Shown in pieces: positions 1 to 38,711 of a DNA stretch of 38,711 bases. Origin of the DNA: Acidimicrobiaceae bacterium (lineage in GTDB: Bacteria; Actinomycetota; Acidimicrobiia; Acidimicrobiales; Ilumatobacteraceae); the NCBI GenBank assembly GCA_024641005.1, contig JAHEDX010000024.1, forward strand, positions 1 to 38,711, in the 5' to 3' direction. Position numbers and translations under genes: made by a program. The notes below the pieces were generated by a model. It did no database searches. It worked only from the letters and a program-made list of their open reading frames with translations, and was not told the DNA's origin. Position 1 is the stretch's first letter. The number at the start of each line of letters is the position of its first letter.

Positions 1-1165
1 ACACCACGATCGTGCCGATGATCACCAGGAACACGATCGGCACGATCAGCTCGGCCCCTCGGACGCCCTCCTCTTCGAGGCGGATCGCGAAGATCGCGGA
101 GACGGCCGCGGCCACGATGCACCGGGGCGCCATCGACATCAGGAACAGTCGCTCCCGCCATGACAGCGAACTGCGAATCGTCGCCGCGACCACCGAGAGC
201 GGCCTCGCCACGAACACGAGCAAGCCGAGGAACGCGATCGACGGGATCGCGACATCGCGGAGTTGGTCAGGTTCGATCCGTGCTGCGAGCAGGATGAACA
301 ATGCCGAGATCAGCAGCGTTCGGAGGCTCTCGTTGAACTCGAGCAGTTGGCGGACCGCGGCAGAGTCTCGGCGAGCGAGCCAGATACCCATGACCGTCAC
401 CGTCAACAGGCCTGCCTCCTCCTGAACCTCGTTGCTGATCACGAACCCGACCACGACCATCGCCAAGGCGATCGGGTTGGCGAGATGGTCGGGGATGATG
501 AATCGTCGCAGCGCGTGATCGAGGGCGTACGCCGCGAGGAAACCGATACCGATACCAGCGAGCAAGGTGAGCCCCACCACTCCGAGCACCGCGCTCACGG
601 CTTCACCCGGCTTCTCGGTGAGCGCGACCTCGAAGGCGACGAGCGCGGCGGTGGCGCCGATCGGATCGATCAGGATGCCCTCGGCGCGCAACATCGGGCC
701 GGTGCGGCCGCTCGGCCGGACGAAACGTAGCAACGGCCCGACGACGGTCGGACCGGTCACGACCAGCACGGCGGCGAGCACCGCTGCCGCCCCGTCGCTG
801 ATGTCGAACAGTGTCTTGGCTCCCCAAGCAGCGACGAGGAACGTGATGACCGCACCGATGCTGATCAGCCGTCGCACCACGGTGCCCGTCGATCTCAGCT
901 CGCGCGGAGGCAGGTCGAGCCCACCCTCGAACAGGATCAGTGCCACGGACAGTGACACGACCGGGAAGAGCGTTCCCCCGAGGAAGGCATCGGGGTCGAT
1001 CACGCTGAACACGGGACCGAGCAGCAGCCCGGCGACCAACAGCAGGATGATCGAGGGCACCTGGCTGCGCCATGCGATCCACTGGGCTGCCATGCCGACC
1101 CCGACGATGATCGCGAGCGTGGGTCCGAGACCGGAGTCGGTGGCGGCGAGGAGGGTGGTCAGCAT
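1..1165 (-). CDS. Cation:proton antiporter, CPA1/NhaP type (3' end outside window)
   Basis: Integral membrane exchanger expected to swap Na+ or K+ for protons across the cytoplasmic membrane. The reading frame is open from an ATG at 1165 to the window edge, giving about 388 residues without a stop, so the C-terminus is missing. Hydrophobic helices alternate with short loops through the whole visible part. The segment VALILFEGGLDLPPREL, followed by helices containing TGPTVVGPLL and a later RAEGILIDPIGA, is typical of CPA1 Na+/H+ exchangers; the acidic residues there are the family's ion-binding and structural positions. It starts 54 bases after the nhaA stop on the same strand, so the two probably form one ion-homeostasis operon. 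No convincing ribosome site precedes the ATG, but an upstream ATG in another frame ends in a TGA immediately before it. Exact substrate is unknown. Confidence 0.85.
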   Translation of the reverse strand, partial: MLTTLLAATDSGLGPTLAIIVGVGMAAQWIAWRSQVPSIILLLVAGLLLGPVFSVIDPDAFLGGTLFPVVSLSVALILFEGGLDLPPRELRSTGTVVRRLISIGAVITFLVAAWGAKTLFDISDGAAAVLAAVLVVTGPTVVGPLLRFVRPSGRTGPMLRAEGILIDPIGATAALVAFEVALTEKPGEAVSAVLGVVGLTLLAGIGIGFLAAYALDHALRRFIIPDHLANPIALAMVVVGFVISNEVQEEAGLLTVTVMGIWLARRDSAAVRQLLEFNESLRTLLISALFILLAARIEPDQLRDVAIPSIAFLGLLVFVARPLSVVAATIRSSLSWRERLFLMSMAPRCIVAAAVSAIFAIRLEEEGVRGAELIVPIVFLVIIGTIVV

Positions 1166-1219
1166 CAGAATTCGGACCGCGAGCCCAGCCTGGTGCCGGA
1201 CATCGCGGTGCCCTGTGTT

Positions 1220-2611
1220 CTAGTCGATTTCCGACAGCTCCGTCGCGCTGTCGGCCGTGTCGGGGGTGTGGTCTGACGGGTCGGCCGCGCCCATCGACAT
1301 GTCGGGGATCACATGACCGGGAATCATGATCGCCGAGCCGATCAAGGCGGCGGCGAACGATCCGATCAGTACGCCCAGTCGCGCGTCGTTGCCGAGGATC
1401 TCCTGCCCACCGAATGCCAGCTCGGTCACGAACAACGACACGGTGAAGCCGACACCTCCGAGCGCTCCGGCACCGATGACGTATCGCTTGGTGACACCGG
1501 GTGGGAGCCGCCCGATCTTGAACGCAACCGCCAGCAACGTCGCGCCGGAGATGCCGATCGTCTTGCCGACCACCAGGCCGAGGATGACGCCCCACGTGAC
1601 GCTGTTGCCGAGTGCGTCACCGAGCTCGGAAGCCGGGATCTTGATGCCGGCATTGGCGAGGGCGAAAATCGGGACGACCACGAATGCCGACCAGGGGTGC
1701 AGGAGATGCTCGAGCCACTCGACGATCGACACGGTCCACTTCGCTTGACGGGACACTGTGGCTGCCATGTGCACGTTCGGGTTGGCGGCGAGTTGTTCGG
1801 CGTCGATCATGCCGGATCGGCGTCGCGGCGTGACCGGTGCGAGCAAACCGAATGCGACACCGGTCAGCGTCGGGTGCACGTGGGCTTCGTGCAGCCCCAG
1901 CCAGCACACCGCGCCGAGTAGGAGATAGACCGCGATGTACGGCACGCGGTTGCGGATCAGGGCGGCAACGACAACGGCGCCGATCGCGAGGGCCAACCAT
2001 TGGAACGACACCCCCTCGGAATAGAAGATCGCGATGACGAGGATCGCCCCGATGTCGTCGACGATGGCCAGCGCGAGCAGGAAGAGCTTCAACCATGATG
2101 GCGCTCGGGACCCGAGGATCGCGACGACGCCCATGACGATTGCGATGTCGGTGGCCATCGGGATTCCCCAGCCCTTGGAACCGTCCCCACCGGCGTTGAG
2201 CACCGCGAAGATCGCCGCAGGCACGATCATGCCGCCGAACGCGGCGATGATCGGCAGGGCAGCCTGGCGCGGATCTCGCAGCTCCCCTTCGGTCAGCTCG
2301 CGCTTGATCTCCAGACCGACGACGAAGAAGAACAACACCATCGCCAGATCGTTGACCCACTCGCGCATCGTGAGATTGATCACGTGATGGTTCAACTCGA
2401 CAGCGGCCTCGAGGTTCCAGAGGTCGAAGTAGCTGTCGGACCAGGGCGAGTTGGCCCAGATCAGCGCGACGACTGCGGCGGCCACCAGCAACAGACCGGC
2501 GCTGGCCTCCTGTTGCAGGAAATCGCGCAGTGGTCGGATCATCCTGGCCGTGACGCGATCAGGATCGCGCGCATAGCGGTCGGCGAGAGGGTCCACGGGG
2601 TTGGTCGACAC
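1220..2611 (-). CDS. nhaA: Na+/H+ antiporter NhaA
   Basis: Electrogenic antiporter that expels Na+ in exchange for protons at the cytoplasmic membrane. The protein carries the NhaA hallmarks: FFFVVGLEIKRELTEGEL near residue 95, PMATDIA around 150, and LALAIVDDIGAILVIA, whose adjacent aspartates correspond to the ion-binding D163/D164 of the E. coli protein. About 12 hydrophobic helices are visible and the C-terminal tail is acidic and hydrophilic. I chose GTG 2611 because an extended -10-like TGCGATACT lies 8 bases upstream; an in-frame ATG at 2647 adds 12 basic residues and would leave only 35 bases to the divergent hydrolase gene. At 463 residues it is longer than E. coli NhaA (388), mainly at both termini. 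Family assignment is secure. Confidence 0.93.
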   Translation of the reverse strand: MSTNPVDPLADRYARDPDRVTARMIRPLRDFLQQEASAGLLLVAAAVVALIWANSPWSDSYFDLWNLEAAVELNHHVINLTMREWVNDLAMVLFFFVVGLEIKRELTEGELRDPRQAALPIIAAFGGMIVPAAIFAVLNAGGDGSKGWGIPMATDIAIVMGVVAILGSRAPSWLKLFLLALAIVDDIGAILVIAIFYSEGVSFQWLALAIGAVVVAALIRNRVPYIAVYLLLGAVCWLGLHEAHVHPTLTGVAFGLLAPVTPRRRSGMIDAEQLAANPNVHMAATVSRQAKWTVSIVEWLEHLLHPWSAFVVVPIFALANAGIKIPASELGDALGNSVTWGVILGLVVGKTIGISGATLLAVAFKIGRLPPGVTKRYVIGAGALGGVGFTVSLFVTELAFGGQEILGNDARLGVLIGSFAAALIGSAIMIPGHVIPDMSMGAADPSDHTPDTADSATELSEID

Positions 2612-2670
2612 GATCGACCAGTATCGCAGCCCACGGCGCCGCTTCATACTTGCTGGTTCCCCGAAGTTGG

Positions 2671-2676
2671 TACGTT
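2671..2676 (+). promoter_or_regulatory. -10 element TACGTT, leaderless start of the hydrolase-OsmC gene
   Basis: TACGTT ends 6 bases before the ATG at 2683. There is no Shine-Dalgarno sequence between, and the predicted transcription start coincides with the start codon. Confidence 0.55.
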
Positions 2677-2682
2677 CCTCGG

Positions 2683-3933
2683 ATGCCCACGCGCGTCGAA
2701 CGAGTCACCTTTCCGGGCAGCGGGGGCGAACTGCTCGCTGCTCGGCTCGACCTGCCCGCCGGTCCGCCCAAGGCGTTCGCCCTGTTCGCCCACTGCTTCA
2801 CCTGCAGCAAGGACCTTCTTGCCGCGACGCGCATCGCTGCGGTGTTGACCGATCTGGGGTACGGGCTGTTGCGGTTCGACTTCACCGGGCTCGGCGACAG
2901 CGAGGGCGAGTTCGCGAATACGAACTTCTCGTCGAACGTCGACGATCTGATCGCCGCCGCGGTATGGCTGCGCAACCATCACCGCGCACCACAGCTGCTG
3001 GTCGGTCACTCGCTGGGTGGTGCCGCGGTGATCTGTGCGGCGGTGACGCTTCCGGAGGTTCGAGCGGTGGCGACCCTCGGTGCGCCGGCCGATGCAGGTC
3101 ATGTGGCTCAGCTCCTCGGTGGCGTGCTCGACGACCTCACCGAACACGGCGAGGTCGACGTCGAGTTGCACGGCCGGTCGTTCACGATAGGTCGGCAGTT
3201 CATCGACGATCTGCGCGCCGGCGCCGTCGTCGAGGCGGCGGCGACCCTTCGGGGACCGCTACTGGTGATGCACTCGCCGGTCGACAACACCGTCGGCGTC
3301 GAGCACGCCGCCCGCATCTTCGGCGCGGCCAGGCATCCGAAGAGCTTCGTGTCGCTCGACCGTGCCGACCATCTGTTGTCGAGCGTCGCCGACGCCGAGT
3401 ACGCCGCGTCGGTGATCGGCGCGTGGGCCGCCCGGTATCTGGTCGACGAGAGCGGGGTCGCCGCTGCACCTGTGGCGTCGGCCCAGGTGGTCGTCGCCGA
3501 AACCACCCAGGGCGCCTTCTTGAACCATGTGGTCGTGGGACGACATCGCTTTCTCACCGACGAACCCGAGTCGGTCGGCGGCTATGACGCCGGGCCCAGC
3601 CCGTACGACTTCCTCGCCACCGCACTCGGGTCGTGTACCTCGATGACCCTGCGGATGTACGCCGAACGCAAGCAGCTCCCGCTCGACAAGGTGACCGTCG
3701 AGGTGTCCCACGACAAGGTGCACGCAACCGACGCGGCGACCGGCACGGCCGATGGTTCGCTTCCCAAGGGCGGCAAGATCGATCAGTTCACCCGCGTCCT
3801 GCACCTGTCCGGGGATCTTGATGACGGTCAGCGTGCCAGCTTGTTGCGGATCGCCGACCGCTGCCCGGTGCATCGCACCCTCGAACAGACCTCCCGAATC
3901 GTGACGCAGCTCGCGCCGGGATTGGACGTCTGA
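2683..3933 (+). CDS. Bifunctional alpha/beta hydrolase / OsmC family protein
   Basis: Natural fusion of an alpha/beta hydrolase (about residues 1-255) with an OsmC/Ohr-type peroxidase domain (about 275-415). The nucleophile elbow is GHSLGG with Ser110, followed by a plausible late-strand Asp and by His in the RADHLL segment. The OsmC half has the two reactive cysteines, Cys318 in ALGSC and Cys394 in RCPVH, that reduce organic hydroperoxides in the family. The domain order is a recognised fusion family in bacteria; the hydrolase may act on an ester or lipid peroxide that the OsmC half then handles, which is inference. The ATG at 2683 is preferred over a TTG at 2650 because of the leaderless -10 element. 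The gene ends directly against the convergent BrkB-family gene, stop codon to stop codon with no spacer. Confidence 0.92.
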   Translation: MPTRVERVTFPGSGGELLAARLDLPAGPPKAFALFAHCFTCSKDLLAATRIAAVLTDLGYGLLRFDFTGLGDSEGEFANTNFSSNVDDLIAAAVWLRNHHRAPQLLVGHSLGGAAVICAAVTLPEVRAVATLGAPADAGHVAQLLGGVLDDLTEHGEVDVELHGRSFTIGRQFIDDLRAGAVVEAAATLRGPLLVMHSPVDNTVGVEHAARIFGAARHPKSFVSLDRADHLLSSVADAEYAASVIGAWAARYLVDESGVAAAPVASAQVVVAETTQGAFLNHVVVGRHRFLTDEPESVGGYDAGPSPYDFLATALGSCTSMTLRMYAERKQLPLDKVTVEVSHDKVHATDAATGTADGSLPKGGKIDQFTRVLHLSGDLDDGQRASLLRIADRCPVHRTLEQTSRIVTQLAPGLDV

Positions 3934-4830
3934 TCAGCCGTCACGGCCGTCGGCGGAGGCGACCGACGGGACCGAAGGACTCGGATCCGGCCCTTCGGTG
4001 CTGGTCCGTGGTCTCGCCAGCGCAGCGTTCAGTTCGGCTCCGATCAGGCTGATCAGCGCGTGCAGGCTGAGCCAGCTCAGCAAGGCGAGGGTGGCCGCGA
4101 ACGTGCCGTAGACGTTGGCGGCGTCGTCGAGGGTGTTGGTGACGAGGCGCGTCCCTGCGAACTGCAGCACCGTGTACATCACGCCGCTGAACACCGCTCC
4201 GGGCCACAACATCGCCCAGGTCACGGATCTGGACGTGAGGTAGCGATACATGGTGCCGACCACGATCACATTGAGCACCAGCCCACCGAACGTGATCAGC
4301 ATCTGGCCGAGGCGGGGCAGCCCGGCCTCGCTGACGACCGCCGCCAGCGCAACGGCGCCGATTTGTCCGATACCGATCACGGCGATCCCGACGAGTGCCT
4401 TCGCCCGCTGGATCGCACCGTTGGCTCGATCGTCGATCGGCACGTCCCAGATGTCGTCGAGAGCGGACTGCAGCGCGACGAACGCCTTGAGCGACCCCCA
4501 CAGTGCGACGCCCAGCCCCACGAACAGTGCCCACCAGCTCCCGCTGATCGTCGAACCCGGCTCGAGATCGGCGCCGACGACCGGGATCCGGCTGAGCGCG
4601 GAGTCGACGATACGGGCTTGCAGGTCGGGGTTTCCTTCGAGGACGAACCCGAGGATCGTGGTCGCTGCCATCAACAGTGGGAACAGGGTGAGGAATCCGT
4701 AGTAGGCCAGCACGGCGGCGTTGCGCCCCGTGAGGTGACGCCGAAAGCCGTCGAGCAACTCGACGACGACATCGAAGACGACGCTGCGTCGACGCACTCG
4801 CATCACCTTCGGATGGGTGGTCCAGGCCAT
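3934..4830 (-). CDS. YihY/virulence factor BrkB family membrane protein
   Basis: Inner-membrane protein of the YihY/BrkB (UPF0761) family, whose molecular function is not settled. The 298 residues contain the family pattern: an N-terminal amphipathic stretch, AVLAYYGFLTLFPLLMAATTILG as the first helix region, a loop region with the ALDDIWDVP motif around residue 135, and four further hydrophobic helices ending in LISLIGAELNAAL, followed by a hydrophilic Ser/Pro-rich tail. It starts 6 bases after the stop of the uracil-DNA glycosylase gene on the same strand, so the two are probably co-transcribed; the pairing gives no obvious functional clue. The start ATG at 4830 has only a weak GGAG at a long spacing, and a second in-frame ATG lies 9 codons further on. 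Confidence 0.9.
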   Translation of the reverse strand: MAWTTHPKVMRVRRRSVVFDVVVELLDGFRRHLTGRNAAVLAYYGFLTLFPLLMAATTILGFVLEGNPDLQARIVDSALSRIPVVGADLEPGSTISGSWWALFVGLGVALWGSLKAFVALQSALDDIWDVPIDDRANGAIQRAKALVGIAVIGIGQIGAVALAAVVSEAGLPRLGQMLITFGGLVLNVIVVGTMYRYLTSRSVTWAMLWPGAVFSGVMYTVLQFAGTRLVTNTLDDAANVYGTFAATLALLSWLSLHALISLIGAELNAALARPRTSTEGPDPSPSVPSVASADGRDG

Positions 4831-4836
4831 GGCGTT

Positions 4837-5499
4837 CTACAAGCTCCAATCGATCGGGGGTTGGCCGTGGGCGACGAGCGCTTCGTTGGTCCGGCTGAAC
4901 GGTCTCGAACCGAAGAACCCATTGTGGGCCGACAGCGGTGACGGGTGCGGCGATTCGATGATCGTGTGCCGGGACTGGTCGATCAACGACTTCTTCCTGC
5001 GAGCGTAGGCGCCCCACAGAATGAACACGACGTGATCGTGCTTGGTGCTCACCGCAGTGATGACCTCGTCGGTGAACACCTCCCAACCCTTGCCCTGATG
5101 CGACCCTGCCTGCCCGGCGCGAACGGTGAGCGTGGCATTGAGCAACAGGACCCCCTGACGTGCCCAGGCCTCGAGATTGCCGTGGTCGGGGATCGGTGTC
5201 CCGAGGTCGGTCGACAGCTCCTTGTGGATGTTGGCGAGCGACGGCGGAACCCGGATCCCGGTCTGCACCGAGAAGCACAGACCGTGTGCCTGATCGGGCC
5301 CGTGGTAGGGGTCCTGCCCCAGGATCATGACCCGCGTCGACGAATATGGGGTCAGGTGCAAGGCGGCGAACACCCGATCGTGCGGTGGGTACACGGTGGA
5401 GCGCGTGCGTTCGTCGACGACGAAGCTCTGCAACTCCGCCCAGTACGGTTTGGTGAACTCACCACGCAGGATCGGATTCCAGTCGGTGGTCACATGCAC
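4837..5499 (-). CDS. ung: Uracil-DNA glycosylase, family 1
   Basis: Removes uracil from DNA, starting base-excision repair of deaminated cytosine. The water-activating motif GQDPYHG (Asp63) and the C-terminal DNA-intercalation motif HPSPLS, with its catalytic His, are both intact; NATLTVR and VVFILWGAYA are further family 1 segments. With a GTG start at 5499 the protein has 220 residues, close to the 229 of E. coli Ung; a second GTG at 5493 is almost equally likely. The open frame continues far upstream without a stop, but that extension has no resemblance to Ung and crosses the divergent gene. The BrkB-family gene follows after 6 bases. I could not see a clear promoter or ribosome site. Confidence 0.95.
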   Translation of the reverse strand: MHVTTDWNPILRGEFTKPYWAELQSFVVDERTRSTVYPPHDRVFAALHLTPYSSTRVMILGQDPYHGPDQAHGLCFSVQTGIRVPPSLANIHKELSTDLGTPIPDHGNLEAWARQGVLLLNATLTVRAGQAGSHQGKGWEVFTDEVITAVSTKHDHVVFILWGAYARRKKSLIDQSRHTIIESPHPSPLSAHNGFFGSRPFSRTNEALVAHGQPPIDWSL

Positions 5500-5540
5500 A
5501 TCGATTCTGGCCGGCCAACGTCGCTCACGCCTCCCGTGCC

Positions 5541-5546
5541 TATCAT
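5541..5546 (+). promoter_or_regulatory. -10 element TATCAT before the PLP enzyme gene
   Basis: TATCAT overlaps the in-frame ATG at 5545 and is followed after 7 bases by an in-frame GTG at 5554. This favours a leaderless message beginning at 5554. Confidence 0.5.
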
Positions 5547-6555
5547 GCCGAGGGTGTTCGGTCATCTTCCGCGGGCCAGGCTGGCGACCCTCCCGACACC
5601 GCTCGAGCGTGGGTCGGAACTTCCGGGTGGAGCGCGGCTCTGGGTGAAACGTGACGATCTCACCGGTCTCGGGATGGGTGGCAACAAGGCCCGCAAGCTC
5701 GAATTCCTCTGTGGTGCTGCCGTCGCGAAGGGGGCCCGTTCGCTGCTCACGGTCGGTGCGGCACAGTCCAACCATTGCAGAATGACCGCCGCTGCCGGTG
5801 CGGTGCTCGGCCTCGAGGTGCACCTCGTGCTCTCGGGCGACCGACCCGAGACGGCCACCGGCAATCAGTTGCTGTCGACATTGTTCGGGGCGCAGCAGCA
5901 CTTCACGGGATCCGAAGAGAGTCACTGGGGTGAACTCGAGATCGCTCGCGAGGCGCTCGCCGACGAACTGCGCGCTGCCGGGGCCGAGCCCTACTCGATT
6001 CCGATCGGCGGCTCGACGCCCGTCGGGGCAGTCGGCTACGCGGCGGCATTCGTCGAACTGATGCAGCAGTGTGATGCCGCGGGGATCAGCCCAACAGCGA
6101 TCGTCCACACGTCGTCGAGCGGTGGCACCCATGCAGGGTTGTTGGCCGGACGGGCCCTCTGGCGCGACCGGGGTCACCACGTACCGGAGGTGCTGGCGAT
6201 CGGCGTTGCCAAGGGGGTCAACATGGGGATGCCGGACATCGCCGATCTCGCGCGCGACACCGTCGAGCTGATCGGTGGTGACCGTTCGGTGGTCGACCGC
6301 GCCGATGTGCGGGTCGATCCGAACTGGATGGGGGACGATTATGGCGTGCCGACGCGGGCCGGCGATGCGGCCATCAGGTGGGCAGCGCGTCATGGCGGCT
6401 GGGTGCTCGATCGCGTGTACAGCGGGAAGGGCTTTGCCGGCATGGTGGGCGTTGCCGAGTCGGGCCGATGGCCCGCCGGCAGTGATGTGGTGTTCATCCA
6501 CACCGGCGGTTCACCGGCGATCTTCACGCCCGGTGGTGCCCCGCCCGAACGCTGA
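5545..6555 (+). CDS. D-cysteine desulfhydrase / ACC deaminase family PLP enzyme
   Basis: Pyridoxal-phosphate enzyme of the tryptophan-synthase-beta fold group that includes D-cysteine desulfhydrase and 1-aminocyclopropane-1-carboxylate deaminase. The PLP lysine is Lys48 within GMGGNKARKLEF, and AAQSNHCRMTAAAGAVLGL follows as in the family. HTSSSGGTHAGLLAG near residue 190 is the phosphate-binding loop, and the C-terminal segment VLDRVYSGKGFAGM matches the group. At 336 residues the length is normal. Which substrate is used cannot be read from the sequence; desulfhydrase activity is the more common one for bacterial homologues without the Pseudomonas ACC-deaminase context. The start is ATG 5545 or, by the leaderless promoter argument, GTG 5554. 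It is divergent from ung and convergent with the lipoprotein gene. Confidence 0.9.
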   Translation: MPRVFGHLPRARLATLPTPLERGSELPGGARLWVKRDDLTGLGMGGNKARKLEFLCGAAVAKGARSLLTVGAAQSNHCRMTAAAGAVLGLEVHLVLSGDRPETATGNQLLSTLFGAQQHFTGSEESHWGELEIAREALADELRAAGAEPYSIPIGGSTPVGAVGYAAAFVELMQQCDAAGISPTAIVHTSSSGGTHAGLLAGRALWRDRGHHVPEVLAIGVAKGVNMGMPDIADLARDTVELIGGDRSVVDRADVRVDPNWMGDDYGVPTRAGDAAIRWAARHGGWVLDRVYSGKGFAGMVGVAESGRWPAGSDVVFIHTGGSPAIFTPGGAPPER

Positions 6556-6581
6556 TTGCCCTGCCGCGGTCGACCGCCCGG

Positions 6582-7163
6582 TCAGCAGTCGAGTGCGGCG
6601 AGCGAGGTGGCGACGTGGAGTTGGGCGTGTCCGCCGTACTCGTGCGCATCGTCGAGCGAGTCGGACGCCAGCGTGAACGTGGCCCAGCCGACGATCCGCA
6701 TCGGATGGCTCGCCAGGCTCGGCATCGTGTTGTTGTCCGGAGTCCATTGGTCGATCGCCGACTGCATCTCTGCCCAACGATCGGCCGGATCGGCCCAGCT
6801 GCCACCCAAGACGTCGTCGACGATGCACTGGTTGTCGGCGAGAGCGCTCGCCGCACCGTCGGGTGAACCGTCCAGTCCTGGAAGGACGCCGAGGTCGATG
6901 GTGCCGTCGACGGTGCCATTACCGTCGCGGTCGCCGTAGCCGGGCCCGCCCGGACCGACCACCATGTTCGCGGCAGCTTCGGCCACGGCGTGCGCCTGCT
7001 CGATCGAATCGGCGCTCTCCCAGACCGTCACGGCGTCCTCGATCTTGGTGATCGTCTCGCGATAGGTGAGTTCCGCCGCGTCGCCGGCGCCTGCGGAATC
7101 ACCTCCGTCACCACAGGCGGCGAGCGCCAAGAGCAGGACGAGCGGGACTGTTTTCCGCGTCAT
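6582..7163 (-). CDS. Hypothetical lipoprotein
   Basis: Small exported protein of about 193 residues that I do not recognise. The N-terminus MTRKTVPLVLLLALAACG is a lipoprotein signal with a LAAC lipobox, so the mature protein should be anchored to the outer face of the membrane through Cys17. The mature part is acidic, contains a glycine-rich GPGGPGYGDRDGNGTVDG stretch that could bind calcium (D-x-D-x-N pattern, inference), and ends in ATSLAALDC with a C-terminal cysteine. ATG 7163 is preferred to GTG 7169 because a TAGACT -10 element lies 6 bases before the ATG. In the 26-base gap to the convergent PLP-enzyme gene the palindrome GCGGTCGACCGC (6566-6577) could form a short stem. Confidence 0.75.
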   Translation of the reverse strand: MTRKTVPLVLLLALAACGDGGDSAGAGDAAELTYRETITKIEDAVTVWESADSIEQAHAVAEAAANMVVGPGGPGYGDRDGNGTVDGTIDLGVLPGLDGSPDGAASALADNQCIVDDVLGGSWADPADRWAEMQSAIDQWTPDNNTMPSLASHPMRIVGWATFTLASDSLDDAHEYGGHAQLHVATSLAALDC

Positions 7164-7169
7164 GTCCAC

Positions 7170-7175
7170 AGTCTA
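7170..7175 (-). promoter_or_regulatory. -10 element TAGACT, leaderless start of the lipoprotein gene
   Basis: On the minus strand TAGACT is followed by 6 bases and then the ATG at 7163. No Shine-Dalgarno sequence is present. Confidence 0.55.
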
Positions 7176-7236
7176 GGAATACTCCGGACAATTCCCTTGG
7201 TGAGGGGCGACCGTCGGGTGAATCGCGGTGCCCCAC

Positions 7237-7242
7237 TAATCT
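7237..7242 (+). promoter_or_regulatory. -10 element TAATCT, leaderless start of the oxygenase gene
   Basis: TAATCT is followed by 6 bases and then the ATG at 7249. It lies in the short divergent gap with the lipoprotein gene, so the two promoters are back to back. Confidence 0.55.
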
Positions 7243-7248
7243 CCGGCC

Positions 7249-8214
7249 ATGAGTGAAATCCTCGAGGTCGATCTGCTCGCGTTCGAGAATCGCAGCGGCC
7301 CTGCCAGGCGCGCCGTCGTCGATGGGGTGGCCCGCAGCTTGGCGACCGGGTTCGTCTACACGTGCCACGATCTGTCGGAGGACCTGCTCGACACTGCCTA
7401 CGGCATGTTGGCCGAGTTCTTCCATCTCGATCCAGACGTCAAGCAGGGGTTCAACGTGCCCGGCGCCCACGGTCAGACCGGCTATACGGGTCTCCTGGTG
7501 GAGACAGCAGCATCGAGTGATCTGCCCGACTGGAAAGAGATGCTCAACTGGGCATCACCGATCGCCGCCGGCCACCCGTTGAAGCGGAAGTTCGCCACTG
7601 CCTATCCAGATCAGGTGGTACCCGAGGCGGCGGTGCCGGGTATCACCGAGGTGCTCTACCGGTTCCATGATGCCGTCGCCGACCTGCAGCGGCGATTCCT
7701 ACGGGTGATCGCCGAGGGCATCGGATGCCATGAGTCGTTCTTCGACGACATGGTCAAGGATGGACCGACGCTGACCCGCGCGATTCGTTACCCACCGATG
7801 ACGGGGGTGCCCGGAGCAGGTCACGTCTGGGCCGGTGCACACGGTGACATCAACCTGATCACGGCGCTGCCCCGCGCCACGGCCCCCGGTCTGCAGGTGC
7901 TGGTCGACGACGAATGGGTCGATGCGGTCGCACCCGACGATCAGGTCATCATCAATACCGGGATCATGCTCGAACGATTGACCAATGGGGTGATCCCGAT
8001 CGGGTGGCACCGGGTGGTCGCGGCGCCGGACTACGAAGGCGAGCGCTACAGCGTGGTCCAGTTCTGTCACCCGCGGCCGTGGACGGTGCTGTCGCCGGTA
8101 CCGACCTGTTGCACCCCCGAGCATCCGCAGCGGTTCAGTGCGATGACCGCGGCCGACGCGCTCGACGAGGTCTTGTACGAGATCAATCTCGTCGAGGAGG
8201 CTCGCCGGGTGTGA
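7249..8214 (+). CDS. 2-oxoglutarate/Fe(II)-dependent oxygenase, isopenicillin-N-synthase-like
   Basis: Non-haem iron oxygenase of the IPNS/flavanone-hydroxylase superfamily. An N-terminal DIOX_N-type region (RRAVVDGVARSLATGFVYTCHDL) leads into the double-stranded beta-helix. The iron ligands are His198 and Asp200 in AHGDINLITAL and His254 in GWHRVV; Arg266 and Ser268 in RYS are the 2-oxoglutarate carboxylate contacts, so a 2-oxoglutarate-using enzyme is expected. At 321 residues the length is typical. The substrate is unknown; bacterial homologues of this type often act on amino acids, nucleobases or small aromatic compounds. There is no biosynthetic cluster around it, so I assign no pathway. 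The start is well supported by the leaderless -10 element. Confidence 0.9.
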   Translation: MSEILEVDLLAFENRSGPARRAVVDGVARSLATGFVYTCHDLSEDLLDTAYGMLAEFFHLDPDVKQGFNVPGAHGQTGYTGLLVETAASSDLPDWKEMLNWASPIAAGHPLKRKFATAYPDQVVPEAAVPGITEVLYRFHDAVADLQRRFLRVIAEGIGCHESFFDDMVKDGPTLTRAIRYPPMTGVPGAGHVWAGAHGDINLITALPRATAPGLQVLVDDEWVDAVAPDDQVIINTGIMLERLTNGVIPIGWHRVVAAPDYEGERYSVVQFCHPRPWTVLSPVPTCCTPEHPQRFSAMTAADALDEVLYEINLVEEARRV

Positions 8215-8379
8215 GGTGAGACCCCGTCGCGAGCGGTGCTCGTCGTGTGGACTTCTCGGCCCCGGGGTGCGGGTGTTCCAGCGCCGAGCCGAGTTCCCGA
8301 ACGTGGCTCCCGTCCGTCGGGCTGTGGGCTGCCGACCGCGTCGGATCAGAACACCTCCAACGGTGGCGTGCCTCGCCGG

Positions 8380-8385
8380 TAGCGT
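8380..8385 (+). promoter_or_regulatory. -10 element TAGCGT before the ROK gene
   Basis: TAGCGT is followed by 9 bases and then the ATG at 8395, at the long end of leaderless spacing. The rest of the 180-base gap after the oxygenase gene (8215-8394) holds only a short CGAGC/GCTCG stem near 8229-8241 and nothing else I can identify. Confidence 0.4.
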
Positions 8386-8394
8386 GCGACGGCG

Positions 8395-9303
8395 ATGAGC
8401 ACGATCGACGCACAGCGAGATGTGATCCTCGCCGTCGATGCCGGCGGAACGAAGTTCACCGCCGGCCTGGTGACGTTCCGTGGCGCGCTGCTCGACCGAT
8501 CCACCGCCGAGATCGAACGCGATGTCGGGCCGCAGTCGCACTTCGCCGCCCTGGCGGCGATCGTCGGTGAGCAGCTCGAGCAGGCGCGTGTGCATCACGG
8601 CGTGCGGGTTCGGGCGATCGGTATCGGGTGCGCTGGGCCGATCGGTCGGAACTGCGAAACGGTGTCACCGGTCAACATCTCGTCATGGAGCTCGTTTCCG
8701 CTTCGTAAGCATCTCGCGGACCTGACCGGGCTGCCCGTGTACGGCGACCTCGACGCCAAGGCGCTGGCCTTGTCGGAGGGGTGGCTGGGGGCGGGGCGCA
8801 ATGTCTCGAGCTTCTGCGCGATGATCGTCTCGGCCGGTGTCGGTGGTGGCTTCGTGATCGACGGGGAGCTGCTCGACGGAGCGACCGGCAACGCCGGCCA
8901 CGTCGGGCACATCATCGTCGAACCCGGTGGTCGGAGATGCAGCTGTGGCGCACGCGGCTGCCTCGAGGCGGAGGCATCCGGCCTGGCCATCGAGGCGATC
9001 ACGGGCCGTTCGCTCGAGGAACCGACCTACGACATCATGCGGCGCACGGGGCGGCTCGTCGGGCGTGCGGCCGGCATGATCTGTACCGCGATGGACCTCG
9101 ATCTGGTCGTGGTCGGGGGCGCCGTCGCACTCGGTTTCGCTGCGACGTTCTTCAATGCCGCCCAGGAGGAGATCGACGCGGTCGCGCGTGTCGGGCAAGG
9201 AGCGGCAGCGCGTATCACCCCGGCTCGACTGGGTGATCAAGGCCCGTTGATCGGGGCCGGAGCGGTGGGCTTGCGCGGGCTTCGCCGGGCGGGCCGGCGC
9301 TAG
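8395..9303 (+). CDS. ROK family protein, probable sugar kinase
   Basis: Member of the ROK (repressor, ORF, kinase) family, most likely a cytoplasmic glucokinase or related hexose/N-acetylhexosamine kinase, since no DNA-binding domain precedes the kinase fold. The ATP phosphate-binding segment is ILAVDAGGTKFTAGLV near residue 10, and the second phosphate motif is VSAGVGGGFVIDGELL. The ROK zinc site is complete: GH near residue 178, then CSCGARGCLE. GNAGHVGH provides the sugar-binding residues. At 302 residues the length is usual. The TAG stop overlaps the stop of the convergent membrane-protein gene by 4 bases (CTAG). The neighbouring genes give no sugar pathway, so the substrate is open. Confidence 0.9.
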   Translation: MSTIDAQRDVILAVDAGGTKFTAGLVTFRGALLDRSTAEIERDVGPQSHFAALAAIVGEQLEQARVHHGVRVRAIGIGCAGPIGRNCETVSPVNISSWSSFPLRKHLADLTGLPVYGDLDAKALALSEGWLGAGRNVSSFCAMIVSAGVGGGFVIDGELLDGATGNAGHVGHIIVEPGGRRCSCGARGCLEAEASGLAIEAITGRSLEEPTYDIMRRTGRLVGRAAGMICTAMDLDLVVVGGAVALGFAATFFNAAQEEIDAVARVGQGAAARITPARLGDQGPLIGAGAVGLRGLRRAGRR

Positions 9304-10367
9304 GCGGTGAGGCGTCGGTAGAGCCGCTCGGCCGGTCCGCGCCCGTATCGCTGTTGATAGACGAACGCGGCCGATGTCGCTGTCACCCAGAACACCGTGG
9401 TGCATGCGAGCGCGGTCCGGATACCGCCCGGCTGGACGATGTCGAGCGTGTCGACGAACAAGTTAAAGGCCAGCGCGTGGGCGAGATAGATCGTCAACGA
9501 CATCTGTCCGGCGCGGCGTAGCACATCGATGACCGGGCTGCGCTCGAACCGATCGGCGACCCAGGTGATCGCCGCGAAGGCGATCAGGGCGGTGCCGAGA
9601 GCGCTGGCCGTGTACGCGAGTCCTCGGTCGAACGGGTTGTCGCTCAGCACCACATACATACGGTCGCTCGCGGCCGCTGCATCGGCGAGCGTTCCTGCTG
9701 CGTACAGCCCGAAACCGATTCCTGCGATCGCGGGGCGCCACCAGCTCGTTGCGAGCATGCGCCCGACGATGATCCCGGCGCAGAAGAACGCGAGCCAGGG
9801 GAGCAGCGGATGGGTGCCGTTCACGAACACGCCGAACACCAGGCCCCGTGGCGAACGGGGGCCAGGGTTCGTGAGCCACTCGGTCGAACTCCCGTCGAGG
9901 GAGCGTTCGTACATCCACCAACGGATGAGCCAACCGGCGAGAGCGGCCCCACTGCCGATCAGCGCGATCCATCGGGAGCGCAGTGTGAACAGGCCGGCCG
10001 CGAGCACGAACATTGCGCCGTAGTAGGGCAGGATCGTTCCCTGCCAGACGAAGTCGAACAGCAGACCGGCCCCGTAGAGCACGAGTCCGCGCCGGACCAG
10101 TCGCCATCGCATCTCGGTGGTGCGTTCGGCGTGGCCGATCGCCTTGGCGGTCATCAAGGAGACGCCGACGCCGGCTGTGACGACGAAGGTGGCGGCGAAC
10201 CGGGTCGACAGCGGCCCGACCCACGGGTCGAACAGCTCGTACAGGGTCCCGCCCCCTTGTCGCGCGCCGCGCAGGATGAGATAGCCGTGGTAGTTCATCA
10301 TCAGCACGCCGACCATCGCGAGTGCCCGCACGACGTCGGGGCCGGGTCGGCGAGATGAGAGTTCCAT
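9300..10367 (-). CDS. DUF418 / heparan-alpha-glucosaminide N-acetyltransferase-like membrane protein
   Basis: Polytopic membrane protein of 355 residues with about ten hydrophobic helices. The N-terminus RRPGPDVVRALAMVGVLMMNYHGYL resembles the first helix of the DUF1624/YeiB group, and the C-terminal region with AGQMSLTIYLAHALAFNLF resembles DUF418; this superfamily includes membrane acyltransferases that transfer acyl groups across the bilayer. An acyltransferase role is inference; no catalytic residue can be assigned with certainty. It begins 11 bases after the alanine-racemase-like gene on the same strand, so the two are very likely co-expressed. A longer open frame continues upstream but would run across that gene; ATG 10367 is the first start where the membrane-protein similarity begins. 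The 3' end overlaps the convergent ROK gene by 4 bases. Confidence 0.78.
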   Translation of the reverse strand: MELSSRRPGPDVVRALAMVGVLMMNYHGYLILRGARQGGGTLYELFDPWVGPLSTRFAATFVVTAGVGVSLMTAKAIGHAERTTEMRWRLVRRGLVLYGAGLLFDFVWQGTILPYYGAMFVLAAGLFTLRSRWIALIGSGAALAGWLIRWWMYERSLDGSSTEWLTNPGPRSPRGLVFGVFVNGTHPLLPWLAFFCAGIIVGRMLATSWWRPAIAGIGFGLYAAGTLADAAAASDRMYVVLSDNPFDRGLAYTASALGTALIAFAAITWVADRFERSPVIDVLRRAGQMSLTIYLAHALAFNLFVDTLDIVQPGGIRTALACTTVFWVTATSAAFVYQQRYGRGPAERLYRRLTA

Positions 10368-10378
10368 CGCGATGTGGG

Positions 10379-11296
10379 TCAGGTCCAGCGGAGTTCGTCG
10401 GCGGTGGTCATCGTGAGCGGGCGCTGGAGGTCGACCCAGTCGCCGGTTGCCGGGCATGGCTGGTCGGTCGGGACGAATGTCATCGACGTGTGCATGTGGG
10501 ACGGTTCCAACAGGGCCATCCGCTGCCGCTCGAAGTGGAACGGGCTGCGACCGTCCGTCAGTGCGGTGACGCCGTTCGCCGTGCCGGCGCCGATCATCAC
10601 GAGTGTGCCGTCGCCGGGGACCGGCGTGAGTCGATATCCGGCCTGCTGCCCGGCGCTCACCGGACGCGTGTCGAGCACGTCGGCCTGGAGGCGCAGGGCC
10701 TCGCGGTCTCCGTGCCAGAGGTAGGTGCCCAGTCGCAGCTTGTAGTTGTGGCTGGTGGGCAGCGTCTCGTAGGTGGTCGGCGCGAGGTGGCTCACCCACA
10801 CGTCGAGCGAGGGATCGATCTCGGGGAGGTGGCGCACGATGTCGGCCCGGTGGGTGTCGTCGTCGCCCGCGAGCGGGGGGTGGATGGCGACACCGACGGT
10901 GCGCAGCCCCGCCCGTTGTGCTGCAGCGACGAGCTCGATCCCACCGCCGTATCGGCGCATGCTGCTGGTGAGCTTGACGATCACCCTGCCACTCCAACCA
11001 CGTAGCGCGGCGATGTGCGCCTCGCTCCCTACGGTGAGCACTGGATCGGTGGACTCGGGTGCGGTGAGCGTGGGAGTGAGCACGACCGGCGTCGACTCGT
11101 CGGGGAGGCCGGCGAGCTCGTGCACGGTGCCGACGGCGATGATCGGCGAGATCTTCATGGCAAGCGGGGCGAGGGCATCGCGGCCGAGTCCGTACCCGTT
11201 GCCCTTCACCACCGGCACCAGACCGTCGACGGTGTCGGCCACATAGGCGATGTGGTTCCACCAGCGGGTTCGGTTGATGGTGAGCCGGACCGTCAC
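10379..11296 (-). CDS. Alanine racemase homologue, divergent
   Basis: PLP-dependent fold-type III enzyme related to alanine racemase. VVKGNGYGLGRDAL with Lys31 matches the PLP-lysine motif (VVKANAYGHG in typical enzymes). Near the C-terminus AGQQAGYRLT aligns with the AGEGVSYGLT segment that carries the second catalytic tyrosine, and the Tyr is kept, but the following GYADG motif reads GTANG. At 305 residues it is clearly shorter than the usual 360-380, with a reduced N-terminal barrel. It could racemise another amino acid or be an inactive relative; genuine alanine racemase elsewhere in the genome is to be expected. The GTG start at 11296 follows TACCGT by 8 bases. The DUF418-like membrane protein follows after 11 bases, hinting at a shared, perhaps cell-wall, role. 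Confidence 0.8.
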   Translation of the reverse strand: MTVRLTINRTRWWNHIAYVADTVDGLVPVVKGNGYGLGRDALAPLAMKISPIIAVGTVHELAGLPDESTPVVLTPTLTAPESTDPVLTVGSEAHIAALRGWSGRVIVKLTSSMRRYGGGIELVAAAQRAGLRTVGVAIHPPLAGDDDTHRADIVRHLPEIDPSLDVWVSHLAPTTYETLPTSHNYKLRLGTYLWHGDREALRLQADVLDTRPVSAGQQAGYRLTPVPGDGTLVMIGAGTANGVTALTDGRSPFHFERQRMALLEPSHMHTSMTFVPTDQPCPATGDWVDLQRPLTMTTADELRWT

Positions 11297-11304
11297 GTAG
11301 TGGC

Positions 11305-11310
11305 ACGGTA
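11305..11310 (-). promoter_or_regulatory. -10 element TACCGT before the racemase-like gene
   Basis: On the minus strand TACCGT is followed by 8 bases and then the GTG at 11296, again without a Shine-Dalgarno sequence. Confidence 0.45.
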
Positions 11311-11370
11311 GTGGGTGGACCAGGTGTCGATGCGGTGCACCTCCATTTCTGATTCCTGACTAATCAGATC

Positions 11371-11389
11371 ATAATTATCGAGATATAGT
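11371..11389 (+). promoter_or_regulatory. AT-rich promoter of the DUF4395 gene with -10 TATAGT and palindrome ATAATTAT
   Basis: TATAGT (11384-11389) is followed by 6 bases and then ATG 11396, the cleanest leaderless promoter in the window. Just upstream lies the perfect palindrome ATAATTAT (11371-11378), and the imperfect CTGACTAATCAG sits at about 11356-11367. Both could be operator sites. The stretch is strikingly AT-rich for this genome. Confidence 0.5.
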
Positions 11390-11395
11390 TTCCCG

Positions 11396-11887
11396 ATGAT
11401 CGAGTTGTTCCGGTTCCCTGATCCCGTCAACGAGACGTCTGCCCGGCTGGTCGCCGCCGGCGTCGTGCTGCAGGCGGCCGCGTTCCTCGTCCTCAGGGAG
11501 GGCTGGGTCCTGCTGCCATTGGTCTACGGGTTCCTGGCGAGAGCGCTGACGGGGCCGACACTCAGCCCGCTCGCCCAGTTCGTCACCCGCGTCGTGACGC
11601 CACGGCTGCGCGTCGAGCACCGTCTGGTGCCGGGGCGCCCCAAGCGGTTCGCGCAAGGGATCGGGCTGGCGTTCAGCGGGCTCGGCGCGCTCGCCTGGGC
11701 CTCCGGCGTGCATACCGCGACCATCGTGTTGATCGGACTGCTCGCCGCCGCTGCGGCGCTCGAGTCGCTGTTCGCCGTGTGCCTTGGCTGTATCGCCTAC
11801 CGGTTCTTCTGGGAGTGCGACGACTGCAACGACATCAGCGAACGTCTGCGGACGTCGCTGGCCTCGAGCGTCCCGGCCAGGAGCTGA
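11396..11887 (+). CDS. DUF4395 family membrane protein
   Basis: Small integral membrane protein of 163 residues matching the DUF4395 pattern: the opening FPDPVNETSARLVAAGV, two paired hydrophobic segments, the central basic loop RLRVEHRLVPGRPKRFAQGIG, and a C-terminal cysteine group in AVCLGCIAYRFFWECDDC. Family members are often found beside thioredoxin or rhodanese-type proteins, so a role in thiol or sulfur chemistry at the membrane is possible; no such neighbour is present here. The two CxxC pairs could form disulfides or bind a metal. The last 53 bases overlap the 3' end of mftF on the opposite strand. The start is supported by a leaderless TATAGT promoter. Confidence 0.85.
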   Translation: MIELFRFPDPVNETSARLVAAGVVLQAAAFLVLREGWVLLPLVYGFLARALTGPTLSPLAQFVTRVVTPRLRVEHRLVPGRPKRFAQGIGLAFSGLGALAWASGVHTATIVLIGLLAAAAALESLFAVCLGCIAYRFFWECDDCNDISERLRTSLASSVPARS

Positions 11888-13127
11888 TCTGCGGGATCAG
11901 GGGATCGGGCGTGCGCTCCTTCAACATGCCCTTCCAGACGCCTATCGAGTAGGCGAGGTCGTCCGCGAGCACGAACGGGTGCCGGGCGGCGAGCGCTGCT
12001 GCGAACAGCACGCGGCGTGGTGGCTTCCAGCGCCAGGCCAGCAGCAGCAGTAGCGGCCACCAGACGCGTCGGATTGCACCGGCGATCTGCCCGCCGGCGT
12101 GCAGATTGCCCGATCCGGCGAGTCGCAGCGCGGCGGCGGGCGGGATGTCGGGCAGCTTCTTCACGAGGGCGGCCGCAGATCCCGCGCCCAGCGCCGCGCC
12201 GAGCACCGGTCGACCGATAGCTCCGAGTGTCCAGGCGCCGATACTCCAGCCGCTCATCCGAAGTGGTGCCAGTGCTCGCGGGTGCCGCTTCGCCAATGGG
12301 GCGGCCGACGAGCCGTAATCGATCCGCTGACGAACCCACGACCTGGTGTCTGGGCGGACGGCGTGGTTCACCTCGGTCGTCGGCTCATAGCGGCACACCC
12401 AGCCGGCGCGATCGAGCCTCCAGACGAGATCGACGTCCTCGCCGAAGCGCAGCGACGCGTCGAACCCGTCGATCGAGCGGATCGCCTCGGCGCGGCACAC
12501 GATCGCTGCCGCTGGGACATAACTGACCCGGGAGCCGGCTCGGACGCGGGCCGGCTCGGACCCGAGATCGAGGGGGCCGTGGTCGTGTTCGTAGCGCCCC
12601 AGCAATGAGGTGGAGGGGCCCGAGCGGACACGAGGCGCGACGAGCGCGACGCGATCGTCGACGAAGTGGGGCAGGAGCGTGTCGAGCCAGCCGTGGGGCA
12701 GCTCGACGTCGGCGTCGACGAATGCGACGAGCGGGGTCGTGACCTGGGCGAGCCCGGCGTTGCGGGCCGCACCTGGGCCTTGATTGGACGACAGTCGTAC
12801 TGCGGCTCCCGGAACGGGCGGATCGGATCCGTCGTCGATCACGATCGCGCCATCGGGTACGTGGGCAGGCATGCCGAGGGTCGGCACGACGATCGTGACG
12901 TCGGCGACGGTGTGTCGCTGGTGATCGGGCACGGGGTGGATGGCGCCCGCTTCCGACAATGCGGTCACGAGGGTCGAAGCGGCGACCGGTTCACCTTCGG
13001 CGATGCGTTCGACCACGCTCGAACCCGCAGCGGTCAGACGGAACAACTTCAGTGGGGAACCGCCCACGAGGACATTGCCGTGTCGTTCGACCGTGCTGTC
13101 GAGTTGGTAGCGGCGGTGCACGGTCAT
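11835..13127 (-). CDS. mftF: Mycofactocin biosynthesis glycosyltransferase MftF
   Basis: Glycosyltransferase family 2 enzyme that glycosylates the redox cofactor (pre)mycofactocin with glucose units in mycobacteria. The N-terminal 70 residues (RYQLDSTVERHGNVLVGGSPLKLFRLT) resemble the PqqD-like domain of MftF. The GT2 domain follows, with VIDDGSD, AFVDADVELP as the DxD-type metal site and FGEDVDLVWRLDRAGW with the catalytic acidic pair. A C-terminal region with hydrophobic segments (about residues 290-390) suggests membrane association. The ATG at 13127 overlaps the mftE stop by one base (TGATG), so the genes are translationally coupled; an ATG-like start 4 codons earlier would overlap more. 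The tail overlaps the DUF4395 gene by 53 bases. Confidence 0.9.
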   Translation of the reverse strand: MTVHRRYQLDSTVERHGNVLVGGSPLKLFRLTAAGSSVVERIAEGEPVAASTLVTALSEAGAIHPVPDHQRHTVADVTIVVPTLGMPAHVPDGAIVIDDGSDPPVPGAAVRLSSNQGPGAARNAGLAQVTTPLVAFVDADVELPHGWLDTLLPHFVDDRVALVAPRVRSGPSTSLLGRYEHDHGPLDLGSEPARVRAGSRVSYVPAAAIVCRAEAIRSIDGFDASLRFGEDVDLVWRLDRAGWVCRYEPTTEVNHAVRPDTRSWVRQRIDYGSSAAPLAKRHPRALAPLRMSGWSIGAWTLGAIGRPVLGAALGAGSAAALVKKLPDIPPAAALRLAGSGNLHAGGQIAGAIRRVWWPLLLLLAWRWKPPRRVLFAAALAARHPFVLADDLAYSIGVWKGMLKERTPDPLIPQISSWPGRSRPATSADVR

Positions 13128-13777
13128 CAGCCGACCCACTCGGCGACCGCGGTCGCGAGTTGGTCGGCGAGGCGACCGAAGATCTGCGCGCCGTCAGCGG
13201 CACGTGCCTGTGTCGGGTCGCCGAGCACCCCCGACTCGCTGAGAGGTCGAACGCCCCTGCTCGTCAGTTCGAACAGCGTCGGGACCGGACCAGGGATCGC
13301 AGCGTCGATTCGCACCTGGTCAGGCGCCAGCGCAAGCATCAACGAGGTCTCGGTGTGGCCGGCATGCGGGTCGCCATCGGGCACCTTCGGCCACCAGATC
13401 AGTGCGGCGCGTGCCTCGTCAAGAAACACGGCTGCCGCTCGCTGCATGGCAGCGGTGTTGCCACCATGGCCGTTGACGAACACGATCCCCGATGCCCAAT
13501 CGGCCGACCGGGCGACTTCGACGACGACGTCGGCCATCACGTCGGTGCCGATCGACAAGGTGCCGGGAAACCCCTGATGCTCGCCGCTGGCCGTGATCGT
13601 AATCGCCGGCGCCAACACGCAGTCGTCTCGTCGCGCGACGAGATCGCGCGACAGTTCGGTGGCGATCAGCGTGTCGGTGTGCAGCGGCAGGTGGGGGCCA
13701 TGCTGTTCGCAGCTGCCGACGGGCACGACGACGATCGGGTTCGTGAGATCGGTCCAGGTCATGCTGCCGAGTTCCAT
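13127..13777 (-). CDS. mftE: Mycofactocin peptidase MftE (creatininase family)
   Basis: Creatininase-like metal-dependent hydrolase that, in the mycofactocin pathway, cleaves the modified MftA precursor to release the C-terminal Val-Tyr-derived dipeptide. The metal-binding pattern is intact: GSCEQHGPHLPLHTD supplies Glu, His and Asp, VFVNGHGGNTAAM supplies His, and HAGHTETSLMLAL supplies the last Glu. The length of 216 residues is near the family norm. It is the first gene of a two-gene unit with mftF. The precursor gene mftA, the radical SAM enzyme mftC, mftB and mftD are not in this window; the 134-base upstream gap contains no small frame ending in the Val-Tyr of MftA. Assignment to MftE rather than another creatininase relies on mftF beside it. 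Confidence 0.88.
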   Translation of the reverse strand: MELGSMTWTDLTNPIVVVPVGSCEQHGPHLPLHTDTLIATELSRDLVARRDDCVLAPAITITASGEHQGFPGTLSIGTDVMADVVVEVARSADWASGIVFVNGHGGNTAAMQRAAAVFLDEARAALIWWPKVPDGDPHAGHTETSLMLALAPDQVRIDAAIPGPVPTLFELTSRGVRPLSESGVLGDPTQARAADGAQIFGRLADQLATAVAEWVG

Positions 13778-13785
13778 CCGGAGGG

Positions 13786-13791
13786 ACGCTA
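13786..13791 (-). promoter_or_regulatory. -10 element TAGCGT of the mftE-mftF unit
   Basis: On the minus strand TAGCGT is followed by 8 bases and then the mftE ATG at 13777. Confidence 0.45.
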
Positions 13792-13897
13792 CTCATCGGC
13801 GGCGCGAACGGTGATCGACCGAGGATCTGGCCCGGCGCCCGCCCCCGTGAGTTCAGCGCGGTAGCTCAGGGACCGGCCTCGCGGGAGGTCGGCGACT

Positions 13898-13903
13898 TAG
13901 GAT
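13898..13903 (+). promoter_or_regulatory. -10 element TAGGAT before the NUDIX-like gene
   Basis: TAGGAT is followed by 8 bases and then the GTG at 13912. AGGATGG in the same stretch could alternatively act as a ribosome site for that GTG. Confidence 0.45.
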
Positions 13904-13911
13904 GGCAGCTC

Positions 13912-14451
13912 GTGAGTGAGATCGACACCGCTACCGACAACACCTGGCTGTCCCATGAAGACCTCGAGCAGGTGCGAGCCCAGATGCCGATCGTCTACGT
14001 CGAGGCGGTGCCGGTACGCGTCGACCCACTCGGCAACGTCACCGAGATCGGGCTGCTGTTGCGCCAGGCGGCCGATGGCACGATCAGTCGTTTGATCGTC
14101 AGTGGCCGGGTGCTGCACGGAGAACGCGTACGCGACGCACTCCTCCGGCACTGCGAGAAGGATCTCGGTCCGCTTGCGCTCCCGCGCATACCGGTCGACC
14201 CGTCACCGTTCACCGTTGCCGAGTACTTCCCGAACGGCGAGCGCTCAGGCTTCCACGATCCGCGCCAACACGCGGTGAGTCTCGTGTACATCGTTCCGGT
14301 CGACGGTGAGTGCGAACCAACGCAGCAGGCACTCGATCTGGCCTGGTACACGCCGGCACAGGTGGTGAGCCCGAGTGTGATCGGCCAGATGACGGGTGGC
14401 CAGGACCGGCTGCTCAGAGTCGCCTTGGCCCACGTGGGCCAGTTGCCCTGA
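13912..14451 (+). CDS. NUDIX hydrolase-like protein (DUF4916 type)
   Basis: Cytoplasmic protein of 179 residues resembling the actinobacterial DUF4916/NUDIX-like family. It opens with WLSHEDLEQVRAQMPIVYVEAVPVRVDPLGNVTEIGLLLRQ, a beta-strand-rich start like NUDIX folds, then GRVLHGERVRDALLRHCEKDLG, which takes the place of the NUDIX box but lacks the full GX5EX7REUXEEXGU signature. Catalytic NUDIX chemistry is therefore doubtful. The C-terminal half (HAVSLVYIVPVDGECEPTQQALDLAWYTPAQV) keeps the second sheet of the fold. The GTG start is forced: the nearby ATG at 13902 runs into a stop within a few codons. It is divergent from mftE and has no evident operon partner. Confidence 0.75.
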   Translation: MSEIDTATDNTWLSHEDLEQVRAQMPIVYVEAVPVRVDPLGNVTEIGLLLRQAADGTISRLIVSGRVLHGERVRDALLRHCEKDLGPLALPRIPVDPSPFTVAEYFPNGERSGFHDPRQHAVSLVYIVPVDGECEPTQQALDLAWYTPAQVVSPSVIGQMTGGQDRLLRVALAHVGQLP

Positions 14452-14541
14452 GTCACTGCCCGATCTGATCCTCCGCGCGAGCCGCGACGCCGAAGTGCGC
14501 ATGATTCCTGGGGCATCCCCGCTTGGGACCTCTGGCGTGCG

Positions 14542-14547
14542 TACGAT
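14542..14547 (+). promoter_or_regulatory. -10 element TACGAT, leaderless start of the Nei2-like gene
   Basis: TACGAT is followed by 9 bases and then the ATG at 14557. This fixes Pro2 as the residue after the initiator Met, as DNA glycosylases of this family require. Confidence 0.45.
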
Positions 14548-14556
14548 CATCGTGCA

Positions 14557-15438
14557 ATGCCAGTGGGGGATATCGCTCGAACCGCAAGCGCGATGCGGAC
14601 TGCACTCGTCGGTCGGCCGATGGTGCGATTTGATGCCCCGAGCTTGATCGGTCCGGTGCCTCAAGCCGGCCGCATGGTCGAGCTGGTCGAGGCCAAGGGC
14701 AAGCATCTCGAAGTGATGTGGGACGACGGTCTCGTGCTCGATTCGCATCTGAAGGGCCGCAGCGAGTGGCACGTGTATCGACGCGGTGCGCCATGGCGTC
14801 GGTCGTGGGACCAGCTGCGCGCGTCGATCCAGACCGATGATTTCGTCGCGGTGTGTTTCAATGCGCCCACCGTCGAGACGTACCGACAGAACGAGAAGCA
14901 GCGGCACCCCGGTCGGGGTCGTCTCGGGCCCGATCTGTGTCGCAGCGATGCCGACCTGGCCGAGGCGATCGATCTGCTGATGTCGTATCCCCAACCCGAG
15001 TCGCGTCTGCGCGACGTGATGGTGGATCAGCACGTGATGCAGGGTGTCGGCAACGTGTACCGGTGCGAGGTGCTGTGGGCCGCGGAGCTCAGCCCGTGGG
15101 CGCACATCGCCGACCTCAATCATCACGACGCCGTGATGATCGTCAACACGGCGGCGAAGATGGTTCGCACCAACCAGGGACGTATCCGCCGCGCGACCAC
15201 CAACCACACGCCGGGTGGCCTGGCGGTGTACGGCCGCTGCGGCCAAGGGTGTATCCGCTGCCACGAGACGATCGAGTCGCGGCCCGTCGGGCGCTACGGC
15301 CGGATGCTGTACTGGTGCCCGGGATGCCAGGTGCGCCTCGATCGCCGTTTGCCGACCGAGGTCCGTGAGATGGATCCCCACCCGGCCGCCGTCAAATACC
15401 TGAACGAACTGCCCTGGCGCTGTCGCGAAGTGAGCTGA
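14557..15438 (+). CDS. Fpg/Nei family DNA glycosylase, Nei2-like, with Glu3 replaced by Val
   Basis: Homologue of endonuclease VIII/Nei2, which excises oxidised bases and nicks the abasic site. The N-terminus is MPVGD: the Schiff-base Pro2 is present, but the near-invariant catalytic Glu3 (MPEGD in relatives) is Val, a single-base GAG to GTG difference. The lysine loop GKHL, the helix-two-turns-helix segment QHVMQGVGNVYRCEVLWAA, the LNHHDAVMIVNTAAKM helix and the C-terminal zinc finger (CIRC and CPGC cysteine pairs, with Arg in GRMLYW) are otherwise complete. At 293 residues the length is normal. The protein may have lost glycosylase activity while keeping DNA binding or residual lyase activity. 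A sequencing error is possible. The intergenic region before it carries only the -10 element. Confidence 0.9.
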   Translation: MPVGDIARTASAMRTALVGRPMVRFDAPSLIGPVPQAGRMVELVEAKGKHLEVMWDDGLVLDSHLKGRSEWHVYRRGAPWRRSWDQLRASIQTDDFVAVCFNAPTVETYRQNEKQRHPGRGRLGPDLCRSDADLAEAIDLLMSYPQPESRLRDVMVDQHVMQGVGNVYRCEVLWAAELSPWAHIADLNHHDAVMIVNTAAKMVRTNQGRIRRATTNHTPGGLAVYGRCGQGCIRCHETIESRPVGRYGRMLYWCPGCQVRLDRRLPTEVREMDPHPAAVKYLNELPWRCREVS

Positions 15439-15443
15439 GCGCT

Positions 15444-15460
15444 CCGGCACGGAGTGCCGG
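15444..15460. terminator. Hairpin CCGGCAC-GGA-GTGCCGG between convergent genes
   Basis: Perfect 7-base stem with a 3-base loop, starting 5 bases after the glycosylase stop, in the gap before the convergent HNH gene. There is no U-tract, as is usual for terminators in GC-rich actinobacteria, so it could work in both directions. The rest of the 168-base gap shows nothing else. Confidence 0.45.
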
Positions 15461-15606
15461 CCCAGGTTGCTTGCACGGTGCTCTCCTGAGCGCTGGGACC
15501 TGATCTGGGGCGACGCCATGCCTGCGACACGATGTCAGCGCGACCGGTCGACGACCCGTGTCGACGAGGCTCGCGAACGCGACAGGTGATGCAGGCGCGC
15601 TGCGGG

Positions 15607-16890
15607 TCAGCAGAGACTTGGCTGTCGGTGCGCGCTCACAGCGCGGTCGCCTGATGGCAAGTTGGGCGGGTGCTCGCGTTTGGTGCGGTTGTTGCCGGCG
15701 CCGGAGTACCCGATGGTGCCGTCGGGCCGCCTCCAGGTGCAGGCTCGGTCGGGTGCCATGGAGATGGACCATCGCCCCTCGTGAACGAGGTGGTGATGCG
15801 TCTCGCACACGGGGAGCAGATTGTCGATGTCGGTTGGTCCGTTGTCGGACCACCATGTGATGTGGTGGATGCGGCAGTGGTCGAACCCGACGGTGCAGTG
15901 GGGGTGAGCGCACGATCGGTACATCGCTCGCAGAGCCCGTCGCTGGGCGCGACTCGCGGTGCGGTGCTCGCGACCGACGGCGAGCGCTTGCCCGCGGTCG
16001 CCGATGATCACGGGGACGATGGTCGCTTCACAGCACATCCGTTGCACGGCCGAGACGGGCAGCGGCGCGCCGTCGCTCGTTTCGCAGATCGTGTCGACGT
16101 GGCGACCGTCGCACAGGCTGGTGTTGTCGATCACCAGCGTGATTTCAGGCACTCTTCGTTCGCCGGGCTGTTCGGTCGAGATGGCTGCGAGCAGTGATTC
16201 GATCTGGAGTTGAGCGAACGGTGTGTGGGCGTGGTCGGCGCGTTGGCGGAGACGGGCGAGGTGTGCGTCGATCGCAGCATGAAGGGTGGCGTCGCGGATC
16301 GGGTCGAGTTCGACCAGTGTCTTGTGCATACCGGTGGGCTTGTCGATCCAGCGCTTGATATTGGATGTGTCGCGCTGGCGGTCGAGTTCGGCGGCATCGT
16401 CGTGCGGGGCGTGGGTGGTGCGGATGTGATCGATCAGGTTGCGGGTCTTGCGCTCGAACTCGGAGACGTAGTCGGTGGTTGCAGAGGCGACGAGGTCGTC
16501 GGCGACGAAGTGCAAGTCAGAACGTTCGCTGTCGGTGAGATTGCGGGTCAGGCGTGCGAGCACGTCGAGATGATCGGACGACACCGCTCCGACGGCCAGG
16601 GCGTCCTCGAGCGCAGGGATCTGCGAGCAGATCCGCTCACGATGCTCGGTTGCCTTGGCTTCTCGGCCGGAGCGACGGCCATCGTCGGTCAACGCCATGG
16701 CGGGGGCTTCCGAACGGCCTTGGGCTTCGAGCTCGCGCAGTCGTCGTGCGAATCGGATCTTGGCGGCGTCGACCCAACCGTGGATCTGATTGGCACGACG
16801 GATCATCGCCCCGATCTCGGCGCGGTCGGCGACATCGGGATCGGCGTGCAACAGCCAATCGACTGCATCGCTGACTCCGTCGTCGCGCAT
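15607..16890 (-). CDS. DUF222 / HNH endonuclease domain protein (13E12 repeat-like)
   Basis: Protein of 427 residues with an N-terminal DUF222 domain (about 20-290, helical and Arg/Glu-rich) and a C-terminal HNH nuclease. The nuclease contains a CAHPHC cysteine pair followed by HHITWWSDNGPTDIDNLLPVCETHHHLVHEG, giving the His-His, Asn and His of the HNH fold. Relatives are abundant in actinobacteria, where their role is poorly known; members of the 13E12 repeat family in Mycobacterium tuberculosis belong to the LexA regulon. The start ATG 16890 has a strong AGGAGGGG ribosome site 4-5 bases upstream, unlike most genes here; a longer start at 16941 would cover the promoter. A perfect LexA box lies 62 bases upstream, so induction by DNA damage is expected. 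Confidence 0.9.
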   Translation of the reverse strand: MRDDGVSDAVDWLLHADPDVADRAEIGAMIRRANQIHGWVDAAKIRFARRLRELEAQGRSEAPAMALTDDGRRSGREAKATEHRERICSQIPALEDALAVGAVSSDHLDVLARLTRNLTDSERSDLHFVADDLVASATTDYVSEFERKTRNLIDHIRTTHAPHDDAAELDRQRDTSNIKRWIDKPTGMHKTLVELDPIRDATLHAAIDAHLARLRQRADHAHTPFAQLQIESLLAAISTEQPGERRVPEITLVIDNTSLCDGRHVDTICETSDGAPLPVSAVQRMCCEATIVPVIIGDRGQALAVGREHRTASRAQRRALRAMYRSCAHPHCTVGFDHCRIHHITWWSDNGPTDIDNLLPVCETHHHLVHEGRWSISMAPDRACTWRRPDGTIGYSGAGNNRTKREHPPNLPSGDRAVSAHRQPSLC

Positions 16891-16925
16891 GTGGCCCCTC
16901 CTCAGCGGTCGATGTCGTTGCGAGC

Positions 16926-16931
16926 AATCTA
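16926..16931 (-). promoter_or_regulatory. Possible -10 element TAGATT of the HNH gene
   Basis: On the minus strand TAGATT lies 18 bases downstream of TTCGCT, which overlaps the right half of the LexA box. If this is the promoter, LexA bound at the box would block the -35 region. Confidence 0.35.
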
Positions 16932-16951
16932 TCGGCTCCATGCGTCAAAAG

Positions 16952-16965
16952 CGAACATATGTTCG
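16952..16965. promoter_or_regulatory. LexA (SOS) box CGAACATATGTTCG
   Basis: Perfect 14-base palindrome that fits the Gram-positive/actinobacterial LexA consensus CGAACRNRYGTTYG at every position. It stands in the non-coding gap upstream of the HNH nuclease gene (start 16890), 61 bases from the ATG, in an AT-rich patch flanked by TTTTT and TTTTG runs. The other neighbour (17036-17425) ends towards it, so the HNH gene is the only plausible target. Confidence 0.85.
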
Positions 16966-17035
16966 ACAAAAAGGGTCAAGTCGTCGAGTCCGGCTGGGTC
17001 GGTGGTCGCACGGTCGCGGCGCTGGACCCGGCTGT

Positions 17036-17425
17036 TCAGCCGCGGCCGAGTATCCGGTCGACGCGTATCTCGATCGCCACGCGGTCGGACCGTTCGCTCG
17101 GCGCCTGGTACCGCTCGGTGTAGGCAGCGACGGCACGTGCGATGCCGACATCGTCGGTGACGACGCACACGGTGCCCTCGAGCGTCAGCCAGCGACCGCC
17201 GTCGATCTGCGACACGGCGGCCCTGCCGCCGCGTCGGGCGTTGACGACCTTCTGCGACCCCTCGAAGGTGATGATCCGAACGACGTGACGGTCGTGGTCG
17301 TATCCGAACCCGACCGGCACCACGTGGGGTGACCCGTCCCGGCGCAGGGTGGTCAGTGTCGCGAGGTGGCGCTCACGTAGGAACGCGAGCACCTCGTCAC
17401 CCGGATCGTCGACGTCGATCGCCAC
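17036..17425 (-). CDS. PPOX-class, probable F420-dependent flavin/deazaflavin-binding protein
   Basis: Split-barrel protein of the pyridoxamine-5'-phosphate-oxidase superfamily, 129 residues. The opening LAFLRERHLATLTTLRRDGSPHVVPVGFGYD is characteristic of the actinobacterial F420-binding PPOX group (TIGR03618-like), and the Arg/Lys-rich segment FEGSQKVVNARRGGRAAVSQIDGGRWLTLEG would contact the cofactor phosphate. Relatives reduce F420-linked substrates such as biliverdin or are uncharacterised. It starts with GTG 17425, 38 bases after the ABC permease stop on the same strand, so it may be read from the same transcript. The specific substrate cannot be told from sequence. Confidence 0.82.
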   Translation of the reverse strand: MAIDVDDPGDEVLAFLRERHLATLTTLRRDGSPHVVPVGFGYDHDRHVVRIITFEGSQKVVNARRGGRAAVSQIDGGRWLTLEGTVCVVTDDVGIARAVAAYTERYQAPSERSDRVAIEIRVDRILGRG

Positions 17426-17463
17426 CGAACCAGTGTGGCACCGACCCGGTCAAGGTTCGCGGG

Positions 17464-20016
17464 TCACTCGGTCGCGATCGCGTCGAGGACGTTCATGCGT
17501 GAGGCCTTGAACGCCGGATACATCGCAGCGACGACAGCGGCGATCACCGCGAACACCAGGACGAAGGCGAGTGTGCCGTAGGGGATGGTGACCCCGTTGA
17601 TCACGTTGTTCGGCACGGCGTACGACAGGGCGAGCCCGAACAGCAGCCCGAGTGCGATGCCGATCAGCGCTCCGAACAATGTGACGATCACGGCTTCGCC
17701 CCGCACAGACCGACGAAGCTTCCGGCGGTCCATGCCGACGGCTCGGAGTAGTCCGATTTCGCGGGTGCGTTCGAACACCGACAATGCCAACGTGATCGCG
17801 ATACCGAAGAACGAGAAGGCGATAGCAAAGGTGAGCAGCATGGTCACCAGGAACAGCAGCGAGTCGATCTGGCCCTTCTGTTCGTCGACGAACTCGTTGT
17901 TCGTCTGCACGGTCGCTTGAGGGAACTCGGCGATGGCGGCGTCGATGGCGTCCCGGGCCGTCGCAGCCTCCACTCCGTCGGCCCGCTTGGCGATCACGAA
18001 CTGGTCGGTCGGTGTCTGGGTCGACACCGATTCGAGCAGACCGATCGAAACCAACCAGTTCGCGCCGAGTGAGTCGTCGTCGAACAGGCCGGCGACGGTC
18101 ACCGTCGACTCCTTGCCGTTCTGCCACGTGACCGCCAACTCGTCGCCCACGTCGACGCCCTGGTCTTCGGCAGCCCCACGGAACACCATCACGCCGTCGG
18201 TTGCGCCCACCGCGTCGAAACTGCCCGCGGTGACGTCGAGGTTGGCGAGCTGTGGGAATGCCACCGGGTCGATCGCCGTGAACGTGGCGGTCGAGTCGCC
18301 GACATTGGCGCGGATGTTGCGGAACGGGGATACCGCCGACAGCTCGGGGAGGGCCTCGAGTCGGCTCGCCACCTCGGGAGTGAGCGGTTGGAACGACTGT
18401 GTATCGAGCACGATGTAGTCGAACGAGGTGCCTTGTTCGAGGATCCGTCCGAATGTGTCGCGCAGCGACGACGTGAACACCGCCGCACCGGTGATCAACG
18501 TGACGCCGATCATCAGCGCTGACGCAGTACGCGCCGTGCGTCGCGGCGTCCGCGCCGCATTGTCTCGGGCGAATCGGCCGGCTACGCCGAGCAGCTTGGC
18601 GACCGGCGCACCGATCGCCCGGCTCGCCGGCCGAGCGATCGCGGCCGACAGGGTCGTGACCCCGAACACGATGGCGAGCGCTCCCGCTCCGGTGACGAGC
18701 CCCCACTGCGGGCCGGTGCCGGGCCGGACGAACAAGCCGACGAGGAACATGGCGAGCCCGATCCCCGCCAGTACGAAGCCGCGGAGCAGACGCTGGCTGA
18801 GGCTGAGGGCGCTGAATCCGACCTCGGGTCGCATCGCTGCCACAGGGGGGATGCGAGAGGCCCGGATCGACGGGAGCAGCACGGATGCCACGGAGACACC
18901 GATCCCGACGATGGCTGCGACGATCGCAGTGCGCGGCTGGAACACCAGCGGCGTCGGTGGGAACCCGCCACCACCGGCCGCGTTGAACGCAGCGATGAGT
19001 GCCTTGGCGACACCGAGACCTCCGACCATGCCGAGCAGCGTGGCGATGACCGAGACGACCAGCGATTCCGCGAGGACGAGCCGTCGGACCTGTCCGCCGT
19101 TGGCGCCGATCGCCCGCATCAGTGCCAGCTCTCGCAACCTCTGGCTGATCGAGATGTTGTAGATGTTGTTGATCACGAATGCCGCGACGAGCGCGGTGAT
19201 GAGGGCGAAAATGAGCAAGCCTGTTCCGAAGATCGACACGATCTGGCCGACCTGGTCCTTGGTCTCGTCGGCAAGCTGTTTGCCCGTCACGACCTCGGTG
19301 CGCTCCGGAATGACCTGTTCGATCGCTGTCTGAACGGTGGCGACGTCGGCGCCGTCGGCGAGCTTGATGTCGACCGTGTCGACCGTGCCCTCGCTGTCGA
19401 GCCAGCGTGCTGCCGACGTCGGATCCCAGACGACCGTCGTGGCGCCGACGAAGCCGTCGCTGTTGCCGAGCCCGACCAGGCCGACGATCGTGAAGTCCTG
19501 CTGACCGTTGGTGAGGACGACCCGGATCGTGTCACCCACCTGGTATCCGACGCGATCAGCGGTCGCCTTGTCGATCGCGACCTCGCCGGGGCCGTTCGGG
19601 GCGCGGCCGTCCTTGAGCACGACCCCAGAGAGCCCGGAGTCCGGATCCCACGACACGCCGAGGGTCGGCGCGCCCTGTGTCGTGACGGGCTTGCCGTTCT
19701 TGTCGAGCATCTGGGCGAACCGGGCGTAGCCGGCCTCGGCGACCTGCACTCCGGGAACCGCAGCGACCTGCTCGGTGAGCGATGACGGGAGAGGGTCGCG
19801 GACGGCATCAAGGGAGTCGACGGTGAGCTGCGAGCGGACCTCGAGGTCGATGTCACCCGTCAGGCCGTCGATCAGGTTGTCGAATGTCGCCTTCATGCTG
19901 TCGGCGAGGATGAAGGAACCGGCGACGAAAGCGACCCCGGCCATGATCGCCAGGCCGGTGAAGATGCTGCGGCCGAGACGGGCGCGCAGCGAGCGTCGGG
20001 CGAGGGTGACGATCAC
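17464..20016 (-). CDS. ABC transporter permease, FtsX/MacB family with two repeats
   Basis: Large permease of 850 residues made of two FtsX-type modules. Each has an N-terminal helix, an extracytoplasmic region and three closely spaced helices: the first helix is ARLGRSIFTGLAIMAGVAFVAGSFILAD, the first FtsX triad spans about residues 245-420, a central helix pair near 440-480 leads to the second module, and the second triad is at the C-terminus (about 730-845). The conserved FERTREIGLLRAVGM and SQRLRELALMRAIGA segments are the coupling helices that touch the ATPase. Such exporters move lipids, lipoproteins or peptides, or transmit mechanical force. GTG 20016 was chosen because MIVTLARRSLRARLG is the usual start; the open frame continues upstream only as read-through across the ATPase gene. 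It follows the ATPase by 74 bases. Confidence 0.92.
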   Translation of the reverse strand: MIVTLARRSLRARLGRSIFTGLAIMAGVAFVAGSFILADSMKATFDNLIDGLTGDIDLEVRSQLTVDSLDAVRDPLPSSLTEQVAAVPGVQVAEAGYARFAQMLDKNGKPVTTQGAPTLGVSWDPDSGLSGVVLKDGRAPNGPGEVAIDKATADRVGYQVGDTIRVVLTNGQQDFTIVGLVGLGNSDGFVGATTVVWDPTSAARWLDSEGTVDTVDIKLADGADVATVQTAIEQVIPERTEVVTGKQLADETKDQVGQIVSIFGTGLLIFALITALVAAFVINNIYNISISQRLRELALMRAIGANGGQVRRLVLAESLVVSVIATLLGMVGGLGVAKALIAAFNAAGGGGFPPTPLVFQPRTAIVAAIVGIGVSVASVLLPSIRASRIPPVAAMRPEVGFSALSLSQRLLRGFVLAGIGLAMFLVGLFVRPGTGPQWGLVTGAGALAIVFGVTTLSAAIARPASRAIGAPVAKLLGVAGRFARDNAARTPRRTARTASALMIGVTLITGAAVFTSSLRDTFGRILEQGTSFDYIVLDTQSFQPLTPEVASRLEALPELSAVSPFRNIRANVGDSTATFTAIDPVAFPQLANLDVTAGSFDAVGATDGVMVFRGAAEDQGVDVGDELAVTWQNGKESTVTVAGLFDDDSLGANWLVSIGLLESVSTQTPTDQFVIAKRADGVEAATARDAIDAAIAEFPQATVQTNNEFVDEQKGQIDSLLFLVTMLLTFAIAFSFFGIAITLALSVFERTREIGLLRAVGMDRRKLRRSVRGEAVIVTLFGALIGIALGLLFGLALSYAVPNNVINGVTIPYGTLAFVLVFAVIAAVVAAMYPAFKASRMNVLDAIATE

Positions 20017-20090
20017 GACGCGACCCCCCTGCAAGTGGCGCTGTGCGCAGGGCGTCGAGAGTTGTCTGGCATACGAGTCATGGCGTTGCC

Positions 20091-20867
20091 TCAGTGGCCG
20101 ATCTGCTTCATCCGGTCGATGATGCGATCGGCGGTCGGGTCGCTCATGTCGTGAACGATCCGGCCGTCGTCCAGGTACACGACACGGTCCGCGTAGGCGG
20201 CCGAATAGGGGTCGTGGGTCACCATCACGATCGTCTGGCCGAACTCGTCGACCGCGTTGCGCATGAACCGGAGGATGTCGCCGCCGGCGTTCGAGTCGAG
20301 GTTGCCGGTCGGCTCGTCGGCGAAGATGATCGTCGGTCGGCTGGCCAGAGCGCGGGCGACGGCGACGCGCTGTTGCTGACCGCCCGACAACTCGCTGGGT
20401 CGGTGCTTCAGCCGATTCTCGAGGCCGACCGTCTCGATGACGCGATCGATCCATGCCACGTCACCCGTCTCACCGCCGAGCATGAGGGGCAACACGATGT
20501 TCTCGCGCGCGGTCAGGGTGGGGATCAGGTTGAAAGCCTGGAACACGAAGCCGACCTGACGACGCCGCAACTCGGTGAGCTGCTTGTCGTTGAGCGAGGC
20601 GAGATAGGTGTCACCGATGTACACGGCGCCCTCGGTCAGCGAGTCCAACCCGGCCAGGCAGTGCAGCAATGTCGACTTACCGGAGCCCGATGGGCCCATG
20701 ATCGCCGTGAAGCGACCGGGCTCGAACTGGATCGAGACCCCGTCGAGTGCGTGCACAGCGGCATCGCCGATGCCGTAGGTCTTGCGGGCGTCGATGGCGC
20801 CGGCAGCCGCGGTCAGCGCCGAAGGTGGACGCGGCGGAGGCGGAGGCGTGGACACAGAACTCGTCAT
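20091..20867 (-). CDS. ABC transporter ATP-binding protein (MacB/LolD type)
   Basis: Nucleotide-binding subunit of the exporter encoded just downstream. Walker A is GPSGSGKS, the Q-loop lies in [20 protein letters not shown], the signature is LSGGQQQR, Walker B with its catalytic Glu is [13 protein letters not shown] and the switch His is in MVTHD. These features, including the [10 protein letters not shown] wording, mark the MacB/LolD/FtsE group that partners FtsX-type permeases. A Pro-rich N-terminal extension of about 25 residues (six prolines in a row) precedes the domain. ATG 20867 has a good AAAGGA ribosome site 5 bases upstream, so it was preferred to an in-frame start at 20903. It is divergent from the cyclase-type regulator. 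Confidence 0.95.
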
Positions 20868-20955
20868 GCCGTCCTTTCTACGCCGCGATGACGGCAAACC
20901 CATCCGCCGCGAGGATGAACTGGGGTGGCCTCACGAATGACCCCGACGTGGAGAG

Positions 20956-20961
20956 TACAGT
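20956..20961 (+). promoter_or_regulatory. -10 element TACAGT before the cyclase-AAA gene
   Basis: TACAGT is followed by 7 bases and then an in-frame TTG at 20969, which would place the first zinc-ribbon cysteine at residue 4. This is the only start in the area with the leaderless spacing seen elsewhere in the window. Confidence 0.45.
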
Positions 20962-20968
20962 CGGCTGC

Positions 20969-23900
20969 TTGGCGACCTGTCTGTCCTGTTCACTGCCCGT
21001 TGCGGACAGCGCCAACTTCTGTCCCTCGTGCGGCACGCCCCAGCGAGTGAGCAGCCGGTTCACGGGTGACGAGGAACGCCGGGTCGTGACCGTGTTGTTC
21101 GCTGATCTCGTCGGGTTCACCTCGCTGTCCGAGCGACGCGACCCTGAACAGGTCAAGCGACTCGTCGATGCCGTGTTCGAGGAGCTCGTCGCCGATGTCG
21201 AATCGCATGGTGGCGTGGTCGACAAGGTGCTCGGTGATGCGATCGTGGCGCTGTTCGGTGCCCCCGTGGCTCACGAGGACGATGCCGAACGAGCGGTGCG
21301 TGCGGGCCTCGCCATGCAGACGACCATGCGAGAGTTCCGCTCGGCGCACCCGTCCGAAGCGATCGAGATGAGGGTCGGCGTCAACACGGGGGAAGTGCTC
21401 GTGGGCACGGTGGCGGGCACCGACTACACGGCGATGGGCGACGTCGTGAACACGGCTGCACGGTTGCAGCAGTTGGCCGCCGCCGGGACCGTGTACGTCG
21501 GCGACCCCACTCGGCAGTTGTGCTCGTCGGCGGTGCAGTTCCGCTCACTCGACGACGTGCGGCTGCGCGGCCGAACGCAGGACACTCTCGTGTGGGAGGC
21601 GCTCGGCATCGAGAGTGCTCCTGTCGCCCGGCGATGGGCATCAGACGTCGAGTTCGTCGGGCGAACGGTCGAGATGGCGATGTTGCGATCGGTCTGGTCG
21701 GTGGTCGCCTCTGGTCGCAGCGCGATCGTCACCGTGTCGGGCGAAGCCGGCATCGGCAAATCGCGCTTGGTGCACGAAGGGGTGCGCTCCCTGACGCGCG
21801 TCCGCCCCAACACCCTCGTCATCGATGGAGCGTGCGCTCCGTACGGCGAGTCGAACGTGTGGTGGCCCGTGGTGGGCAGCTTGTTGGGTCGCCTCGGCTT
21901 CAGTCGGAGTGGAAGCCCCGACGAGATCCGTCGGCGGGTGGTTCGGGTGGTCGACCGGAGCGAGGACTTCTCGGCGGATCCGTCGAAGTTCGACGGCATG
22001 GTCGAACTCGTCATGCACCTGCTCGGGCAGCCGTCGGCCCTCGACGCGCTCGGCCCAGCGGCGACTCGTGACGCTGTGTTCGCCGTGATCCTCCAGGCCC
22101 TTCGCCGGCGAACGGCGCTCGGTCCCGTGGTCGTGTGGGTGGATGACATCCAGTGGGCCGCGCCGTTGCTGCTCGAGCTGCTCGAATCGGTGGCACGACA
22201 ACTCGTCGGCAATCCACTGTTGATCATCACGACAGAACGTCCGACCGATCAGGCAGCCCTCAACTGGCCGCCGTCGTCGGAACATGTGCTCACGCTGCAC
22301 CTGGCGCTGGAAGCGCTCGACGAATACGAGTCGGCGGTGCTCGTCGGACACGCTGCCGGTCCCGAACTCCCGGCTTCGGTGGTTCGCCGGATCTCGACGC
22401 GCAGTGGCGGGAACCCGCTGTTCCTGATCGAACTCGCGCGGCTCGCCAGTACCGGCTCGTCCGGGCACGCCGACGGCGAGTTGCCCGGATCGTTGCGTGC
22501 GCTGATCGCTGCACGTCTCGACGAACTGGCGGCTGCGCCGAGAGCGATCATCGACAACGCTGCAGTGCTCGGGAACCTCGGCGATGTCCGTTCGCTCCGC
22601 GAGTTCGCCGCTGCACTCCAGCAGCCGTACGATCCCACTGATCTCGACCTGCTCGAGGCTGCCGGCATGCTCGTGATCGACGGCCAGTTCTGGAGATTCC
22701 GGAGCGATGTGGTTCGCGAGGTCGCCTACCACACGCTGACCAAACAGGCGCGCGCTCAGCGGCATGCCGGCGTGGCCTCCTATCTCGGTGTCGCCGAACC
22801 CGGCGAACTCGATGCTCGAGCCCATCACGCTGCCAGCGCCGCCGAGCTGCGAGCCGAGCTGGGCTCGGTCCCCGGCGTGCTCGACGGCATCGCTCGAGAG
22901 GCGATCCAACTGCTCGCTGATGCCGCGGAGCGCTGGTTCCATCAGGGCGCCCATCGTCACGGGCTCGAGATGATCGAACGCGCTCTGGCGCTGCCCGATC
23001 CGTCGCCCGAGGCGTTGCGACGTCTGTTGTTGCTGCAGGCGGAGGCGTTGGTCGAAAGCCATGATCATCGGCGTGCTCGGCGTGTGCTCAACGATCTCGC
23101 CGAGCGGGCCGAGGCCGCGGGTGATCGTGTGGCGCGCGGTGAGGTGTTCCGGTTGCTGGGCTCTGTCGAACAGGTGGAGGGCAATCTCGTCGCGGCGCGA
23201 CGCGAGCTCGGTCAGGCCGTGTCGGTCTTCCGCGAGTTGGGCGACGATGCCCATCTTGCCGAGGCGCTCAGGGCACGCGGCTTCGCGGAGATCTTCGGCG
23301 GTTCGCTGTCCGACGCCGAATGGTTCCTCGGCGAGGCCGAGGCGCTGTTCTTGTCGACCCACAATGCACGGGGGAGCGCGTGGGTGCAACAGAACCGCGC
23401 CTGGGTGTCCTTCCTGGCAGGCGACCATGCGGAGTCGCTGTTGCGTCTGTCTCGTGCGATCGACGAGTTCGAGGCGATCGGCGATCGCGCCGGGCTGACC
23501 TGGTCCCAGGGGCTGCTGGCCTATGTGCATCATTTCGGACGTCGTACCGACGAGGCGCTCGACCTGGCGGCGACGGTGCTCGACGAGGCCCGTAGCTGGG
23601 GGGATCATTGGGGCGCCTCGATGATGCTCAACCTGCAGGCGAACGTGAATCTGTGGCGCGGCTCGGTGGAACATGCGACCGCGTTGGCGGAGGATGCGTT
23701 GGCCGGCTTCCGTAAGGTCGAAGACCGCTTCGGCATCATCCAGGCTCTGGGCACGTTGAACCGGGCGTATGTCGCATCCGGTCGATTCGCGGACGCGAAC
23801 CGATCGGTCGAAGAGGTGCTGGTGCTCTCCAACTCGTTCGGTGCAATGGCGTATCCCGCGATAGCAGCGGCAGGCGCTGCGATGCATGTAGGCAGCGGGG

Positions 23901-24418
23901 CTCGAGCGGCCGAACTGGCAGCCGAGGCGGTCAGCCGACTCGACACCACGGGTGCCAATGTCGACGAGGGTCGCGTCGTGCTCGCGTTCGGGCACCTGCT
24001 GGATGGCCAGCCCGACCTGGCCCTCGCTCAACTCGACGACGTCGACGTCGAGGCCTCACCGTTCGCGCTCGCGGCGCGTGCGACAGCGCTGGCCGCGATC
24101 GGGGATCCTCGCCGGGCGCTCGACGATGTGGTCGCTGTCGAGGCGATGGAATCGGTCAGCTACTGGGACCTGGCGATCGCTCAGATCATCGGCGCGGTCG
24201 TCGCCGTCGGCGAAGATGCCACGAGGCGACGCGGCGAGCTGTGCACGATGGTCGACGAAATCGAGGATGTGGTCATCGCCTCGTTCGCCGCAGATGTGCT
24301 TCATAGGTTGGACGCGGTCGATGCCGGCGGCCCGGGTCCGCAACGGGTCGGTCACCCGGATCTCCAGATCGGTGGGTGGCGGGACATCGCTCGGCTCCTC
24401 GTGTCGGGTGCTCCGTGA
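20969..24418 (+). CDS. Zinc-ribbon / class III nucleotide cyclase / AAA ATPase / TPR signalling protein
   Basis: Large cytoplasmic multidomain protein, 1149 residues from TTG 20969. Order: a zinc ribbon (CLSC...CPSC, Cys4, 7, 18, 21); an adenylate/guanylate cyclase domain (about 35-215) with both metal aspartates, Asp46 in VLFADLVGF and Asp90 in LGDAIVALFG, plus AMGDVVNTAARLQ; an AAA/STAND-type ATPase with Walker A GEAGIGKS (258-265) and Walker B VVVWVDDIQWA; then a long alpha-helical part with TPR-like repeats. Such proteins occur in mycobacteria and other actinobacteria; they may sense a ligand through the TPR part and make cAMP, though many have weak cyclase activity. In-frame ATGs at 20888 and 20915 are possible starts but leave only 20-47 bases to the divergent ABC gene and lack any promoter-like sequence. 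Confidence 0.9.
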   Translation: MATCLSCSLPVADSANFCPSCGTPQRVSSRFTGDEERRVVTVLFADLVGFTSLSERRDPEQVKRLVDAVFEELVADVESHGGVVDKVLGDAIVALFGAPVAHEDDAERAVRAGLAMQTTMREFRSAHPSEAIEMRVGVNTGEVLVGTVAGTDYTAMGDVVNTAARLQQLAAAGTVYVGDPTRQLCSSAVQFRSLDDVRLRGRTQDTLVWEALGIESAPVARRWASDVEFVGRTVEMAMLRSVWSVVASGRSAIVTVSGEAGIGKSRLVHEGVRSLTRVRPNTLVIDGACAPYGESNVWWPVVGSLLGRLGFSRSGSPDEIRRRVVRVVDRSEDFSADPSKFDGMVELVMHLLGQPSALDALGPAATRDAVFAVILQALRRRTALGPVVVWVDDIQWAAPLLLELLESVARQLVGNPLLIITTERPTDQAALNWPPSSEHVLTLHLALEALDEYESAVLVGHAAGPELPASVVRRISTRSGGNPLFLIELARLASTGSSGHADGELPGSLRALIAARLDELAAAPRAIIDNAAVLGNLGDVRSLREFAAALQQPYDPTDLDLLEAAGMLVIDGQFWRFRSDVVREVAYHTLTKQARAQRHAGVASYLGVAEPGELDARAHHAASAAELRAELGSVPGVLDGIAREAIQLLADAAERWFHQGAHRHGLEMIERALALPDPSPEALRRLLLLQAEALVESHDHRRARRVLNDLAERAEAAGDRVARGEVFRLLGSVEQVEGNLVAARRELGQAVSVFRELGDDAHLAEALRARGFAEIFGGSLSDAEWFLGEAEALFLSTHNARGSAWVQQNRAWVSFLAGDHAESLLRLSRAIDEFEAIGDRAGLTWSQGLLAYVHHFGRRTDEALDLAATVLDEARSWGDHWGASMMLNLQANVNLWRGSVEHATALAEDALAGFRKVEDRFGIIQALGTLNRAYVASGRFADANRSVEEVLVLSNSFGAMAYPAIAAAGAAMHVGSGARAAELAAEAVSRLDTTGANVDEGRVVLAFGHLLDGQPDLALAQLDDVDVEASPFALAARATALAAIGDPRRALDDVVAVEAMESVSYWDLAIAQIIGAVVAVGEDATRRRGELCTMVDEIEDVVIASFAADVLHRLDAVDAGGPGPQRVGHPDLQIGGWRDIARLLVSGAP

Positions 24419-24493
24419 TGTGCACCGCGGGGCAGGTTGCCTTGCATGGCGTGTCCGCTGCAGCACAGAATGCTTCCGTTCGAGGAGCTTGAT

Positions 24494-25444
24494 ATGGCAG
24501 CCACTGCTCACCTCTACGAGATCTTCATTCGCGCCTCGCGGGAAACGGTGTGGAACGCGCTCATCGATCCTGCGTTCACGGTGCGTTACTTTCATCACAC
24601 GCGGCTCGAGTCGTCGTTTCGTCCCGGCGAGCACTACAGGTATGTGCTCGACAGCGATGACGAGGATGTCGTCGAGGGATTGATCGAGACATTCGACCCG
24701 CCTCATCGGCTGGCGATGACGTGGCGTGTGCTGTACGACGCCGAGATGGCGGACGAGCCGCCGAGCCGTGTCGAATGGACTCTCACTGCGGCCAACCACG
24801 ACGCGAGCGTGACCCGTGTGTCACTGCGACACGGACAACTTGCGCTGAGTCCCACGACCTGGGCCAACGTGCGGTTGGGCTGGGTGGCGGTCCTCGACGG
24901 CCTCAAGACGCTGCTCGAAACCGGTGAACCGCTGCCCGACGTCGACACCTCGGCCGGCGAGATCGACCCGGTCGAGATCGAGGGGAACTGGCATCGGGCC
25001 CAGGCGATCGCGGCGAACAACTCGGTGTGGGAGCTGCTCGGCCGGAGTTCGTACACGCGCGACGAGACCGATGATCTGCTGCATCGCGCCTACGCCGCCG
25101 CCTACCACTGGCGGCGGGCCGCGGGCTCGACCATGGTGAACCAGGCGCGGGCTTCGTGGCTGGTCTCGCGGGCCCATGTCGTGCTGGGGCATGGCGAGGT
25201 CGCACTGCATCACGCCGAGCAGTGCTCCGCGTTCACCACCCAGGCGGCTCAAGACGCCGCGGATTTCGATCACGGCTACGCCTACGAGGCGCGAGCCAGG
25301 GCGCTGGCCTGTCTCGGCAGGCTCGAGGAGGCCCACGAGGCCTACCGTCGGGCGGCATCGGTCAGGGTCGCCGACGAACAGGACCGTTCGATCTTCGAAG
25401 CGGACCTGCACGGCGAGCCCTGGTTCGGCCTCGACCGCGCCTGA
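24494..25444 (+). CDS. SRPBCC (AHSA1-type) domain protein with helical repeat C-terminus
   Basis: Two-part cytoplasmic protein of 316 residues. The first half (about 1-150: LYEIFIRASRETVWNALIDPAFTVRYF, then WTLTAANHDASVTRVSLRHG) is a START/SRPBCC ligand-binding fold of the AHSA1 type. The second half is all helical, with TPR-like stretches (AYHWRRAAGSTMVNQARASWLVSRAHVVLGHGEVALHHAEQC, then YAYEARARALACLGRLEEAHEAYRRAA). The ATG at 24494 has AGGAG at 7 bases and is clear. It lies 75 bases downstream of the cyclase-AAA gene on the same strand and may be transcribed with it. The ligand is not predictable; the helical half probably mediates protein contacts. Confidence 0.82.
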   Translation: MAATAHLYEIFIRASRETVWNALIDPAFTVRYFHHTRLESSFRPGEHYRYVLDSDDEDVVEGLIETFDPPHRLAMTWRVLYDAEMADEPPSRVEWTLTAANHDASVTRVSLRHGQLALSPTTWANVRLGWVAVLDGLKTLLETGEPLPDVDTSAGEIDPVEIEGNWHRAQAIAANNSVWELLGRSSYTRDETDDLLHRAYAAAYHWRRAAGSTMVNQARASWLVSRAHVVLGHGEVALHHAEQCSAFTTQAAQDAADFDHGYAYEARARALACLGRLEEAHEAYRRAASVRVADEQDRSIFEADLHGEPWFGLDRA

Positions 25445-25540
25445 CGGGTCTGACCGCAGCGAGGCCTCGTCACCGCTCGCCGTCATCGTGCCGCGTCGCT
25501 GTGGCCGGTCACGGGCGGACGCCCCTCGAGCCACGAGAGC

Positions 25541-25546
25541 TACGGT
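25541..25546 (+). promoter_or_regulatory. -10 element TACGGT of the PNPOx-phosphatase pair
   Basis: TACGGT is followed by 7 bases and then the ATG at 25554, without a Shine-Dalgarno sequence. Confidence 0.5.
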
Positions 25547-25553
25547 TGGTCAC

Positions 25554-25886
25554 ATGAGCATCGAGGTGCCGCTCGACCGGTTGTTCGACGAGATCGGAGG
25601 GTGGGGATTCGGCTATCTCGTCACCGTCTCCGATGATGATCGATCCCATTTGTTGGCCTTGCGCCCGACCGTGCTCGTCGGCGTAGATGCCCGGCGGTTG
25701 CGCTTCGACGCCGGCGGAGGACGAGCGTGTCGCAATGCCGCGGTGCGACCGAATGTCTCGATGGTGTTCCCGCCGACGGCGACGTCCGAGGGCTACAGCC
25801 TCGTCGTCGACGGAGAGGCGACGGTCCTCGATCGTTACGTCGACGTTCGCCCGACCTGGGCAGTGCTGCACCGTCCGGCGCCGTGA
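25554..25886 (+). CDS. PNPOx-like split-barrel protein, short
   Basis: Protein of 110 residues resembling the flavin-binding split barrel of the pyridoxamine-5'-phosphate-oxidase superfamily: GYLVTVSDDDRSHLLALRPTVLVGVDARRLRFDAGGG followed by NAAVRPNVSMVFPPTATSEGYSLVVDGEATVL. It ends abruptly after LHRPAP, so the last helix of the usual fold is shortened; a cofactor is not certain. The TGA stop overlaps the GTG start of the phosphatase gene by 4 bases (GTGA), making a two-gene unit. The function is unknown and the family assignment rests on the pattern of strands and glycines only. Confidence 0.72.
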   Translation: MSIEVPLDRLFDEIGGWGFGYLVTVSDDDRSHLLALRPTVLVGVDARRLRFDAGGGRACRNAAVRPNVSMVFPPTATSEGYSLVVDGEATVLDRYVDVRPTWAVLHRPAP

Positions 25887-26368
25887 GCATCGATCGGATC
25901 CCGCTGCCGCGCACCGACGGCGCGCTGTGGCTGTGTGGGCGAACCGACATCGCCTTCGACCCCGAGGGGGCTCTGGCATACGCCGATGGGGCGACCACCG
26001 TGGTCTGCCTCAATCCGATCCACGAGCTCCAGGCTCGCTTTCCGAGCTACGTCGACTGGCTACAGACCAACAAGGCAGGTCGGGCGTTGTGGTTCCCGAT
26101 CCGCAACTTCAGCGCCGAGTCGGCGAGCGCCACCATGCCGTTCCTCCGGATGATCATCGACCGTCTCGAATCGGGGGAGGGTGTCGTGATGCACTGTGCC
26201 ATGGGCCAAGGACGTGCGGGCACCATGGCCGTGTGCGTGTTGATGATGCTCGGCGCCACCCGCGACGAAGCCCTGCACACGGTCGCGTCCCATCGTGCAT
26301 TCGCCGGTCCGGCCGACGGGTCGCAGTGGGCGCTCGTGGACGATGTGGCCGCTGCGACGACGACCTGA
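25883..26368 (+). CDS. Dual-specificity / tyrosine phosphatase-like protein
   Basis: Cytoplasmic phosphatase of about 161 residues with the Cys-based signature HCAMGQGRAG (HCx5R), Cys as nucleophile and Arg as phosphate clamp. The family's general-acid loop is not obvious, though FSAESAS lies where it would be expected. It resembles the bacterial dual-specificity (DUSP-like) phosphatases that act on phosphotyrosine, phosphoinositide or small phosphorylated substrates. It starts with GTG 25883, overlapping the end of the PNPOx-like gene, so translation is coupled and the two proteins probably serve the same, unknown, process. A stem pairing GCCAC with GTGGC (26373-26389) lies between its stop and the convergent thioesterase gene. 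Confidence 0.85.
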   Translation: MSIDRIPLPRTDGALWLCGRTDIAFDPEGALAYADGATTVVCLNPIHELQARFPSYVDWLQTNKAGRALWFPIRNFSAESASATMPFLRMIIDRLESGEGVVMHCAMGQGRAGTMAVCVLMMLGATRDEALHTVASHRAFAGPADGSQWALVDDVAAATTT

Positions 26369-26372
26369 CGGT

Positions 26373-26389
26373 GCCACGAGCGATGTGGC
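26373..26389. terminator. Weak hairpin GCCAC-7-GTGGC between convergent genes
   Basis: Five-base stem with a 7-base loop, flanked by CGGTG and CACCG, which could extend it across an internal loop. It is placed tail-to-tail between the phosphatase and thioesterase genes. Weak as a terminator. Confidence 0.25.
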
Positions 26390-26412
26390 GACGTCACCGA
26401 CGCGTCCTGCGG

Positions 26413-27225
26413 CTACTGATCGGGAAGAGACACCGTCATCGACTGGCTGGCGGTCGCGAGCAGTTCGCCGTTCTCGGCCCACATCAGGCAGGTTCCGTTG
26501 GCGAAACCGTTACCGACGAATTCGACCCGGTTCTCGCACAGCACCCAGTCGTCATGTGTGTCCGTCGCGATCGGCCGGGCGAAGCGGATCGTGTTGTCGA
26601 GACTCGTGCAGTGGACGCGAGTTCCGAACGCGTTTCCGACCGCCGAGGCCATGTAATCGGCCATCAACGCGAGCGCGGCGGCGTCGTGGCGGACTTCGGG
26701 CATGCGCGCCCACAACCAGCTCGATCCGTCGCGCGTCGGCTGACCGGTGCCGACGAACCCGAACATGCCGCGCGCCATACGGACCTCGACATGTTGATGA
26801 ATCGACTCGGCTCCGTCGCGCACGACGAGTTCGCATGCGTCGGGCGGCGCCGGGCGTGGACCCGTCTCCCACACTCCGCTCAGCACCTCCCGTCGCGCCC
26901 CCGCTGCCCCGATCACCGTGATGATCTCTCGATCCCCGACATGCCCGCGCACGCGCCCTTGTGTGACCGATCGGCCGATCGCCGGGAGTTCGATCGACAG
27001 CTCGAGCGAGGCCGGCGGCGCGATCGTGGACAGATATTGGCCGGTCGCCCAGACGACGGGCCTTCCCGATGCCTCCTCGAGCGCGAGCACGCCGGCGGCC
27101 AGGCCGACGCCGCCGAACAATGATCCACTGCGGCCGCCGATCACGTGCGATCGGATCGGCAGTTCCCAGCGATCCGGAGCCGACCGGCTGACGCCGAGGA
27201 AGTCGTGTGTCGTCGCCGCCGCCAT
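26413..27225 (-). CDS. Acyl-CoA thioesterase, double hot-dog (TesB-like)
   Basis: Protein of 270 residues with two hot-dog folds in tandem. The first half has GRSGSLFGGVGLAAGVLALEEASGRPVVWATGQYLSTIAPPASLEL and the second RVHCTSLDNTIRFARPIATDTHDDWVLCENRVEFVGNGFANG. The LDN segment carries the acidic residue that activates water in TesB enzymes, and the paired halves match type II acyl-CoA thioesterases. The likely reaction is hydrolysis of an acyl-CoA thioester in the cytoplasm; chain-length preference is unknown. It begins at ATG 27225, preceded on the minus strand by TAGCGT at 8 bases. It is transcribed divergently from the LuxR-type regulator, 114 bases away. Confidence 0.85.
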   Translation of the reverse strand: MAAATTHDFLGVSRSAPDRWELPIRSHVIGGRSGSLFGGVGLAAGVLALEEASGRPVVWATGQYLSTIAPPASLELSIELPAIGRSVTQGRVRGHVGDREIITVIGAAGARREVLSGVWETGPRPAPPDACELVVRDGAESIHQHVEVRMARGMFGFVGTGQPTRDGSSWLWARMPEVRHDAAALALMADYMASAVGNAFGTRVHCTSLDNTIRFARPIATDTHDDWVLCENRVEFVGNGFANGTCLMWAENGELLATASQSMTVSLPDQ

Positions 27226-27233
27226 GGGAGCCG

Positions 27234-27239
27234 ACGCTA
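27234..27239 (-). promoter_or_regulatory. -10 element TAGCGT, leaderless start of the thioesterase gene
   Basis: On the minus strand TAGCGT is followed by 8 bases and then the ATG at 27225. Confidence 0.5.
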
Positions 27240-27326
27240 GGTCCGGTGCTCCATCATGCTCTCATCGGGTGTGGGCGATCGATTCTCCGGCCCAGGTGCC
27301 GATTGGTCCCAAGTTGCCGGACCTCC

Positions 27327-27332
27327 TACCAT
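27327..27332 (+). promoter_or_regulatory. -10 element TACCAT, leaderless start of the LuxR-type gene
   Basis: TACCAT is followed by 7 bases and then the GTG at 27340. This favours the GTG over the ATG three codons later. Confidence 0.5.
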
Positions 27333-27339
27333 CTCGTAA

Positions 27340-28014
27340 GTGGGTGCGATGGAGAACGCTCCGCAGGAGATGGCGGCCGGGTGGCGGGCTGTCGTGTGTA
27401 GCGCCGGCTACGCGGGCGCAGACGCGCTCATCGAGGCACTCACTGTCGCCGGCTACACCACCGCGAAGATGTCGACTTCCTCCGAAGCGGCCGCGCACCT
27501 CGCCCCGCACGAGGACGCGGTCGTGGTGCTCCACGGGCAACACGACGATTGGCTGCGACCGGTTGCCGATCTCAGCGTGTCGCATCCCCTGGCGCGTCCC
27601 GTCCTGCTGGCCGACGTCGAGGGCCCTGAGGAGTTGCTCGCAACGGTGGTGGCCGGTGTGTCGGGCATCTGTCGACCTGATGCTGAGATCGAGGCCATCG
27701 TCCGGACGGTCGACGCTGTGCGCGTCTCGGGCGCAGCCATCCCGCGTGGGTTCGTCGCTCCGCTCGTCGAAGCCGTACGTCACGGTCGGGGTCACCGAAT
27801 CAATGCCGACTGCGGCGCGATCGACCTCACCGATCGAGAGTGGGAGATCCTGCTCCTGCTCATGCAACGCCGCTCGACACGTGAGATGGCCGACACCCTG
27901 TTCGTGTCGCCGGGCACCATCCGTGGCCACGTGTCGACGGTGCTCAAGAAACTCGGCGCGGTCGACCGTGAGGATGCGGTCGCGATGATCGAGCACGAAG
28001 AACGGTTGTGTTGA
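27340..28014 (+). CDS. LuxR-type transcriptional regulator with degenerate receiver domain
   Basis: Regulator of 224 residues. The C-terminus (about 160-218) is a LuxR/FixJ helix-turn-helix: LTDREWEILLLLMQRRSTREMADTLFVSPGTIRGHVSTVLKKLGAVDRED, with the usual Glu, Leu, Gly and Val anchors. The N-terminal 120 residues have the alternating strand/helix layout of a receiver (RAVVCSAGYAGADALIEALTVAGY, then DAVVVLHG), but the acidic pair and the phospho-accepting Asp are absent; VVVLHG stands where VVLLD is expected. It is therefore likely to respond to something other than phosphorylation, and no histidine kinase is nearby. It lies 162 bases upstream of the glycan operon on the same strand and is the obvious candidate for controlling it (inference). 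Confidence 0.85.
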   Translation: MGAMENAPQEMAAGWRAVVCSAGYAGADALIEALTVAGYTTAKMSTSSEAAAHLAPHEDAVVVLHGQHDDWLRPVADLSVSHPLARPVLLADVEGPEELLATVVAGVSGICRPDAEIEAIVRTVDAVRVSGAAIPRGFVAPLVEAVRHGRGHRINADCGAIDLTDREWEILLLLMQRRSTREMADTLFVSPGTIRGHVSTVLKKLGAVDREDAVAMIEHEERLC

Positions 28015-28176
28015 CGTAATCCCGCGCTGAACATCTGGATCGGGGAGCGTTGATAAATTCCAACGGCCTCGGCCCTATGCGCGGACGGCACCGAGCCCTA
28101 CCGTCGAAAGAAACGCCCGCGGTGGACCGGCGAGCAATGTGGTCGTTCGGGCGGGCTTGATCAGAGGAGAGCAGTC

Positions 28177-30060
28177 ATGAATCCTCCACGTCTCCGCGCG
28201 GACCGCTTCGCTCCAGCCGGATCGACACGCTCGGACCTGAGACAGATCTCGGTCATCGTCCCGACCAAGAACGAGTCCAGAAACGTCGAACCCTTGGTCG
28301 CAGCCCTGTATGAGGCGCTCGCGACGTTCGATGCCGAGGTCATCTTCGTCGACGACAGCGACGATGACACGGCTGATGCTGTGCGCGGCGTGATCGATCG
28401 GACAGACAGTGACCGATTCGACGTGAGGTTGATCCATCGTTCGCCGAACGCTCGCACGGGTGGCCTGTCCGGCGCGGTTCTCGAAGGGCTCCAATCCGCC
28501 CGCATGCGGTGGGCGTGTGTGATGGACGGTGACCTCCAGCATCCTCCCTCGACGATCCCGCGGATGTTGGAGAAGGCAGAGTCTTCGGGGGCGTCGCTGG
28601 TGTTGGCCTCGCGCTACGTCCAGGCCGGCTCGCCCGAAGGGCTGGCCAACCGCGGGAGGCGCGCTGTGTCGATCTTGAGCGGATCGGTCGCGAAACTGGC
28701 TTTCGGCCCTCGGCTCTCCGGGGTGAGTGATCCGATGACCGGCTTCTTCGTCGTCGACACCGCTCAGTTGGATCTTTCCCGAGTTCATCCGATGGGCTTC
28801 AAGATCTTGCTGGAGGTGTTGATCAGCCATCCGGACCTGCATGTAGCGGAAGTCGGATTCGATTTCGGTCCTCGCGAGAATGGTGAGAGCAAGGCCTCGC
28901 TGGGACAGGGCATCCAGTTCGCTCGCCAGCTGATCGAGCTCAGAAGAGGCGGCTCCACCCGCCTCAACTGGCGCTACGACATCGACGGAATCATCGCCGT
29001 CGAGAGCGAGCAGCGTCTCCCCGAGCTCGACAAGTTCGTCTGTCGTCGGCCGACAGCGGCGAACACCATCACCGTTCGGGTCACCGATCTCGGCCACCTG
29101 CCGATCGGCGAGAGCATCGACACGACGGAGTTCAGCCCCGTCGTGAGCTATCGCGAACGCGGTGGCTTCGCAATGTCGCTGCGCCTCGGGGTGCTCGGCA
29201 CGGAGGTGATGGTGTCCAAGTTCGTCGCCAAGTCACCGCACGTCTTGTACACGAACGTCATCGAGCCGATCCTGCGCTGGCGGTTGGTCGAGCTCGGCTA
29301 CGTCCTCGTGCATGCCGCCTGCTTCGCCGACGGCGAGGACGCCTATCTGGTCACGGCCCGGACCGACACGGGCAAGACCACGACCATGCTGAAGGTGCTC
29401 AAGCAGTCGGAGCTGTCGTTCGTCTCGGACGACCTCGTCGTGCTGTCGTCCGATGGCACGGTGCGCACGTTCCCGAAGCCGCTCACCATCAGCGCCCACA
29501 CGGTGCACGCGCTGCACAACACCGACCTGAACCGGTTCGAGCGGATCGCCCTGTTCCCGCAGAGTCGGATCCACAGCCGCCAGGGCCGTCTCATCGCCTT
29601 CTTGCTCACGCGGTTCCGACTGCCGGTTGCCAGCATCAACGCGATCGTCCAACGCGTCGTGCCTCCTCCGAAGTATCACGTCGAACGGTTGGTGAGGGGT
29701 GTCAACTCGCAGTCGAGGTCGACCGCCCGCGGCATGTTCATCATCGAGCGTGGCGGGTCGGGAGACATGGCGATCTCGTCGGAGCGGGCGTTGCAGATCC
29801 TGCAGGCGAACTGTGACGATGCGTTTGGCTTCCCTCCCTACAGCTCGCTCGAGCGGCTGCTGCTCGCGTCCTCGGAGCACGACCTCAAGGCGAAGGAGAG
29901 GGCAATCATCGAGACAGCGATCTCGTCGCTGCCGGTGATCGTCATGAGGAGCGAGACGATGGATTGGGCCGAACGCATCCCTGCGTCGGTGTTGGCGTGG
30001 CGAACCATCGACCAGGTCCCTGAGGAGCCGTACGCCCTGGCGACGCTGCGGTCGGCATGA
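28177..30060 (+). CDS. Fusion of DPM1-type glycosyltransferase (GT2) with HPr-kinase/PEPCK-like P-loop domain
   Basis: Protein of 627 residues in two parts. Residues about 22-265 form a polyprenol-phosphate hexosyltransferase-type GT2 domain: ISVIVPTKNES, VIFVDDSDDDTAD, the metal-binding DGDLQHPP, and GVSDPMTGFF. It has no long C-terminal membrane helices. Residues about 300-600 form an ATP-binding domain with P-loop TARTDTGKTTT (Gly399-Lys400) and FVSDDLVVL (Asp418, Asp419), spaced and worded as in HPr kinase and PEP carboxykinase-like proteins. A preceding VLVHAACF and following PKPLTISAHT are conserved-looking. The GT half should load a sugar from a nucleotide donor onto a lipid phosphate; the other half may phosphorylate a sugar or protein. 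The start has a strong GAGGAGAG ribosome site. It is the first gene of the operon, and the 162-base leader shows no clear promoter. Confidence 0.85.
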   Translation: MNPPRLRADRFAPAGSTRSDLRQISVIVPTKNESRNVEPLVAALYEALATFDAEVIFVDDSDDDTADAVRGVIDRTDSDRFDVRLIHRSPNARTGGLSGAVLEGLQSARMRWACVMDGDLQHPPSTIPRMLEKAESSGASLVLASRYVQAGSPEGLANRGRRAVSILSGSVAKLAFGPRLSGVSDPMTGFFVVDTAQLDLSRVHPMGFKILLEVLISHPDLHVAEVGFDFGPRENGESKASLGQGIQFARQLIELRRGGSTRLNWRYDIDGIIAVESEQRLPELDKFVCRRPTAANTITVRVTDLGHLPIGESIDTTEFSPVVSYRERGGFAMSLRLGVLGTEVMVSKFVAKSPHVLYTNVIEPILRWRLVELGYVLVHAACFADGEDAYLVTARTDTGKTTTMLKVLKQSELSFVSDDLVVLSSDGTVRTFPKPLTISAHTVHALHNTDLNRFERIALFPQSRIHSRQGRLIAFLLTRFRLPVASINAIVQRVVPPPKYHVERLVRGVNSQSRSTARGMFIIERGGSGDMAISSERALQILQANCDDAFGFPPYSSLERLLLASSEHDLKAKERAIIETAISSLPVIVMRSETMDWAERIPASVLAWRTIDQVPEEPYALATLRSA

Positions 30061-32318
30061 CCGTCGTCACCGCTCCCCAGCCCCATCGGGGAGCGGTCGT
30101 CGTGCGAGCCGGGAAGTTCGGTCTGGTCGGTTTGATCGGCCTCGGCGTCAACCTGGCCGCCCAGGCTGCACTCACCGAGTTCGCCCAGTGGAACTATCTC
30201 GTGGCTGCAGTCGCGGCGACGCAGATGTCGTCGACGTTCAACTTCGCACTCGCCGAATCATGGGTGTTCGAAGCCGTCGGCGACTCCGCCGCCCGCGCCC
30301 GCCGCTACCTCTCGTTCCTGTTGATGAACAACGTCGCCCTCATCCTCCGGGCCCCGATGATGTGGGCGCTGGTCGACGGGTTCGGGGTTCACTACTCGAT
30401 CGCGAACTTCCTGTCGCTGGCGTTGCTGACGCTCGTTCGATTCGGCCTGTCGGATCACGTCATCTGGGGACATGGAGGCGATCTGCCCGCGGACCGACGG
30501 CGACGACCAGGCGCAGCGACGGTCTGGTCGTCTCCTTCGCGCTACGTCGTCGACGAAGCCATGCACCCGGTCGTGCGCTTCATCGTCAACGCGAAGACCG
30601 CACTGCGGCCGCGATCGCGCCGCTGGGCTGAATTGCAGCGCGACCAGTGGACGAACCGGTCGCCTCCGCAACCGGGCGACGCCTCCCCTGATGCCGTCGA
30701 GGACAGCGACCCTCCGCCTGGGGACGGGGCGAACCGTCCGGAACCGCCTTCGTCTGACTTGGTACCGGCCGAACCGGAACCGGACCCGGATCCGCCCGAT
30801 GAGTCAGAGTTCTCCTCTCGCGCTCAGGCGTTCGCTCTCACGCTGGTCCTGCTCGTCGGCGCCGGTCTTCGCTTGTGGAAGCTGATGGCGGTCGGATTCA
30901 ACAGTGATGAGGCCGTGTACTCCTCACAGGCGGCGGCGATCGCCGGTGACAGATCGATCGCCGAATTCTTTCCCGTCTTTCGCGCCCATCCGTTTCTGTT
31001 CCAAGCCGTGTTGTCGGTTCCGTATCAGCTCGGAACCAGCGACGTGGTCGGCCGCCTCTTGTCGGTCGCGTTCGGTCTTGCCACGGTGGTGGTCGTCTTC
31101 GCGACTGCGCGGAGCATCTATGGAGCGCGGGTCGGTCTGGTGGCCGCGGGTCTCGTCTCGCTCATGCCCTATCACGTCGTCGTCACCCGTCAGGTGTTGC
31201 TCGACGGCCCGATGACCTTCTTCGCGACCCTCAGTCTCTACTTCGTCGCCAAGTTCGTGCTTCGACGCCAGTTGGTCTGGCTGTTGGCTGCTTCGTGCAC
31301 GCTTGCCATGACGGTGCTGGCCAAGGAGACCTACATCATCCTGGTCGGCTCGGTGTTCATGTTCTTCGCGCTGAGTCCGGAGATCCGGCTGCGGCTGCGC
31401 GAGATGATGCTGGCCGGGCTGGTGTTCGTGGCGGTCCTGTTGCCGTTCCCTGTGACGATCCTGCTTGCCGGCAAGAGTGAGACGGGCAAGAACTATCTGT
31501 CGTGGCAGCTCTTCAGGCGGCCGAACCACGGTCTCGGCTTCTACGCGACGGTGCTGCCGCAGTATGTGGGTTATGCGGTGCTGGCCGGTGCCGTCGTCGC
31601 CTTCGCGCTCACCTGGGGACGACGTCGAACCTGGCGCGAGCGCTTGCTGATCTCGTGGGTCGTCGTCCCGGTCGCGTTTCTGGAGATCTGGCCCGTCAAG
31701 GGGTACCACTATCTGCTCGCAGCGTCGATACCGATCGCGATCCTGGCCGCTCAGGGGCTCTGTCTGTCGCTCGACCGCCTGGCGAACGGCCTTCGGCGTT
31801 GGCGCACCCGCCCCGAGTTCTCCTCCGGTCGCAGCCCGGTGACGATCGTGGGCACATTGATGACCGTGGTGGTGGCGGGTTCGCTCATGATCCCCAGTTG
31901 GGCGGCCGTCCAGCCCGCGACCGATGAGGCGTTCCTGGCAGGCACCGGCGGTGTTCCAGGAGGGCGTGAGGTCGGAGAGTGGATCGGCGAGCACGTTCCG
32001 GAAGGCGCGGAGTTCCTGACCGTGGGGCCGTCGATGGCCAACCTCGTGCAGTACTACGGGCGCAGGAAGGCATATGGCCTGTCGGTCAGCTCCAATCCGC
32101 TCAATCGCAACCCCTCGTATGAACCGATCGCGAACCCGGATCTGGCGATCCGGACGAGTGATCTCCAGTACCTCATCTGGGATTCGTACTCGTCGATGCG
32201 TTCGTCGTTCTTCGGCGACAAGCTGCTCTCCTACGCGGAGCGCTATCACGGACGAGTCGTGTACTCGTATGAGCCCGAGGGCCGACCGTTGATCACGGTG
32301 TACGAGGTGCGGCCATGA
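30057..32318 (+). CDS. GtrA-like / GT39-type glycosyltransferase membrane fusion
   Basis: Membrane protein of 753 residues. Residues 15-140 form a four-helix GtrA domain (KFGLVGLIGLGVNLAAQAALTEF), a type thought to flip polyprenol-linked sugars. A hydrophilic linker (about 155-250) rich in Pro and acidic residues follows. The rest is a GT39/ArnT-type (PMT_2) transferase: the first lumenal loop carries the acidic pair Asp284-Glu285 in VGFNSDEAVY, followed by about ten helices and an exported C-terminal domain of roughly 150 residues. Such enzymes use polyprenol-phosphate sugars on the outer face of the membrane. The ATG overlaps the previous stop (ATGA), so the product of the upstream GT2 half could be flipped and used by this protein. 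The combination forms a complete synthesis-to-transfer pair. Confidence 0.87.
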   Translation: MTVVTAPQPHRGAVVVRAGKFGLVGLIGLGVNLAAQAALTEFAQWNYLVAAVAATQMSSTFNFALAESWVFEAVGDSAARARRYLSFLLMNNVALILRAPMMWALVDGFGVHYSIANFLSLALLTLVRFGLSDHVIWGHGGDLPADRRRRPGAATVWSSPSRYVVDEAMHPVVRFIVNAKTALRPRSRRWAELQRDQWTNRSPPQPGDASPDAVEDSDPPPGDGANRPEPPSSDLVPAEPEPDPDPPDESEFSSRAQAFALTLVLLVGAGLRLWKLMAVGFNSDEAVYSSQAAAIAGDRSIAEFFPVFRAHPFLFQAVLSVPYQLGTSDVVGRLLSVAFGLATVVVVFATARSIYGARVGLVAAGLVSLMPYHVVVTRQVLLDGPMTFFATLSLYFVAKFVLRRQLVWLLAASCTLAMTVLAKETYIILVGSVFMFFALSPEIRLRLREMMLAGLVFVAVLLPFPVTILLAGKSETGKNYLSWQLFRRPNHGLGFYATVLPQYVGYAVLAGAVVAFALTWGRRRTWRERLLISWVVVPVAFLEIWPVKGYHYLLAASIPIAILAAQGLCLSLDRLANGLRRWRTRPEFSSGRSPVTIVGTLMTVVVAGSLMIPSWAAVQPATDEAFLAGTGGVPGGREVGEWIGEHVPEGAEFLTVGPSMANLVQYYGRRKAYGLSVSSNPLNRNPSYEPIANPDLAIRTSDLQYLIWDSYSSMRSSFFGDKLLSYAERYHGRVVYSYEPEGRPLITVYEVRP

Positions 32319-33676
32319 GGCACTATCGGCTCGCAGCTCTGTTGCTCGTCGCAGCCGTGACCCTGAGCAATCCGGTGCGTGCCGGCGGCCAAGGCTCGGT
32401 GCCGCCGCCTCCCGAGGACGCGCTGGCGGCCACACCGATCGAGCACTTCTTGTTCCTGATGCAGGAGAACCACTCGTTCGACAACTACTTCGGTACGTAT
32501 CCCGGTGCGAACGGTCCGCCGGCGGGCACGTGCATTCCGATCGACCCCGCCGATTCGGGATCGGGATGTATCGCACCGTCTCACGTGGGCAACCGAGCGG
32601 TCACCGATCTGTCGCACAGCCGCAAGACGTTCGAGCGTCAGTTTGCCGGCGGTGCGATGGATGGATTCGTCCACGCCTTCGACGACCCGCAAGCCGGTGA
32701 GATCGCGATGGCCTACTACGACGATCGCGACCTGCCCTGGTACTGGAACATCGCCGACAACTACGTGTTGTTCGATCGGTTCTTCTCGTCGTCAGCCAGC
32801 GGCAGTGTGAGCAACCACATGTACTGGGTGTCCGGGGTGCCGGGCGCGACCTATGAGATGGACACCGTGCCGCCCGAGGGGTGGGGTGACGACATCCCGA
32901 CGATCTTCGATCGCTTGGAGGCGGCGGGGATCTCGTGGAAGTTCTACATCCAGAACTACGACCCGACCGTGAACATTCGGGCCGGGCGACTCAACGAGAG
33001 GTTCGCGCAGGTGGTGTGGGTGCCACCCCTGGCGATGGACCGGTTCATCGACGACGAACGGCTGGCGAGCCGGATCGTCGACATGTCGGAGTACTACGAG
33101 GACGTCCAGGACGACACCCTTCCGGCGGTGTCATTCCTCGTTCCTTCCGGTGCGAGTGAGCACCCGCCTGGTCGGGTCCAGGCCGGCGAGGCCTTCGTGC
33201 GCACATTGGTCGGCAGCCTCATGCGGAGCGACGCGTGGTGGTCGTCAGCCTTCATGTGGAGCTATGACGACTGGGGCGGCTTCTACGACCACGTGAGTCC
33301 ACCCAGCGTCGACGCCCACGGCTATGGATTCCGGGTACCTGCTCTGCTCGTGAGCCCGTACGCGTGGGCAGGCCGAGTCGACAGCACGACGCTCGACTTC
33401 ACATCGGGGCTGGCATTCATCGAGGAGAACTGGGGGATCGAGCCGCTGGGCGACCGCGACGCAGCGGCGAACTCGTTGATGTCGGCGTTCGACTTCGACA
33501 GCCCGCCGCGCCCGGCAGTTCTGCTACCGGCATCGCGGACCGTCACAGAACCGGACGACGTCAACACCACCCTCCTGTACGCGGCCTACGCGACCCCGGT
33601 CGCCACGCTGGGAGCATTGGTCGCCGTCGGCCATCGGCGCCGTCGCGATCCGGATGAGGTCGAGGGGCAGGTGTGA
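32315..33676 (+). CDS. Membrane-anchored phosphoesterase, phospholipase C/AcpA family
   Basis: Exported phosphoesterase of 453 residues. A signal peptide (LAALLLVAAVTLSNPVRAGG) is followed by the family motif MQENHSFDNYFGTYPG with Glu51, Asn52 and Asp56 as metal ligands. FFSSSASGSVSNHMYWVSG supplies the nucleophile region, and WSYDDWGGFYDHVSPP the second metal group (usually YDEHGGFYDHV). The family includes phospholipases C and AcpA-like acid phosphatases that cleave phosphate esters outside the cytoplasm. A C-terminal helix (TLLYAAYATPVATLGALVAVG) followed by RRRR would hold it in the membrane with the enzyme outside. Its position in the operon suggests it acts on the lipid phosphate or on the glycan. 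ATG overlaps the preceding stop by 4 bases. Confidence 0.88.
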   Translation: MRHYRLAALLLVAAVTLSNPVRAGGQGSVPPPPEDALAATPIEHFLFLMQENHSFDNYFGTYPGANGPPAGTCIPIDPADSGSGCIAPSHVGNRAVTDLSHSRKTFERQFAGGAMDGFVHAFDDPQAGEIAMAYYDDRDLPWYWNIADNYVLFDRFFSSSASGSVSNHMYWVSGVPGATYEMDTVPPEGWGDDIPTIFDRLEAAGISWKFYIQNYDPTVNIRAGRLNERFAQVVWVPPLAMDRFIDDERLASRIVDMSEYYEDVQDDTLPAVSFLVPSGASEHPPGRVQAGEAFVRTLVGSLMRSDAWWSSAFMWSYDDWGGFYDHVSPPSVDAHGYGFRVPALLVSPYAWAGRVDSTTLDFTSGLAFIEENWGIEPLGDRDAAANSLMSAFDFDSPPRPAVLLPASRTVTEPDDVNTTLLYAAYATPVATLGALVAVGHRRRRDPDEVEGQV

Positions 33677-33677
33677 C

Positions 33678-34745
33678 GTGCACGCGTGGCCGTTTCGTCG
33701 TGGCTTCGGCGTCGTGGCCCTGGTGCTCGCCGCGATGTCGACCGTCGACACGGTGTCGGCCTCGCCTACCGACGACCTCGGCCTCACCATCGTCACGGTC
33801 CCGACCTTGCCGGGCGCGATCTTCGAGTTCGACGGTCGACGCTATGTGACCGATGAGACCGGCGGTGCGTTCGTGCCCGATGCCGGCGTCCTGCAAGGGC
33901 TCGCAGGTCGGCTCAACTACCAAGGTTTCGAAGGCGATGTGACGGTCGGCGTGTTGTTCACCAATTTCGCGGGCGCCTACAACGCAAACCGCACGCGTCG
34001 CGTCGAGGCGGTCTTCGAGACCACACGCGCCGTGACGTTCTCGTTTGTCGATCTCGATGGTCGTCCCGTCGACAACGAACGGGTGACCGCGATGACGCTG
34101 AAGAACTCTCTGGGGGTCCTGTTCGAGATCGATCCGACGATGTTCGACATGGCGGTCGTCCTGCCGTCCCAGCGCGCTGTCCAAAGCTTCGACGGCTATG
34201 TCGCCAAGGACATCTACTACACCGTTCAAGACGTGGTGATCGATGGTTCGAACACCGTGAATCGGTCACAGCAGAAGTTCCTCCCCGCCGAGGTGACCGC
34301 AGTCGAGGTGGAAACCCAGTTCTACAACGTCACGATCTCGGTGACCGACGCGTTGTTCGGTTACGCGAACGGTGATGCAGCGCTCGTCAGGTGGCCGGAC
34401 GCACACGAGTCCAGGCACGAGGTGGTCGACGGGGTCACCGCTCTGTACCTGCCGCGGGGTGACTACGAGATGAGGGTCGATGGACCGGGGCTCCAGACGT
34501 GGCGGCCGGTGTCGGTCTCTCGCGATCAGGACATCGAACTCGAGTTGTTCAGCTATGTCGACATCGTCGTGCTGGTGCTGTCGACCCTGGCCGTCGCCAT
34601 CGTGCTCGTCATCATCGGTCGGCGCCGGCACCATGCGCGTCACCGGGAGACCGGGTACTTCACCGATGTGTCACCCCAGGTGCCCGCGCAAGTCCAAGGT
34701 GCCGACGCTGAGCGGTCCGAGCCATTCGAGGCGGGTCGGACATGA
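33678..34745 (+). CDS. Membrane-anchored exported protein of unknown function
   Basis: I do not recognise this 355-residue protein. An N-terminal signal (FGVVALVLAAMSTVDTVSASP) precedes a strand-rich exported region of about 265 residues with two parts: LTIVTVPTLPGAIFEFDGRRYVTDETGGAFV, which looks like an immunoglobulin- or PEGA-like carboxypeptidase-type repeat, and a second similar repeat near VTAVEVETQFYNVTISVTDALFGYANGDAALV. A single helix (VDIVVLVLSTLAVAIVLVIIG) and a basic cytoplasmic tail end it. Such proteins may bind the polysaccharide or scaffold enzymes. GTG 33678 is one base after the preceding stop and has GAGGGGCAGG upstream; an ATG at 33654 is an alternative start. The same tail architecture is shared with both neighbours. 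Confidence 0.72.
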   Translation: MHAWPFRRGFGVVALVLAAMSTVDTVSASPTDDLGLTIVTVPTLPGAIFEFDGRRYVTDETGGAFVPDAGVLQGLAGRLNYQGFEGDVTVGVLFTNFAGAYNANRTRRVEAVFETTRAVTFSFVDLDGRPVDNERVTAMTLKNSLGVLFEIDPTMFDMAVVLPSQRAVQSFDGYVAKDIYYTVQDVVIDGSNTVNRSQQKFLPAEVTAVEVETQFYNVTISVTDALFGYANGDAALVRWPDAHESRHEVVDGVTALYLPRGDYEMRVDGPGLQTWRPVSVSRDQDIELELFSYVDIVVLVLSTLAVAIVLVIIGRRRHHARHRETGYFTDVSPQVPAQVQGADAERSEPFEAGRT

Positions 34746-35914
34746 ATGCCGGTCCCTCCCTGGGGAGTGCCGCGAGGCACCGACTGGCGTCCCGCCGGGC
34801 GGGCGTCGCAGTCTGTGTGCTCGCGATCTGTGTGTCGACGGTCTGTGCAGTCGGGCGTGCGCATGCCGACGACGCCTCGTCCGCACCGACTGCGACGTCG
34901 GTGCCCGTGCTGGCGTATTACTACATCTGGTTCGATGCGACGACGTGGAATCGGGCCAAGTCGGACCTGCCTCTCACCGGTAAGTACTCGAGTGATGAGC
35001 GCTCGGTGATGCTCGAACACATCCTGACCGCGCAAGCGGCGGGTATCGACGGTTTCATCGTGAGTTGGAAACGGACCGAGAAGCTCGATCGCCGACTCGA
35101 GACGCTCATCGAGTTGTGTGCTTCGAACGACTTCAAGCTCGCGATCATCTATCAGGGCCTCGACTTCGAGCGCGAACCGCTCCCGGTGTCCCGGATCGTC
35201 TCTGACCTCGATCATTTCATCGAGACGTTCACGCCGAATCCGGTGTTCGATCTCTTCGAAAAGCCAGCGGTGATCCTGTCGGGTTCGTGGCGGTTCGGCC
35301 GCGACGAGGTCGAGGCGATCGGCCTCGGACGGCGCGACCAACTGATGCTGCTGGGCTCCGAGAAGGACGTCGAGGGAATCGAGCGCCTCGACGGACTGAT
35401 CGATGGCGATGCCTACTACTGGTCATCGGTGAATCCAGTGGAACAGGGCAAGTATCAGGAGCGGCTGGACGCGATGTCGGAGGTGGTGCATCGTGCAGGG
35501 GGGATATGGATCCCTCCGGCCGCTCCAGGTTTCGACGCCCGCTTGGTCGGCGGTACGTCGGTCGTCGAACGCAACGACGGTGAGACGCTGGCACTCGAAC
35601 TCGAGGCCGCCCTTGCCGCTTCCCCGGATGCCATCGGTTTGATCAGCTGGAACGAGTTCAGCGAGAACTCGCATGTCGAGCCGAGTCGGCGATACGGCAC
35701 CCGATATGTCGAGAAGGTGGCCGAGTTGCTGGGAGGGACCGGACCAGTCGAACCGATCCCGGCGGGTGATCCATTCGACTCGAGCGAGCCAGGTGACCGG
35801 GGGTCGGGAACTCCGCAGGTGGCCGCGTTGGGCCTCGTGGTCGTGATCATGGTCGCTGCGACGTGGGTTGCGTCGAAGCGGCGTCGTCGGCAGTTCGCGG
35901 GGGAGGGGCAATGA
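34742..35914 (+). CDS. Exported GH99-like glycoside hydrolase, membrane-anchored
   Basis: Protein of 390 residues with a signal peptide (AGVAVCVLAICVSTVCAVGRAHA), a TIM-barrel-type catalytic region of about 290 residues and a C-terminal membrane helix (VAALGLVVVIMVAATWVAS) followed by KRRRRQ. The opening VPVLAYYYIWFDATTW, the strands DGFIVSWKR, and the C-terminal GLISWNEFSENSHVEPS (Glu305) match the WNEWxExxxIEP pattern of GH99-like and related WbsX-type domains. GH99 enzymes are endo-acting on alpha-mannans. It is likely to trim or transfer the glycan made by the upstream proteins. The ATG overlaps the previous stop by 4 bases. Catalytic identity beyond Glu305 is not established by sequence reading. 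Confidence 0.8.
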   Translation: MNAGPSLGSAARHRLASRRAGVAVCVLAICVSTVCAVGRAHADDASSAPTATSVPVLAYYYIWFDATTWNRAKSDLPLTGKYSSDERSVMLEHILTAQAAGIDGFIVSWKRTEKLDRRLETLIELCASNDFKLAIIYQGLDFEREPLPVSRIVSDLDHFIETFTPNPVFDLFEKPAVILSGSWRFGRDEVEAIGLGRRDQLMLLGSEKDVEGIERLDGLIDGDAYYWSSVNPVEQGKYQERLDAMSEVVHRAGGIWIPPAAPGFDARLVGGTSVVERNDGETLALELEAALAASPDAIGLISWNEFSENSHVEPSRRYGTRYVEKVAELLGGTGPVEPIPAGDPFDSSEPGDRGSGTPQVAALGLVVVIMVAATWVASKRRRRQFAGEGQ

Positions 35915-36432
35915 CCGCCCGAAGCGCAACCTGGGTCGGTCGCGTCGCATCACTGGTCATGGTGTGCGCCGGATGCACCTTGGGCACCTCGGGAGCGGGG
36001 GCCGAACTACGACCGCCCACCCCCTCGGAACAGCTGGATCGTCCGGCGCGTTACGTCACCTGTCCGACGAGTGGCATCACTCCGCCCGGTTCCATGGTCC
36101 TGGTCGATCGATCGCTACCGAACCTCGGCGGCGGTGTGCTCGGACGGGTGGAGGTCTACGAGGCAGCGGGCGCAGAACTGCAGATCGCGGTCGGTGTCGA
36201 CGTGCTCGATCGCTATGACGACCTCGACTTCGCGACCGAAACAACCGATGTCCAGGGACGTCCGGCAACCGTGTCCACTGCAGCAGCACTAGGACGACTC
36301 GACCAGTTGGTGATCGTCACCTGGGACGAACCGGCCGAGGTCGCGGCCTGCACCTCGCGTGCGCTCGTCGGATCGAACCTGCCCGCTCGTGAGCTGCTCG
36401 CCATCGCGAACGACGAGGGGGGAACGGGATGA
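35911..36432 (+). CDS. Small exported protein of unknown function
   Basis: Protein of 173 residues, last gene of the operon. A signal-like hydrophobic N-terminus (VASLVMVCAGCTLGTSGAGA) is followed by a mature region with no similarity I recognise: ARYVTCPTSGITPPGSMVLVDRSLPNLGGGVLGRVEVYEA, then LDQLVIVTWDEPAEVAACTSRAL. The CAGC near residue 23 is not a canonical lipobox, so processing by signal peptidase I or retention as a membrane-anchored protein is equally possible. Two cysteines of the mature part could form a disulfide. ATG 35911 overlaps the GH99-like stop by 4 bases. After its stop at 36432 the frame-shifted ATGA start of another open frame is not supported (see rejected items). Confidence 0.7.
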   Translation: MTARSATWVGRVASLVMVCAGCTLGTSGAGAELRPPTPSEQLDRPARYVTCPTSGITPPGSMVLVDRSLPNLGGGVLGRVEVYEAAGAELQIAVGVDVLDRYDDLDFATETTDVQGRPATVSTAAALGRLDQLVIVTWDEPAEVAACTSRALVGSNLPARELLAIANDEGGTG

Positions 36433-36479
36433 GCGGGCAGGACATCACGGCTCGGGAGTCTCGACATGGCCCCAGGCCG

Positions 36480-36806
36480 CTACGGCTCGAGTCGGTGAAC
36501 GGGTACCAGCGAACCCTGCGACAACAATCGTGCGCTCAGGGCGCGTCGGTGCTCGCCGCTGCTGACCGGTTCGTGCTCGGGTGGCAACGTCTCGGAGCTC
36601 GTAGGCACCCCGAGTTCGACCAGCAAAGCAATCGTGATCGCAGGCAGCGGCACGTCGACGCGAACCCGACATTCGGTGCACCAGAACGATGCGCCCACGA
36701 GCGTGATATCCGTGTGGGAGACGGCCACGTTTCCGCTGGGGAGTTCGGATACATGCCCGATCGGGCAACGCAGACGTACGACCCGGGGCGGTTGCTCCTG
36801 TGCCAC
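36480..36806 (-). CDS. Small cysteine-pair (zinc-ribbon-like) protein
   Basis: Protein of 108 residues that I place on the minus strand. RVVRLRCPIGHVSELPSGNVAVS carries a CPxGH group, and GASFWCTECRVRVDVPLPA a CxxC group about 30 residues later, giving a plausible four-ligand zinc site (Cys-His, Cys-Cys). A hydrophobic helix (IALLVELGVP) and a charged tail follow. Short proteins of this pattern occur in actinobacteria and have no known role. The GTG start at 36806 is preceded by TACGCT at 6 bases, the same leaderless spacing as in other genes here, which supports this strand over the competing plus-strand frame. It sits between two convergent and divergent plus-strand genes, the only minus-strand gene in the last 11 kb. 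Confidence 0.6.
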   Translation of the reverse strand: MAQEQPPRVVRLRCPIGHVSELPSGNVAVSHTDITLVGASFWCTECRVRVDVPLPAITIALLVELGVPTSSETLPPEHEPVSSGEHRRALSARLLSQGSLVPVHRLEP

Positions 36807-36812
36807 ACCGTC

Positions 36813-36818
36813 AGCGTA
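36813..36818 (-). promoter_or_regulatory. -10 element TACGCT of the small cysteine-pair gene
   Basis: On the minus strand TACGCT is followed by 6 bases and then the GTG at 36806. Confidence 0.45.
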
Positions 36819-36942
36819 CTTGACTCGGAAAGGGCACGAACGCTCACCCTCAGCGTCGACGAGTTCCGCACTGTGCGGGCGAAATCGGCTCCCCATCGTG
36901 GCTGGATGCAGTTCGACGTGACGATCGACCGGCCGATTTCGA

Positions 36943-36970
36943 TTGACGTGTGGCGCACGATTATTAGGCT
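36943..36970 (+). promoter_or_regulatory. Promoter TTGACG-16-TAGGCT of the metallophosphoesterase gene
   Basis: TTGACG (36943-36948) and TAGGCT (36965-36970) are separated by 16 bases and lie 25 bases before the ATG at 36995. A GCGGAGG ribosome site follows, so this gene has a leader, unlike most genes in the window. Confidence 0.5.
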
Positions 36971-36994
36971 GGGAAACGAGGCGGAGGTCTCGCC

Positions 36995-38711
36995 ATGAAT
37001 CGACTCGTGAAGGTCTTGATTCCGGTTGTCGCCTTTGTGTTACCGCCGTCGTTCGCGTCGTCGGTGGCCGTTGGGGCATCAACGTGTGTGAGCGAAGGAT
37101 CGGGCCTCACGGTCTGCATCGACGCCCCTGGCGACAACTCGACCGCAGTCGGTGCCGTGCCGGTTTCGGTCAGCGTCGACATCGTCGGCCTCAGTACGTC
37201 CGTTCAACGGGTGAACACCTATCTCGACGGCGATTTCCTCCTCGAGGACGTCGCCCCGCCGTACACCTTCGTGCTGCCCACGGCGACGTTCGTCGATGGC
37301 GCCCATGTCCTTTCGGCCGAAGCGACGATGCGCAACGGGATGATCACTCCCTTGGTGAGGGTCACACTCCATTTCGCCAACGGCGTCACCGAACCGCCGG
37401 TCAATACGAACACCTTCGCCATCCGGACCGGCACGACGCCACCCGATGGCGCTCCCTTCGTGTTTGCAGCGACCGGTGACGGCGCAGGCGGCCGACCCGA
37501 GGCGGATGCGGTCGTCGCGCTCTTGGAGGGCTGGAATCCGAATCTCCTCGCATACCTGGGTGACGTCTATGCCAAGGGCACGGTCACCGAGTTCTACAAC
37601 TGGTATGGCCACGACGGCTCTCGGTGGGACGCACTGAACGGCGTCACCAACCCCGTCATCGGCAACCACGAGTACGAGAACGGTGTCGCCCCCGGCTACT
37701 TCGACTATTGGGACAACGTCCCCGACTACTACAGCTTCGACACCCATGGCTGGCACGTCGTGACCCTCAACACGACGTCGCAGTTCGACCAGACGGCACC
37801 CGGGACCCCGCAATACCAATGGCTCGTCGACGACCTGGCAGCGAATGGCACCGATTGCTCGATCGCGTATTTCCACCATCCCGTGGTCAGTGCAGGTCCG
37901 CAGGGTGACTCGCCCGAGCTCAACGAGATCTGGAAGGTGCTCGCCGACGCCGGGGTCGACATCGTGCTGACCGGCCACGACCATCAGTATCAGCGGTGGG
38001 CGCCGTTGGACCGCAACCTCCGGCCTGACCCCGATGGGGTCACCGAGTTCGTCGTCGGCACCGGGGGCCACGGCATCCAGGCATTGGTGAGGAGCGACCC
38101 TCGCCTCGTCGCGTGGTCCGACAGTCCCGTCGGATCGTTCGGTGCCCTTCGCCTCGAGCTCAACCCGGCCGGCGCGAACTATGCGTTCGTCAATACCGCC
38201 GGCACGCTGCATGACTCCGGCTCGATCGGATGTTCAGCGGCGCCCGATGGCACGCCACCCTCAGACCCCGGTCAGGTCACTGCGACCGCGCTGAGTCACT
38301 TCGAGGCGACCGTTTCCTGGTCGGCATCGAACGACGACGTCGGTGTGGCCGGATACACCGTCCGCCGCGACGGCGCGACGCTGTCGACCGTCGAGCCGGG
38401 GCTGACAGAGTTCCTCGACGCGACGGCGTTGCCTGGTGCCACGCATGTGTACGCCGTGCAGGCCTTCGATCTGGCGGGCAACACCTCAGCGGCCGTCGCC
38501 GCCCCGCCGCTGCAGATGCCCGACGTGCCGGACGTGATCACCTACGCGGCGTCGGCTGATGCCTATGTGAACGAAGTGAACCCGACGGTCAACTATGGGT
38601 CGGCGACGGTGTTGCGTGTGGATGGGTCGCCGGTGTTGCGGTCGTATGTGCGGTTTGATGTGGGTGGGTTGTCGGGTGCTCCGGTGTCGGTGGTGTTGAG
38701 GGTGTTGGTGA
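36995..38711 (+). CDS. Exported metallophosphoesterase with Ig-like, FN3 and DNRLRE/CBM96-like modules (3' end outside window)
   Basis: Open to the window edge, at least 572 residues. A signal peptide (LVKVLIPVVAFVLPPSFASS) is followed by an Ig-like module (about 35-140), then a calcineurin-type phosphoesterase: FAATGDG, LAYLGDVY, GNHEYE, FHHP and GHDHQYQRW supply the metal ligands. Next comes a fibronectin type III repeat (about 415-505) and the start of a DNRLRE/CBM96-like module (ADAYVNEVNPTVNYGSATVLRVDG). The protein should act outside the cell on phosphate esters while binding a polymer. Codon use switches sharply near 38590 from C-ending to G/T-ending codons inside the reading frame. 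It has its own promoter and a good ribosome site, so it is separate from the upstream operon. Confidence 0.9.
   Translation, partial: MNRLVKVLIPVVAFVLPPSFASSVAVGASTCVSEGSGLTVCIDAPGDNSTAVGAVPVSVSVDIVGLSTSVQRVNTYLDGDFLLEDVAPPYTFVLPTATFVDGAHVLSAEATMRNGMITPLVRVTLHFANGVTEPPVNTNTFAIRTGTTPPDGAPFVFAATGDGAGGRPEADAVVALLEGWNPNLLAYLGDVYAKGTVTEFYNWYGHDGSRWDALNGVTNPVIGNHEYENGVAPGYFDYWDNVPDYYSFDTHGWHVVTLNTTSQFDQTAPGTPQYQWLVDDLAANGTDCSIAYFHHPVVSAGPQGDSPELNEIWKVLADAGVDIVLTGHDHQYQRWAPLDRNLRPDPDGVTEFVVGTGGHGIQALVRSDPRLVAWSDSPVGSFGALRLELNPAGANYAFVNTAGTLHDSGSIGCSAAPDGTPPSDPGQVTATALSHFEATVSWSASNDDVGVAGYTVRRDGATLSTVEPGLTEFLDATALPGATHVYAVQAFDLAGNTSAAVAAPPLQMPDVPDVITYAASADAYVNEVNPTVNYGSATVLRVDGSPVLRSYVRFDVGGLSGAPVSVVLRVLV

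Follow-up and report, generated by a model that had tools for sequence, protein, structure and literature searches.

A conserved gene cassette joining a putative transmembrane glycosylation core to a kinase domain and anchored exported proteins

The window analyzed here, a stretch of 38,711 nucleotides (bases 1-38711 of contig 142 in a 4.1-Mb source assembly of 175 contigs and 94% completeness), carries a gene cassette that is real, conserved, and, as far as was searched, undescribed. On balance, we favor the view that it encodes a dedicated multi-component transmembrane glycosylation system. Such a system would extend a well-studied type of envelope glycosylation by a kinase step and by an anchored module on the outer face, would assign a role to an uncharacterized subfamily of HprK-like kinases, and would explain an operon common to Actinomycetota, Chloroflexota, Thermomicrobiota, and others.

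Gene layout and predicted domain functions

A sequence-only reading of the window had described six packed plus-strand genes, and all six were recovered. The ATGA overlaps at 30057-30060, 32315-32318, 34742-34745, and 35911-35914 were found as described, as was the 1-base gap between the stop codon ending at 33676 and the GTG start of gene 5 at 33678. The genes are as follows.

27340..28014, plus strand: LuxR/GerE-type regulator (PF00196, 2.3e-12); a possible, unproven member
28177..30060, plus strand: GT2 domain, DPM-synthase-like (residues ~23-262), followed by a kinase domain of predicted PEPCK/HprK fold (residues ~265-627)
30057..32318, plus strand: GtrA domain (residues 20-137) and GT39/PMT-type GT-C transferase (PF04138, 3.1e-20; PF13231, 7.1e-19; PF02366, 2.8e-11)
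32315..33676, plus strand: exported PF04185 phosphoesterase with a C-terminal transmembrane helix (PF04185, 1.3e-69; AcpA 2d1g, 1.2e-31)
33678..34745, plus strand: G5 (gene 5), exported beta-sandwich protein with a transthyretin/CnaB-like last domain and a C-terminal transmembrane helix
34742..35914, plus strand: GH71/GH99-like exported glycoside hydrolase (GH; gene 6) with a C-terminal transmembrane helix (PF03659, 1.1e-8; PF16317, 5.4e-8; 4ad1, 5.1e-5)
35911..36432, plus strand: gene 7, small exported protein, possibly a lipoprotein (VCAGC); outside the conserved core, no family above cutoff
36995..38711, plus strand: exported protein with Big_7, calcineurin-type metallophosphatase, and CBM96 domains; runs past the window end

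Pfam searches bore out the earlier domain calls, giving GerE, GT2, GtrA with PMT_2/PMT, PF04185, and GH71/GH99, with GH71 (PF03659) just reaching its cutoff (34.8 against 34 bits) and GH99 narrowly missing it (32.8 against 33 bits); they returned no family for genes 5 and 7. The packed block stops at position 36432. A plus-strand open reading frame (ORF) at 36429-36998, which starts with an ATGA overlap, was rejected as an eighth coupled gene because its second half is non-coding in base composition and because it is opposed by a minus-strand gene for a zinc-ribbon-like protein with a homologue. The gene at 36995 probably has its own transcript. A sigma-70 promoter scan gave no hits and terminators fell below the shuffled-sequence count, so that neither was informative, and no RNA families were detected in the window.

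The GT2 domain (PF00535, 3.8e-21) had DPM synthase 5mlz as its best PDB match (1.8e-33), and Asp117 and Asp119 were conserved in 67/67 sequences; by homology, it is a putative GT-A-fold polyprenyl-phosphate-sugar synthase. The window also encodes a GtrA-type membrane protein, a family matched in 69 of 76 surveyed loci. In the GT39 protein, PF13231 and PF02366 both scored above cutoff and the Asp284-Glu285 motif was conserved in 59/59 sequences, the features of a GT-C transferase with an acidic motif. As GT39 gave no PDB sequence match at an E value of 0.01, its donor and acceptor were taken from family names. Collectively, these families and catalytic residues support the earlier proposal that the cassette may make and transfer a polyprenol-linked sugar.

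The kinase-like domain named in the sequence-only reading was also borne out. In the window, it had no Pfam match at an E value of 0.05, fell short of the HprK family cutoff (HprK_rel_A, 15.6 bits against 200), and had no PDB sequence relatives at an E value of 0.1; fold comparison was therefore used. Its AF2 model (pLDDT, 93) is predicted to have the PEPCK/HprK P-loop fold, with a good VIA-align Z score yet low Foldseek TM-scores (0.37-0.41 for PEPCK rows under an E value of 0.001). Lys400-Thr401 and Asp418-Asp419 were invariant (75/75), and 55 of 363 positions did not vary across 70 sequences drawn from several phyla. Use of ATP would require the kinase to lie on the cytoplasmic side. In a GT2-GtrA-kinase fusion, an even number of intervening GtrA helices, which we assume, would leave the GT2 and kinase domains on one side of the membrane.

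The phosphoesterase, G5, and GH had been credited with a common plan of signal peptide, exported domain, C-terminal helix, and basic tail, which was seen by eye in the translations. Among proteins with complete C-termini in the 76 loci, a transmembrane-like segment followed the domain in 47/53 phosphoesterases, 37/42 G5 proteins, and 27/40 GH proteins, as counted by a crude hydropathy test that missed the window's own G5; the AF2 model of this G5 is predicted to end in a helix at residues 293-326. For a sorting motif, LPXTG_anchor matched gene 6 alone, at 12.3 bits, below the cutoff of 15.9.

The putative active site of the window phosphoesterase (Glu51, Asn52, Ser164, Asp318, and Asp319) is complete, its residues being assigned from the roles that we presume for their counterparts in AcpA, which was aligned here. 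Among 51 members, the window included, the exact set was present in 19, or in 25 if Gln51 and Glu319 were allowed. Alteration of the site in the other 26 of 51 indicates that phosphoesterase catalysis is not general across relatives. Even L050, the locus closest to the window in the kinase tree, has Glu-Gly, His, and Asp-Thr in place of Glu-Asn, Ser, and Asp-Asp. When mapped onto the kinase tree (n = 50, omitting L089, which is absent from it), 24 intact and 26 altered sites were separated by 6 changes. Since the sites are altered in half of the PF04185 proteins, the protein may act as a partner of GT39 no less than as an enzyme. In the GH, Glu305 and Glu308 were conserved in 41/41 sequences and align with residues 333 and 336 of 4ad1, which we take to be the catalytic Glu pair of BxGH99; trimming of a glycan by this protein is plausible from the conserved pair.

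Conservation of gene content and order

To survey the cassette, a three-row kinase alignment was used as the query, yielding 75 loci in genome contigs, or 76 with the window. These include contigs of two genomes of the window's order, G245 (L057) and G229 (L099); judged by length and content, L057 is the same contig as L048, and L099 the same as L049. Family presence was scored by blastp of the window proteins against locus ORFs at an E value of 0.001, with many contigs being short. On this basis, the 76 loci contained the kinase (76), GT2 (70), GtrA (69), GT39 (64), phosphoesterase (51), G5 (45), GH (42), LuxR (10), and gene 7 (only 1). A profile search with gene 7 across the 76 loci likewise recovered the window only, although L057 was included, and gene 7 was rejected as a core member; its 29% alignment with a protein at the same place in L048 is no more than suggestive.

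Thirty-five loci are long, extending 9 kb or more past the kinase ORF; the window is not one of them, having 8.7 kb there. On the same strand and downstream, 32 of the 35 have GT39, 28 have phosphoesterase, 28 have G5, and 27 have GH; 25 have all four. In each of these 25, gene order was identical when ORF starts were compared, allowing 300-600 bases. The remaining 10 (L051, L055, L078, L081, L087, L088, L098, L101, L108, and L120) lacked at least one of the four: L051 and L055 had GT39 and phosphoesterase without G5 or GH, while L088, L098, and L101 had none downstream on the same strand. When G5 was searched for in the source genomes of 27 loci, 10 contained it; L061 and L078 were already known cases, which leaves 8 new ones among 25.

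Between neighboring GT39 and phosphoesterase genes, a 4-base overlap was possible in 48/50 pairs and the start fell within -20 to +25 bases in 50/50. A 4-base overlap was possible in 26/35 G5-GH, 23/39 phosphoesterase-G5, and 16/50 kinase-GT39 pairs, with ten further kinase-GT39 pairs lying far apart. In addition, the domains were found in various combinations within one ORF: GT2-GtrA-kinase in 41 of the 76 loci, GT2-kinase in 13, GtrA-kinase in 5, and kinase alone in 17, 4 of which start at a contig end. GtrA was joined to GT39 in four loci, the window included; G5 was joined to GH in L057, and phosphoesterase to G5 in L096 and L103. A reading-frame check on domain-to-ORF assignment was applied in the overlap, fusion, and C-terminal counts. 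This regrouping of identical domains in different ORFs suggests that they act in one pathway. Distance matrices correlated for all 21 pairs of seven families, from r = 0.40 for GT2/GH (n = 36) to r = 0.89 for GT39/phosphoesterase (n = 50), each at 0.002, the floor of 499 permutations.

Close to the window, the kinase is infrequent. Of 198 genomes of the order searched with the kinase half (E value, 0.001), 11 matched, eight of them over short stretches, and besides the window's genome, only G245 and G229 matched over most of the length. The same three genomes were the only ones of the 198 with G5, so that G5 occurred in 3/3 genomes with and 0/195 without a full-length kinase (Fisher, 7.8e-7). 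Both G245 and G229 have GT2-kinase, GtrA-GT39 or GT39, phosphoesterase, G5, and GH in identical order, with G5 and GH forming a single 854-residue ORF in G245 and GT2, GtrA, and kinase a single 795-residue ORF in G229. In 100 relatives, GT2 matches were common, and in nine same-genus genomes, none of the matches listed extended into the kinase half. The system is rare in the window's phylum, given that a near-full-length kinase was present in only 2 of 396 genomes sampled (the window's included), a further 28 having partial matches.

Co-occurrence was also found in the class of Thermalbibacter, where 15 of 158 genomes matched the kinase at E values below 1e-100 and four more matched partially (1e-10 to 1e-16). 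Here, G5 was present in 12/15 genomes with and 0/143 without the full-length kinase (Fisher, 1.4e-15), the exceptions being G626, G627, and G628. The G5 profile was derived from kinase-linked loci and could favor kinase-linked matches, and the genome searches scored only part of the first-look candidates.

A kinase tree of 75 rows, built by a quick method, required 12 changes of phylum label, compared with 25.0 in shuffles and a minimum of 6. The labels thus cluster yet are mixed, a pattern with which transfer, loss, and mis-binning are alike compatible; the single metagenome-assembled contigs from Acidobacteria (L052) and Spartobacteria (L088) may owe their placement to binning error. A plasmid- or phage-borne system was rejected, as the kinase had no match at an E value of 1e-10 in 72,556 plasmid records and no confirmed match in viral contigs. 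The kinase locus is present in Flexivirga endophytica, Leekyejoonella antrihumi, Thermalbibacter longus, and Thermomicrobium sp. CFH 73360, named strains that make the system testable. The sequence-only reading had set a gene-order search beforehand as a test of its single-system claim, and the claim withstood it: the gene content and arrangement were found again in organisms far removed from the species.

The place of the LuxR-type regulator, and the receiver domain ascribed to it, are less secure. Pfam found GerE only; the NCBIfam MadR response-regulator model matched residues 45-215 (1.9e-13) at 50.3 bits, far below its cutoff of 300, and the gene ends 162 bp before the next one and is not coupled to it. 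LuxR/histidine-kinase genes made up 16/118 genes in the two upstream positions versus 7/425 other non-core genes, a count that includes the near-related loci L111-L113, L116, and L117 and overstates significance. The suggestion that the regulator controls the cassette is only partly supported by this enrichment, and most loci have no such gene there.

Proposed mechanism and the role of the kinase domain

In the glycosylation system that we propose, the GT2 domain would make a polyprenyl-phosphate hexose in the cytoplasm, GtrA would anchor the synthase and/or aid movement of the lipid-sugar across the membrane, and GT39, with its active site facing outward, would transfer the sugar to an extracellular acceptor. 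Rather than a flippase, GtrA may simply be the synthase's membrane portion, as we take it to be in the Pyrococcus furiosus DPM synthase. Three proteins anchored at their C-termini, namely the PF04185 protein, G5, and the GH99-like hydrolase, would form an outer-face module in which the GH trims the product and G5 serves as a beta-sandwich scaffold or acceptor. Mannose would be the likeliest sugar, because GT2 is nearest to DPM synthase, GT39 falls within the PMT families, and endo-mannosidases are among the members of the GH group. The fused HprK/PEPCK-fold domain would be a cytoplasmic ATP-using kinase. Its fusion to the synthase, and in many loci to GtrA as well, makes the lipid or lipid-sugar intermediate its most likely substrate.

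A further phosphohydrolase gene (metallophosphatase/PAP, PHP, or PhoD) lay within 14 genes, on either side or strand, in 34 of the 35 long loci, L088 being the sole exception. Metallophosphatase, PHP, CBM96, or FN3 genes made up 51/186 downstream non-core genes versus 10/359 upstream, the genes in this and the other neighborhood counts having been called by a simple base-composition caller. The cassette-adjacent metallophosphatase, PHP, or PhoD proteins often have FN3 or CBM96 attached, a simple hydropathy test predicts a signal peptide in many of the proteins next to the cassette, and at least one of these neighbors (L087:8131-10533) contains a Thr-Pro linker. In the window, the phosphohydrolase neighbor is the gene at 36995, and similar proteins lie beside the cassette in relatives.

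This downstream clustering of CBM96, FN3, metallophosphatase, PHP, and PhoD proteins, together with the Thr-Pro linker, could indicate that the outer proteins are surface scavengers for phosphoester and glycan degradation rather than glycan processors, which the cassette transferases glycosylate for attachment or stability. However, G5 does not have a catalytic look, and the alteration of the putative phosphoesterase site in half of the members fits a structural role. We regard scavenging as possible, if rather doubtful, and retain the dedicated glycosylation system as the preferred interpretation.

The same neighbors, with the unvarying kinase motifs, could instead belong to a phosphate cycle in which the kinase phosphorylates a sugar or sugar-lipid at the cytoplasmic face. 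Flipping and transfer of this unit would follow, and its phosphate would be removed or processed on the outside by phosphatases of the cassette, giving export a direction or activating the glycan only at the surface. The putatively exported phosphatases are varied, however, and may serve phosphate scavenging; some lie off the cassette strand or not downstream, and in 26 of 51 members the PF04185 site of the core has alterations. To our knowledge, no lipid or sugar kinase of the HprK/PEPCK fold has been described. We hold this cycle to be doubtful, and only tentatively suggest the corresponding kinase-gated form of the pathway, in which the lipid-linked sugar or lipid is phosphorylated inside and extracellular phosphatases dephosphorylate it after transfer. 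If true, it would constitute a phosphorylation/dephosphorylation ratchet acting on a surface glycan, and the HprK/PEPCK fold would gain a new activity.

The fold and the weak profile likeness to HPr kinase/phosphatase and HprK-related kinases are also consistent with a regulatory enzyme that phosphorylates serine in GT2, GtrA, or another protein in the manner of HprK, tuning glycosylation to energy state. We consider this unlikely, as the extent of invariance in the kinase alignment fits a fixed small-molecule site better than a protein target that changes. That common envelope genes cluster here by chance, for which only the abundance of GT2-type genes in such genomes speaks, is refuted by the gene order conserved in several phyla and the co-occurrence statistics, and its probability is close to nil. 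A lipid or lipid-sugar is our preferred kinase target within the proposed glycosylation system.

Relation to known glycosylation systems

The earlier statement that no named pathway has this composition stood up to a search of the open literature, with subscription journals and preprints largely outside its scope; no description of the gene set was found. The closest relatives are the multi-component (three-component) transmembrane glycosylation systems of Gram-positive bacteria, such as CsbB-GtcA-YfhO and GtlA-GtcA-GtlB, which the main text of PMC8035078 defines by a trio of GT2, GtrA, and GT-C proteins. Like these, the cassette has a predicted GT-A polyprenyl-phosphate-sugar synthase, a GtrA-type protein, and a GT-C transferase. 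Unlike these, as they are presented in that text, it has a fused HprK/PEPCK-fold kinase domain followed by three anchored exported proteins. The words kinase and phosphoesterase do not occur in the main text of PMC8035078, which speculates on additional acceptor-binding proteins. Because the window has the GT2, GtrA, and GT-C features, we would place the cassette core with these systems, as that text defines them, and view the kinase, G5, GH, and phosphatases as probable additions.

Compared with HPr kinase/phosphatase, PEP carboxykinase, and HprK-related kinases A and B (TIGR04352 and TIGR04355), the cassette kinase scores far below cutoff and is fused to a glycosyltransferase. The GT2 domain resembles that of the P. 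furiosus dolichyl-phosphate mannose synthase (5mlz), although the window's GtrA is fused to GT39. In the fused relatives, the GT2-GtrA portion presumably shares the layout of 5mlz, which we take to have no kinase domain. Bacterial protein O-mannosylation, for example in Mycobacterium, uses a polyprenyl-phosphate mannose synthase and a PMT. The cassette similarly combines a DPM-type synthase with a PMT-family transferase, but adds a kinase, a GH99-like hydrolase, a beta-sandwich protein, and a phosphoesterase in one operon. Finally, the cassette GH matches both the GH99 endo-alpha-mannosidases and the GH71 alpha-1,3-glucanases and differs from these enzymes in being predicted to be membrane anchored and in being tied to a glycosylation operon.

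The cassette GT39 and phosphoesterase

Across the whole genome to which the window belongs (94% complete), the sole match to the PMT family PF02366 at an E value of 1e-5 was the GT39 of the cassette, and thus no separate PMT of this family was seen. Putative active-site residues of the PF04185 phosphoesterase (window 32315-33676 and its relatives) were altered in 26 of the 51 cassette members, while the fold and the genomic place of these altered members were retained. Mapped onto the tree of cassette kinase homologues, the distribution of intact and altered sites required a minimum of six changes.

Genes outside the cassette

Three minus-strand genes lie elsewhere in the window:
11835-13139, minus strand, MftF (325.6 bits; cut-off, 280)
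13127-13777, minus strand, MftE (251.2 bits; cut-off, 172)
36480-37082, minus strand, zinc-ribbon-like small protein between gene 7, a small exported protein, and the metallophosphatase

Judged by sequence, the first two are a portion of a mycofactocin biosynthesis locus. A homologue of the zinc-ribbon-like protein was found in 1 of 30 relatives. By eye only, a small protein near the Flexivirga cassette (L091:18844-19089) resembles it. Where the contig (contig 142) continues past the window (L145), the metallophosphatase gene extends into a stretch of N. Another open reading frame there (3315-4490) appears by eye to repeat a CBM96-like segment.

Variant cassettes in other loci

Two loci, L051 and L055, represent a subtype from Acidimicrobiales. 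Behind their phosphoesterase, a PhoD-like protein whose N-terminus looks twin-arginine-like by eye takes the place of the exported beta-sandwich protein G5 and the GH71/GH99-like hydrolase. In a Chloroflexi locus (L063:458-10847), the hydrolase, a metallophosphatase, and a pair of small exported proteins without an assigned family lie upstream of GT2-GtrA-kinase, with a CBM96-PF04185 protein on its downstream side; G5 is located on other contigs of that genome.
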